Assembly: GCF_020085105.1 (NCBI RefSeq)
Contig: NC_058063.1
Location: forward strand, 6,048,501-6,112,500
DNA from: Siniperca chuatsi
Lineage: Eukaryota > Chordata > Actinopteri > Centrarchiformes > Sinipercidae
Reading direction: 5' to 3'
DNA length: 64,000 nt
In this document: one piece after another, positions 1 through 64,000 of the stretch
How the letters are laid out: each line of letters opens with the position of its first letter
Position numbering within the stretch: position 1 is the first letter of the stretch
Translations under genes and position numbers: made by a program
Notes under the pieces: model-generated
What the model was told of the DNA's origin: nothing
Database searches by the model: none
The model's input: only the letters and a program-made list of their open reading frames with translations

Positions 1-25
1 TAAGCTATATTATTTAATTGCTTAC

Positions 26-1783
26 GATGTACGTTGAGGGTGACAGTTGTGCTTTTGCCAGTGGGAACAGCCAGGTTGGTGGCCACACAGCTGTAGTTCC
101 GCCCAGTGTCGGTGTCGACGGGCTGGATGGGCAGGTAGCTATGTGTGGTCACCCTCTTCCTGTCTGGAAGCACCTCCTGGTGATGGAGGGCAGAGAGACA
201 TTGATGAAAGATTTATAATACAGATGAAATACTGTAACTGTAAAAACACTTCATGAATGTGTGTGTTTAGTGTGTCTTGGTGAATGCGGTCTCTATTTTA
301 GACTTACAGTGGTACTGGCAGCCCCCTCCACAGGCAGACCATCTTTTAGCCACTCGATCATAGAAGGCGGTTTAGCCCCTCGAGACACACAGCTCAGGTT
401 GTAGGACTCCCCCGCATTCAGCAACACCTCTGGCCCTCCATCGATCACCGGGTCGTCTGGAGGGACTGGAGCGGGACAGGAGAGTGTTAGAAACACACAA
501 CATCTCACATACTTTCTATAGACATGTTTACTGACACACATGTACACAAACGCACTGAGGACGGTGAGTTTGGCCCTCCTGGACCTCAGGGCAGCATCAG
601 GGGCCTGGCACTCGTACAGAGAGTCATCAGACAGATCAGCTGACAGGATCTCCAGGTTGTACTGGCCCAGCTCCTGCACACGCAGCACACGGTACCTGGG
701 CCAGGCTGGGACACACAGACAAACAAAGTAGATTAAGAGTTAAATAATCCTAACTTTTAGGGGGCCCACACATAAACTAGATTTTCACCTCAGGTCTTAA
801 TGATAAATTTTATATCTGATTTGGGTGGCTTTTTCTATCTGTTTAAAGTTACAACACATACACTATCTGATAACAATAAAAAGTCACACGGATGTCATAA
901 AGAGCTAAAAGAAATTAGATATATAAAATTTTTGAACCTTCTGCTTTTTCTGCTTGTGTTGAACACATTTTAGTTACAGCTTCGCATTTCTTCACATTTT
1001 AGCAAATTAAAACATTTCCTAAAATGCTAATCAGTATATTTTACTCTTTCCTATTGTTCTTATTGTCCTCTGTGTTCGTGCCGGCTGAAGGTGAATTATG
1101 TCACTATATCTTTAATATTTGAACTTTCAAATATAAACTGTTAATTCGTCACGTCTCAGGATCCCCACATACCCATGTGGTCTGTATCAGAATTATCAAA
1201 AATCCGATACAACGCAGCTTGTTGCAGTTCATGCTGATAAGAAAACATCAGATCTGTGTCATGCGTGAAGCAAAAATGGGACTTTTTCTTCATCAGGCTA
1301 AACGACACTAGAGAGATGCATGGCCACATGATGCGATAGATATGCACAAAGACAAACGCATGAACAAACATACACATTCACACAGTTGCATGATGCACAC
1401 ACAATCACACACAGCCTCTTCAATCCTCCCCCTTCCCCCATCCTCCACACAGCCCAGCTGTGTCACTGCTGTACATTCTCACCATTAGGTGGCATACATG
1501 CTCTCTCTCACCAGCAGGGGGAAAAGATGAATGCATTATGACAGCAACGTTTTAGAGGAATCAAATCGACTCCAGTCCATGGTGCAGAATTCATGTTTGT
1601 TGCCCAGACGTAGATTGCATGTGAAATTCTCTGTGCCGTTTCCATGTGCAGCCTCCGAACTGAGCTTTGCTGCTTGCCTAACCTTGTGTGTCCTTGTTTC
1701 TGTATGCACGTGTGTGCCTTGTATATACATGCATTTGCATGTGAAATGGGGGGGGGGGCACAGAGGGACAGAGCCTCATACAC

Positions 1784-1833
<50 letters not shown>

Positions 1834-4800
1834 TGAGTGTACGTGCGCATGAAGCGGCCAGTGTTCATTCACATGTTTTTATTTAAAAGCTTTGGCTTGA
1901 AGCACTGAACCATTACAGTAACAATATGATTAAAAGAAAGGAGGGAGAAAGGGAGGGAGAGACAAAAAGAATGGAGAAGGGACAGACGAGGACAGAAGGG
2001 CTGTGAGAAAGAGGAGAGCATGAAATGAGTGTGTGTATCAAGCAAAGTGAAGGTAAGGAGAGAGAAAGAGCGACAAGGTAGAGAAGTTAAATGAAGAATA
2101 GGAGAGAAGGCTCAGCACAACAGAGGCAGCTGAAAAAAGGAGAACGAGAGGGAGAGAAAGGAACAAGGGAGCTTAGATGAGGAGGTCGCAAAGGAATAGC
2201 ATGACAGACAGTGGAGGAAAAGAGAGGAGAGGAGAGGATCCAAAATCATAGGCTACAGTAGATGAGAATGGAGAATAGAATGAAAAGAAAGGAAAATAAA
2301 TTGTGAAAGATAAGCAAAGCAAATGAAAAGAGGAAAAGATTTTAAACCTAGTATTTTAATGCACAAAGTATGGGGAAAACAACAGTAACATGAACAGCAT
2401 GTCACAAATGATGCAGTCTCCCTCAGGACCAATCAGTTAAAAATATGCCCACTTGTTTTGACCAGTAATTGCACAGCCCCCTTTGGGCTAATCAGTGCAA
2501 TTCTGAAAATGCTGCAACACAGCGATGAGATGCATCACTCCCCCAAGTTTTGTCAAAGTCAGACAAGCTGTGTCTTAAATTGCTGTTGTTGACAGACGGA
2601 CAAGTGGGAGACTTAATAAATCAAACTGGAAAGTTCATCACTAGGGACAAAAATGCAAAGAGAAAGACTGGAGCGAACAGTAAGGGCACAGAGCTGCATA
2701 GTAGAATGAGGGCAATATATTAGTTGATGAATCAGCCTTTCAATAAACATTAGATATTAGCCAGTCAGTGTCACCCACTTCTGATATGACAGAGGTGATG
2801 ATGTGATGCTCCTCAACCAAGTTGAAGGGTGTCAGTAAAATGCGCCAGAGGGAGCTTAGAATTTCCCATCCAACATCCAATGATATGTGCAGAAGGTGTC
2901 CAAAGTTAACATCAGCCTAAATAAGTGCACAATTTTTTCACAACATGGTGTGATGGGATAGCTGCTGTGGTAGTCTGGCTGTATTTAGCATAACAGTAGC
3001 CTCTTACATCGCTTGGCCAAGACCGCTCTGCTGGCTCAGTCTAGCTGTAACTCAAATGTCATACTGGACGAGCATGTATCATTCAAAATGCTGTGAGATT
3101 TGTGCTTTGTTAGCATTTGGGAAAACCAAATTCCACATCTGTAACACAAGAAACAGCACGGTTAGCTCAGTCTAAGTATTTTTTTGTAAAAATAGATCGC
3201 CTTACATAGATAGATTAATTCCACCTCCCTGTCTCTTAAGGCTTAGTTATACTTTTGTAGTCTATGCCAGTGGTTCCCCCTGCACAGCTCTGTCAGATGA
3301 GTTCATCGTGACCACCAAATGTGTTTGTTTGGATTGATTTAAAACTGGGTGTTATTTATTTAACACTATTTTCAGTAGGTTTGGTTTGGTTTCATTTATT
3401 CATTAATTTTGGTTATTTCAACTTTTAGTTGCAGCACATACTGTCAGGGTTTTCTAACTGACTCAGGTAGGTGGAAAGTGTGTCCTGTGTAGTCAGCCTA
3501 TCATAGCTGGTAGTTTGGTGGTTATTGTGACATTAAATATACAGCTATAACGTTAGCCTTTAGCTCAAAGCCTCACAGAGCTGCTAGCATGGCTGTAGAC
3601 TCTTAGTCTGGTTTCATATTAGCTGAGTTACTCCATAATCTATCCACATACCCCCTATTAACTGCAGGAGTACCCCTTGGGATACAAGTACCCTTGGTTG
3701 GAAATCACTGGTCTAAGCGGAATCCACAGTAATTGTTGGCATGCATTTGTAGTTTTTGTCGGGTTGGCATAAACTTCACATAATTTCCAAGATCTCCTTC
3801 AAAGTGAAAATATCAAATTTTATGCAAAGTTAGTCCATTTTACTGTGTCACCTTGGTGGCCTCCACAGAGTTTCAGTTTGAGCTCCTTTGGTTCCAGAGC
3901 AAAGCACAGCTCTGACTCTCTGCACTGCAAATGTTGCAGATGCTTCTGTAAGCATAAAATACGCTTTACACATTAAACATATGTCTTCCCTCTGCACTCT
4001 GAAATGTGGTATGACAAATTAAACGAGTTAATGGTGAGTCGTCTTCGCAACTGTGGTGTAGAGTACAAGAAAGAACTCAAGACATTCCCAAAAGTTCAAC
4101 TTCTATAGCTTTAAACATGCAGCATAAAATTTTGCCTATCAGCAGGTCCAATCGAATCAGAATCAACTTTGAAAAACCCATCTTAGTCACATGCTGAACA
4201 GAGTGAAGGAAGCCTAAGGAGGCTGTATGATGTCTCACCCCGGAGGTCCTCTCCGATGCCCAGAGCCAGGCCATCTTTGGTCCACTGAACAATGCCTGAG
4301 TAGTTGAAGACAACACAGGACAGGATCACCCTCTGGCCCCGCACCACCGACTGGTCTGCCGGCTCCTGAGAGAACCTCGCTGTCCACACTGGAGAGACAG
4401 ATAGAGAATAGGGATTGGGAGAAAGAGACAGAGAAGTTAGAGACTTTCTCATTTTCACTGTGTAAATACTGCAGGCAAACTACTATAAAATCATCCCAAA
4501 CACAGATATAGCACATTACAGTATCTGTGGTTTTATGGTTAATTGATTGAAAACTGCATTCCCCCAGCAGAAATGGAATGCCACGATTACCATCTTTGAT
4601 CACGCATTGACTTGCGGAAATTAACTGAGCGCCGAAGTAAAGAGTGGCACGGAAAGACGGAGATGTCAAAGAAGAGGAAATCAGAACAGAGTTAGAGAAG
4701 AAGAAAGAGAGAGAAAGAAGACGAAGAGGTAGTTAATGCTGACTCAGGAGGGAAGAGCTGGGAGATCAAACAGGCAACTTCAGTCATAGGGTCTCTCACA

Positions 4801-7800
4801 CCCCTTTTCTTCTCGCTCCTGACTTTTATTTCTTCAAAACTCTCTGGCCCTCCCTCTCGTCTCTCTCTGTTTCTCCCTTCTTCATTCCTCCCTATGAGTC
4901 ATCTTGCAGGCTTCCACCCCCCAACCAAAACTACAGTGGCTGTCATTGTCTACTAGACTCTCTCCCTCCAGTCTGTAGTCCACTACCAAAGCAGATAGAC
5001 CAGCGCCGTGCTGGCCCACCGATCGACTGTCTAATATGAGGGAAAAACAAGAAAAAAATTACCTCCTATTGTTCCACGCTGTCTGATGACAAGTTGTAAT
5101 TAGCTGTCCCTTGAAGACATGACACCCGTACAATGGAGGAGAGGCAGTCACCGTGGAGGATTTGCATCTCGCTTTAAATTTTCGTTCTTTCCATTTTGTC
5201 TCTTGCTTTCATTTTTCTCCCTGCTCCCACTTCTTATTTCAAAGAATATCGTACAGTAGATCATTAACCCAATGCTGCATTGTACACCCCCTTCACCCCC
5301 CCCACCTCTGCCCTTACTTCTCTCCTTCTATTCTCTCTCTATAATGTTGTATGTCCTTTACCCAAATTGCTTTCTTCACTCTGCTTTTCCCTCCATATGT
5401 ATGCATACCCACTCTCCTCCTTCACTTTGTACATCTATAATGCTGTCTATGAATGTCCTTTTGCCTGCACTCATTTTCCTCTACCTTTCCTTCTCCACAG
5501 TATGTATGCACCTCCTTCTTTCTATATACATATAAAATTCTGTATATGTCCTTTTACCCATAATGCTTTCTATTCCTGTGTTCCTCCTCCTCGCTGGTTG
5601 GACAGGGGTTAGAGGCAGACTGTCACAACTCATTTATCACATTAAATATCAGCCCTCCAGCACTTTCTCTCTCCCTCTCTTTCTCATTCCCCCGTTTACC
5701 CATCTCTCTCTTCTCTCACTATTTTCCCCTCACTCCCTTTTCTTCACCTCCTACCATTTACATCTCTCCTTCTCACTTGTCCTCTCCACTTTTTTATCAC
5801 TTGCCCCCCCCCCACCTCCTCTTTCCCTTACACTACCTCTCTCATTCCCTCACACTTTTCACTCTGAGCCCTCCAGCGCTTTTCTGAAGGTTCCCATCTC
5901 TCTCACTTTTTTTTTTAACAACTGCCATATGCCTCTGCACCCCACCTCCCCATCATGACCCTCGGTCCCTATCTCTCACGTTTCCCCTCCCTTTCATATA
6001 CACAGACATGCACTCTCCTCCTATCATGTCAGATTTGGTGTGATTTGCAGAAGTACAATATGCCTGATAATAGAAAAGAACGCAGCCATGCAAAAAGATT
6101 TCTTTACCAATCACAACAATGGCTTCTGACAGTGCAGCACATTAATATTCTGAACATAAAGGCGATGTGCGAGGATACACAGTGAAAAGGGAATCAGATG
6201 CAGATGGAGCTTTGCAACATGCATACCTAGAATAATTTAGCACTGAACCAATAAAAAAAATAGCTGCCCTTAATTTGCTCCTTGAGGAACACCCAAATTA
6301 ACTGGATTAATGAATTAAGATAAACATGGCAAGCAACATAGCAACAACGATTGGCTATGAAAAGTTGGTAAGTAAATTCAAGTCATATAAGTCACAAAGC
6401 CTTTAATTGTAAACATTATGAAAAGGCACTACAAGAATGCATGTTTTCACCAGCCAGCAACCACCACAGCTCAAAGCTGAAGTCAGTGCAGAAATGCCTT
6501 AGGTAAATGATTCTTCGAATGGCCACTACATGCTGGCTTGAAGAAAACTGTGACTGAATTGAGGTAAATAAGAAACTACCAACTATAGTCTGTAACAATA
6601 CTAGCAATACAACGTCAATACATTTCTTTCATAAGAATATAGGATCTGAACAATTTCATTGTTGCTCATTTAGTCATGAATATTTAATGTTACAGAGAAG
6701 CACTTTTTTCAAGGGCTATCAAGAGGGCTATGTTTGAATTCTGTCAGGGCTCAACTATTACTCTGGTTGCTGTTTACTTGCCTCTATTCAGCTGGCCCAA
6801 ACTTGCATTTTCAGCAGTCAGTGCTCAAGTTCTCAGAGCCCAAGGTGACGTCTTCAAGACTTATTTTTGTTTAACAAACAATCCAAAACTCATATATATT
6901 TCATTTACAATGATTTACTTAAAAAATACTAAAACAATGAATAGATTATTAAAATAGTTGGCAATTCATTTTCTGTCAGTCGACCAATCTAAACAACTAA
7001 TCGTTTCATCACTTGTATTGCACACTTAAGCCTGCAATAAATTATTTTTTGGCCCCTTAGGGGCAGCGGAAGCAAGACGTAAACACAGCACTGACATATT
7101 ATCAGCTGATACAGTGAACTTGTCAGGAAACAGTTGCATATTTACACATTCAGCTAGTTCCTACTTTGCCTTTCTGCCGTTTAGTGCTGGGCTGGTAGTG
7201 TACAGTGGGTTTATCTGAGCTTTTTTACTGAAAACAGCTGTCTGCTGCTGCTGAAAACAACACTGATGAAAGTGGTGAGAGTGAATCAAAACAGTAGAGT
7301 TGCAGGTTGTAAAAACCAAAATAATGAGCTGAAAGATGCTTAAATGCTCTATACATCTGAGAGGGACTGCAGAGTCGCGTGATAATTCTCTGCGGGTTTA
7401 TTATTATGAGCGAACCCTATCACATAAAAGTAGTCATGCGATCAATTGTAAATATAAAAAAATATTTATTATAGCTATATCTTTAAGACGTGTATGATGC
7501 TCCACTTTCTCCAGACAAATCAAAAGGGATGCTGGAATCTGTTCTCTCACATGCTTATTTTGTCAAGATATTATGAGAAATCTGGAGGTTCAGTGTGTAA
7601 ATGCCAGATATATTCTAGGCCCATTTTAGCAAGAACATATGACAGTGATGTAGTAGTAATTAAGTTGGAGAATGTATAACCAGCAAGATATTTTGGAAAA
7701 ACTGGTTATAAACAAAAGGTAATTCTAGACAGTACAGACTAGAGTTTTTCTTAATTTCCTGTATGCACTCTAATTTGATTAATCTTGCATTTGTCTATGC

Positions 7801-10800
7801 TTATCACTGGAATGCACAGTGTGGATTTATACCATCTTAAAAAGCATGAAAAACCTTTTCTCAGCTATACATGGGTGTAAAGAAGGTTTAGCTGGGTTTA
7901 AAGTACCCCGCAACCTTGACAGTAGCCTGAGGGCAAGCAAATCCTTTCCTCCACCACCTCAGATATGCTAGCTGGAGGTATTCCCTCAACTGCCTCAGTA
8001 AACCACAAACATAATTCAAACTGAATACTCCTGAATGGAGGCTACACAATCTGCAGAGAAAACACCCATGCAAAGGCTGAGGACTGAAAGCACTGACTCA
8101 TTTAAACATGTGCTCACCGCCTTCTGATTTCCATATTACCCAGTTAACACTTGTCAACATGAGTGTATGTGCTTGTGTGTGTGTCTGTGTGTCTGTGTGT
8201 TTAAATAAGGAAATCTATGCACACAGAGCAGTCAGAGCAAAGGCAAGACAGGAGAGAATATGTAAGGGAGCTTGTATTCTTTCATTATGTGGGTTATGCT
8301 GCAGTGACAAATTTAGAGTGTGTCCTGATTTCCTTGAGTCACTGATCCCCAAGATACCACCGGGAGACTCCGAGCACCCTGTCCACACAAATACCATGGT
8401 CACAGCTCTTTGTGACCATGGTATTTGAGACCACATGGACACACACACACAAACAAAAACAGGCAGCACAGATGACCTAACCCTCACCACATGGGCTAAC
8501 CATTTCCTGTCAACACACACACAAACACAACCCATTTAAACCCCAAACATATAATCGACACGTTGAGGCGGTTTCCCTGAACATGGATTACACCACGACT
8601 CGGACTAAACCGTCAAGCCAGCGGAGCATCTCCATCTCCGTTGGGAACAGGTCTCAGTTTAGTCTAGGATTAAGTACAGCCCTAGTCAAAGTTTGGAAAT
8701 GGATTAGGATTAATCTGGAGCCTAGGACAACAGCCCCTGCAGACACTGTGACACCAACCTTGGCTTGTCAAAGCAGACACAAAGCCAAAGGCGGGCACGC
8801 ACAGCTTGGCCGGGTGACTCACCAAAAGCGTGGTCACACGCCGCCATAGTGTGAACCACCACAGCAATTTAGCCCGAGAGCACCTCTCGCACCATGCGAT
8901 GGTGTTTGAATAGCAAGGTAATGAACCATCAATTTGTTGCTGAAAATTACTGAAAGGGTATATGCATGCAAAGATGTTTGGAGCTATTCTTAGTAAGTGT
9001 GCTGCTCATATGCCCTGCATTTCTTAATTTGCCACACACCCTGCTGTTAGGTAGTGAATGTCAAAGCTTGCTTTACAGCATTTAAATACAGGCTTGCCTT
9101 GCGTCTCTGTATGGGACAGAAGACAAAGTTGGAAGTGATGCCATGCAGTAGAGAGTTCTGGGAAGGTTGACTGATGGCAGTCAGACTCACTGAATCAGAT
9201 CATATTAAATAAAATGGCATTTGTATGGATTGTTATGCATCGATCTAAGTATCTTTGTGTCTGGCCCCCTCCCCGTACCCCTCTGTACCCCTTCAACAAA
9301 GTCCCCCTGCCTTCCTCTCCCTTGCTCCTCTCCAGCCAATCCCGCGCTTCAGCTGGATCACAGACTTGCGTCACCATAGCAACAGCTGACGTGTAAAGTA
9401 ACTGCCCAAAAAAGTTTCCTGTACGAACGTGTATGTGAGCGCACAAGCGTATCTGCATCTGTGTGTCTGATGAAACCCTCCCTTACGCTCGGTACACCCA
9501 TTTTTCAAAGAAAAATAAATAAAAAATTTTCAATGACCTCATCCTCCCTCCACCTATTCAATTAATAGTCAGGAGGCCGCACTGGCCTCTCATTATTTCT
9601 CTCTCCTTAACCCACCCCACCACCACCACCACCACGACTCTCTTCACTGTTAGTCAATCCGCTCCAAATTGATTTAGTTATCTGTCTAATTCCATATCGC
9701 GCTACGTGTGGCCGATGTGTTGGTGTTATGGAGGGGCTGCCTGAAAATGAGATGCAGGAAAAGGAGAACAAAGAGACGGTGAGGTCCACAGACAGAGCTG
9801 TGAATTGTGATGGAGGAGGATGACATCATTGTTTCAGGACAAAGTTGCAGCCATAGGAGTCATGCGGCACTGACTCTCCCTCCCTTTTTTCTGATTGTAC
9901 ATACATCTCGATGTCAGTCCATCAGTCAGTCTATTCACTGACAGATCTCTGCCTGACAGATCTCTGCCTCATGCTTGAGAAGCTGGAAGCAGCAACTTTT
10001 AGCTTTTTTGCTTGATAAAGGATTTAAACAATTATTCATTTATCAAAACTGTCAGCCAACTAATCAATAAATCGACCAATCGATCCTTTCAGCTCTAACC
10101 TGTATCCCTGTAGTACATGAGTGTGTGTATGCAGTTTCTCTGGCTGTGGGAAATCTACCACCTGTGCCTGCCTTCGCTCGACAACATGGCCGCCTGGCAG
10201 GATGGCCATAATAACCCGTAACCATGGTGACGGCGCTATAGGAACAAGCGAGAGACATAGATGGAGAGAAGCAGGGAGTGAAAGGAGGCGACCCACTGAG
10301 CCTGCTGACACCATGTCACTCAAACACAAAGGTGACTCCTGGAGGTGGGGACAGAGCAGAGGGAAGATCAGGGCAGAGAGGTGAAAGAGCCAGAAAGAGA
10401 AAGACACAGAGACTCCCTCCTTTGTCTGCCGCATTGTCTGCCTGCTCGCTCCCTTCCTCGGTCATCTTACCTTGTCGTCCTCTCCCTTACTAGCAGTCAG
10501 CGACCTCTCTCTTTCTTCATCTCTTTTGTGGTCTTGCCCACTTCTCATTCCCTATTCACTTCCTTTTGTCTGGCAGGCATCTACTTAAAATTATTGCTCC
10601 GCCTCCTTCCTTCAACCTACCACCTTATTCCCTTCTTGGGCTACCTTTCCACCTTCAAGCATAGCCGCTTCTCTTTCCCTCCATCAGTCCTCCCTCTCAT
10701 TCCTTCTCTCCATTACTATCAAAATGGTTGCTGTGGAAACAGGTTTATTTGGAAATAGCGGGAGGAAAATTATTCCTCCGCTTTGTCTGTCCATTTTGAT

Positions 10801-10853
10801 ACTACCATGTGCATATGAGAGCGCATATGCTCCTGTGAAGGTGTGCACACTCA

Positions 10854-10908
<55 letters not shown>

Positions 10909-13008
10909 GCCCCCTTACACTCTCTGGGGCTCCTCTCAAACACGCATTTCACATCTGAACAGCTTCATTTGTACCCAACCTCTGTTACAGACATTGTTAC
11001 CATGGCTACAGCCAGTGAGGACCACTGACACAATGACAGACACAGTGGCCATGGCAACCCCCAGGATCAGTGGTGGGTAATATGATAATTCATGGACGAA
11101 GCATCTGACATACTACGGGCACATGAATATGCTCAAGCGCTGGAAAGCCGGCCCGTCGCTGGCAATCCACGAGCCTTTGTGCGGCCAACATGCCGAGTGG
11201 CTGACAAAGAATACTCTGCTGTAACCAAGGGTGACCAGAACTAACAATAGCCGTCCTCTGGATAAGCTTGAACAAGGGGATACATACATATCAAGCTGCT
11301 GCTCTGCAGTAGTGTGCTGTGTAGCTTGTACCACAGGGGTCGCCACAGAATGTGGAACTGACACAATCGATATCATAATGAATCAATAATTCACAGCAGT
11401 GGTTCCCCATTGATTTTGGCCAGCGACCCATTCCTAAAGCCATTTGGCCTTCAAAAGCCACATGATCTAGCAAGTAAACATCATCCACACCATCAACTGT
11501 GACAGCTTTCAGATGGTCGCCGATCCACCTCACTTTACAGTACATGGTAATGGAATCCAGCAGGACTATTTTACAAGCAGCGTCCCATCAATAAATCACC
11601 TCTTCCAAGGTCTGCTTTAATTCAATCCAGTGTAATCTAATTTTATTGGTACGTACTGTAGCTTCTTGCAATGTCATCTGCCACAAACCATCCAATAAAC
11701 GCCCGGAGCCTTGACCTAGAGTGAAGCAATATTCATACAGAGCCCCTCGCCAATATCACTACCAATGCAGAGGAGGCTTCTTTGTTGATAGCAAACACGC
11801 TAAAAGACTAGACAGCAAAGTGAGTGGGGTGATAATAAATCTGGATTGAGCATTGCAAACTTTTAAAGCCTTTTGGATAGCATTAGAAAAATGTCTAATG
11901 AATGAGGAACATTCTCTCATGTGTCTATATATGGACCAAAATCATTCAGAAAAGCAATGATTTCTACTTTTTCAACTTGAAATACCCTATCATGATGTGC
12001 TTTATATGACCAAAAGTAGGTCCACATAAGTCCGTGGACTAGTGCAGGGACTAGGGAAAATGTTATTCTACAGCATACAGTGATATTTTAGATAATAGTG
12101 TGCTTACAACTTTGTGGCGACACTTTGTGTTTGTTCCCTTTCCTGTTTCAACATAACATGCACAAAGCCAGGTCCATAAAGAAATGGTTTTCCCAGTTAA
12201 GTGTGGAAGAAATTGACTGGCCCGCACAGAGCCCTGACCTCAACCACACCCAACACCTTTGGGATGAACTGGAAAGCCAGGTCCTATCACCCAACATCGG
12301 AGCTGAACCTCACTAACCTCGCTCTTGAGGCTGAACAGGAGCAAATCCCTGCATCCAGGTTCCAAAATCCTGTGGAAAGCCAGCCCATGGTCCACATACT
12401 TTTGGACCACATTCAATCAACTTGACAGGACTAGCTAAGATGTGACTAGGTAAAGCCTAACCTCCTAAAACTGCATTATGGTGAGCTTAGCCTCCAGAGT
12501 ATAGCATTAAGTTGGCAGTGGCAGTCTTTGACAACATAATGCATCTGAACAAAATGGTTTTAATGACTGGACTTCAAAGCCATTGATGATTATTACTACT
12601 AAGAGATGGCTTGCTCATTATTTGTAGTCGGCAACAATTTAGCCTGGAGGCTGTTATATTACATGACGAGGGGACGGCGAGTGTTGCGGTACTGTGGCAA
12701 CCGATTTAGTTGGACGGCTGTCCCTAATGTTGTTATTGTAAAGGGAAGATGGATGGAGCAAGTCGAGTCTCTCCCTCTCCCTCTCTCTCTCCCTCTCCCT
12801 CTCTCTCTCTCCATGCCCTGTCCCTGTAGAGGAGCAGAAACTGGGAGAGCGGAGAAATGAAGTGACATCATCAGCGTCAGCCACATTCCTGCGGAGGGAG
12901 GGGGCGCGGAGGTGGGGGGAAAGAAGCAGGAGGGGGAAGAGGAGGAGGAGGAGAATGTCCCAAAACTTTTGAGGTTACAGGACCGACATACCCCCTCCCC
13001 CATCCCCT

Positions 13009-13042
<34 letters not shown>

Positions 13043-13094
13043 TGCATCCATTCTCCCTCCCTCTGCTTGTGTGTGCGTTTTCCAGTGCACGTTA

Positions 13095-13131
<37 letters not shown>

Positions 13132-16100
13132 TGTGTGTGTGTGTCTGTGTTACAGTACATGGGCTCCTCTTCCTCATCATGTGCTCCCTGTTTTAATTCA
13201 TGTGCTTCTCCTCCTGCCCCCTCCCCCACCGCCTCCCCCGACTCATACCACCACCCCCCCTCCCCTCCCCTCTTCTCTTTCTCTCTCCACCGACCAGAGG
13301 AATGCAAGAACCACATCTGGAACTTATTAGAGAGCAAGAGAGAGAAAGGGGTAGATGGAAAGAGAAGGAGAAGTAATGGTGGGGTGTGTGTGTGTGTTTG
13401 GGGGGGGGGAAGTCCAGTTAGAAAAAAAAATCCAGGAGGGGACAGAAAGAGAGAAAGAATTAACTTGGGTAACCAGAAAAAGGCTCATGTTGGGAGAGAA
13501 AGCCAAAGAAGCGTAAAAGAAAGTTAACAGCAACACCGATTAATGCCAATTAACCTCAGCAGGGACGGGGCAGGGGAAGAGCTTGGCTGGCACCTCAGAT
13601 GTGGTTTCAATCACTCCTGATTCCAGCGCAAACGTAGCCTTTGAACCAGCCTCGACCATATTCTGTCTGAATGAGCAGCTTCACTGTCACCACTGAGGGA
13701 GCAGTCAAGCCTGAGTAATAGTCCCTTTCTCTCTGCCGCTGGCCTCCCGACCACTCCTCCTCCTCCTCCTTCGTCCTCGTCCCTCTCTCCTCTCTCCCGG
13801 CTCACTTTTCTATTCATCCAGCACACCCTCCTCACACACTACAATACTGTCTCCCCCCTCCACCTCACTACCTCTAAAACAAAACAAAACAAAAAAAAGT
13901 CTAATCACTCCCGATCAGGCTTCATCCACCTGCCCGCAAGACTACCCCTCTTTGGCCCCCTCCTTCTCAACCACTTCTCCCCCAAACAACTTTTTCTGTA
14001 ACCCGCCCCACCCCCTCGCCATCACCCCAAATTGGTCCGCGCTGCAGAATGTGGCCATGCAGTTTGGGAAAACAAGGCCAATAGATTCAGTCAGATGTGA
14101 TAAAATGTTCCTCTCTTGCTCGGGGGACTCTGCATAAAGAAACATTTTTAAGGGGATGTTTTTTTTCCCCTTCTTCTTTTTATAACTTGGATGCCCCCGG
14201 CCTGTCAAACACAATCATATTATGGGGCCTTTAAAACCTGGGGCTTCACTTGAGAAACGTGTATGTAGCTGTTGAGGTTGCTCAAAGGAAATGTGTACAC
14301 TTTTTGAGTGAATTTATCTCTGACCACAAGTCTGATAATGAATTATCTGACTAAATTCTTCTGTACCCGATCAGCTTTTTACTGGATCATCTGAAAGCAG
14401 GCATGCAAGCTGCTTTTCTTCTCAAAGCACCACTTCAAAAAGCATTAGAGGACACTCGTGTCCAGAGGAATGCCCTTAAACAAACAGATCAACTGAGAGA
14501 AGCAATCAACATGTCACACATTGACAAACACCCGCCGGGACAGAAATGCCAAGAATTTTTTGACTGAATGGAACCCAATGGGGAACAACAGGCATGGATG
14601 TACATGATAACATTATGGGCTCCATTCCCAGATTGAGCTTTACAACTGGTTCAGTGATTGCTTTCAGTGGCTGATGTCAATTAGAGATGCTTTTCAGTAA
14701 ATAGGCTTCATTCAGATCCCGTAAAAACCATGACTCAAATTCGCATAACGGTAGGATGCTCCAGAGCCATATCTCACTCGCTGGGATCCAAATTAAAAAC
14801 AGACTTCTGCCTCGCTACATATGTCACTCCAGATCTACACTGAGCTGGAAAGGGTTCAGTACAAGACCACAAAATGGTTCGTTAGCCTTGAAACCATAGC
14901 AGAATGCTTTCAGGAAGGTTCATGGAGCTATAAATACTTCTAAAAGTGGTAATCCACGAGATCGTCATTGGAGGTTTGAGTTTCTGTAGGTGGCACATTT
15001 TTCTTCATCAGCCCCAGTAGCTACTACTGCTCATGTTTAATCTCTCATAGCCATTATCTGAGCAGAAACAAGTTCACCCAAGTGCAGTTTTAGTGGATAT
15101 TACAGCCTACTGTGTCCCCATCCTTTTGTAACCAACTTTAGTGCTTGAATTTCGCCAGATCTGCATGAGCTTAATGAGACGGAGGCATGGCTATGTGAGA
15201 TTAGCTCAGGCTAACTACTCAGCTCTTCTTTTATTTTTATTTTTTTTTGTGAGAACATAAAACACAACACTTGCTGTGTGATAGAGGATTGTTTCCTCAG
15301 AAAATGGAGGGGGGAAAAAATCATGTACTAGCAGTATCTAGACTACTGGACATGAACCAGTGATGGAGAGTGGAAACATTGGGATTTATTTAGATGAAAA
15401 TGTCACAGATTATTACTGGCAATCGCTCATTGTTATTTGAACTATTAAAGCCCACTTCCAGTCATTAACAGTTGTAGAACCACTACTTTCCCGATCAAAC
15501 AACCCTTGAGGAACCCTTCTTTTTCTGGGTGTAAAAGCCCCTCGAATGTGTTTGACTCTTTCAACATCTGAATATTTTCTTTGCTGAGCGCAACACAGGA
15601 ATCCGTCTGAGGTCTATGATTCACAGCTCGGCTGTGTGATTCAGAGCCGGAGCGTACAGCACGGGCAGCGGCAGCAGCAGTTCGTGGCCTCGATCCGCAC
15701 AAAAGGACAGAGGCTGACAAATGGTACACCTGCACTGGAGCCTTTGTCCGAGTCAGCATTTGAGCCTACCGTCTGGGCTAGAGGTGCAGTGCTACAAGTC
15801 CAACCTCAAGGCTCTCCTACTCATTAGGAAGTTAAAGGAGTGTGTTTGCAATGATTGATTATGCAGTAACATTTAACAGTTGCGTTAATGGTGGCGCTTG
15901 CTTGGGACTTATTACCAGGTTGGTATGTAGATACAAGGCTGGGATACTAAATCAATCACTCCAGTGGCGTTGCTAGTAGAGTCAACTGTAGCACTGAATC
16001 TAAATAATTTAAAAACATTCTGATTCACCAAAGCTTTAATTACTTGCTCCACTAATAACCATCCAATCATTAGCACCAGTAGGTAATTACATGTGTGCAA

Positions 16101-17241
16101 ATATCAGGCCATGAAATACTGTTTTACTTGTCTAATGAAGAGATAAGAGTCTGGGCGCTCTTAAGACAAATGCTCCCAAAGCAAACCTAAGTATTATCTC
16201 TTTTGAGGTGATATTCTTTTATGCTCTGTCTGGATTATGTTTTCAAACCAAAATGCAAAAGCCACAGTGCAACATTTGAGACCTTACATTCAATACATCA
16301 TTTTATATCTTACTGAACAAAATTCCGCCCTATTTACAGCCTGCTAATCGTGTCTTCGGGAAAGTCTTTGAGAGCAAATGTCTTTGTGTTTGACATCCCA
16401 ACATGCAGTAATAATGGATTACAACAGTACAACCAGGGACAATAGGACACATGGCTTCCCACAAGTAAATAGGCTGTGTGTTTATGCACATCTGTAAGTG
16501 CATGTGTTACTGAGCTAGTCATGTGGACTGAACGGTTTATGAGTGGACAAACAGGACAACAGCATGTGGCAGTAACAAGGGGTCTCGATGGAGAAAGGGG
16601 GGGGGGGGGGGCTGCGTGTCTGTGTGTTGCAACGATTGCCAGATTGTGTCATACGTGGATTCGTGGAGTGCCCGATTTGTCCATGAAAAGGAACCCGCTC
16701 CTTACTGTATGGAGATTGTCGTGTGCTTGCCCGAACCCTCAGCGACACATTATGGGTGGATGCTGAGCACGGCAAGCCTAGATGAGCGATACAAAGCCTG
16801 GCAGACATGGTGACATCATCCCTTTCCATACCTTCCCTTCCCTTCCCCGAACACGCCCCCTACCTATGATGAAGTGGCCGACCAGCAGCCAGACACGCAT
16901 ACTCCCAGTCAGCCAAGGTAGACAATAGGTGTGCGGCCACAACGACACACACATATGCCTCAATCAAACAGGTAGCTTATAGAAATTACAACCATCCTCT
17001 CCTCCTCCTCCTCCTTCAGCCCCTTGTCTCCCAGCAACTCGGCTACAGCTGTGATTATCATAAGCCAATAGCCTACCTGGCACCCCACAGGTATGGAGGG
17101 GGAACAGATGCATGGGCGCTGCTGCTGCGGCACATGCCTCAATGTGCTGTTGAAATGCACAGAGGAAGACAGAGAGGGTGAAAATGGGCTTTGTGTCTGG
17201 CACACAGGTAGGACACCAGGGGCAGGAGCAGTAGAGGGGTG

Positions 17242-17289
<48 letters not shown>

Positions 17290-17987
17290 GGGGGGGTAGA
17301 AGAAGAGAGCTATTCAAGCTGTCTTTCACTACAGAATCACTACAGGGGCTGGAAGCAGTGGTCTCATTGACTGACAAGTCATTCAGATGCGATAGCAGTG
17401 TGGAAGTGCTGCTGGCATGTAGAGCAGCGCTGGTCAATCACTGTCATTCCCGTCACGTCCTCAGCGCCTCACCACGGCCCGTCTTAAGAACGGCACCGGG
17501 GGTTTGTCATATCCAAAAGGTCATTTAGGCCGGTGGGCGCCCATGCACCAGTCATGTTCAAGTTGGACGCACGCGCGCGGACAATCAAACGCGTGTATTC
17601 GCTCGCGTGCAAGGGCGCGCGACAACGATCATGTGTGGTGATCCATTGCTGCGGTGCGGACACGCAGTCACACGCGCGCACTCACACACACACACACACA
17701 CGTAGCTGCACGCGCGCGCACACGCCTAAGGTGATCCATTGCTGCGGTTCATATGGGAACGCTATGAAATCATGTTATATGCCTTTCTCTTTTGCTTTCC
17801 CAAAACATACACACACGCCTCTGAAGGAATACTAGCGGAGGGCTCTGTCTGTTTTTCAGCCCCTGTAGTTTCACACAATATTAAATTTAAACAGTATTTG
17901 CCGTGTATAACGCGCTAAACAAGAGAGAAATGCAGTCTTACCAGTTTGAAAACTCAACACCAAACTCAGGAGCAGCAGCCTCTGCAT
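26..17987 (-). CDS. kirrel1: Kin of IRRE-like protein 1 (nephrin-family Ig adhesion protein), 5' part of gene
   Basis: Single-pass immunoglobulin-superfamily adhesion protein; the family acts at slit diaphragms, synapses and other cell contacts. Five coding exons, read right to left: 17942-17987 (signal peptide, starts [15 protein letters not shown]), 4239-4388, 556-705, 308-465 and 26-176. All have AG/GT borders and compatible phases (1,1,1,0,1). Exons 2 and 3 form Ig domain 1: cysteines in ILSCVV and YECQAP, with the family blocks [26 protein letters not shown] and [10 protein letters not shown]. Exons 4 and 5 form Ig domain 2: cysteines in NLSCVS and NYSCVAT, with [12 protein letters not shown]. 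These blocks match KIRREL1 better than KIRREL2 or KIRREL3, as judged from memory of the proteins. The start is the only ATG before a hydrophobic leader in exon 1. Ig domains 3-5, the transmembrane segment and the tail lie beyond the left edge. Which teleost duplicate (1a or 1b) this is cannot be decided here. Confidence 0.9.
706..4238 (-). other. kirrel1 intron 2 (3.5 kb)
   Basis: No coding exon seen. It contains a (CA)n tract near 1.8 kb and a purine-rich (GA-rich) low-complexity stretch at about 1930-2340 on the plus strand. The rest looks like ordinary intronic sequence. Confidence 0.75.
1787..1833. repeat. (CA)n microsatellite
   Basis: Pure CA dinucleotide run to 1820, then a short TATA interruption and more CA. 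It produces spurious Cys/Val/His-rich open frames on both strands. Confidence 0.95.
8389..8426. repeat. Perfect 16-bp inverted repeat with 6-nt loop
   Basis: The left arm 8389-8404 (AAATACCATGGTCACA) is the exact reverse complement of the right arm 8411-8426; the loop is GCTCTT. It lies in kirrel1 intron 1. It may be the relic of a small palindromic element; the arms are too short for a typical pre-miRNA. Confidence 0.85.
8570..8735. repeat. Probable dispersed repeat (GGTTTCCCTGAACATGGATTA type)
   Basis: The opening GGTTTCCCTGAACATGGATTA and the inner block with TTTAGTCTAGGATTAAG and GGATTAGGATTAATC resemble a dispersed vertebrate repeat I know in general form. The inner halves are imperfectly complementary. 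Class and exact ends are not determined. Confidence 0.4.
10856..10903. repeat. (TG)n microsatellite
   Basis: Uninterrupted TG dinucleotides in kirrel1 intron 1, ending in a GCGTGTGC variant. Confidence 0.95.
11985..12410 (+). mobile_element. Decayed Tc1/mariner-type fragment
   Basis: Plus-strand translation around 12205-12290 gives [20 protein letters not shown], the typical D-x-W-P-x-QSPDLNP-E-LWDELE block of Tc1-like transposases, with the catalytic-region NP-E changed to NH-Q. The flanks carry GACCAAAAGTAGGTCCACAT (near 12008) and GGTCCACATACTTTTGGACC (near 12390), an imperfect inverted pair that probably represents the ends. It is far shorter than an autonomous element and non-functional. 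A shorter relative lies at about 51118-51240. Confidence 0.75.
13012..13150. repeat. Inverted microsatellites: (CA)n followed by (TG)n
   Basis: A CA run at 13012-13041 is followed about 55 bp later by a TG run at 13097-13130 with variant repeats to 13150. The two tracts are mutually complementary. Confidence 0.9.
17244..17286. repeat. (TG)n microsatellite
   Basis: Uninterrupted TG tract within kirrel1 intron 1, about 0.7 kb downstream of exon 1. Confidence 0.95.
17560..17755. other. CpG-rich patch just inside kirrel1 intron 1
   Basis: Dense CpG (for example ACGCACGCGCGCGG near 17569 and GCACGCGCGCGCACACGCC near 17708), unlike the AT-rich flanks. It contains a 19-bp direct repeat (GGTGATCCATTGCTGCGGT) at 17637-17655 and 17730-17748. 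It probably belongs to the CpG-rich 5' region of kirrel1. Confidence 0.6.
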
Positions 17988-18240
17988 GGTTCAGCCGACC
18001 AATAAGTCCGTTATTGGCTCAAACCTCCGTGAGGACAGCATCAAAAAGCGGGAGTTTACTGACTTTAATAATAATTTTACAAAGAACAATAATCCTCCTG
18101 CGTCGTCCCTCCTCGTTTGTCCCCGGACTCGGGTCGGACTCGCTCAGCTTTTACACCATTTCACTGCTTTTTTCACCTCTCTCCTCTTCTTCGCTCTCCA
18201 GCGACAGTTTTCGTCTCTACACTGAGGCGGTAAGCGAGCA
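17988..18240 (-). promoter_or_regulatory. kirrel1 5' UTR / promoter region
   Basis: Region directly upstream of the kirrel1 start codon. The first 250 bp are moderately GC-rich (about 18090-18140) next to TC-rich sequence, whereas AT-rich DNA follows beyond 18250. No TATA box is obvious. The transcription start cannot be placed from sequence alone. Confidence 0.45.
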
Positions 18241-19081
18241 GCAATGACAAGGAAAACTTCCGGTCATTTTCTTCAAAATAAAATCCACATTAAAGAAGAT
18301 GGTTAAATACTGGTAGAGATTAATTACTTTTGAGTAAATATTATATAACAATATATTGTCAGTAAATGTAGTATTCATGTAATAAATACATGATACATTT
18401 GCTCTTAAGATCCTATTCAGCGTGTATTGTGTATGCATGGTTTAATTGAATAGTCCTGTACAACCTTCCAAAATGTAACATGACTCATGTCAAATCTCAG
18501 AAAACACTGTAGTAACTTCTGCCACAGTCACAGATGTTCTTATGAGCATTCTTGTGCTACATTCATATGGACTTTACATTTTTCCTTCAAATTAAAGCCT
18601 CCATAGGTTTTGTCCTGAAACCAGGTCCTTCAAAATATAAGAATGACACCTGTGTAGACTGAAGTGTAATCCCGAAACTTCTCTGGCAATTGTCCTTATT
18701 TGGAACGTTTTTGGAAAAATGTATGGGATTCATCGCTGGTTACTCTTATGTTTAGAGAATATGCTTTTATGTTTCTAAAAGTCTGGTGGCAATCAGCAAA
18801 TAATGCTTATAATTCAATAATTAAACTGGGAAAATGCCATATCCACCAACCATAATACACAAATGTAAAACCTTTGTTTTAATTAGGCTAGGCCTACATA
18901 TTAAGGAAACTGACAAGACCTCCTTTTCAAACTATAAGAAAGTTCTTAAAGCTACTGAAATGTGCACTCTTTTGTTTGTTTGTTTTTTACATCCCCTGAC
19001 AAAGAGTGAAATAAAATAAAAGTTCACCCAACGTCACCACGTTCTACTTCCGGTGTTGTCCTCGCTGTAATCTCTCTGACT

Positions 19082-19089
19082 TGACGTCA
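19082..19089. promoter_or_regulatory. Consensus CRE (TGACGTCA)
   Basis: Perfect 8-bp CREB/ATF palindrome about 1.1 kb upstream of the kirrel1 start, just before a long TC tract. This is a motif match only; occupancy is unknown. Confidence 0.4.
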
Positions 19090-19112
19090 TATTCTCATTA
19101 GCGGGGCATTCC

Positions 19113-19174
19113 TTCCTCTCTCTCTCTCTCTCTCTCTCCCTCTCTCTCTCTCTCTCTGTCTGTCTCTCTCTCTC
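19113..19174. repeat. (TC)n microsatellite
   Basis: TC dinucleotide tract interrupted by CCC and GTCTG steps. Confidence 0.9.
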
Positions 19175-20866
19175 ACGTCAGCAGCACCACAGCACTGCCC
19201 CCCTTTTTTCTCTCCCTCTGGATCTTGCACAAGCCAACACCGGCACAAAAAAAAAAGAAAAATACATTATGAAATAAAAAAAAATAAACCAGCTTAGAGA
19301 AGCATAATCATTTTGACACATTTGCTGTAGTCTGCTCGGTTTCTGCTGTTTGTGCCATTAGGTAATGAAGTAATTTTGGATACCTCAACTTACCTCTACA
19401 CCTATATCCACCTAATTTCATAATTCATATTGAAGAATGATCCGGATGTCACACTAAAAATATAAACACCTACACGAATATCATAGAAATATTACAGAAA
19501 CATATATCAGAAGAAACTGAACAGACACGCATGAGTGCATTAATTTGAATACAAGAGATAAGAACCTACAGTAATATTAGGCTGATATTGTACATAATGT
19601 AATATTATGTCACACAATATTAGAGGAGATTCTGTGCACTGTAAGTAGGGAGTCATGGGAAGCAAAACACACTGAGGGAATATTCACAGACACTATTATT
19701 TCTTAGAATGAATTTGACCATTGTAGGGACGTGACTGTGGTGAAATAGCCCGGACAGATGATGAATAAACAGTCCATGTCCTCATTCCTGTCGCATAATG
19801 TAGGCTACAGATTTTGGTGACGGTTCCCAATGATACTGTTGCTGTCACAGCTCAGCAGGTCTGGAGAGAGCACCGGTTCCTCACGTTTCAGACCAGGGCA
19901 AAGTGAGCGGTGCGCCCCCTTGCGTCTCGACCCAGGACGACCCCTGCATGGGCCCCGAGAACAACTGGAGCAAGGATCCCAAAATATCTGCGCACACACA
20001 CACACGCACATTTTACTGGCACTGTTATTGGCGGGAGTCCGATGTAATCCTGATGAGAGATGTGAACCATTCTAACCTGATATACTCACGTTTTTATTCT
20101 AAAAGATATATGGTTGATATCCAAAAACCTTTGGGAGGGGCTGGACATACAGAGAATAAAAGTGATGTGTGATATGTGTTCATATGTGAATTTATTCTGA
20201 ATAATAATCAGACATTTCCTGGGTCGTTTTGTGAAAAACATAATGTATTGCCTAAGTTCAATTTCAATACTGTAATTGTAATTATGTCCATGGGCTACTG
20301 AAAAATACATTTACCACACTGTCAAATGTATGGTTTTTGTACAAAATGATTTTAACTGTTCATTACCCATGTAACTCCTGCTAAGATTGGCACATTCCTT
20401 TTTTCCCAAGAGCGATTAGCTCAAAAAGCAGAAAAAATAAAACACAATTCAAAGTTAAAGACACCAGGATTTTAAGGACAGATAAAGTAAAATGTAGCAT
20501 ATGAGAGAATAAAGAGAAAATGTAAAAAAACAACAAAAAACCCGTCAATTTTATATGCATCCCCAGTAAGATAATGGTATGCTTTAGAACAAGTACAATC
20601 ATATGAGTAAACCTAATTCAATATGGATTAAATCTATACTCGAGTTTTTGTTTTTTTTCATTATTGGCTTATTTACCAGAGGAGAGCAAATTATTCAAAG
20701 CATGCATAAAAGAGTGTTCCCATTTATTAACTATAACCCTGTTTGATCAGTGCGTGGCCAATGGTCAAATGACTATTACAGCATAATAATCCGCAACCAA
20801 AACATTATCACCGTTTCCATCGGTTAAAAATGACCGCAAGTCTGCCGTGTGGCACACAGAGTGACT

Positions 20867-20940
20867 CATCTCTGCCGGGACTCGAACCCGGAGCCTCTGG
20901 ATTAGAAGTCCAGCGCGCTATTCCATTGCGCCACAGAGAC
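20867..20940 (-). tRNA. tRNA-Arg (anticodon UCU)
   Basis: The minus strand folds as a 74-nt cloverleaf. The 7-bp acceptor stem pairs GTCTCTG with CAGAGAT (one G-U pair) and the discriminator base is G. The D arm contains GCGCAATGGAATAGCGC, matching box A. The anticodon arm CTGGACTTCTAATCCAG has anticodon TCT. The T arm CCGGGTTCGAGTCCCGG is box B. There is no intron. A T5 tract at 20826-20830 about 36 nt downstream could end pol III transcription. All key bases are present, so it is probably functional. Confidence 0.95.
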
Positions 20941-21063
20941 TGCGCCAGGATATACCGGGCCTGTCATGGTTTACATACTTTATATCCTCTCATATCGCTG
21001 CTCTCCGCATCCCTGCAGCATCAGGACCAGTCTGAGCCGACATATTGGCGCTGTTCGGGCTGG

Positions 21064-21077
21064 CCACCAGAGGGCGC
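21064..21077 (+). promoter_or_regulatory. CTCF core consensus site
   Basis: CCACCAGAGGGCGC matches the vertebrate CTCF core (CCASYAGRKGGCRS) at every position. It lies 124 bp from the tRNA-Arg gene, between kirrel1 and the cytokine receptor genes. This is a motif match; binding is inferred. Confidence 0.6.
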
Positions 21078-21445
21078 TGTTGCTACACGCTGAGGTGGGA
21101 AGTCCCTCAGAGATGCGTCAGGGTAGCAGGCATACCACAGGAAGTTTAGAGTTCGAGTGTACAAAAATAAAAGTCACCGTGACTGTAGCTAGTCAAACAT
21201 TTCAATTTCAATACAATGAGCTTTATTGGCATGAAAAGACAATAATACTAACAATAATAATAATAGTAATAACCACGTTAGTTATAAATAACTAATAATG
21301 ATAATAACAATAACAATAGGCCTAATAATGGCATAAATGTAGGCTATATCTGCTTGTACAATCACAAGCCCTAATAAAGAGGGCATTGTAACTCAAATAT
21401 GACAATCAGTCAACAAGCAAACAAACAAGAGTCAATTTGAACACA

Positions 21446-21501
<56 letters not shown>

Positions 21502-22689
21502 TAAATAGGCTATTTCTTATATATCAATATTTGTTCGAAAGCGAGGCTCTGATTTTGAAAGTGCGCCACCAGGAAGCTTGTTTTACTCAAGCTAGCTTAA
21601 CGCTCGTCGCTCAAACAGCCTCCACAGAGCCAAAATGGTGCCTGTCGGAGCGTTGCAGGCCTAGTCCCCGTTTTCACATTGCACTATTATAGGCTATTCA
21701 TCAGGCTATGTGTCGCTGGTTTGACGGATTTAAAAACACAAGCGAAACAGGCTAGGTTCAAGATGGCCAGTGCTGCTAAAATGACAAATTACAGCCCGTA
21801 GAAATGAAACGTGTTTCTAATTAACAATGGATTAACGGCGGGTGCTTGATATCCCTATTAGAAATAGCTTTTTAGTGAAAACGTGTTTTATTTAATGGAA
21901 AATACACATTTTACGGTTATTTTATCTCTTCATAGTCTTGGACTCATCGATGTCTTTTGACGCGTAAGTCATGTATATGGAACTAGTGCAGAACTCTTGC
22001 CTGCATGGAATAACACTAGTGGGGTTACACCGAGATTGCATCATTTAATCAATTGCACGTTTCTCAGCATAAGTGTGACACCTTAATTCATTTCATGTCA
22101 TCTCCGCTGTCATTGTCCACGTTTCATGTCAAGGACACCTAAGTAGAACATACACCCGTGCAGCTGGGTTTGTGGAGATTTTTTTCTTACTGTAGGTGGG
22201 ATGACAAATATGAGTTCTTAAGCTTTTCTTGGTATGCCTGTTACACCAGTGTTAGTAAAATCCATAATGCATAATACTGGACAGAGCCTCCCCTTAGCCT
22301 GCCAGTCAATTCATCCTGCAAATCACTCAACGCAAAAGCCACACTAAAAGAAACTGTAAATTGTTTTATTCCAGTAATTCTGGAGAGTAAGCCTAAATAT
22401 CCACAACCACAGACACAAGAGTCAATGAGCTTGGAATCTGACTTGAACTGACATTACAGGCTACAGCTACAACATGGGCTGATAGGTTGTTTGAAAACTT
22501 GCATCCAAATGAGTTGTATATGACTCTAGTAGAAGTAGTAGTAAGTAGCATCACATGCATTTTCAGAAATGCTATTGCTCTTTGGAAAGCCACAAAATTT
22601 AGCAATTTTAAACCAATTTCGCAAGTTCCTCTTCCTCCTGCAAGTATTTCCTCAGTAACTTAAGACTACTGAGGACATACTTGTGGGGA
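21078..22689. other. Intergenic, no gene seen
   Basis: Apart from the (AAT)n tract I see no exon or recognised repeat here. About 21540-21660 is somewhat GC-richer, without a convincing reading frame. Confidence 0.6.
21445..21499. repeat. (AAT)n microsatellite
   Basis: About 18 tandem AAT units followed by imperfect AACAATAAAT. Confidence 0.95.
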
Positions 22690-23190
22690 GAAAAGAATCA
22701 TTTCCTTCTACCATCAGATGCTGGAAAATGTCAGTGTTTATTTATTAGACCTCTTCTGGAATTTTGATGAGGTCCACTTGCCCAAACACGGGTCTGTTTT
22801 AGGCCCAATTTTATTCTCCATATATAAATTGCCTTTAGGACACCTAATACACAGACTTAATGTATATTCTGTTGCCACTCTGACGCAGTTGTTTACCAGT
22901 TGAGCCTTGGAACTGGCACAAAGATGAGACTCATTACTGTCATGATTTGGAAAAGTGGATGTGAATAGGTCCTGATAATATGAATACCTTAATTATCAAT
23001 CAGCCTGGCCCACTGGTCAATAATCTGTAATTGTATTTCAGGGGAGGATTTGTTATTTTTAGATTGGTCACAAACTAAATGTATCTGCAAAAGCTTGTAA
23101 ACTCTTATTCCACCCATATCACTCTCTCGATTAGATTACTGCAACTCTGTATTCAGTAATTGGTCCAAACTGTTGGACTATTCTAAGTAT
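22690..23190 (+). pseudogene. Decayed LINE reverse-transcriptase fragment (L2-like)
   Basis: The plus-strand frame at 22784-22902 reads HGSVLGPILFSIYKLPLGHL, matching the QGSVLGPLLFSIYMLPLG block of fish L2-type LINE reverse transcriptases. The expected YADD active-site segment downstream is lost (YSVATLTQLF). Further fragments such as LDYCNS near 23130 lie in other frames. There are many frameshifts and stops, so it is a dead copy. Confidence 0.7.
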
Positions 23191-23254
23191 GATACATTTA
23201 CAAAAAAATTCAATTTCAACTGATGTCAAGTGACTAGTTTAACTCAATAATATG

Positions 23255-25545
23255 AAAAAAAGACTACTTTTTCCTGAGAGTTATATGAGAAGATTGATAC
23301 TACTCTCATATCTGTACAGTAAATATGAAGTTGGAGCCAGCAGGCAGTTAGCTTATCTTAGTTTAGATTAAGAATAAAACAGCTAGCCTGGCTCAACCAA
23401 AGGAAATTAAACTCTAAAGCTCACTTTAGAATTTAGAAACGCGTTAATCGTAGAATTCACTCTACAATTAACATATCGCATTTGCTTTTTTTCCCCTCCT
23501 GTTAAAAACAAAAGCATCATATTGTGGTTTTTAAATGGGGGATTATGTGCTTAGACTCCAAGAAGTCACTGCTCCCGGCCAAGAAATAGTCAGGCACATA
23601 ACCCCCAGTAAAACCACAATTTTTTAAACAGCGTAAACAAACGAGATATATCGCGTAAACACCTCTTAAGTACACTTAAGAGGTGAAGAAATAGTCAGAT
23701 ACTTAATCCCCACTCAAACGGCAAATCAGTGTTTGTATGGATTAAACAAATGAGATCTAGAATAAAAGTTCATTAGTGAGCTTTAGAGGTGCTGGTAGGA
23801 AGATTTTTACTTTTTGACAGAGCCAGGCTAGCTCTTTGCCCCTGTTTTCCAGTTATTATGCCAAGCTAAGCTAATCAGCTGCTGGTTCCAGCTATATACA
23901 GCTGGTAAAATAAGTATTTAACACGTCACCATTTTTCCTCAGTAAATATATTTCTAAAAAAAAAAGGTGCTATTGACATGAAATTTTCACCAGATGTTGG
24001 TAACAACCCATGCAATCCACACATGCAAAAGACATCTAACCGTAGATGTCCATAAATTAAGTCATGTTTAATAATGTTAAATGACACAGGGAAAAAGTAT
24101 TGAACCTGCATACTGAAATTCATTTAATACTTCTGCTTCAAGACTCCTCCTGTATGGAGAAACGAGTTGCATGCATTGCTGAAGTGTGATTTTGGCCCAT
24201 TATTCCACACAAACAGTCTTCAAATCTCTTCTATGATCTTTAGTTCTTTCCATAGATTCTCAATTGGATTCAAGTCAGGTGACTGGCTGGGCCATTCCAG
24301 CAGCTTTATTTTCCTTTTTCTGAAAGCAACTGAGAGTTTCCTTGGCTGTGTGTTTGGGATCATTGTCTTGCTGAAATGCCCACCCTCGTTTCATCTTCAT
24401 CATCCTGGTAGATGGCAGGAGTTTTTTTTTTTTTTTTTTAATAATTTTATTAAATCAAGAATGTCTGTGCATTTCCCCCCCATTCATCCTCCTTTCAATT
24501 ACATGAAGTTTGCCAGCACCGTATGCTGAAAAACAGCCCCACAGCATGATGTCTCCACCTCCAAAACTTCACTGTTGGTGTGGTGCTTTGGGGGTGATGT
24601 TTCTCCTCCAAACATGCTGTGTATTATGGCATCCAAAGAGTTCAATTTTAGTCTCATCTGACCAGACTATATTCTCCCAGTATGTCACAGGCTTGTCCAA
24701 ATGTTGTGCAGCAAACTTTAAAACAAGCTTCCACATGCTTTTTCCTTCAGTAATGGAGTCTTGCGTGGTGAGCGTGCATACAGGCCATGGCAGTTGAGTG
24801 CATTACCAAACCAATTTTTCCTGCTAATTCCAGGTCCCATTCTGAAGCTGTCCACAAGTGGTCTTTGGCTCTTGAACAACTCTTCTGATAATTCTTTTCA
24901 CTCCTCTGTCAGAAATCTTGCGAGGAGCACCTGGTCGTGGCCGCTTTATGGTGAAATGATGTTCTTACCACTTCCGGATTATGGCCCCAACAGCGCTCAC
25001 TGGAACATTGAGAAGTTTTGAAATCCTTCTGTAACCAATGCCATTAATATGTTTTGCAACAATAAGGTTGCAAAGATCTTGCGTGCGCTCTTTGCTTTTA
25101 CCCATCATGGGATGTTTCTTCTGTGACACCTTTTTCTAGGCCATCAGTTGGGACTGAACCAGCTGATATTCATTTGCACTGAGAAGGGGCAGGATGGCTT
25201 TCTAACTACTGACTGTCTCGGCTTTCCATGCCTTTTTGCACCTCCCTTTCTTCATGTGTTCAATACTTTTTCCCTGTGTCACTTAACATTATAACACATA
25301 ACTTAATTTATGGACATCTATGGTTTAATTTCTTTGCATGTGTGGATTTCATGAGTTGTTACCAACATCTGGTGAAAATTTCATTTCAATAGCACCTTTA
25401 GAAATCTATTTACTGAGTAAAATGGTGACGTGTTCAATACTTATTTTACCCGCTGTATAGATGTTAGAGTGGAATCAATCTCATGATCTAACTCTTGGTA
25501 AGAAAGCGTATGAGCACTTTTCCTAAAATGGCAAACTGTTCCTTT
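23255..25545. mobile_element. Fold-back repeat copy A, interrupted by a Tc1 element
   Basis: The left half (23255-23898) and right half (25456-25545, continuing the left-of-Tc1 arm) form one large palindrome. GCTAGCCTGGCTC near 23380 is matched by GAGCCAGGCTAGC near 23820, and GATTGATACTACTCTC near 23293 by its imperfect complement near 25470. GTTAGCTTA-type segments mark the family. The Tc1 insertion splits the right arm. Related copies lie near 28.2 and 31.2 kb. Confidence 0.7.
23899..25455 (-). mobile_element. Tc1/mariner DNA transposon, inactive, nested
   Basis: About 1.56 kb with long, near-identical terminal inverted repeats. The left end starts CAGCTGGTAAAATAAG; the right end is the complement of CTTATTTTACCCGCTG. 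Both are flanked by TA. The arms match well for at least 100 bp (including the ATGAAATTTTCACCAGATGT segment). A transposase frame starts on the minus strand at 25108 (MMGKSKERTQDLCNLIVAKH, a helix-turn-helix N terminus) and is broken by stops and frameshifts. It is inserted in a fold-back repeat and is not functional. Confidence 0.88.
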
Positions 25546-27623
25546 ACGTCAAAACCACTGAATGCCTGATACAATGTTTAAAGACATATACCTTTTTGAA
25601 ATGTGACGTTAAAAACTGAAACAGCGACAAACAATAGCCAGTGAAAATCATGTATAATATAAGCATAAAAATTAATTATGAACCATTCAAAAGTGGCACC
25701 CAGCATTAGCCAGTCTGGGCACGTCATCAAAACATTCAACTTGTTGAAAATATTTCAAACAGTACAGCACCAGTATTGATACATCAGTATTTTTACACGA
25801 GTGCATCATTAATTTCACATTCATAGTCCTCAACAGGAGGAGATAATAGCTACAGTAGATGGGGAACTGCAGCCCACACAGCTCAATAAAGTTTGAGATG
25901 TTTAGAAGCCTACTCATCCCCGTACTTCAAACAGCTGCTGTGAAAGCAGAAATAAAGGCAATCACTGGAGAAGTTAAATCATAACTCTAATAATAAAGCT
26001 GTTTGTTATCCACTAAGTCCTAAGTATTTATAATCTCTTTTCTTTAGGTCCTGCATGTTTGCTAACTTTTTAGTTTTTGGTTGGCACTGCTGAGCTTATC
26101 TTAACAGAGGTGATCTGACAGTGGTCAAGGAGGTAACCAATGGTGGTAGAGCAGACAAGATAAGCATGTGTTCGGAATACCTTCATCTGGTCACCAAATA
26201 ACCCACTTTGGCTCAGAGCACGGCCAGCATTAGCTTCCTCTTTTGAAAACAAAACAGCTAAACCATCATAAGCAGACCAAGGTGGTTTAATGTTCAATAT
26301 ATGTTTTTATGCTAGTTGACTAGCAAACCACTAAGCAGCCCAGCAGCTTAACCAGCAAGATAGTTTATAGTTTAGTTTATTTGCACATATATTTAAAAAA
26401 AAAAAAGAAAAAAGCCAGAAAAGGGTTATGAAGATACTTCCACCATATAAGCCCAGAGCCCAAGATGAGGTCTACTAGTTGCTTGGTTTGACTGACCAAC
26501 AGTCCAAAACCCAGAGATAATGAATTTGCAATGATGTAAAACAGAGAAAAGTAGAAAATACCCACAAGCTGGGATCAGAAAATGCTTAGCATTTATGCAT
26601 TTAATGCTTGGTAAATGATAAAACCAGGAAGTGATTATTAAAATAGCTGTAATGAATGTAAGAAATTCGTTTCGTGAAAACATATTGCTCCAGCACCTCT
26701 CGGGACAAATAGGTGAACAGATTTCACAGTTCTCTCGCCACTCACCACGTATTACTGAACTCCCCCGGACTGCCCATTTCCAGTGTGGCTCGGATACTGG
26801 GGATGCAACAACTGCATGTGTTTCATGGCCACCGTAGTTTCTCCTACATGCTTGGAAGGGGAGGGTGAGGCGAGCAGTATTCAAATGGTTCACAGCTAGA
26901 TGCCACTAAATCCTACACACTGGACCTTTATTGCTCAGGTTAAAAAAAATGCGGTCATGTAGGGTAATGGCTGTACTTGTTTGGGTTCATTCAATCGAGG
27001 GCGAAAAACATTTTTGTTTGGCAAAAACCTAACCCATAACACTTTTTTGTAGCAGTGGTAATGGTGGAATTATTGTGCGAATCAAAATAAGTGCAAATAC
27101 ATTGTAACTAATTGATTACATTTCAAAAAAAGGAGTTCCTGGTGTGTGTAAACACAACATTCACACAACACATCACAATAGAATATTGATGTGAATGGGA
27201 ATTTGGCTTGATGTGGTGGCATATTTGGGCTGACCTGATAAGGACCTTCAGTTCCATGTCATTCAGTGTAAGTCACTTCTGCATTACTAGTCTAAATGAT
27301 ACTCTAATGACTAAGCCTTTTGAAGTTGGACTTCAGCTGCATCAGTTTGTGAAGAACAAAGTGCAGAAATGCAGTAGCTGCCACTGTTTTTTGTTCTATG
27401 GAATGTCTGAGACATCTCCATTGACACACTTGGCTACTCAACATGCCAAAAATAAATACAAAATACAAAACTGGGCCCAAAATCTGTTTAAAGTTTTGAC
27501 AAGTATAGGACCCCTTTCACAAAATCATCCTCCAAAGACGTTCCTGGATTCATCATTTACACAATAAAGTCTCAAGTTTTCGTTGAGCCAGTACAATAAG
27601 AATTTGGGAAACCTTCAGTACTT
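25546..27623. other. Intergenic between receptor gene and repeat cluster, no gene seen
   Basis: No supported exon. It includes a probable dispersed repeat at about 26600-26935. The segment at 27180-27570 has open frames without family features. The 3' UTR of the receptor gene ending at 27624 must extend into its right-hand end, but I see no clear AATAAA on the minus strand close by. Confidence 0.5.
26600..26935. repeat. Probable dispersed repeat
   Basis: The terminal motif CTAAATCCTACACACTGGAC (about 26907-26926) and the inner CTGCCCATTTCCAGTGTGGC segment resemble a widespread teleost repeat. Class and exact ends are uncertain. Confidence 0.4.
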
Positions 27624-30600
27624 TTAGATTTGATTGGTTTGGGGATCTATCACCAGAGTGATTTTACAGTTGTCTTCTTCCTCTGCCGGGATGTACAAGT
27701 TATGAACAGTGCTCTGAGGAAAAGAAGAAGAAAAGAATTTAAAAAATGCTAGTGTGGTACAGTGTGGTATTTAAAAAAAATATTCTATAAATTTGTACAA
27801 TTGTTGAGATTATAGGCAGGTCTGGTTTTGAGAACTGGTGAAGAAATAAGTTGTGAGGCTGAATTTTATGGTGTTTTCGGTGCCATCATATTTATCAGCT
27901 ACTCTTGTTATTTTGTCCTCTCACTGCCTTTATTGCTGTTGTTGTTAAAGCAATGGTTGGGTCATTGGGGCTTACTCGCTTTTTTTGCTAAGAGTTAGAG
28001 GAGAAAATTGATACCACTCATGCCTGTACCCTAAATATCGAGGCGACCACCAGCAGCCTGTTAGCTTAGCTTAGCACAATGACAAGAAACAAGGGGAAAC
28101 AGCTATCCAAAAGGTAACAAAATATGTCTACCAGCACCCCTAAAGCTCACTAATTAACACTTTATATCTTGTTTGTTTATGCCGTCCAAAAAAGCTATTG
28201 CTTGGCCAGGTGCTGTGTCTTGCTGGAATCTTGTTGTCACTGTGAGGTTGCTAGGCAACCAGATTCCAGGAGGTTACTGCGCGAAGCACAAAACCACAAT
28301 GTGTCGATTTTACGTACGATACTTAAAGTAAGCTAACTGGCTGCTGGCGGTAGCTTCATGTTTACCGTGCAGGCATGAGAGTGGTAACGGCCTCCTTATC
28401 TAAGTCTGAGCAAGACGGCGAATAAGCGTACTTCCCAAAATGGCATACTGTACTTTTTCTTTAATAATTTAACCCAGAATGATTTTTTTTTTTTTAAAGC
28501 AGTCACCTTATTGTTGTTGTCAGAAATATCGCTGAGAAGGTCTCGAGGTTGTGGCACTTTGGGGAACATTTTTTCCTTGTTTCTGTACAGAGAGAGTTAA
28601 ATATCAGAGGCAAACAAGAAGACAACTAAAATCAATAGCACCCACGCCAAAAAATTTAAGACTTTACATACTTGCTGAAATACATAAAAGTCAGGGCTGC
28701 CAGGCCAGCAAACATCAATGGGATGATAATGGAAGTTAGGATTAGGATCATTTTAGGATCTGTATCTGCATCTGCAAAAACATCAGTAACATTTTGATCA
28801 GCTGAGAGTGACTTATGCAGCCACAGTGTCTTACGTTTCAAGTACACGTTACAAAAAATGTAACAAACAGTCTCAACTTTAGGGGGGTAGAATGCATTTC
28901 TGTCCGCCAGAGTCATTCTTAAAACAACCGCCAGATGGCAAAATAAGTATTTTTTCAAATCCTATACTTAGTGGCTTTAAACTGCTAGACAGTCAATTTT
29001 GCAATTAAACTCTTCAACAAAATAAGAAAATAGACAGAGAGACAACAACCATACCAAAATACTTCTCGTCAATCCCTGTCGTGTATATTTTCCTCCCTCC
29101 CTGCGTCTCAGCTTTAATAGCCATGCGGTACGGACAGTGAGGGACCAGGACCAGATCAACTGATGTGTTACCCTCTACATCTTTAATCTGTAAATAAATA
29201 AATAAATTAATTAATTAATGATGGCGCTAGATGAAAAAGACCAGCAAAGTGATTACAATTCTTCCTGAGGGGAAGATGAATGTCCAAATTTCATTGCAAT
29301 CCACCCAATAGTTGGAAAGACATTTCACTCAAAATCACAAGTGTCAACCTCATGGCGGCGCTAGACGAAAAGCCGGGGGATCGCCAAAGTCAGTACAAAA
29401 TGTGGTGCCAATCTGTCAAGTAGATGTCAAGATATTTCACAGGATAAGTGGAAACTCTGACCAGCTGGTGGAGCTTCAGGAAAAGTCATTAGGGTTCATC
29501 TAGTGCGGACCATGGATATGTGTACCAAATTTTACAACAATCAATACAGTAAAAGGCAAAAGTGGCAACCTGTTTTAGTGTACTGAATTTGTGATCCCTA
29601 AAAACAAAAAACTTAAAACGTTGCGGAGTCCTTGACCACTAGTAGCACTATAGAGCAATGTTTTTCACAAGTTGAACCTCTGTTTTGTTAGTACTGTGCA
29701 TGCACACGAGGAGCACGCGGGGTGCGACGCAATTCACAGACTGCCGCTAGTTTCACACTATTCCACTGATCGACGGTCGGTAGCGGTAATGCACCAAGAA
29801 TACATAGCAATGCGCCAACAAAGGCAAGAAAGAAGACTGCAAGCTTCCTTAAGTGATCTTGTGGAAATTTCATACAGGGAAATTCAAACCACATGAATTC
29901 ATACAGATGGTTTTCAAAGTAAAATATTTCAATGCTAGAACTTCAGTGGTGTTTAAATTTCTACATGAAGTATTCAGTAGTGGTTCAATTTTACAATTAG
30001 GTATTCAGTTGCTTCTAAGATTCTGATTATCACGGCTATTATTTGCATCCACTGAAGTCTTATATAGAGATTAACAGACTAAACAAGATACAGCTTGAAT
30101 TTAAAAACATTAGATACAAACATCCAAATATTGTACTGTTGTGTCTGTTACCTTTCTGTCATTACACTCAGTGTAAATAATTTGAAACTTCCAATCAGGC
30201 AGACTGACGATGTCAGGAGCAATCCACCTGATAATGAATTTATCCTCCGTTTTAGTGACTGTCCACTCAAGGGGAGGAAGTTTCACTGTACATAGAAAGA
30301 CATTACAGAGAGATAGTAACAATCCAGTCATACACAATAATAAATTGCTGTAAATCAACTAAAGTCTCTTAAAACTCCCCCTAAAGACACACATACACAT
30401 ATTGTTGTTCCCCTAAAATGGCTGCATTGTGTGTTGTCCAAAGTTTTGTATTGTGTCATACCCCACATTACACAAGTACATACACCCAGACAGACACACA
30501 AACATACACATATCCACACCACGACAACTGCTAAAACATTTCTGAGAAAGGACAGAGAGCAACTTCTCTTAAAACTCAGAGTGAATGTGGAAGCGCAACG

Positions 30601-33600
30601 TATTTCAACAGAATGTTGATACTAAATCAGTACTGTCAGTTCACTTGCTGCATACCACATTTATTAAACTCTTTCCTGAAGGTGTTCCTGACAGGTTTGT
30701 TGTTCAGCGTTCCGTTAAACAAGATAATGATGGCCTGGGTGAAATGCCCCTGCAGATCACAACCAGTCCTGGTGCTGTTAGTGTAACTGTACGATGAGCA
30801 CTCTTGTAAGACGGAAAGGGCATCGTTGTATATAGATGTTCCCAGATCCTCATTCTGTAACCTTGGAAAGATAAAGAAAAGGTGATTTACTTTCATGCTG
30901 CTCACTATTCCTGAAACACTAAAAGAAGTAAATTAACTGAACAATTAATTAATAAAATTAACAAACATTTGAATAAGCACAATTTTGCAGGGACACCATC
31001 AAACACAGAGATAAAACACTGTTCATTAAGTTAATAGTTTGACATTTTGGGAAATACACTTATTCGCTTTCTTGCGAGGGTTTGGTGAGAAGATCAATAA
31101 CACTCTTAAGTCTGTTTATTAAATTTGAAGCTGCAGCCAGCAGGTGGTTAGCTTAGCTTAGCATAAAAACTAGGGCAAACAGCTAGCCTGGCTCTGTGCA
31201 TTGATAACAAAATCCTCCTACCAGTACCTCTAAAGCTTTAATTAATACGCGATATCCTGTTTGTTTAATCCATAGAAAAACCAAAGTGTAAAAACCAAAA
31301 TTTGTGGCGAGTTAGGTGGTGTAACCATTTCTTTGCCGGGTGCAGTGACTTCCTGGAGCCTGCGCTGGTCGCCTGGCAGCCTCATGCTGATGACAAGACT
31401 CCAGGAAGTAACTGCAGCCACCCAAGAAATAATTCCACTACATGGGGTTGAACTATTTCTTTAATCCACAGAGACTTCAAAAACGTCAAAGAAGTATGGA
31501 GCTGGATGGTTGCACTGATTGATTAATCAATTAGTTTATCAACAGAAAATTACCCAAGTACGACTTTGAAACCTGCTTCTTATCCTTTTAGTCAATTATC
31601 TATTAATATTAAGTAAAAAAAAAACTAAATAACCTTTTACATGAGAGACTAAATGCTTGTTGTTTAGTTCAGCAATGAATACATTTGTTAATAACATAAA
31701 TGACCTTTCCTAGCAGAACTGATTACACTAAAACAGTGTCTGCCTCAATTCATTCTTTTATGTCAGAAAGAGGATCGCTGATTATCTAACAAACTGAAGA
31801 GGTCAGTTATGGCAGCTATGTACAGTATTAACATTAACTGTGTTTGTCAGTAATGCGGGCAGATGGGACCTATGAATTGTCCAGTCACTAGAGGCCATGA
31901 GCCGCAAAAAACCAACAAAGAAATAAGGGTGACATGTTCAGTAATGGCTACAGAGTGGCTCATTTATGTGTTTTAATAGTCTTTGGACAATAGAGCTCTG
32001 TGGCAAAGAGGAATAAGATATATCACTATATCAGGCTTCACAATCCTTTTTAGTAGGATTAGTAGTAATTTCCTCAGATGGTATGCGTTGATGTAACCTC
32101 GTGAATTTAAAAATAGATTGAATATATTGAATGTTATAGAATATTGCTGATATTTTCGAACCTACAGTTTTAAAATCAATACAATGGTACCAATTTTAGC
32201 ATTTGATGGTGAACATCATTTTCAGCTTTGGATTTCCGGTTGTGCTACTGGTTGTGTGGTTATGGTTGTCCGGAGGTAACAGTCCACCCTTTTAAATTAA
32301 CGCTACATGACCGAACATGGCATGGGCCTCGAAGTATAAGCCTCACACAGTCAATAAACGATGCCTAAACTCAAACTGACGCCCGTCTCAGGCCTGGACT
32401 GCTGAGCCACTAAACATGAGGAATTTTAGCCTTCACTGAACCCTAGCTCATTACCTCCACTTGGGTTCAGTCTGGCTCTTACTGTATGAGGCAAAACCAA
32501 ATTAACTGTGTATCAGGAAGTATTGCAACACAGCTTACTCACATATACAATACTGTGTAATGGTGAGTTTCAGTTTACTAATTACTCTGGGTCTACAGCT
32601 CTGCTTCCCATTGTCCTGTTATTGTGTAAGCACATAATGTAAAAAAAAAACAAAAACAACCCACGCATAGAAGAAACGGAGATCTGGAGCTTGACTGGCT
32701 GGGAGCCAGGAGCAGTGACTTTGTTTGGAGGAAAAGATGCAGCATTCCAATTTGTTCACCAGCTCTGGGAGGAACAGAGACACATACACACATCTTAATG
32801 AACAAACAAATCGCCCAGACATTAATGCAGTCCATATGTGGTTCAAAAGGTTTTAGCCCACATTTCTTTGTCTACTCCAAAGCATTCAAACTTTGAGAAC
32901 AAAATCGGGTCTTTTTAAGGGTAATGGTGAGCAAAATGACCTACCTGGGTACATGATGTTGAATAAAGCCGGCTTACTGTGTGTGCTATTACAGACAGTT
33001 TCAACCGACATCTGCAGAGATCCTCCTTCCATCACTATGAACTTACTCTGCCAGGGAGAAGTTTGTCCGCTCTGAATGCACCAAGAACAGAGAAACAGAA
33101 AAAAAAAAAAAACACACTCTAAGTGAACTACTAAATCATCATCAGTGAGTCAACCCAGCACTTTACTGTACATATAGCACGGCCACAGTCAAAAATGTAG
33201 TTGTGGAGTTGTTTAAGAAAAACACATACTAGCCATTTACAGTGGTGTGAAAAAGTGTTTGCCCCCTTCCTGATTTCTTACTTTTTTTTGCATGTTTGTC
33301 ACACTTAAATGTTTCAGGTAATCAAACTAATTTAAATATTAGTCAAAGATAACACAAGTAAACACAAAATGCAGTTTTTAAATGAAGGTTGTTATTATCA
33401 AGGGAAAACTAAATCCAAACCTACATGGCCCTGTGTGAAAAGGTGATTGCCCCCTAAACCTAATAACTGGTTGGGCCACCCTTAGCAGCAACAACTGCAA
33501 TCAAGCGTTTGTGATAACTTGCAATGAGTCTTTTACAGCGCTGTGGAGGAATTTTGGCCCACTCAACTTTGTAGAATTGTTGTATTTCAGCCACATTGGA

Positions 33601-34150
33601 GGGTTTTTCACACCACTGTATTAGTGGGATGCAGGAAGAAATCACTATATGCAATGTTATGGATCTTGTTATGGAAATAGATTTTTGGCAGAAAATTGAG
33701 TTCTGTAGCTGTACTTGCCATTAGGATAAATTCAATGTTGGTTTTGGTCTTTTTAGCGGATTTGCTGATAGTAATAAAATGATCAGATGCAAAATCGTAT
33801 ACAATCTAATGCACACCTGCACAATTCTGAGGTAGATATAGGTAGATATTTTAATTTAATGCTAGTCTACTTCTGCTCTCTACGATCCAGAGGCAAATAT
33901 TGCACATTTTATTCCATTTTATTTATTTGACAGCTATAGTTACTAGTGACTTTGCATAATAAGATTTGACATATACAACAGATGATTAGCTACTAAATAG
34001 GAAACACTCCTATATATATATATATATATATATCAATAATATGATCATATAAAATATAATTTTATTATAATAAAACCATCCTATGCAGAATCTAGATGAT
34101 GATGAATTTAGTTTTCAGTAAGTTTTCTGGGAGCAATCCCTAACAGCTCG

Positions 34151-34185
<35 letters not shown>

Positions 34186-36126
34186 ACCTTTCCTGTCTCT
34201 CTCTTCAGCTATCTCTATCCGAATAAAGGCAAAAATTCCCCATAAAACACTCTTTAAAATACCTTAATATCTTACACTTGAATGTATTATTATAATTGGT
34301 GGGATACTTTGGTCCATGTGCTACATTAATCCCCAAATAATACCTCTGTGGAAGGGGACCAGCTCCCTCTGTAGATAAAAACGGCTCATTCTAAGGTAAT
34401 GAAACGATATTCTTATTTTCAACATAACAATAAACATTATATTCTGCCAATAGCAGAAATGGAATATACATAAATAGAATTACATTTAAATAGAATTACA
34501 TTTTATAAAATGTATATGAAATATATGCATGCTCACATATTTTTCTTCCGTGGCATATGATTTCACGTCATACGTGCAGTTTTCCACTGCATGCTGTGGT
34601 GGTGCCCAGGACAACCGTAATTCAAAATCACTTATCCACAGTGCGGACAAATTTTGCGGTGGTAAGATTTGGCCTAAGGTGGAGAAAGAGAAAAGACTGG
34701 TAACATAGGATTTCAGCGAGCCTTTAATAAGCCTCTTGATCTGTGAACACCTTCCATTTATTCCTTTCATTCAGTCTGCTTATGTAAAATGATGAAAGAC
34801 TGCTTCTTTTTTTGTCCTTAGTTTACAGCAGTGCAGTGGAAGTATTTGTACATCCGGTCAGAGGAGCAGCTCTGCTTCAAGGAAATGTCTGAAATGCCAA
34901 AGAAAGTTTAGCAGACATTCAAAACAAACTGCTGGTGAACTTCTACCCTGCAAACTGCAAACTCATTTTCAAACTTGAAGTCAGGGATCATGTTTATGTC
35001 ATGAGCAATGACCACTGGCTACAGTTCCCCATGTTATTTTCTTTATCTTTGACCTCTCTATCAGGTCTGACCAGTGTCCCATATCACACTTGTATTCAGA
35101 AGGCTATATCCTAGAATTTTAACATTTCCAAACCAGCTCCAATATACATGACTGACTGTGCCCTTTACCTGCCCCATTCCTGGGTAACTTGAGGTATTTT
35201 TCACCCTGAACCCTAATTTTCCCATGTTTCTGAGCGAGGTGCAGCGCCAAAACTGGCTGCAATGTAATAATCCTTTGTCTGATGGTGTTGACACAAAATA
35301 AGTAATGGCAAGGTAAAAAAAAACAAATTTTGATGAAATAAAAAAAGAACAAAGTTGACAGGTTGTATCAAAGTGTAGCTCAGCAGCTTAGTACATGTTA
35401 AGATACATACATGTAGTTTAATTTGTCTGAGCACAAGGTTTTATTTTTTCTTATACTGCACCATGTTCTGTTTTGTTTGGAGGACTTCATTTCCCGGCTG
35501 CCCACTGCAGCACTCTCGCTCATACTGGGATAATCTCTCCTTGAATGAATCACTTAAAACACAAACATTGGAAAATAGAGTCCAGGCTGAAAAATACCGA
35601 AGTTAACCCTTTAACTTAGGTGGATTCTCGGCCACTTCTGTTTGGTCTTGCTACATTTGCCTGTGAGCTTATGTATCGTCATTTAATATTAAAATCCCCA
35701 TACCGTTCCTGCCTGCCTGGTTGTCTGTATTTGGGTCCTTTTCCTTTCCGCCTCGTAGTCTACACACAAGAGGTAACGGATTCTGGATGTGGATCATGTA
35801 TGACATTCATCTGCTGGAGTTCTTTACCGTCACAAAACAACTTTTCTGTGCTCTCTTTTATGAGTTTATATGTTTTACTTGGTGACATGCCCAACAGTGA
35901 TGAATGCCAGACGTGACGTCAAGATACTGTGAACACCATCACGTTTCTAGTAGGGAATTACTGGGAACAGTCCGTGGAAAAATTGGAAAATTCGTCAAGG
36001 CTTAGGGAATAACAAAAATAACTTAACACAGGTAGGCCTATGTATATTTTTCTTACCTGTTTGGGATTCCGATAGAAAGAGGCAGCTTAAAACGAACAAG
36101 TCCAAACTTCGAAACATCCTGTTCAT
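27624..36126 (-). CDS. Class I cytokine receptor chain, IL13RA1/IL5RA/CSF2RA group (tandem paralogue of il13ra1)
   Basis: Ten coding exons, right to left: 36057-36126, 34537-34673, 32945-33071, 32665-32764, 30656-30861, 30152-30285, 29055-29187, 28672-28771, 28507-28582 and 27624-27713. All borders are AG/GT and phases chain without a stop, giving 390 aa, close to IL13RA chains. Exon 1 is a signal peptide (LFVLSCLFLSES). Exons 2-3 form fibronectin-III-like domain 1 (PPQNLSAL, LRLSWAPP). Exons 4-5 form domain 2 with the class I cysteine pattern (ECCIFSSKQSHCSWLP; C-x11-C in exon 5). Exons 6-7 form domain 3. The exon 7 WSXWS position reads GRKIYTTGIDEKY, so the motif is lost. Exon 8 is transmembrane. 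Exon 9 carries a Box1-like KMFPKVPQP. The last exon has one tyrosine (NLYIPAEEED). The exact orthologue is not settled; an IL5RA/CSF2RA-like chain is possible. Confidence 0.88.
27930..28470. mobile_element. Fold-back repeat copy B
   Basis: Lies in the last intron of the receptor gene. The arms begin with CTTACTCGC...AAATTGATACCACTCATGCC and end in the imperfect complement GGCATGAGAGTGGTAACGGC (28373-28392). Inner segments share GTTAGCTTAGCTTAGC and CTAATTAACACTTTATATCT with the copies near 23.5 and 31.2 kb. No coding capacity. Confidence 0.65.
29215..29560. repeat. Dispersed fish-type repeat
   Basis: Contains an internal near-duplication: GATGGCGCTAGATGAAAA (about 29220) and CATGGCGGCGCTAGACGAAAA (about 29352). 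The segment ATTTCATTGCAATCCACCCA resembles a common perciform dispersed repeat. Family unnamed. Confidence 0.5.
31030..31450. mobile_element. Fold-back repeat copy C, truncated
   Basis: Shares TTTGACATTTTGGGAAATAC, GTTAGCTTAGCTTAGCATAA and CAGCTAGCCTGGCTC with copy A. Only part of the second arm is present (CAGTGACTTCCTGGAG and its complement near 31400). It lies in intron 4 of the receptor gene. Confidence 0.65.
33240..33618. mobile_element. Tc1-like MITE, 379 bp
   Basis: Terminal inverted repeats CAGTGGTGTGAAAAAG and its exact complement at the right end are flanked by TA on both sides (33238-33239 and 33619-33620). Inner sequence such as TGGGCCACCCTTAGCAGCAA is typical of non-autonomous Tc1 derivatives in fish. 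It sits in intron 2 of the receptor gene and encodes no transposase. Confidence 0.85.
34013..34033. repeat. (TA)n microsatellite
   Basis: Short TA dinucleotide run in the receptor gene's second intron. Confidence 0.85.
34148..34187. repeat. (TC)n microsatellite
   Basis: TC dinucleotide run, with a CG interruption near its start, about 0.4 kb before exon 2 in plus coordinates. Confidence 0.9.
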
Positions 36127-36340
36127 GGTTTCTGAGTCGTATTTCTTACGTTTACTTTCCCACATCCGTTGGGTTGTAGGATGAAACGTTTTCCTTTGAC
36201 TATTCCCGCTCCCGAAGACGACCGTCTGGTGTCTGGCCTGCTGTCACGGTTTGTAAAACTGAAGGAAGTAGCCTTAATGTCCGTTTTTCAATTCGACTTT
36301 CGCTTCCAGCTTCTTTGAAAGAAGGCATGAACAAAGTTGG
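36127..36340 (-). promoter_or_regulatory. Promoter region of the 27.6-36.1 kb receptor gene with an ETS-IRF composite element
   Basis: Upstream of the start codon the minus strand contains GGAAGCGAAA at 36298-36307, a perfect GGAANNGAAA ETS-IRF composite element (the PU.1/IRF type used by myeloid and lymphoid genes). It is about 170 bp upstream of the ATG. No TATA box is obvious. This is motif-level evidence only. Confidence 0.45.
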
Positions 36341-38291
36341 AGTTGGGCGGAGTACTTCCCTTTACACTCGACTGTACAAAAATGTGGGAGGCCTGTTGGA
36401 GAAAAGTATACATTTTGCCCTGCGGTAATACTGAATAAGAACAGTCCCTGTTAGCTATTTAAAACTACCTTATGAGTACAAGACAAGTGTAGCAGGTAAC
36501 TAGAGAGTAGGCTAAACATAAACTCGGTCTCCATAAGGAATCCTGTAGGAACTACAGCGCAGGCTACCTTAAAGGGACAGCTCACCCCAAATTCTCAAAA
36601 ACTCAACAGCAACGTCTCTTTCCAGAAATCATGACCCAGGTACTCAAGAGAATCCACAGATTTGTTGTGAGCAGTTTCATGTAGGAACTATTTTCTTTCT
36701 ACCAATAGCTTCAGTTTCAGTTTAGTCCTATTTTTTTTTCTAAACAATGACCACACAGAGAACAGAAATGAACCACTGATAACCAGTACCATGCAATCAC
36801 AACCATGTAACACATTTTTAATATCTTTCTTTATTCTCTATTAAAGTAGTAAAGAAAAATCGTCAACAATCACCCAACAAATAGTGTTGGTAAATGCAAC
36901 AAAACAGACAAAAAAAACTTCCCTCAGTTTAAGGAAGGAGGAGTTTGACATGACATTTTGGATTTGGGTGTGTTGGTGAATGAGAAAGTAGACCAAAGAT
37001 TGCACAAAATCAACAGACTGACAGCCAAGTTGCAATAAGTTTAATATATGCTCAGCTGTGTACACAATTCTCTATCACTGTGTACAAAGAAGAAAACATT
37101 GTTTAACACCACAAGTCAGATTTGCAAGAGACATATATGATCAACTGTTTTAATAAAATTATTATTTCCATCCAAAATATACAAGACATTTGGCATCTAG
37201 AGCTATCAGTGTCTGCCAGAAAAGTTCATGCAGGTCAATTCATTTCCATTTGACAACAAAGTCTAATTCCTTTTGACATGCACTAATAATGGGTTAACAG
37301 AGGAAATAAAAGTGGAAGTAAAGATGCTAAGTTTTCTTCCAAGATTAGATATTCAAATTTCACCACAGCTGTACCTCTTCATTAAATTTCTTGTCTATTT
37401 CTTTATTTTCGGATAAGATTAAATGATTTCCAGCACTAACACAAGGGCACCCCATAAGACAATGTTTGTAACCATGCCAAATAGACAAAACAAGTTGTTT
37501 TCCTCATTTGGGGGCTGATACATGTGTGGAGGTCAGGAGAGCCACAGCAGCTCTTAGCTTGCTGTGCAGTCTTGAGATCATATTCAGTGGTAAGAAGTAT
37601 GTGGTTTCCCACCTCTTAGGTTATTGCTTCTGGCCTATTGTCTAGCTTCAATGATGGCAGTCTTTCCCCTCTTCCTATTTTTATTCCTTTGTGATCTCTT
37701 AAATGTGTACAGCAGATATCCAAAGATACACCAGCTCCTCTTACGGGTACGGTGCCCAGTAAATAGCTTCCGCTGGCCCACGTGCAGTCCTCCACGCTAT
37801 CCAACCAAACAACAGGATAAGGGCGGACCCCTATCCTTGTCTTCCTCCTCAGTGCTAAACGGGAAGATATCAGCACAGTGCAGGCATGACAAACTCTCCT
37901 GTCCTGTTTGTGTTTCCGGGTCCATAGCTGGGCGGCTTTTTAAAGGTAGTTTCAAGGATTCAGTGCATTTTATCTTATTTTATCGTATCTCGTCCATGAC
38001 AGGCCTCAGCAGCATGCATCTGTACTACCTTAGAGAGGATCTTAACAGCAGCTGAAAATCTTGTTTTTGCTAACCTCTGGTGGTGGAAGTTCTCACCTGG
38101 CTGCAGTGATACAGAATTGTATTCAGATCAGTCATCTCCTGACCACACCTGTCAAATGTGCAACAGACTTGAAACCACAAGAGATCAGTGAAACAAAGCT
38201 TTTCAGCCTGGTTACTCTGTAAATGTCCCTGATGAATTCGCTCAGAGTGGAAGTCCAGCTGCACTGCAGGCACTGCTGTGTACATGTACAG
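36341..38291. other. Interval between the two receptor genes (il13ra1 3' UTR plus spacer)
   Basis: About 2.2 kb from the upstream receptor start to the il13ra1 stop. No exon is seen. A probable dispersed repeat at about 36575-36730 contains GAGCAGTTTCATGTAGGAAC. The right part should be il13ra1 3' UTR. The open frames at 37616-38055 overlap on both strands and show no domain. Confidence 0.55.
37680..37685 (-). terminator. Candidate il13ra1 poly(A) signal (AATAAA)
   Basis: TTTATT on the plus strand gives AATAAA on the minus strand, 0.6 kb downstream of the il13ra1 stop. Other hexamers occur further left (near 36830), so the site used is uncertain. Confidence 0.35.
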
Positions 38292-38878
38292 TCAAGAGTT
38301 TTGCTGGAGGACAGTTTTTTCAGTTACAGGGGTAATATTGCAGGGTTCAATGGGTTCTGGCACCGGTGTGTACAGACTCCCTGTTGTGGTCTGAAAAATA
38401 GAACAGTGTAATGAGTGTTTGTGGAGACAGAGGGAGCAGGTGAATAGAGTATACACATTTTCATTTGTTCCTAAAATTTACCTTAAGTTCTTTGTTTCCG
38501 TTCATCATCATTTCCTTGAATATTGCCGAAGGATCTGGTACGATGGGGCAAATAATGGCGCTGTGTCTACAAGCAGACACACCACAACAAGCATGTCAAT
38601 AACAGAAAGCAACAACCAGCACACAATGTTTCCACCACCAAAATATAATATTTTGAATATGTCAACAGGCAGATATTTTTTCTTTTGGCCCAGGCTCTGT
38701 TAATTTCTGACCCGGCCTCTGTCATGCTGCTGCTGCACCCCCCGATATGGAGAATATCGATAAATTGTTGAGAATTCTTACATTTTGACAGAGCGTTTCT
38801 ATTTTAACCGGCGCAGTTTTTTTAGCCTTTACGGCAGCGGTTTAGCGGCCTGCCAGTCGAGTCAGTGAGTGAGGTAGG

Positions 38879-38922
<44 letters not shown>

Positions 38923-41900
38923 CACACACACACACAGAGTAGAGACTAGTGATGGGATTTATGGCTCTTTGAGGGGATCCGGATCTTCGCGATCCGTTCC
39001 TTTCAAAGAGCCGTTCAAAAGAACGATTTATGGCTCTTTTTAAATATTTAGTCAGTTTTAAGAAGCCAGCTTGGGGGCATCTCAGTTTATCCTGGAAATA
39101 ATCACTGGTAGGAATGATGAGGTGAGATTTGTAGTCAAATAATTAAAACTCGGATATCACACACCAATATCTGAGTTTGAATTATTCTGAAATTTCTTCG
39201 CGAGAAAAGTGCACCCAAATGCTGCTCCTTTTCCTCTGGCTCATTTTCAGATGTGTCACGTGTGTGTCTTCTTCCTTTCAAGTCCGAACGACCGCTATTA
39301 CTGACGTTGGCACTGAGACAGAGAGGCAATCGCACGTGTTTTTTTTTTTTTTTTTTTTTAACTGGAGTAAGCATGTGACGGCAGCGCACACACGCCATGG
39401 CTCCGCTCCTACCCAATGACAGAGGAACGCAGGTTTTTTTCCACTGGAGTACTCATGTGAAGGATGCGTGCACAACTAATAACTAATATCATCATGCTAT
39501 AAAGGGTTGGCTTGCGCTGGGTGCGCCCCTCCCCCTATAACTGTTCTGTCTCGCGGAGGAGCTCATTTGTGTGCATCTGTTTGAAACACGCATAGGAAAA
39601 AAGAACGACAGAAAGAACGGCTCCCCTCCAGCCGCGACTCGGCTCCCATCGTTCATGTTTATGAGCCGTTCAAAAGAATCGGTTCGTTCGCGAACGTCAC
39701 AACTCTAGTAGAGACGAGTCGAGTCGGAGAAATACTTTCACATGGCGGGAGCTAAAAAGAGAAAAGTAGACAGCGGAAACAGCTTTTAATCAAGAATGGA
39801 CGGTCTCTTACATGTTCAATCTTCCCACAGGCTGTTCAAAACCAGTATGTCTCATGTTCCAAGATTGTGGCAATCATTAAAAGTGGCAATGTTAAGCGCC
39901 ACTACGACAGGTTAACAAGGGGGACAGATTTTGGTCATTTTGCTAACAAGAGGGATGACATCCCCCCTCAAATCGCCTATGGGGTATTACAACACAGGGT
40001 GGGGCGGGGCTAGTGGGTTAGCATGCTAATTTCAGTAGATATCTCTGCAACACAATACATGGACGACTTTGACATAATGTCATATCCGTTTCTTCTCCAC
40101 ATTCTGTTGATAAGGTTAGTTCATTTTTTTTGAATGTATTAAAATATAATTCTAGCCAAATCTTCCATATTGCTCCTTTAAAAACACTACCTCCCTGTTC
40201 CTGAGGGTGTTGCAGGTTTGTTTTGTTAATCTTTTTCCACTCACCCACACACACACACACACTCTCACTCTCTCTACTGATTCAACACTAAAGCACTCCA
40301 AGGGCAGCACAAGAAAGGTGCAGTTAAAAGTCACAGCAACATCCTTTGACTGTTAAGTTTCAGTGTTTGCCTGCTGGTGGAAAATAGATAAGAATTATAA
40401 TGTTTCTTCGTGTTAAAGGGCTTTCGTGCACAACAGATTTCCTAACAATCTGGTCATTAGTTTTTGAGAAACATGACTCACATGCATAACCTGTGCTTCT
40501 TGTCCGGTGTGATCAAAGGCACCCAATCAGCTTTTATCCAAGGTTTAGATGTTGCAATAATCTCAGTGACAGGTTTTCATTGTTGCAGATCAAATACTGT
40601 TTCACAAAAGGTTTGCTTTACATCGACTCTTGAAATAGATTGCCAAATTTGGTATAAAGCAATTGGGCACCCAGAAATGTGCTTTGTACCGTCTACAAAC
40701 ACTTTGTGGCAGGTAGGTAGAAAATCTTTGACTTGTGTCAAACTGTTCTCTTTCTAAAGCATACCTCCTGAAGCAGTAGCAGGACAGAATGACGCAGACA
40801 GACAGAATGGCGGGGATGACAATGGCAACCACAGTCAGTGTCCTGTCAAGAGGCTTATTAGTACCTGTGATAAACAACAGACACATTTTCTTCAGCTTTC
40901 AAGACATTTTTGCTCAAGTCAGAAGTTGTATACAAAACTCAAAGCCCCAAAGCATCCTAAACCCCAACCCAGTCATCCTGCTTGCACAAATCAAATTCTG
41001 GTCGGATGCTTCAACTCAATGTGTCGTTCAACTATTCATATGAACTGGCTTCAGTAGTACAGATAAAGTTAAAAGAGGTAAGTCTACTCTGTAAACCTCT
41101 GGGTCAAATCTTAAAGCAACCCTCAGTTTATTATTCTACTAAACTGTGACCATGCATGCAACAAGCTTTGAAAATACCTATTCAAATGTCAGTACTCATT
41201 CACTTCTATCTACAGAAAAATCACCAAACATGACTAAATAAAATATGAAAAGCAGAAACTGATGGCAACCAATACTGACTAAGTGATAAGTTAAAACAGC
41301 AATTACATGGTGGTTTGCATTTTCTCATGTTCTTTCTGTTGCTGTGGTACAAAGTAATTTCGATATCTGACATACATTAGCCAGCAAAACACAGTTTTTG
41401 CATCAGGATCTATTTTGTTATTTTTTCTGACAAGAGAAATTTTAACACTAAAGGGAAATTTCAATCCTGTATGAACTGATATCTATTCATACAAGCCATT
41501 AAGAACATTTTTTGAATAATATAGAGTACCTGGTGAACAAGAACATAATGTAAACCACTGTGTGTGTGCAAATCAAGGGATTCTATGACAAAAAAGACCC
41601 TTCAAATATCCATCTCAATATGTCATTAAGTATTATATTGTAGTATACAAAAGTTTTAAACTTGCTGGGGAAAGTTGGGGAAGATCATTTCACTTTTTCC
41701 CAGTGCTTGTTTCATGAGATTTCAAGAATCATGCCAATAAGGTATAAACTAGAAAGGCCGCCCTGGCAGTTGTATGCCTCCACCAGCCAAGTTGCAGTTT
41801 ACATCCATGTCTGTCCAGACTCATACAATATATAGTGAATACTTGGAAGGAATTTACTAAAAGTGATAAAGTGTATTTTCTGGCTAAAGGGAAGTTATCA

Positions 41901-44900
41901 CTATACTGAAGTTACAAATGTATGATTCCAGTGAATATACATTTTTGAACTGATTTTGAAGGACTAAATAGGTACACATTCTTATAGAGTATAGCTACAC
42001 AAAAAGTTCTGCTTTGGTTTCCTCCTGGCATTTTATGAACTGTAGTTGAAACTCACTCACTCACAAGATCACGATTAGCTAGACGCTTACTCATTCTGTC
42101 GTCCCTGTCAACATGTGTGTGACATCTGGAATCGCCGAATTCATTTTTAAATTATGGCTGAAAACCTCTTTAGAGGTCACCGTGACCTTGGACCTTTGAG
42201 TCAAAAGTGTCACCTATTCAGTGTCTGACCAACTGTGAAATATGGTCACAATCTCCCCTTTTGTTCCTAAATTATGGGGCTAAATAAAGGCCAAAAAAGT
42301 TTAGTTTTTCCAGGACATTATGATGTCACAGTGAACTTGACCTTTGACCTTTTGGGCCATCACTTCATCACTGTATCCCATTAAACATCTGTGTGAAATT
42401 TTGTCAGAATTGCTGCATAAATTCTTGAGTTATGACCAAAAAACGTGTTTGTCAAGGTCATTTGAGGTCACAGTGACCTTGACCTTTGACCTTTATCCAC
42501 CATATTCTAATCACTTCATCCTTGAGTCCAAGTGGACATTTGTGCCAAATTTGAAGAAATTCCTGGCGTTCCTGAGATATCACGTTCACGAGAATGGGAC
42601 GGACGTGAGGTCAAACACACTCAGAGAAATCAGTGTAAGTAAAATTGGTTGGACACTTACCGTAAGTTACAACTTCGCTGAAGTCGCTGAATATGTTTTT
42701 GCAATATATACCAGTCATGACTTTGGACTGGAACTCGTAAAGGCATCTTTTATCATAGGCCATCTGCATCGTAGGCTCTCCCTTCTTAGTGAAGTTCAGC
42801 AATACCTAAAAAATATTAAGCACATAAAATCACAGTGTTGCACTTTGTCAGGTATAGAGAACCTATGTGGCATTGATGAAATAAAAATGTAGTTGCCCAA
42901 ATTTAAATGTTTGGATATAAGCACAGACATTTTTGGGAATACAAATACATTTGTACTGCTGAAATACAAACTTATGTTCCAATATGTGGTATTTGCAACT
43001 GATAGACACCACGCTTAAATGTGAGAACATTCAGTGTCATTGTAGCAAACTCAAAACCTCATTACCTCAAGGAGGGAGGACTTTTAGTATTAATTTTAGT
43101 ATAAACAGCTGAATTTGACAACTTACTTGAGGCTCATTGCATTTCTTGTAGCGGATCTCGTATATCCAGACGCAATCTCTTCCGACCTCTGGAGGTGTCC
43201 AGTTCAGTTTGAGGTTATCTCCATCTTCTCTGATGTGCAGCTTTGGTGAAGGTACCACTGAGGAGATTGTAAAAGGACAAAAAAAAAAATATATATATAT
43301 ATTTTTTTTTGTACTTGGCTGCAAAAGATTAAAAACAAGATTCAATCACTGGCTATAAAAGTATTTTAACAGCAAATGTTTTATATTTATTTTCACAATG
43401 ACATCAATAATTAACTATTAGAAGTAACACCAACCAAGTACAGGCCTGAAGGTGCTCATTCCAGCTTCACTGTCCACAAGGATGCAGATGTCACACTCTG
43501 CAGCAACCTTCAGGGTACAACCATTCCTCATTCCACTGCTGAAAGGCTGATCACACACTTTTAAACCTTCGATAAGTTCCTGAGAACGTCCATAAACCCT
43601 GTAATACCAAAACAGGGAGGTGATAAGAGAAGTGGGCCGTAGGGAGGGCTACAGCTGGCACACATGCTTTATTCAAAGTATTTCACTTAAATGAAAACAG
43701 CCCAGAATTGGTTCCGTTTGCTCGCTTTTCAGAAAAACACTATGGATCCTGCAATTCCTTCAGTCGCCACTAGATGTTCATAAAGATCACAGATTATCTA
43801 CTGGCCATTAATATCTGTGTGGTCTAATAAATGTTCCTAAACGAATGCAATTCACAACCCCACCAGACCGGAATGAAGCATGAAAATCCCATCCACATGT
43901 AGGCTTTCTCGCTGCACTGCTGATGGCCAGATGAGTGCTTTGATCTAGAGATATAAATATTGTGGCACTATGTTCCTGTTTTTCCTGACTTCATGTGTCT
44001 TGTTTTAGAGGCTGAATCGCCAAAGAAATGAGACAGGAGGGGATATCTTTCTGCACAAATCACTCTCTCACAAATCACAAGATGGGCTTTACTGAGATTA
44101 AGAGGAACTATAGAAGCTATGCTAACCGACATGGTTTGTATAATGTTGGCCATCTTACATTCAACGACAAATGCACAACGTATGATATGAAAACAATGAC
44201 ATAGTCCCTCAGATAGAATTTCTTTACTGCACATATTTGGAGACGTATTGTGTCTGTAATTCTCACCTGTAGGAGAGCGTCAGGTTAAGATTCTGATGTA
44301 CTGGGATCCAGGAACAGTTCAATTCATTGGGGTAGATGAAACATTTGAAGTCCTTCACCAATTTAGCTGTACAGTAGAAAAGCAAAGGTGTCACCTACAT
44401 GTAGCAAGATTCAAGTATAATAATAATAAAAGGAAGAATAATAATAACTGTATTTCTATAGCACTTCTAAAAACAATGTCTACAAAGTGCTTTACAGTAA
44501 AACCCAAAACAGTAGCAATACAGAACGAAAATAAAGGTAATCTATGAGGTAAGCCAACTAAGAACAGATCAAAAACATACAAGTTCATATAAAAGCCAGT
44601 TTATTAAAGTCTGTTTTTAGAAGGGATTTAAAAGATGAAACTGATTATGCTAGCCTAATTTCCTCAGGCAGGCCATTCCACAGTACGGGCGCCCTAACAG
44701 AGAAAGTGCAGTCACCTTTAGTTTTGAGTCTGGACTGTGCAACAGCCAAAAGAGCCTTGCCCCGAGGATCTCAGGCTGCGTTCCGGCTCATAAAGAGTTA
44801 AAAGGTCAGCACTATAACCAGGGGCTAGACCTTTCTGTGCTCCAGCCAGTGCAGATGTGCTAATACTGGGGTAATGTGGTCTCCACGTTTAGTCTAGCTG

Positions 44901-47900
44901 CAGCATTCTGAACAAGCTGCAGATGTGAGATTTTTGACTGAGGCAGGTATAGAGAGAGTTGCAATTGTCTAGACGAGGTGAAATACAAGCATGAATTACC
45001 GTCTCTAAATTAGCATGAGATGAAAATGACCTGATTTTTGATACATTTCGGAGTTGAAGGAAGCAGGATTGTACAACTCTCTTTACCTGCTCCTCGAAAG
45101 TCAGGTCACTGTCAAAAAATCACTCCTACGTTTCTGGCCTCACAAAATTAGACGATAAGTCACCTAGATCATGTAAGAAAAGATTTCTTGCACCAGTAAG
45201 AGTACGTAAGTATGACTTAATAGCATTATAATGCAGGACAAATAAAATACAAAAAAATATAAATCCAAAACCTAAGTACTGCATTAATGTCAGCTTTCAG
45301 CTTCTTACCCGTGGCGTTACTAATAATGTTTATGGACACGGCTTCACTCTCATTCGAACTGTTACAGGTCGGACTGCCATCAGTCAAAATGGTGTACGTC
45401 CAGCCACTGGGACCCGTCTCTTCTGTCAGACAAGTTTCTGTGAAATTTCTCCATTGTGTGCACGTCAGAGACTGGAAGAAAGACAAGATGGGCTTTACTG
45501 AGGATAATGCTTTCACGTATAGAAACACTTTGTCTTCTGCCTCAGGCTGTAGGTCCATGATTAAAAATAGTCAGAAATGTTCAAATCATACACATAGGGG
45601 CTTTAATTTTTCAGTATAAAAAAAAAATCAACTAGAGGAGACTTCAGATTTGCTTGCAATGAATAAAACAATGGTGATTATCATGTTGCTTTTATCAAAG
45701 TTACATTACAGCAGTGCAGCAATGCATCTTCAGGAAGGGACTGTGTGAAAAACAGGAAAACTCATTGTTCGTGTGTTCAATGAAACTCAGACAACAGCGA
45801 CCCATTTAATGCACCATTTTTAGCATTTTTTTTCGGTTTTTGGCATAATATTTATCCTCTGGGCTTCAAATCTAACCAACATATGGTTTCACAGTAATTT
45901 AAGGTTTGCATCTGTGTGGTTGTAGCTGTTGTATTTTTAGTTTTTTCGTATATATTAGACAACGGGCCTTATGCAAGAACATTTTTGTATTCTTATCCTA
46001 AACCTCTCTTGCTTTTTTTCTCCGAGGTTTGTTTGTACGAGTGTTCCAAGTCCAGATCCACCAAACTCTCTTAACTGCACCAACTTGTCTTCAATGGCTC
46101 ATTTTAACAAGATTAAGGCCTTGTGATAACGAGGAGGTGCGTATTCATGAGTATCAAGCTTCATTCACAAACATGTCACACAAGAGAGGAACCGTGTGGG
46201 CTGTCGAAAGTCCTCGGACAAAACATTAGTCTAGCAAATTTATCGATGTCGACTCGGTAGTGGTGTTAGAGGACAGAAACAATTAGAAGATATTAATACA
46301 GCTGTGACGATGTGCCATCACAGCAGCGCTGTACTGTGACAGACATAAAGACAGAATGGTTTGACCTGAAGTTCGATGCTAAAAACATCTTTCTAGGCAA
46401 AGTGGTCCATGACTAATATGAGAGGCGGGCAACGGGACGTGACATTCACAGAGATATTAGATGAGAGTATATTACAGCCTACAGTAGGTGATGTTACACT
46501 GTCCATTGTTATTACATAAAGACCCTGAGCCAGCTGTCAGAGTGAGAGAATTTTCCTAACAGCTAGTGAAATGTATACATTTGCTTTGCCAAAATATGCC
46601 AATAAAAATCATACAATCTAAAATATCTCTCAGTAAACTGCCATCCACGATGATGATAAAATGGTAATCATAACATTCATTTTGCAAGTTTGTTTCAGTT
46701 CCATATTTTATTTTAGTTAAGAGTGGTGTCATATTTAAACTCGAACGTCACTCAGATTAAAGCATTATGACTTGCAAGTCTGTACGTGACTCACACGACA
46801 GGTCTGGACCACTCGTGAATTTGTTCCTGAAAGAAAATTCTTTGAAAGAGAAAATTGGTAAATGCCACGAATTCTCTTAAATCACTCGTACATGCTGTCA
46901 TGGTTCGAGTTTGGGTCCTTTCCCTGTTTGTCCGGCGTACCAGCCGTAACACGTGCAACTTCAGAACCAATCCGTTTGCACAAGTGGGTCTTGCATGAAA
47001 CCTAATGTCTATATGTTACTGTATTTAAACACTGATTAAAGTGTGTGTTCTGTTGTCATAAAGGAAGAGCAGTCTTATGGCCTAGTAATAATCTAATCAA
47101 CAGATCTGTAGCTAATAAATGCATGGTTTTCAACAGCTGACTATTGGATACCTGAGATTCCTTGAATGCATCGCTACGGAAGATTTTTCAAAGTTGTTCC
47201 TTCTCGGTGAGTGAATGAATAGTCAAATAAATGAATTAATGACACCAAAATATAACCTTTTTTACTGGTTGGCAGTAATGTCATTTAAAGTGCGTGTGAT
47301 CTGTAGCTAATAACAAGCTTTTAATCCTCCACTGATATTGCTGCAACCTGAGGACCAGTTTCATCAGGTTTCCTACCTCTTTTGTTCCGTTCTTCATCAG
47401 GAAGTATTTGTATCCGACCTCACTGCCGTCCAGCAGACCGACTGGCTTCTTCCAGGACACGTTCACAGTAAACGCGTCGAGCCACTTATATGTCAGCCCT
47501 GTCGGTGGAGGAGGGTGACCTGTAGACGAGAAATGGAAAAAGAGGAATTCATTTTACCTGTTCAAAATGAACGAAACTGTCACAATGAGCTCTCATTAGC
47601 CTCGGTAATCAATGAATTCAATTTTTACATGTATTATTTGAATCACACATGCTACTGTTGTCATTTGACAACACTTGCTGATTGTTTGAAGACATTTCCA
47701 GATAGGGACCCATTTTTGCCCTGGGGCCCTTTAGGAGGTCAGCCGGTCATGATTATTTCCTAAAGTTTAAAATAGAAAATACATTTTCTGATTAAGATTT
47801 ACATTTTGGTGATGCCTCGTAAAAGACAATTCACTTCTGGCTGCATCTGACCGCAACCCACACACTGCGGGCCAAAGGTAGGCTAACCTGACGCAGTTTA

Positions 47901-49408
47901 TATTTCTGTTGCTCGTCTATTCTACAACAGACGTAATAGTAGTAGGCTACTCCTATCTTTTACTTCAGTAAAAGTAGCAGTAGCGCTCTGTGGCATTCAA
48001 GATTTCACTTAAGTAAAAGCACAAAAGCATTTAAGTATTTTTGTTTGTAAAGTAGTAACTCCAGCTGTCAGCTGAGAGATGTAATGGAGTAAAAAGTACA
48101 ATATTTCCCTCTGAAACATAGTGAAGTAGAAAGTAGCATAAGACTGAAATACGCAAGTAAAGTAAAAGTACCTCAACAGTGAGTGGTGTCACTAACAGGA
48201 AGGACGGCTCTTAATCTATCTTAACACTTTTCCTTTACAGGTTTACTGTAACGTCCGACAGATTCTCTCTGATCCCTCTCTGTTGCTGTAAGAATGTAAT
48301 TTTCCACATTCAAAACGAAATCCTCTCACTGTACCAGCTTTGAGAGAATCCAGGTCAAATCACCTGTAAACTCAATGAGCTTTGGAACATACACATTTTC
48401 TTCATATTTGACCTCTTAAAAGTTTTTCTTAAAAAAATATATATTCTTGTCGATACCCATGTAAGACTAATAGGGGAGGGAGGGTAACGTTACAGTAAAA
48501 TTAGTTAGCATAATTTTCTCAAAAGTTGTACAGCAAAATCTTATTTATTTATTTAACTATTTATTTATTTTATATCCTCGAAATGGACGTTTCAGTCCAA
48601 AGTCTGTTTCGGTAGCATATTGTCACATTTTCAACCAACCACATTCCAGTACAAGTCTTAATGTAGCCTTTAATCGGCGGTAGTTTGCTCCATTACATCT
48701 CAGAAATCTTTCGGGATTCTCGGTTGCGCTCTGCTCCCGCGCCGTAATTGCAACATAGAGGCGCAACCGCATCTACACCGCAAACAGCGCTGTAGGATTT
48801 GAATTTATATTTTTCCATCCAAAACACCCTCAAGTGTTTATCACTGTAAAAACCTCATACGTACAAACGCTAAATACAGGACAGGCAGCCTAAAGCCAGG
48901 AGCTAAATACCGAGAGAATCTCTAAAATACAGAAACATTTGAAATCATAAGTGAAACACAAAATCAAAACAGGCTAGTCGGCTAATAAATATAGTGCAAC
49001 AATTGAAGACAACCAAGAATTTAAAAAAATCACAGGGTTATAGTCCTAGTAGACTATTCTTAATCTAGGCTATTTTTTTTTCATCTCCAATTTTCATATG
49101 CCTTAAAATGGAAAGTCAAGCTCCATCATTTTGAATGATTTTACCTTTTATGTGAGACCGTCAAAAGGGTTTAAAGCGCGTCATTAAAGCTTGCTAATTG
49201 AACTTTGGTTCTGTTAAGCTAGCTCTGTCGTCGACTCCTTATTAAGCTCATACAAGATGCCATTTTCTTGTCAAGTGTCTCATTTAAACGCGAATAAAGG
49301 GATAATGAAGGAGTCTTTACCTGCTGTGCACTGGCATACCATTATTATGGCGTTGTATGTTAAGAAGGACAAAAACTTCCGAGTAAAGCCCATCATGTCT
49401 TCAAGCAT
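38292..49408 (-). CDS. il13ra1: Interleukin-13 receptor alpha-1 chain (class I cytokine receptor)
   Basis: Ten coding exons, right to left: 49321-49408, 47377-47519, 45309-45471, 44267-44366, 43435-43598, 43127-43257, 42661-42805, 40765-40864, 38482-38560 and 38292-38390. Phases chain with no stop, giving 403 aa (human IL13RA1 about 427). Exon 1 is the leader; ATGs at 49408, 49396 and 49393 are in frame. Exons 2-3 are fibronectin-III-like domain 1 (PPPPTGLTYKW, VSWKKP). Exons 4-5 are domain 2 (FKCFIYPNELNCSWIP, then C-x10-C). Exons 6-7 are domain 3, with WSXWS replaced by FSDFS. Exon 8 is transmembrane. Exon 9 has the Box1 segment IICPIVPDPSAIFKEM, close to the human IIFPPIPDPGKIFKEM. The tail is short with one tyrosine (SLYTPVPEP). 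The family binds IL-13, and with IL4R alpha forms the type II IL-4 receptor signalling through JAK/STAT6. Adjacent dock11 supports the name. Confidence 0.9.
38881..38937. repeat. (CA)n microsatellite
   Basis: CA dinucleotide run with one AA interruption, ending at the target site of the hAT-type MITE at 38947. Confidence 0.95.
38947..39707. mobile_element. hAT-type MITE, copy 1 (761 bp)
   Basis: Ends TAGTGATGGGA and (complement of the right end) TAGAGTTGTGACG form short inverted repeats, with imperfect subterminal symmetry around GGCTCTTTGAG, CGTTCAAAAGAACG and AGCCGTTCAAAAGAA. It is flanked by a perfect 8-bp target duplication GTAGAGAC (38939-38946 and 39708-39715), as for hAT elements. It lies in intron 8 of il13ra1. 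It is nearly identical to copy 2 at 49702 and has no transposase. Confidence 0.9.
41755..42625. repeat. Dispersed fish repeat rich in nuclear-receptor half-sites
   Basis: Repeat in il13ra1 intron 7 with typical fish-repeat segments (AAGTTGCAGTTTACATCCAT, TTTGGTTTCCTCCTGGCATT). Degenerate tandem sub-blocks each contain forms of GAGGTCACAGTGACCTTGAC. Perfect ERE palindromes lie at 42174-42188 and 42465-42479, and DR1 sites at 42338-42350 and 42480-42492. A long plus-strand open frame at 42344-42892 runs through it and overlaps il13ra1 exon 7 on the opposite strand; I do not regard it as a gene. Confidence 0.7.
44400..45240. repeat. Unclassified dispersed repeat in il13ra1 intron 3
   Basis: Starts near an AATAATAATAAC tract and continues through TATTTCTATAGCACTTCTAA, CAAAGTGCTTTACAGTAAAA, TCCTCAGGCAGGCCATTCCA and TTGCAATTGTCTAGACGAGG, a combination I recognise as a common dispersed teleost repeat. 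No intact frame; class not assigned. Confidence 0.55.
47930..48190. repeat. AAGTAAAAGT-rich dispersed repeat
   Basis: Multiple imperfect AAGTAAAAGTA/TACTTAAGTAAAAG units in il13ra1 intron 1, typical of a widespread fish repeat family. No coding potential. Confidence 0.5.
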
Positions 49409-49701
49409 CTGAGCGTCAATTCTGTCTGGAAACGAGTCAAGTCCCTCGATCCTCTTGCACTCCGACCAAGTAAAAATAAATATATTATAACCGTTTATGT
49501 TAAGCTACTGAATAGCCTACAATAGGCAAATACAGGCGACCGAGTGTAGGTGATGAAAAAGAAGGAGAAAAAAAATTTAATAGGAGGAAAAACGAAAATT
49601 CAACCTTGTCACTGAAGCACCTTGATAGTCTCTGTGAGTCTGAGGCTACCGGGAACGGGGCGGAGTCGGTGTGAGAGTGGGAGGGAAGCTGCAATGACAA
49701 C
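49409..49701 (-). promoter_or_regulatory. il13ra1 5' UTR / proximal promoter
   Basis: About 290 bp between the il13ra1 start and MITE copy 2. It contains a GC box (GGGGCGGAG, 49657-49665 on the plus strand). No TATA box at a sensible position is obvious. The MITE begins about 37 bp beyond the GC box, so the core promoter must lie in this short native interval or within the MITE. Confidence 0.45.
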
Positions 49702-50444
49702 TAGTGATGGGATTTATGGCTCTTTGAGGGGATCCGGATCTTCGCGATCCGTTCAAAAGAACGGCTCTTTTTAAATATTTAGTCAGTTTTAAGAAGCCAG
49801 CTTGGGGGCATCTCAGTTTATCCTGGAAATAATCACTGGGAGGAATGATGAGGTGAGATTTGTAGTCAAATAATTAAAACTCGGATATCACACACCAATA
49901 TCTGAGTTTGAATTATTCTGAAATTTCTTCGCGAGAAAAGTGCACCCAAATGCTGCTCCTTTTCCTCTGGCTCATTTTCAGATGTGTCACGTGTGTGTCT
50001 TCTTCCTTTCGAAGTCCGAACGACCCGCTATTACTGACGTTGGCACTGAGACAGAGAGGCAATCGCACGTGTTTTTTTTTTGTTTTTTGTTTTTTAACTG
50101 GAGTAAGCATGTGACGGCAGCGTGCACATGTCATGGCTCCGCTCCTACCCAATGACAGAGGAACGCAGGTTTTTTTTCCACTGGAGTACTCATGTGAAGG
50201 ATGCGTGCACAACTAATAACTAATATCATCACGCTATAAAGGGTTGGCCTGCGCTGGGTGCGCCCCTCCCCCTATAACTGTTCTGTCTCGCGGAGGAGCT
50301 CATTTGTGTGCATCTGTTTGAAACACGCATAGGAAAAAAGAACGACAGAAAGAACGGCTCCCCTCCAGCCGCGACTCGGCTCCCATCGTTCATGTTTATG
50401 AGCCGTTCAAAAGAATCGGTTCGTTCGCGAACGTCACAACTCTA
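49702..50444. mobile_element. hAT-type MITE, copy 2 (743 bp)
   Basis: Same ends as copy 1 (TAGTGATGGGA...CGTCACAACTCTA) and the same orientation, with a perfect 8-bp target duplication ATGACAAC (49694-49701 and 50445-50452). Differences from copy 1 are few: a short deletion near the left end and small changes in the T-rich core. It sits just upstream of il13ra1 exon 1. Confidence 0.9.
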
Positions 50445-50452
50445 ATGACAAC

Positions 50453-51544
50453 ACGAGAATGACGGTGACTCAGTGGCTCTGTTGTAACTGTTTCGCTCTT
50501 CCCAATAGTCCTCAAATAAATACGTCCAACCGCCCATAAGACACTGAGTGTTACAGAGTTAAATAGTCAAAGGAAGCTGCCCAAGTGGCTCTCTTAATGA
50601 AGGCAGAGCACGCACGCGTGTGAGCATAAGTGCAATATCTCAAACCCCAAGTGTCCATCCATTCTTCCAGGAAGTCGTCAGGCTCTAAATGAGTCTGTGA
50701 ATCATTAAGCTGATTATCTGTATGGTAATGGCTTTATACAGCAACAAACAATATAGCGTGGACAAGCTGACGGTACAAGGCCAGGGTAAATATACAAAGG
50801 AAACACACTGTACACTTGATCTCAGCTGTATTGTTACCACACAACATCTCTAACAAGAAATGCACTTTATTGGCCAAGGTATGGGTGGGGACCCATTTTG
50901 TGTAACTGTGGTCCAAGGCTGTTTTTTCATGGTTTGGGCTTAAGCCGCTTATTTTCAAATAATTGAAATCTTAACAGGGTACTACAGCAATTTTGTATAA
51001 AGTTAGTCATAAAGTTTGGGGGGTTCACCAGGTACAGATTAAAGAAAAGAACGGTCAAAACCGATGTGGCAGGCTACTTAACATGATGAGTATGTAAAGT
51101 AAAATGACAAAGCTGCCGTGCACAAAGCCAGCTCCATAAAGAAATGATTTTCCCAGTTTGGTGTGGAAGAACTTGACTGGCCCGCACAGAGCCCTGACCT
51201 CAACCATATCTAACAGCTTTGGGATAAATTGAAACGCAGACTAAACTGAAACATAAGACAGGGTTTGAGAGGCTTTCAAACATTGACAAAATCTCTCCAG
51301 AGCATTCCATCGTATTGTCTTCCTCTGCAGATGGAGTCGCCCAGATGTCATGGAAATGTATATGTTGTCTGAGCATTTTAATGATTCCTCATTTAGGTTG
51401 GCTTTTAAGTTGAGACTGATTTGAGAATGACAACCTGGCAACATCTGCAGAGGAAGATCTTGTGAAAGCTCTTAAACATCTACTAAATGGGGAGATTGTT
51501 TTGTCAGCTACTGTCTCCAAGGTCAAGAAATAATTATCAGTCGC
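50453..51544. other. Intergenic between il13ra1 and dock11
   Basis: About 1.1 kb with no supported gene. It contains the small Tc1-type fragment at about 51118-51240 and otherwise AT-rich sequence. Confidence 0.6.
51118..51240 (+). mobile_element. Short decayed Tc1-type fragment
   Basis: The plus strand encodes [16 protein letters not shown] followed by a stop, a Tc1-like transposase block. Nucleotide similarity to the fragment near 12.2 kb is high over about 120 bp. It is dead and truncated on both sides. Confidence 0.7.
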
Positions 51545-51560
51545 AATAGTTTTTCCAGGT

Positions 51561-51566
51561 TTTATT
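51561..51566 (-). terminator. Candidate dock11 poly(A) signal (AATAAA)
   Basis: TTTATT on the plus strand reads AATAAA on the minus strand, 1.5 kb downstream of the dock11 stop at 53071. The intervening sequence has no other gene, which fits a 1.5 kb 3' UTR. Confidence 0.5.
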
Positions 51567-53070
51567 GAAAAAAAGGCTTTACAAAGTAAGTTTGACAAGC
51601 AGCTGCACTTCAGTATACAATGCAATAAAAATGAAAAAAGAAATCTCTCTGCCAGGACAGATTTGGACTGAACCAGAGTCTAAAATGTTTCAAATATAAA
51701 TACATACATACATACATGGAGACAGAATTCACTTTACAGCATGACAAATTATGTACATTTGCTTAAATATTATTCATCTATCTGCTAATTACAGTGTAGC
51801 ACTTGTGAAATACTGTGAATAACCAGCATGTGATGAAGGTCTTATTACTTGAGATAAGGGAGTCTTCTCAGAAGGGAGAGCACAAAGGCACCAGATCTTA
51901 ACCCAGAGGAGAGGAACTCTTCACTTACCGTACTGAAGGAAATATTATCACACCGCTGTGATCAGCGTGTCCTGTCCTCAAATCCTGTTACTGACTTCAA
52001 ATGCTTACAGGCCATAAAATGAGCCCATAGAGAATACAGTTTCAATGATTGTTAAACAACTGATAGAATTTCTAATCATAATCTTTTCTGGTGTGACATT
52101 ATTCATCTCCTCTAATACAATCTAGAACATTGTTATTACCAACAGATTTTTTTTTTTTACATTTACCATGTAATTGAACTACTTTTAAACTAAACAAACC
52201 CTTCTTAAGAGCAGCTTTATCACACAGCTTTAATCCAACCCTGAGCTGTCTTTTCTTTTCTTTAACTTTGGAACGGACTGAGAAGGCCTTTACACTTGTC
52301 ATTAAACAAACAGGGTAGTAACTTTAGCCTGACGCTCACTATAAGCTGCTTCTCTTTAGAAGTCACTTATCTGTTTATCACAATCTGTTAACCTGACTGG
52401 AATGCGCTGCTAGCCTATAAAAAACTATCCCTTGGCGCGACAGAGTCTCCTAATGCTTTCGGTTTTGGTGTTTGTTAAGACAGAACTGGCTGAGTTGGGA
52501 CCTGCTGGCACGACACTGAAGCCTGGCCAAACAAAACACTGTGGCACAACGAAAGTATTCTATTGTCTTCTAACAATTGACTCAAGTAATAAAAATTAAT
52601 TCTTGGGGGGTGTCCTGCATAGATCTGAAGGGCAACATTGCAGGGAGAGGACAGAAACAATTGCTTTAATACAGTATCTCCTTCTAGAGAAGCAACAGTC
52701 AATCCTGCGATTTATCGCAAAGGCAGAAAAAAAGTGCAATGCAACCTAGCACGACTCAGCAAAACACCTAAACTTGACATGCCGACGTGAAGTCGGTGAT
52801 GCTGCGATACATTCTCAGAAATACTGCTGCTGTGGTTTGAACATTATATCCAACTGATGTGCTGCAATCTTTCACCCCGACCATCTACTGTGCATCCAGC
52901 AGAGATGCTGAAGATATCCAAATGGGCATCTTCACCGGGGGGGAGGGTTTTGGCAAGCGTAGCTACGCAGACTTGAAACGGAGAGCCGCCCTGTTATCAT
53001 CCAGTTCAGGCCCTTAAGGGATATACATAAGGGTGGGTGGCGCGGCGGAGGGAGGCCGGTGGGACAGAGG

Positions 53071-56000
53071 TCAGCCCAGGTCGGTGGACGTCCCGCTGAT
53101 TGCACGAAACACGTGGAGGGAGTTTTCTAACAGCGAACGCATCATATCCTCCTGGTAGATCTGGGGTCAAAGCAAAACACAGGACAGGATGAGGGTCAGT
53201 TCTCACATAAACTCAGAGACACACACACACACACACACACTGAATTGCATGGGCTGGTAGGATGTGACACACTATGAGATGTGGTTCAACACATAAAAGC
53301 TGAATGTACAGTAAGAGAGAGAAATGAAGCGTGAACAAAAGGTGTTGTCTATACGATGGAACACATAGAACAAAGCTATAATTACTTTGCAACAAACATT
53401 AATTTGAACAAGACATTCCCACAGAGAGTGTCCACAAGTATTCCTTGTTGCTGTATTTAAAGTCATGTTGTCCTTGCACCATGTTTTGTTTTGTTGTACT
53501 CTAAGGCTGGTATCAATTGTTATTTCGTTTCACTTTATTCTTTTGATTATCATTCTTTTTTAATTGCTGAACAAATCTCAGATGTGGGTGGAGATTCAGA
53601 GGTCTGGCACCAGGCTTCCAATTTGGCTGGTTGTGTTTATACTACCAGTTATTGAACAGTTGTAGTTATTCCAACCAAACAGCTGTTGCGGGGGCAGAAA
53701 CGTATAACCAAAGTGAGTAGAAAGTACTACTAGAACTAGAACTACTCTGTGTTTAGAGCAGTGAATGTGAAAATGTAAAAGTCTACAGGGTGATGCAGGC
53801 TCAATCACATTTATATACATATTATTTTATTTTATTCATTTTGTCACACTTCTGTAAGAAATGAACACAAACTAGGGTGAGGCAGTTAACGAAACAATGT
53901 ACACTCTTCTAGGTTACAGTTAAAAAGCCCGGATGAAACTATTTGATCTGGCTGATGCCAACACTTGATTCCATGACACATTGTTATCATAGTGAACAGG
54001 TCAGATTACCAGGCAGTTGAAGAGCAAAATAGCAAAACAAAACAATCCACTACAAATGGACTGCCTGCTTAAAATATGAATCCACTATAGTATTAAAAAC
54101 TGATTTACCTCTAACATAGATTTCAGTAGCTTTTTAATAGTTTTTATTTCTGTAGTTGTATGGTTATGTGGAATGACCACAATTGAGAATGACTTCCGGA
54201 TGGGAGCCGAAACGTCTTGATTCTGAAAACAGTGTCCAGATGACTACGACTGAAACCTTTTCTACGATAGAACACTCCTGGACGAATGAGGGACTACACC
54301 GTCCTATTTCTGTGGTTGTATAAAATAAAAGGGTTGTTATTATTAAAACTGATTTTATCTACTCTGTTATGAAGATGAACACCGTCTTACACACTAAAGT
54401 AGATGTGTGTACTTTAAGTGATATCTGATCTGCAACAACATGAAAATCACGTGCACTGTCTGCTACAGCTTGCCATAGATGTGATCATCTCTCGACACCC
54501 TGCCCCCACAGTAACCAGACCTCAACTAAACCATCGCTGGGAACAGACAGAGAACTAGAATAATGTAAAAAAACTACTTCTGTTTGGTTACCAACAAGTT
54601 ATTGGACTCATCACTAAGTGTTTATATGCAGTCCTGTATTCCAGCTCAGTATTTGATAGTATTTAGAATATTCTTGAATATATGATTCAAATTTTTAATT
54701 GTCAGCTTTCATTCTAGTGTCCTTCCTGCTATTTCAACATCCTAGTTTTCGTAGTTTCTGTATCACCTTGGTCAGCAGTTGATGACCCCACTTCAGTTTA
54801 AGGCTGACTTGTGGTGGGACAGCAGCATCCTGCAACTAACCTGCTGCTGGTTTAAACGGATCAATACATTCGCCATCTGATCCAAATAAAACATTTCGTT
54901 CTTTCTTTTCTAGAGGATACAATTATACTTCTTCTCTGCTCGACAGGAGACACGTTTTACTACTACAATCACAACTGCATGCCTTGAGACAAAGAGCTGA
55001 GTGACAGCAGAAACCTGGATGGCATTTTTACTTGACAGTATCCTGGTTTGTTTTGGAATTACTGAGGTAACAAGACATCTACTACCAGGAAGTCGTTTTT
55101 ACATGTGTGGACACGCAAATGTTCCGACCCTAACCAGGACACTACTGTGTATGTAAACATAATTTGATTAGTGGTTTCTCTCATTTGCACTGTGCAACAC
55201 TATCTGCGGTCTGCCAGTGTTGGCCATAATCTACAGTGTAAATACTTTTTCATGTCTCAGAGTGATCTGTGATCTGGTCTGTCAAAGGAGGATTCAATGA
55301 CTGCCAAATGTCTGCCATATCTGCCAAAACCATCCTCTGAATGCCTTGTTAAGATCTTTCCATATGAATGCATTTTATTTGGCATTAAATTGCTGCATTT
55401 GCCTAATTCATTCTCTTCTATTCTCACATGTTTATAATCAAGGCCTGACTAATTAATCACCCATCTTTAAAGTAACTCCATTCTGATTGCTGTTTTATTT
55501 CTTGCATCCAGATGAAAGTATTTAGACGTCCTTTGCATTTAACCATAAAATGTAAGAAATTAACTAAAAGAGTTGGTGCAGTCATAATTAATGTGTTCCA
55601 AAAAAGACAAACTGAGATTTAACACACTTTCCGATCACATTACCTGTTTTTCCTTAAAGCTTAAGGCCAGCACGTTGGGGAGAAAAAAATCAGACCAGTT
55701 AATTAAAATGGTAAAATCAGAGCAGCTAAATTAACGTCTAATGTCAGCAAGCACAATAACACACCGAAACACAATCTGACAATACAGCAGAACCTGTGAT
55801 AGTTGTGCTACAGTGCAGCCATGACACATTCCACTGACAGGAAGAGAACAAAGTACACAATCAGCAGTGAAGTATGTACAAATGGTTGCAACATGATAGG
55901 TTACAGCACATACAGACAAGTTCCCCAGGACCTGAGCTGGCAGCCAACAGCTACACAATACTGCAGGGAAACATCTAGTCTGTACTAGTTAAAACTAGTG

Positions 56001-59000
56001 ACGCTTACACTAAGTATTTTAAGGAAAGTGGGTGAGCCATCCTTTGTGACACTGCGAATCACTGTTCCAGGAAAGAAGAAGTTCAGTTTTCAATTATTCC
56101 TGGAGGTTACATTAACGCCACCTCACACTGCAACTTGCCATGGCTCACTTCAAGTCTGATCATGACTAATGGTAAACATGAAAAAGTATTAGGGAGTTCT
56201 ATTTATGACAGCCACAACTAGATTATAGTGAAATGAAACGTAACCAGCAGGGTTAGGGTTAGGATAATGCGTTCTGATCATTTGCACCATAGTGCAATGA
56301 ACTTCAACTTTGCTGCTGCTCAAGGTAATTTTGGGTATAATAAAACAATAGTCATAAAAAGCAATGATGATTTGTAAGTATAGTTTAATTTGGCTCAGTT
56401 TACACTGTTTGTACATTACTGATTCCACACATGACTGTTGGAATTGTCCAGATTTTGAGAACTCCACACTCTCCCTGGCCTCCAACCCCAGCACAACAGA
56501 GGTTGATAGAATGTTGTTTGAATATTAATAATAGAATATTTAAATATCTCTTCCCAGAATCAGTGTTCCTTTTACTCTGGATCATCCGCAGAACACACAG
56601 TGAACAGTTTTCATGGGGACTATTTCTTCGGTAGTTTTAAAGTGAGGTCTGTGGATAACCCAGAGTAACGGGGTCATTCGTGTTGCATTGTGTAATCCTG
56701 TGAGCACCAGAAACACAATTCTATCTAGGAAAAGGGTGTGCGTCTCGGTCTGAGGAGGGAGGGGTGTGGTCTCAACAAATAAAATTTTACTCCACCAGAA
56801 TATTTTATTGTTTTCTGGACTTGGCCCAGAAAAGTTAGATTACCTGCTCGTGGATGATGTCAGATAGCTCCTTTACCATTTCTTTGAAGTTGGCCTTGAG
56901 GCCCTCGTGGTACTCAAACTGGTCCTCTTTGATCAGACGCTCGTTTATGTCCAGAGCCATACTGCAAGCCTGGACAAAACGCCTGCAATTATTAAAAATA
57001 AAATGACAAACTTAAATGACTACTTATCATTTGAAAATATAAATTAAAAAAGTGACAAAGAATTGTTAACAAGGAATTAGGAATATGGAATAATTAAAAT
57101 GAGAATCAACAAGCAGCTTAGTAATTTGGATATAAGGAAAAATGGTACCTGAAAATGTCCTTAAGGTCCTTTACTTTCTTGTTGCCAGTTAGGTTGGATT
57201 TATTGTCATCCAGGAATGCTCTGGCATAGGCCATGGGACCTGCATTCACCTGCAGCAAAACATGCCTCAAAATGTTAAACATTTTTATACGCTGACAGAT
57301 AACTATCAGCATGTACTGTGCTTTCTCACGGCATTCAACTACTGACCGCAGCCCAGTTTTGCGCAATAATAGCATTTAATGTTTGTATGTTGCTGTTTTT
57401 GTTTTTCCACTTAGCTGTGTCTCTGAAACCTTTACCTGCACAGAGACGCAGCCCTGCAGTTTGAGCTGCAGTTGGATCATGTCCACCTCCTGGCAGGAAC
57501 AGAGCTTGGTCAACTCTGCTGTTCGTGCCCTCATCTCATCTATGGCCACATCCACCGGCTTAAGCTCCACCTGCTTCTCCCCCACCACCTCCACGCGCTT
57601 CTTCACATACGGGAAGGTGTTGGCAGCTGCACAGAAGAGGGCAGGGAAAACAATGGTCGGCTCATGCATGTGAATATAACAAACTGCAAGAAACTATTTA
57701 TGCGAGCGACATGCTTCTAGGGTCGTCTTCAGGTGATCCCTCTGTTGCTTGTCACGGGAAAGCAATCAAATGAGAAGCAAAAGTTTTTGCAGCTTGCTGT
57801 GGCAACACAAGATTTGTTTTGACGCCGAGGCAAACAAAGTTTTAAACAAAGGCAGTAGAATGAGCAAAAAGCATCTGTTGTTTTTTTCTACTCTTTAGTG
57901 TGTACAGTAAGGCTTAGTCAAAGAGACGCTGAGTAATGTATCTCTTAAAAACAACTATGTTCACAATGAAAACTACATGTGTTAATAACAAAGAACAGCA
58001 TCGCTTGAGGGTACTTGAATAGGGTGTAGCTGGAGGGATCCTAACATCCAGCTGCCACTTGCTACAGTAACCAGCTGTTTTAATGTTTACTGCCATTTAG
58101 GAGGTCACAACAATGGATGGGCAGTCAAAAGTTTTATTTTAAAAATGTTGGGTTTTTTCTTTTTAAATAGAACAATGCACATCTGCTCTGTAAGAAGAGA
58201 TTCTAGTGTTTGTACTTAACGTGAATTATGACTTAAAATGGATGAGATGAACTGAGGTTTTTGCTTTGCTGTCTCTGTCATCATGATAACAAACATTAAT
58301 GCATTATTAATGCGTTGTAGTTTCTGATATGAGACACTGTGTGCCTTTTCTGATGTTATACAAGTTTTTGTTTTTTTTTTAAATGACAGAAACGTGTCTT
58401 TGTTTTTCTCTCATCTCGACAACTTTAGGCTGTATGAAGTTTATCCTACAGGTTTGATGAAACTGTTGGAAGGCTAACAGGCTTGCTTTCCGATTACTGT
58501 TAACTGCAAATGTCAAACACTACAGCAAAGTGTTTGTGAATGAGTGTGTTTCATGTACTTGTGAGCACAGTCCTCCTCTTGCACTGCTCCTCCACACCGC
58601 CGTGTTTTTTCCCCGACAGCGTGTAAGGTGTCTCGAACACAAAGCGGTTGATGTTGTGGCACTTCTCAAAGTCAGTCTTCTTCTCTGGTGCCTCCTTCTC
58701 CTCAAAGTACGGCTTTACAAATGTCACCTGGACGTAGGCGAACTTGGGGTCCAGGTCTTTGGGGTTTACCTTTAATAAAAAATAAATGCAAAGCACTACA
58801 TGTCAGAGAGTCTGGTAAGATGAATGAGGCTTAAATCAGATGAGCCTTGATATTTTGAAAGTGAATTGCTGACGAATGACAAAAATGTCATCCAAAAGAA
58901 ACCTTAACTGTCCCAATATCACCATGGTAATAACACCCCCCTTCGTCAAACACTTGGCTGCTACAACACATGTTGCCTGCACCAAGTTTCTAAAATCAAC

Positions 59001-62000
59001 ACAAGAAAAGCAGTCAAAGAAATCAATTTTCTATCTGTCGACCGAGACTTCACAATAACCAGAACATTCAGAAACTGAACATTTGCCACATATGTCGGAC
59101 AAATGATATTTTCTAAATAAACACAAGAGCGGGACTGCTATGCCAAATGACTTATTTTCATTTCTGACTGCATTTTAACAAATACAGCAACCTGCCATTC
59201 AAAATCAGACACCATACAGCAAGACTTTTCCAAACTTCTCCTTCCTCCATTTATCTACTGCACACCTTGTTTGAGTCCTGAATTATCTTGACGTTTTCTG
59301 GCCCAAACTTTTCCCCGTAGAGTGTCAGCAGCCGCTGAGAGATTTCGGACAGGCCAGTGAGTTTAGGCTCTTTGTAAATATACTCCTTCCCGTCCTCCTC
59401 CTCGAAGAAGCCCTGCACAAAATAAATGTTTACTCAGTAATAAATAAAATGAGAGACAGTCCATCTGAAGTGTGCTGAAAGAAATATGCATTAACCACCA
59501 ATAACCCATTTAGTTCAGTAATGTTATCTCCCCCACCCCAACTGTGTTTTCAATACAAATCAACTTTAAGTGCCAATATCATTATAAAGATGGAGTGATA
59601 TGACTTATTCTGCCTTTTTAAAGATACTACAAATGCAAATACAGCTTGTTTCTGTTGTTTTTGCCCTAAAGTACATCTCTCCTCTGCACAAGTAAGATGC
59701 AACACATCCATCACATTTTGCTTAAGTGGCATAATAACATAAAACACATTTGCATGACATACCATTCCCTTAAAGAGTCTGCTTACTTCTAACGTCACTG
59801 TAGCTATTTTCTTTTAATTATTACATCCACAGATCCTGCTTGTTTATGTGCTGTCAAAAAGCTGTAAAGGTAGTCTTTGCATGGTGAGAACAGTTACTTT
59901 GTTGCACTCAGTTGCATTTACAAATTGTTTTTGTAATTATAGTTTCCACTCTCTAATCATTTCACTTCCATATTTTAAGCAACATTTGACAAATTTCCAT
60001 AATATCCTAACAGTGAAAAGGGTTTCGTTACTTCTCCATGGTATTCATAAACATGTGCCTGTGGAATCCCGACAAATGGTTTGGGACACGTTATGATCCA
60101 ATCTTATGAGCCAATCTTTATGTTACATGATGGCTGGGCATTCGCTGTGAAATGCACAACTGGTGCAGATTACACAACATTATGTTTGCTATGAACTCTG
60201 TTCATTCATTCAAATAATAATAAACATCCTGCTTTATATTTGTACAGTTGCAGCTGCATTACTGGCATTTCTTGCCTCGGTCCACCAAAACAATACAGAG
60301 CCAAATAATGTCCACTTATAATTCTCAATGTAAAAGATTAGGCTTTTTTTTTTTTTTTTTTTTTTTAAACAAACAGAAGTCCCAAACCTAATAATTCTGC
60401 TGTCTTGAAATTGTTTCCTTACTTTCGCCCAATTTGTGAAGCTGAATTCCTTATGCACTGCTCTCCTTGGCATTGCTAACTCTACTTTTGGCTTGGGGAG
60501 GTTGTACACAGATATTATGTCACCAGTAGCTTCTTTTCAGCTGCCAGAGGAGCTTAACAAGGGAAGTGTAATGCGTGGGAGGTTTATGCGACCTCCCACC
60601 AACCAAGCTCCACTTGTGCAGGTGCCCCAACCAACTTGGAGGAGTCTCTACCACAGCAACAAGGACATGATCCCTAGCAACGTCAAAGCATACGACCGAG
60701 CCAGCGGCAGCTGGAACTGAACCTAACAGATGGGTGTTTCTTTCTAATGAATGAAAATAAAGTGACGTGTTGGTATTTTGGTAGAAATTAGGTCTTGGAC
60801 ATTGCTCTCAGCAAGTCTGAGGACCACGATGGTCTACAGCACAACATCAATCAGCTGATAATTTAGTGATTTTCTCAACAAGCAGCGGTCTAAATGCTCA
60901 GCAATTCAAAAAGAAAAGCAGAAGTTTAATATAATTATAGCAGAAATGTCAGGAAAACAGATAGTACTGAGCTACAAGTAATGAGTGACGGTTACCACTA
61001 TCTGTCATCCACAGTTGATTTATACTGTATGAAAGCCTTCTCCTTCAGTTAATTAAGTCCCCACAGCCAGAGAGCTGCAGGGCAAATACTGTATGTTATA
61101 ACTCCGTGTTCTACCACTTTGTGTGTGACATCCTGGGATTGCACTGGACATACACACTTCACAGTCATTAATAGTTAGTTCGCTCCCTTCTCCTTACTAC
61201 TAAATATCTATTTTTCTTCACAATCTTTTAATTTTTAGTGATATAATATGATACAGTAGAGTTAGGAGTAATATTTTGCAATCATATACACAATTTTACT
61301 GCATGAGAGGAGAATGATTCATCACCACACCCATTTGATTCCCATTCCCATAGCGCTGTGTGCCACAGATGCATTTGAAAATGCCCAGAAAATGACATGT
61401 ATCCTGTGTCCTGGTCGTTGCAATGGCACCTTAAATAAAAGATCCCATGAAGCTGCTTGTTGACCTCACCTGTCCATAAAAAGCCACTCTGAAGTATGTC
61501 CCGAGCAGCCTGCGGCCTGATTGTATCACTTCCATTATCTTATTGTAGGCTCTGTGCAGAGTGTCGTACAGTCGGCTGAGTTTCTGGGAAAATAAGACAG
61601 ATAGCATCAGATTTGGTCTGTTTTGTGATTGTTTGTTTAGTGGAGCAACTGAGCAGTGCGCACAAAAACAAGCACAAGCATTTGATTTATGTATTGTCCC
61701 AACAAACGCATGTAAAATACAAGAATCTATGTTCACATCCATGCAACATATTATATATATTATTCATTATTTGACACTGTGACTAGAAATTTATCACTTG
61801 GCACGTAATGCTGTGAAACACATAATGCTTATATGTTTGTGCATTGCACATGACAACATAGTACACCATTTGCTGAAAGGAGCAAAACTCTGTATCAAGG
61901 TATTATCAGTTTCACATTAGATAATTATGTGTCTTTCTAGTTGTGGAGAAGGTAGCAATTTGCGTGTAAAGGGATGAGCACACAATCAGGTGGTAAACCC

Positions 62001-63641
62001 ACAAGAAGGAGATGGCTTAAGGGTGTCACACAGAGCAGTTTGTGTTTTGCACAGTTATATTTCCCATCAGCAGGAGGTGGCTCAGTGTTGTCACATAACA
62101 GCAAGAGGGTACTGGGTTCAAATCCACAGGGGTTTGCATGTTCTCTGGGTGGGTTTCCTCCCACACTCCAAAGACATGAAGGTTAGGCAATTTGAACTCT
62201 AAATTGCCCATAGATATTAACATGAACATGTTAGCCTGCCTATAAGCCCTGTGATAGACTAGCGACCTCACTTCTTGCCCAGTGTGTGCAGGGAGGCTTA
62301 AGGCCCCCGTGACCCTGAACAGGATAAATGGGTATTGAAAATGGTTGGATGGGTGGAATGATGTTGTTTTCAAGAGCAAGAAGAAGGAGCTATAAAAAGC
62401 ACTTGATAACAACCAAGTTGCATTCCCAAAACATGAGAAAATGACACTAAAAATATGTAGTTAGAATGGTCGAACTGGTATCAAGCTGTGTAAATCAAGT
62501 GGCTGCTTTTATGTGGTGTCAAGCAATCCAGTAGTTTGGCCTGCTGGAAACAATATAAAATGAGATGAAGAGATGCTGAAAATCCTGTGAGTGCAAGTCA
62601 ACAAGTCTAAGAAGCCAAGGAGTTTAAATGATGGCTGGAAAATGAATAGGGTAAACTTTACACAAAAGTATTTATATCAAGAGACCAAAGTCCTTACATA
62701 GGTGTGATAACTTGACCTTCATAAGCACGGGAGCATGGTTGAATCACTTTGCAAGGAAAAGGCAAGAAACTGTGGCTGCATGTTTATGCAGGACATCTGA
62801 GTCTGAGTGTAGGGATGTTGCTACGGTACCTCATACTCGTGACGCTTCTCATAGATGGGGATAATGAGTTTGGCAATGTGCGTGATGAGCTCATAGCGTT
62901 CGGCCTTCCACAGTGCTTCCACACAGACCTCGAGGTGTTCGACCAAGACTTCCTAAAAAGGGGTAGAAAGGGAATAATAGATCTCTTTTTAACAGGTATT
63001 CACATTTACAGTATCAAGTCATAAGATCAACAAATAAGATTTTATAATAGGATTAAGGCTGGGTATCATTCTTAAATTTTTCCAATACTAGTGCTGATAC
63101 AATACCCAAATTACAGTACGGATACTGTACCAATACTATTTTTGATACCTTACTTTGGCTTCTTTGTTTCTATTTCTCAAAGTTCTCAAATGTTAAATCT
63201 TCGAAACACAAGCAGCCGTACATGAACTTCGCCTTTCAAAAATCTAAAACGGGCAAAATTACTATCTGATTAAGGATAACAATTATGAATCTGACCAGAG
63301 ATTCAAGGCCAGCTTTCAGCACTTGACAGTTTTTGATACTCAGTGCTACAGACACATTTTGATCGCTCGCCCCCCAAAAAGTCTTGAGTTTTGATACCAG
63401 CCCTAGTTAGTGTGAAAATGTAGAATTCACTGACAATCAAGCCAGTTGTTGTTTGCAAAGTCTTTTGCCTAATCACTTTTTGTCACTTCACAATGTCTTA
63501 TGTAAGAAAGCAAATCATGTGGACACCGCCACACCTCAGTGTAATAGACATCTTGCATTCCGGTGTCCTCCCTCATGGCGGCTTCCTCTTCAATATTCAT
63601 GGTAATCTTCTTAAAAGCTGCAAGGCCGCTGGGGAACAACT
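53071..63641 (-). CDS. dock11: Dedicator of cytokinesis 11 (Cdc42 GEF), 3' part with DHR-2 domain
   Basis: Last nine coding exons, right to left: 63535-63641, 62830-62952, 61470-61583, 59266-59412, 58559-58769, 57436-57626, 57149-57249, 56844-56982 and 53071-53160. All have AG/GT borders and compatible phases; they encode about 400 residues. They form most of the DHR-2 (guanine-exchange) domain: [75 protein letters not shown], then [12 protein letters not shown], which carries the conserved nucleotide-sensor valine of lobe C. The C terminus [15 protein letters not shown] resembles the human DOCK11 end (LHVFCAISGTSSDRG) rather than DOCK9 or DOCK10, but stops earlier. The protein activates Cdc42 (and, for DOCK11, reportedly Rac) at membranes in blood and immune cells. 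The 5' part lies beyond the right edge. Confidence 0.93.
53161..56843 (-). other. Final dock11 intron (3.7 kb)
   Basis: No exon seen. It holds a short (CA)n run at 53219-53240 and, at about 54170-54310, a fragment with GGGAGCCGAAACGTCTTGA that resembles a dispersed retroelement end. The rest is unremarkable AT-rich DNA. Confidence 0.6.
60541..60780 (+). CDS. Possible terminal exon of an unrecognised plus-strand gene
   Basis: A frame open from 60436 to the stop at 60720 contains a good splice acceptor (GTAGCTTCTTTTCAG ending at 60540). From there it would encode about 59 residues, including [19 protein letters not shown] and [20 protein letters not shown], ending in GSWN. The segment is rich in Pro, Asn and Arg and more GC-rich than its surroundings. 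A canonical AATAAA follows at 60756-60761, 36 bp after the stop, with a GT-rich stretch (GTGACGTGTTGG) behind it. It lies antisense in a dock11 intron. I do not recognise the protein. No upstream exon was identified. It could be a real nested gene end, a pseudogene or a chance frame. Confidence 0.35.
62066..62360 (+). mobile_element. tRNA-derived SINE
   Basis: The 5' head has tRNA-like promoter boxes: AGGTGGCTCAGTGTTGTC (box A-like) and GGGTTCAAATCC (box B). The body contains GGTTTCCTCCCACACTCCAA and GACCCTGAACAGGATAAATG, and the 3' end carries GGATGGGTGGA repeats. This is a very common fish SINE/LINE-tail structure. It lies in a dock11 intron. Confidence 0.75.
63050..63412. mobile_element. 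Probable non-autonomous DNA element (GGCTGGGTATC ends)
   Basis: The left end TAAGGCTGGGTATCATTCTT and the right end TTTTGATACCAGCCCTA are imperfect inverted repeats, as in teleost hAT-like MITEs. No clean target duplication is visible and there is no coding sequence. It lies between two dock11 exons. Confidence 0.5.
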
Positions 63642-64000
63642 CTAACGAATGAACAGTAAAGGCAAAGTAAAAAACGGGTTCACATAGATGTTTAAAAGAA
63701 AGTTTTCTACCAAATACTGTATTTCATTTAATTCCATGTTTCATTCATGACATAATCTAGTCATATTGACTTATTTTTGAGGAACGTTTTTGTAGAAACA
63801 CGTTACAAAGAAAGATAAAATATTACTCCATGTTTGGTAGCATGTGACTACCTAATAATAAATCACATGATGAAAGCAGAGACACTGTATACATGCTGCT
63901 GCCTCTGGTCTAGACGCCAAACAAATGTTTGAGAGATAAGCATTAGCTGTCAACCAACTGTTGCACCTCACAAATTATCTTTGTCCGTTAGCATTCCTCA

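Follow-up and report, generated by a model that had tools for sequence, protein, structure and literature searches.

We have described here two class I cytokine receptor genes that lie in tandem beside a DOCK9/10/11-type gene in Siniperca chuatsi, within a window of 64,000 nucleotides (the whole stretch of DNA analysed). One of them, gene B, is IL13RA1 of this position and is a gene already known. The other, gene A, has no description as such in the literature that we searched, which does not disprove that one exists. Our leading interpretation, drawn from sequence and held with a little less than even confidence, is that gene B is the fish il13ra1 and that gene A would be its old, fast-diverged tandem sister. 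The features are as follows, with the phase given being that after each exon.

27624..36126, minus strand, gene A, second class I cytokine-receptor gene, 10 coding exons, 390 aa
36057..36126, minus strand, gene A exon 1, 70 nt, signal peptide, phase 1
34537..34673, minus strand, gene A exon 2, 137 nt, D1, phase 0
32945..33071, minus strand, gene A exon 3, 127 nt, D1, phase 1
32665..32764, minus strand, gene A exon 4, 100 nt, D2, C-x-W region, phase 2
30656..30861, minus strand, gene A exon 5, 206 nt, D2, phase 1
30152..30285, minus strand, gene A exon 6, 134 nt, D3, phase 0
29055..29187, minus strand, gene A exon 7, 133 nt, D3, no WSXWS seen, phase 1
28672..28771, minus strand, gene A exon 8, 100 nt, membrane span, phase 2
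28507..28582, minus strand, gene A exon 9, 76 nt, Box1, phase 0
27624..27713, minus strand, gene A exon 10, 90 nt, tail and stop
38292..49396, minus strand, gene B, il13ra1, 10 coding exons, 401 aa
49321..49396, minus strand, gene B exon 1, 76 nt, alternative in-frame ATG at 49408, phase 1
47377..47519, minus strand, gene B exon 2, 143 nt, D1, phase 0
45309..45471, minus strand, gene B exon 3, 163 nt, D1, phase 1
44267..44366, minus strand, gene B exon 4, 100 nt, D2, phase 2
43435..43598, minus strand, gene B exon 5, 164 nt, D2, phase 1
43127..43257, minus strand, gene B exon 6, 131 nt, D3, phase 0
42661..42805, minus strand, gene B exon 7, 145 nt, D3, FSDFS replacing WSXWS, phase 1
40765..40864, minus strand, gene B exon 8, 100 nt, membrane span, phase 2
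38482..38566, minus strand, gene B exon 9, 85 nt, Box1 VPDPSAIFKEM, phase 0
38292..38390, minus strand, gene B exon 10, 99 nt, tail and stop
56838..63723, minus strand, pieces of the DOCK9/10/11-type gene, next gene upstream of gene B, in the same orientation

In the rebuilt, predicted exon chains all 18 introns are GT-AG and both reading frames are open throughout. As a sequence-only reading had proposed, the two genes have 10 coding exons each with phases 1,0,1,2,1,0,1,2,0 after exons 1–9, exons 4 and 8 have a length of 100 nt in each gene, and they have in common the domain order signal peptide, D1, D2, D3, membrane span and short tail with Box1, which we read by eye from translation and alignment; counted from Box1, the tail is 51 residues in gene A and 57 in gene B. 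The remaining exon lengths differ (206 and 164 nt for exon 5, for example). The stop given for gene A, 27624, matches the rebuilt chain, and the start given for gene B, 49408, corresponds to an in-frame ATG lying four codons upstream of that used here (49396); either may be the start. The low identity proposed for the two proteins holds, at 69 of 366 aligned residues, but Box1 is not the shared island it was taken for, with agreement at 4 of 18 positions in ungapped 18-residue stretches cut by eye.

The predicted products of genes A and B are true cytokine receptor homologues: none of 300 shuffles reached their real local scores against human IL13RA1 or CSF2RA. The Pfam fn3 profile scores gene A at 31.4 bits (cut-off 25) and gene B at 23.9, just below the cut-off, the paired D2 cysteines and C-x-W of both align with il13ra2, and a membrane span and Box1 are present in each. 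By eye, there is no recognisable WSXWS motif in the translation of gene A, and FSDFS stands in its place in gene B, so class I membership rests on overall homology; WSXWS is degenerate in some class I cytokine receptors. Across the whole genome PF09240 has two matches, both in il13ra2 on contig C14 and none in gene A or B, and the prokaryote library NCBIfam gave no match.

Gene B has an IL13RA1-type Box1 and its best sequence match is to IL13RA1, which it also resembles in neighbour, gene order, best profile, three-domain ectodomain and short tail, although only 68 of 369 aligned residues are in common with human IL13RA1 and FSDFS replaces WSXWS. It further contains the site of the published sea bass IL-13Ra1 reverse primer (38515-38538, inside exon 9); the reverse primer alone matched, the forward primer having no match at up to 8 mismatches. 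A PDB sequence search with gene B gave no relevant match. Four of the six pieces of the DOCK-type gene matched Pfam DHR-2 lobes, two of them above the curated cut-off and lobe C at E 3.1e-12, and the best solved relatives are DOCK10 and DOCK9, which bears out the earlier placing of the receptor pair beside dock11 as far as the DOCK9/10/11 type; the neighbour is probably dock11 rather than dock9 or dock10. Human gene order places IL13RA1 with DOCK11. When gene B was held with mammalian IL13RA1 the AU p values were 0.039 and 0.027 for the whole protein and 0.18 and 0.415 for parts, and the rejection of B with IL13RA1 alone on the whole protein shows how strained these tree tests are; p was 0.027 with the three alpha chains and 0.018 with IL13RA2.

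An old duplication is the most likely origin of genes A and B, as the trees suggest, but the phase plan from which tandem origin had been argued is no evidence for it, because it is common to il13ra2 and il2rg. On contig C14, the seven exons of il13ra2 that were read have phases 1,0,1,2,1,0,1, and the four read in il2rg are followed by phases 2,1,0,1, with an entry in phase 1 deduced from the frame. The trees did not place genes A and B in unrelated receptor clades.

Tree sets comprised 12 rows, omission of A or B, addition of il2rg, D2-D3, and membrane span plus tail, and gene A has no stable position across them. Genes A and B grouped together at 87/89, 97/97 and 90/88, with a long-branch warning from the tree tool. 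When either was omitted the other found no resolved place, A lying near the base without B, and neither was resolved in the tree of membrane span plus tail. Eleven groupings were named in one round, of which one was already in the tree and ten were tested. A clade of A, B and IL13RA1 was not rejected in any of four tests, and A held with IL13RA1 without B gave p 0.019. Gene B is the nearest sequence to gene A among those compared, but in a column bootstrap A and B are not significantly closer than B and IL13RA1 (0.25), A and CSF2RA (0.11) or A and IL13RA1 (0.10). We also note that two long branches meet in the A-B grouping, and that the warning, the placements seen without the partner, the tree of membrane span plus tail, the column bootstrap, the divergent Box1 and the higher score of gene A with a CSF2RA/IL3RA/IL5RA profile (below) speak against a sister relationship.

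We infer that the sisterhood is real rather than a product of long-branch attraction, and it is in this sense that the age of the split and the partner, ligand and JAK of gene A are to be taken. Gene A and IL13RA1 are alike in the short tail, and A has gene B as its nearest sequence, but they are unlike in Box1; because its Box1 is not of IL13RA1 type (4 of 18, the same as with gene B), we do not call gene A il13ra1, only a possible relative by duplication.

IL13RA1 joins IL-4/13-bound Il4ra and supplies its own JAK through Box1. By extension, the gene B product would join IL-4/13-bound Il4ra with a JAK held at Box1. The gene A product would be a second short-tailed chain, with D1-D3 helping to bind a short four-helix cytokine as in the family pattern, a JAK held at its changed Box1, and a need for a partner with a long tail (Il4ra, Il2rg or common beta) for STAT docking; its natural role may be to serve one of several fish IL-4/13 ligands.

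A possible but more doubtful explanation, which the sequence-only reading named next to that of an il13ra1 duplicate, is that gene A has been kept since ancient times, still beside il13ra1, as a ligand-binding alpha chain of the kind that gave rise to CSF2RA, IL3RA and IL5RA. It would then pair with common beta and bind a ligand of the IL-5 family that percomorphs have so far not yielded. Gene A is like these chains in its three-domain ectodomain, its short tail and a Box1 nearest to that of CSF2RA (8 of 18), and it scores 37.8 bits with a four-member CSF2RA/IL3RA/IL5RA profile against 19.4 with an IL13R profile. It is unlike them in showing no WSXWS, in lying beside il13ra1, the human genes being at Xp22/3p26, and in joining them in no tree; the grouping was not rejected in three of four tests but was rejected in the fourth (0.030), and a grouping with CSF2RA and IL3RA alone, tested separately, was rejected too (0.016). 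Nor is the profile preference specific, since mixed sets do as well or better (42.7 for IL13RA1+IL13RA2+CSF2RA, 33.2 for IL13RA1+IL13RA2+IL2RG) and, with set make-up controlled, the triple of human CSF2RA, IL3RA and IL5RA comes only 20th of 35. In the set test IL13RA1 (+3.1) and CSF2RA (+6.0) raise the gene A score about equally, IL5RA is neutral and IL3RA negative. CSF2RA-type and IL13R profiles come to near ties on the ectodomain (21.3 and 19.7 bits) and the tail (19.0 and 17.0), and the raw local score with CSF2RA (198) is not above that with IL13RA1 (201).

Neither a partner nor a ligand for such a chain was recognised in the genome in searches of low sensitivity. Human CSF2RB gave four weak matches (best E 0.118), and the two that were translated resemble, by eye, an EPOR/MPL-type and an IL9R/IL21R-type gene, with common beta not identified; gar IL-5famA gave no match, a search uninformative on the presence of the ligand. 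Human IL5RA and CSF2RA matched il2rg, il13ra2 and an unassigned stretch of contig C2 but neither gene A nor gene B; tblastn over single exons thus lacks the power to place gene A. No further copies of either gene were found at E up to 1, which excludes close copies alone, as the search with A missed B and the search with B missed A.

It is improbable that gene A represents a lone vertebrate lineage, neither derived from il13ra1 nor a GM-CSF-group alpha chain, that was lost in mammals; its place near the base without B and its similar scores with several families would fit, but nothing positive argues for it and fast evolution yields the same pattern. That gene A is il13ra2, il2rg or crlf2 is very improbable, even though IL2RG entries were the only matches in a PDB sequence search (best E 0.066), groupings with IL2RG (0.134) and with CRLF2 alone (0.167) were not rejected, and IL2RG lifts the score by 4.9 in pair profiles (with −1.1 in triples). 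Gene A resembles IL13RA2 in exon phases over the seven exons read and in its three-domain ectodomain, but it has a Box1 tail, and identity with il13ra2 is ruled out by the clear, separate il13ra2 on C14 of the same genome together with an AU p of 0.015.

In the portions of the literature available to us, Liongue and Ward 2007 (PMC1963337) did not find IL3RA, GM-CSFR alpha or IL5R orthologues in zebrafish and proposed that duplication of IL13RA1, IL13RA2 or TSLPR could have given rise to these genes, and Yamaguchi et al. 2015 (PMC4690019) cite teleost common-beta candidates but, for teleosts other than cyprinids, had found no candidate of the IL-3/IL-5/GM-CSF family. Genes named CSF2RA appear in the corresponding excerpts on fish sets from Decapterus (PMC11047736), Atlantic cod (PMC7588623) and largemouth bass (PMC5000712), alongside IL13RA1 in two of the three, and these may be gene A. 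The likeness is one of name, and the names look automatic; in largemouth bass the CSF2RA and IL13RA1 names have the same fold change (2.91) and may be one transcript.

A second alpha-type receptor directly beside il13ra1 would give the proposed duplication a concrete case and the missing chain a candidate, and gene A could be used as a knock-out target or ligand bait. We consider it rather unlikely that gene A is the GM-CSF/IL-3/IL-5 receptor family's alpha chain, long missed in ray-finned fishes; if it is, the il13ra1 neighbourhood would be the birthplace of that family, and an undiscovered percomorph IL-5-family ligand would be predicted. If gene A is instead a diverged il13ra1 sister, as we tentatively prefer, it would bear on the division of IL-4/13 signalling in fish.

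The two receptor genes in the window are a true tandem pair, arranged head to tail on the minus strand, with exon chains that were rebuilt by GT/AG joining:

49396 to 38292, minus strand: gene B (il13ra1), 401 aa, exons joined at GT/AG
36126 to 27624, minus strand: gene A, a second class I cytokine-receptor gene, 390 aa, exons joined at GT/AG

Each gene has ten coding exons, all nine phases are identical, exons 4 and 8 are 100 nt in both, and the predicted layout is the same: a signal peptide leads into three extracellular domains, followed by a single membrane span and a short Box1-bearing tail. The rebuilt chains thus confirm the tandem arrangement, phase plan and 100-nt exons described in the sequence-only reading. 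That reading also took the common phase plan to point to an A-B duplication, a step that the plan does not support, since the same phases are seen in the exons read of two other receptor genes of this genome. On contig C14, il13ra2 (E 9.6e-62 against human IL13RA2) has phases 1,0,1,2,1,0,1 over seven exons, and il2rg (L023, C14:17352953 region; E 1.7e-21 against human IL2RG) has entry phase 1 and then 2,1,0,1, matching A and B across the four exons read. Exon 4 is 121 nt in il13ra2 and 91 nt in il2rg, so 100 nt is not universal. Such an exon plan is usual among receptors of this family; it marks membership and little that is specific to A and B. Two more class I receptor genes look by eye, from their Box1, to be of EPOR/MPL type (L026, contig C21) and IL9R/IL21R type (L027, contig C9).

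Gene B is il13ra1, and is already known as such. Its profiles score 43.6 bits for IL13R versus 13.1 bits for the CSF2RA/IL3RA/IL5RA set, IL13RA1 gives the largest rise in score in a test of every two- and three-member set drawn from seven human receptors, and Box1 shares 11 of 18 residues with that of human IL13RA1. The neighbour previously called dock11 stands as an adjoining DOCK9/10/11-type gene, with exons upstream of gene B on the same strand; four of six pieces match DHR-2 lobes (Pfam, two above cut-off), and among solved structures one piece comes closest to DOCK10 and DOCK9. Human DOCK11 is placed likewise relative to IL13RA1, upstream and on the same strand. Of the sea bass IL-13Ra1 primers printed in PMC5440397, the reverse has a site in exon 9 where 23 of its 24 bases match (chance expectation, none), and no match was found for the forward.

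A transposon-like element is present in two near-identical copies (729 of 767 aligned columns), one inside gene B intron 8 (38946-39706) and one ~300 bp upstream of the gene B start (49701-50443). Both copies have flanking 8-bp repeats (AGTAGAGA; AATGACAA), of the kind that hAT elements make. An interspersed repeat with translated fragments such as GPKFLHSAVK was seen by eye in gene A intron 2 (~33240-33620) and near il13ra2 on C14 (L019 ~1050-1490). Far beyond gene A, at 293-688 on the minus strand, is an immunoglobulin-domain exon (Ig_3, E 4e-7), KIRREL-like by eye; human IL13RA1 has other neighbours there.

Gene A, the other member of the pair, is a diverged receptor. It matches fn3 (Pfam) above cut-off, gene B falling just under, and IL6Ra-bind just under cut-off; local scores of both proteins against human IL13RA1 or CSF2RA were reached by 0 of 300 shuffles. 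In the 718.8-Mb genome, tblastn at E up to 1 gave ten matches for each protein, all within its own gene, and no second locus for either. These searches did not connect A and B, and therefore exclude only close copies.

The most likely reading, still a tentative one, is that gene A is an old tandem sister of il13ra1; next, and quite possible, is a GM-CSF/IL-3/IL-5-type alpha chain partnered by common beta. Four-member profiles score 37.8 bits for CSF2RA/IL3RA/IL5RA versus 19.4 for IL13RA1+IL13RA2, the mixed set IL13RA1+IL13RA2+CSF2RA reaches 42.7, and single-family pairs give 17.9 (IL13RA1), 16.2 (IL5RA+CSF2RA) and 14.9 (CSF2RA+IL3RA), with near ties when ectodomain and tail are taken separately. 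Among all 35 human triples, CSF2RA/IL3RA/IL5RA comes 20th for A and in last place for B, and in the human set test the gene A score is raised about equally by CSF2RA and IL13RA1 and lowered by IL3RA. Profiles give no decision for gene A; together with the triple ranking, they therefore place gene B clearly but not gene A.

In published work, il13ra1, il13ra2 and tslpr are reported in zebrafish; IL3RA, GM-CSFR alpha and IL5R were not found there, and duplication of IL13RA1, IL13RA2 or TSLPR is suggested as their possible origin (Liongue and Ward 2007, PMC1963337). Of the two GM-CSF receptor forms, CSF2RB is described as the more ancient, with fish as its earliest appearance (PMC8226699). For the IL-3/IL-5/GM-CSF family, one convincing candidate is reported in gar, doubtful ones in cyprinids and none in non-cyprinid teleosts (PMC4690019). 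Gene A may be the fish gene that appears as CSF2RA in lists from Decapterus (PMC11047736), cod macrophages and NK-like cells (PMC7588623) and largemouth bass (PMC5000712).

Weak searches of this genome found neither partner nor ligand of gene A. IL13RA1 has an IL4RA-type partner chain and the ligand IL-4/13, and by this precedent gene B would pair with Il4ra and have IL-4/13 as its ligand. Following the family pattern, the A and B proteins would be short-tailed chains with a direct or supporting role in binding a short four-helix cytokine, and would bring a JAK through Box1; STAT docking would depend in both cases on a long-tailed partner.
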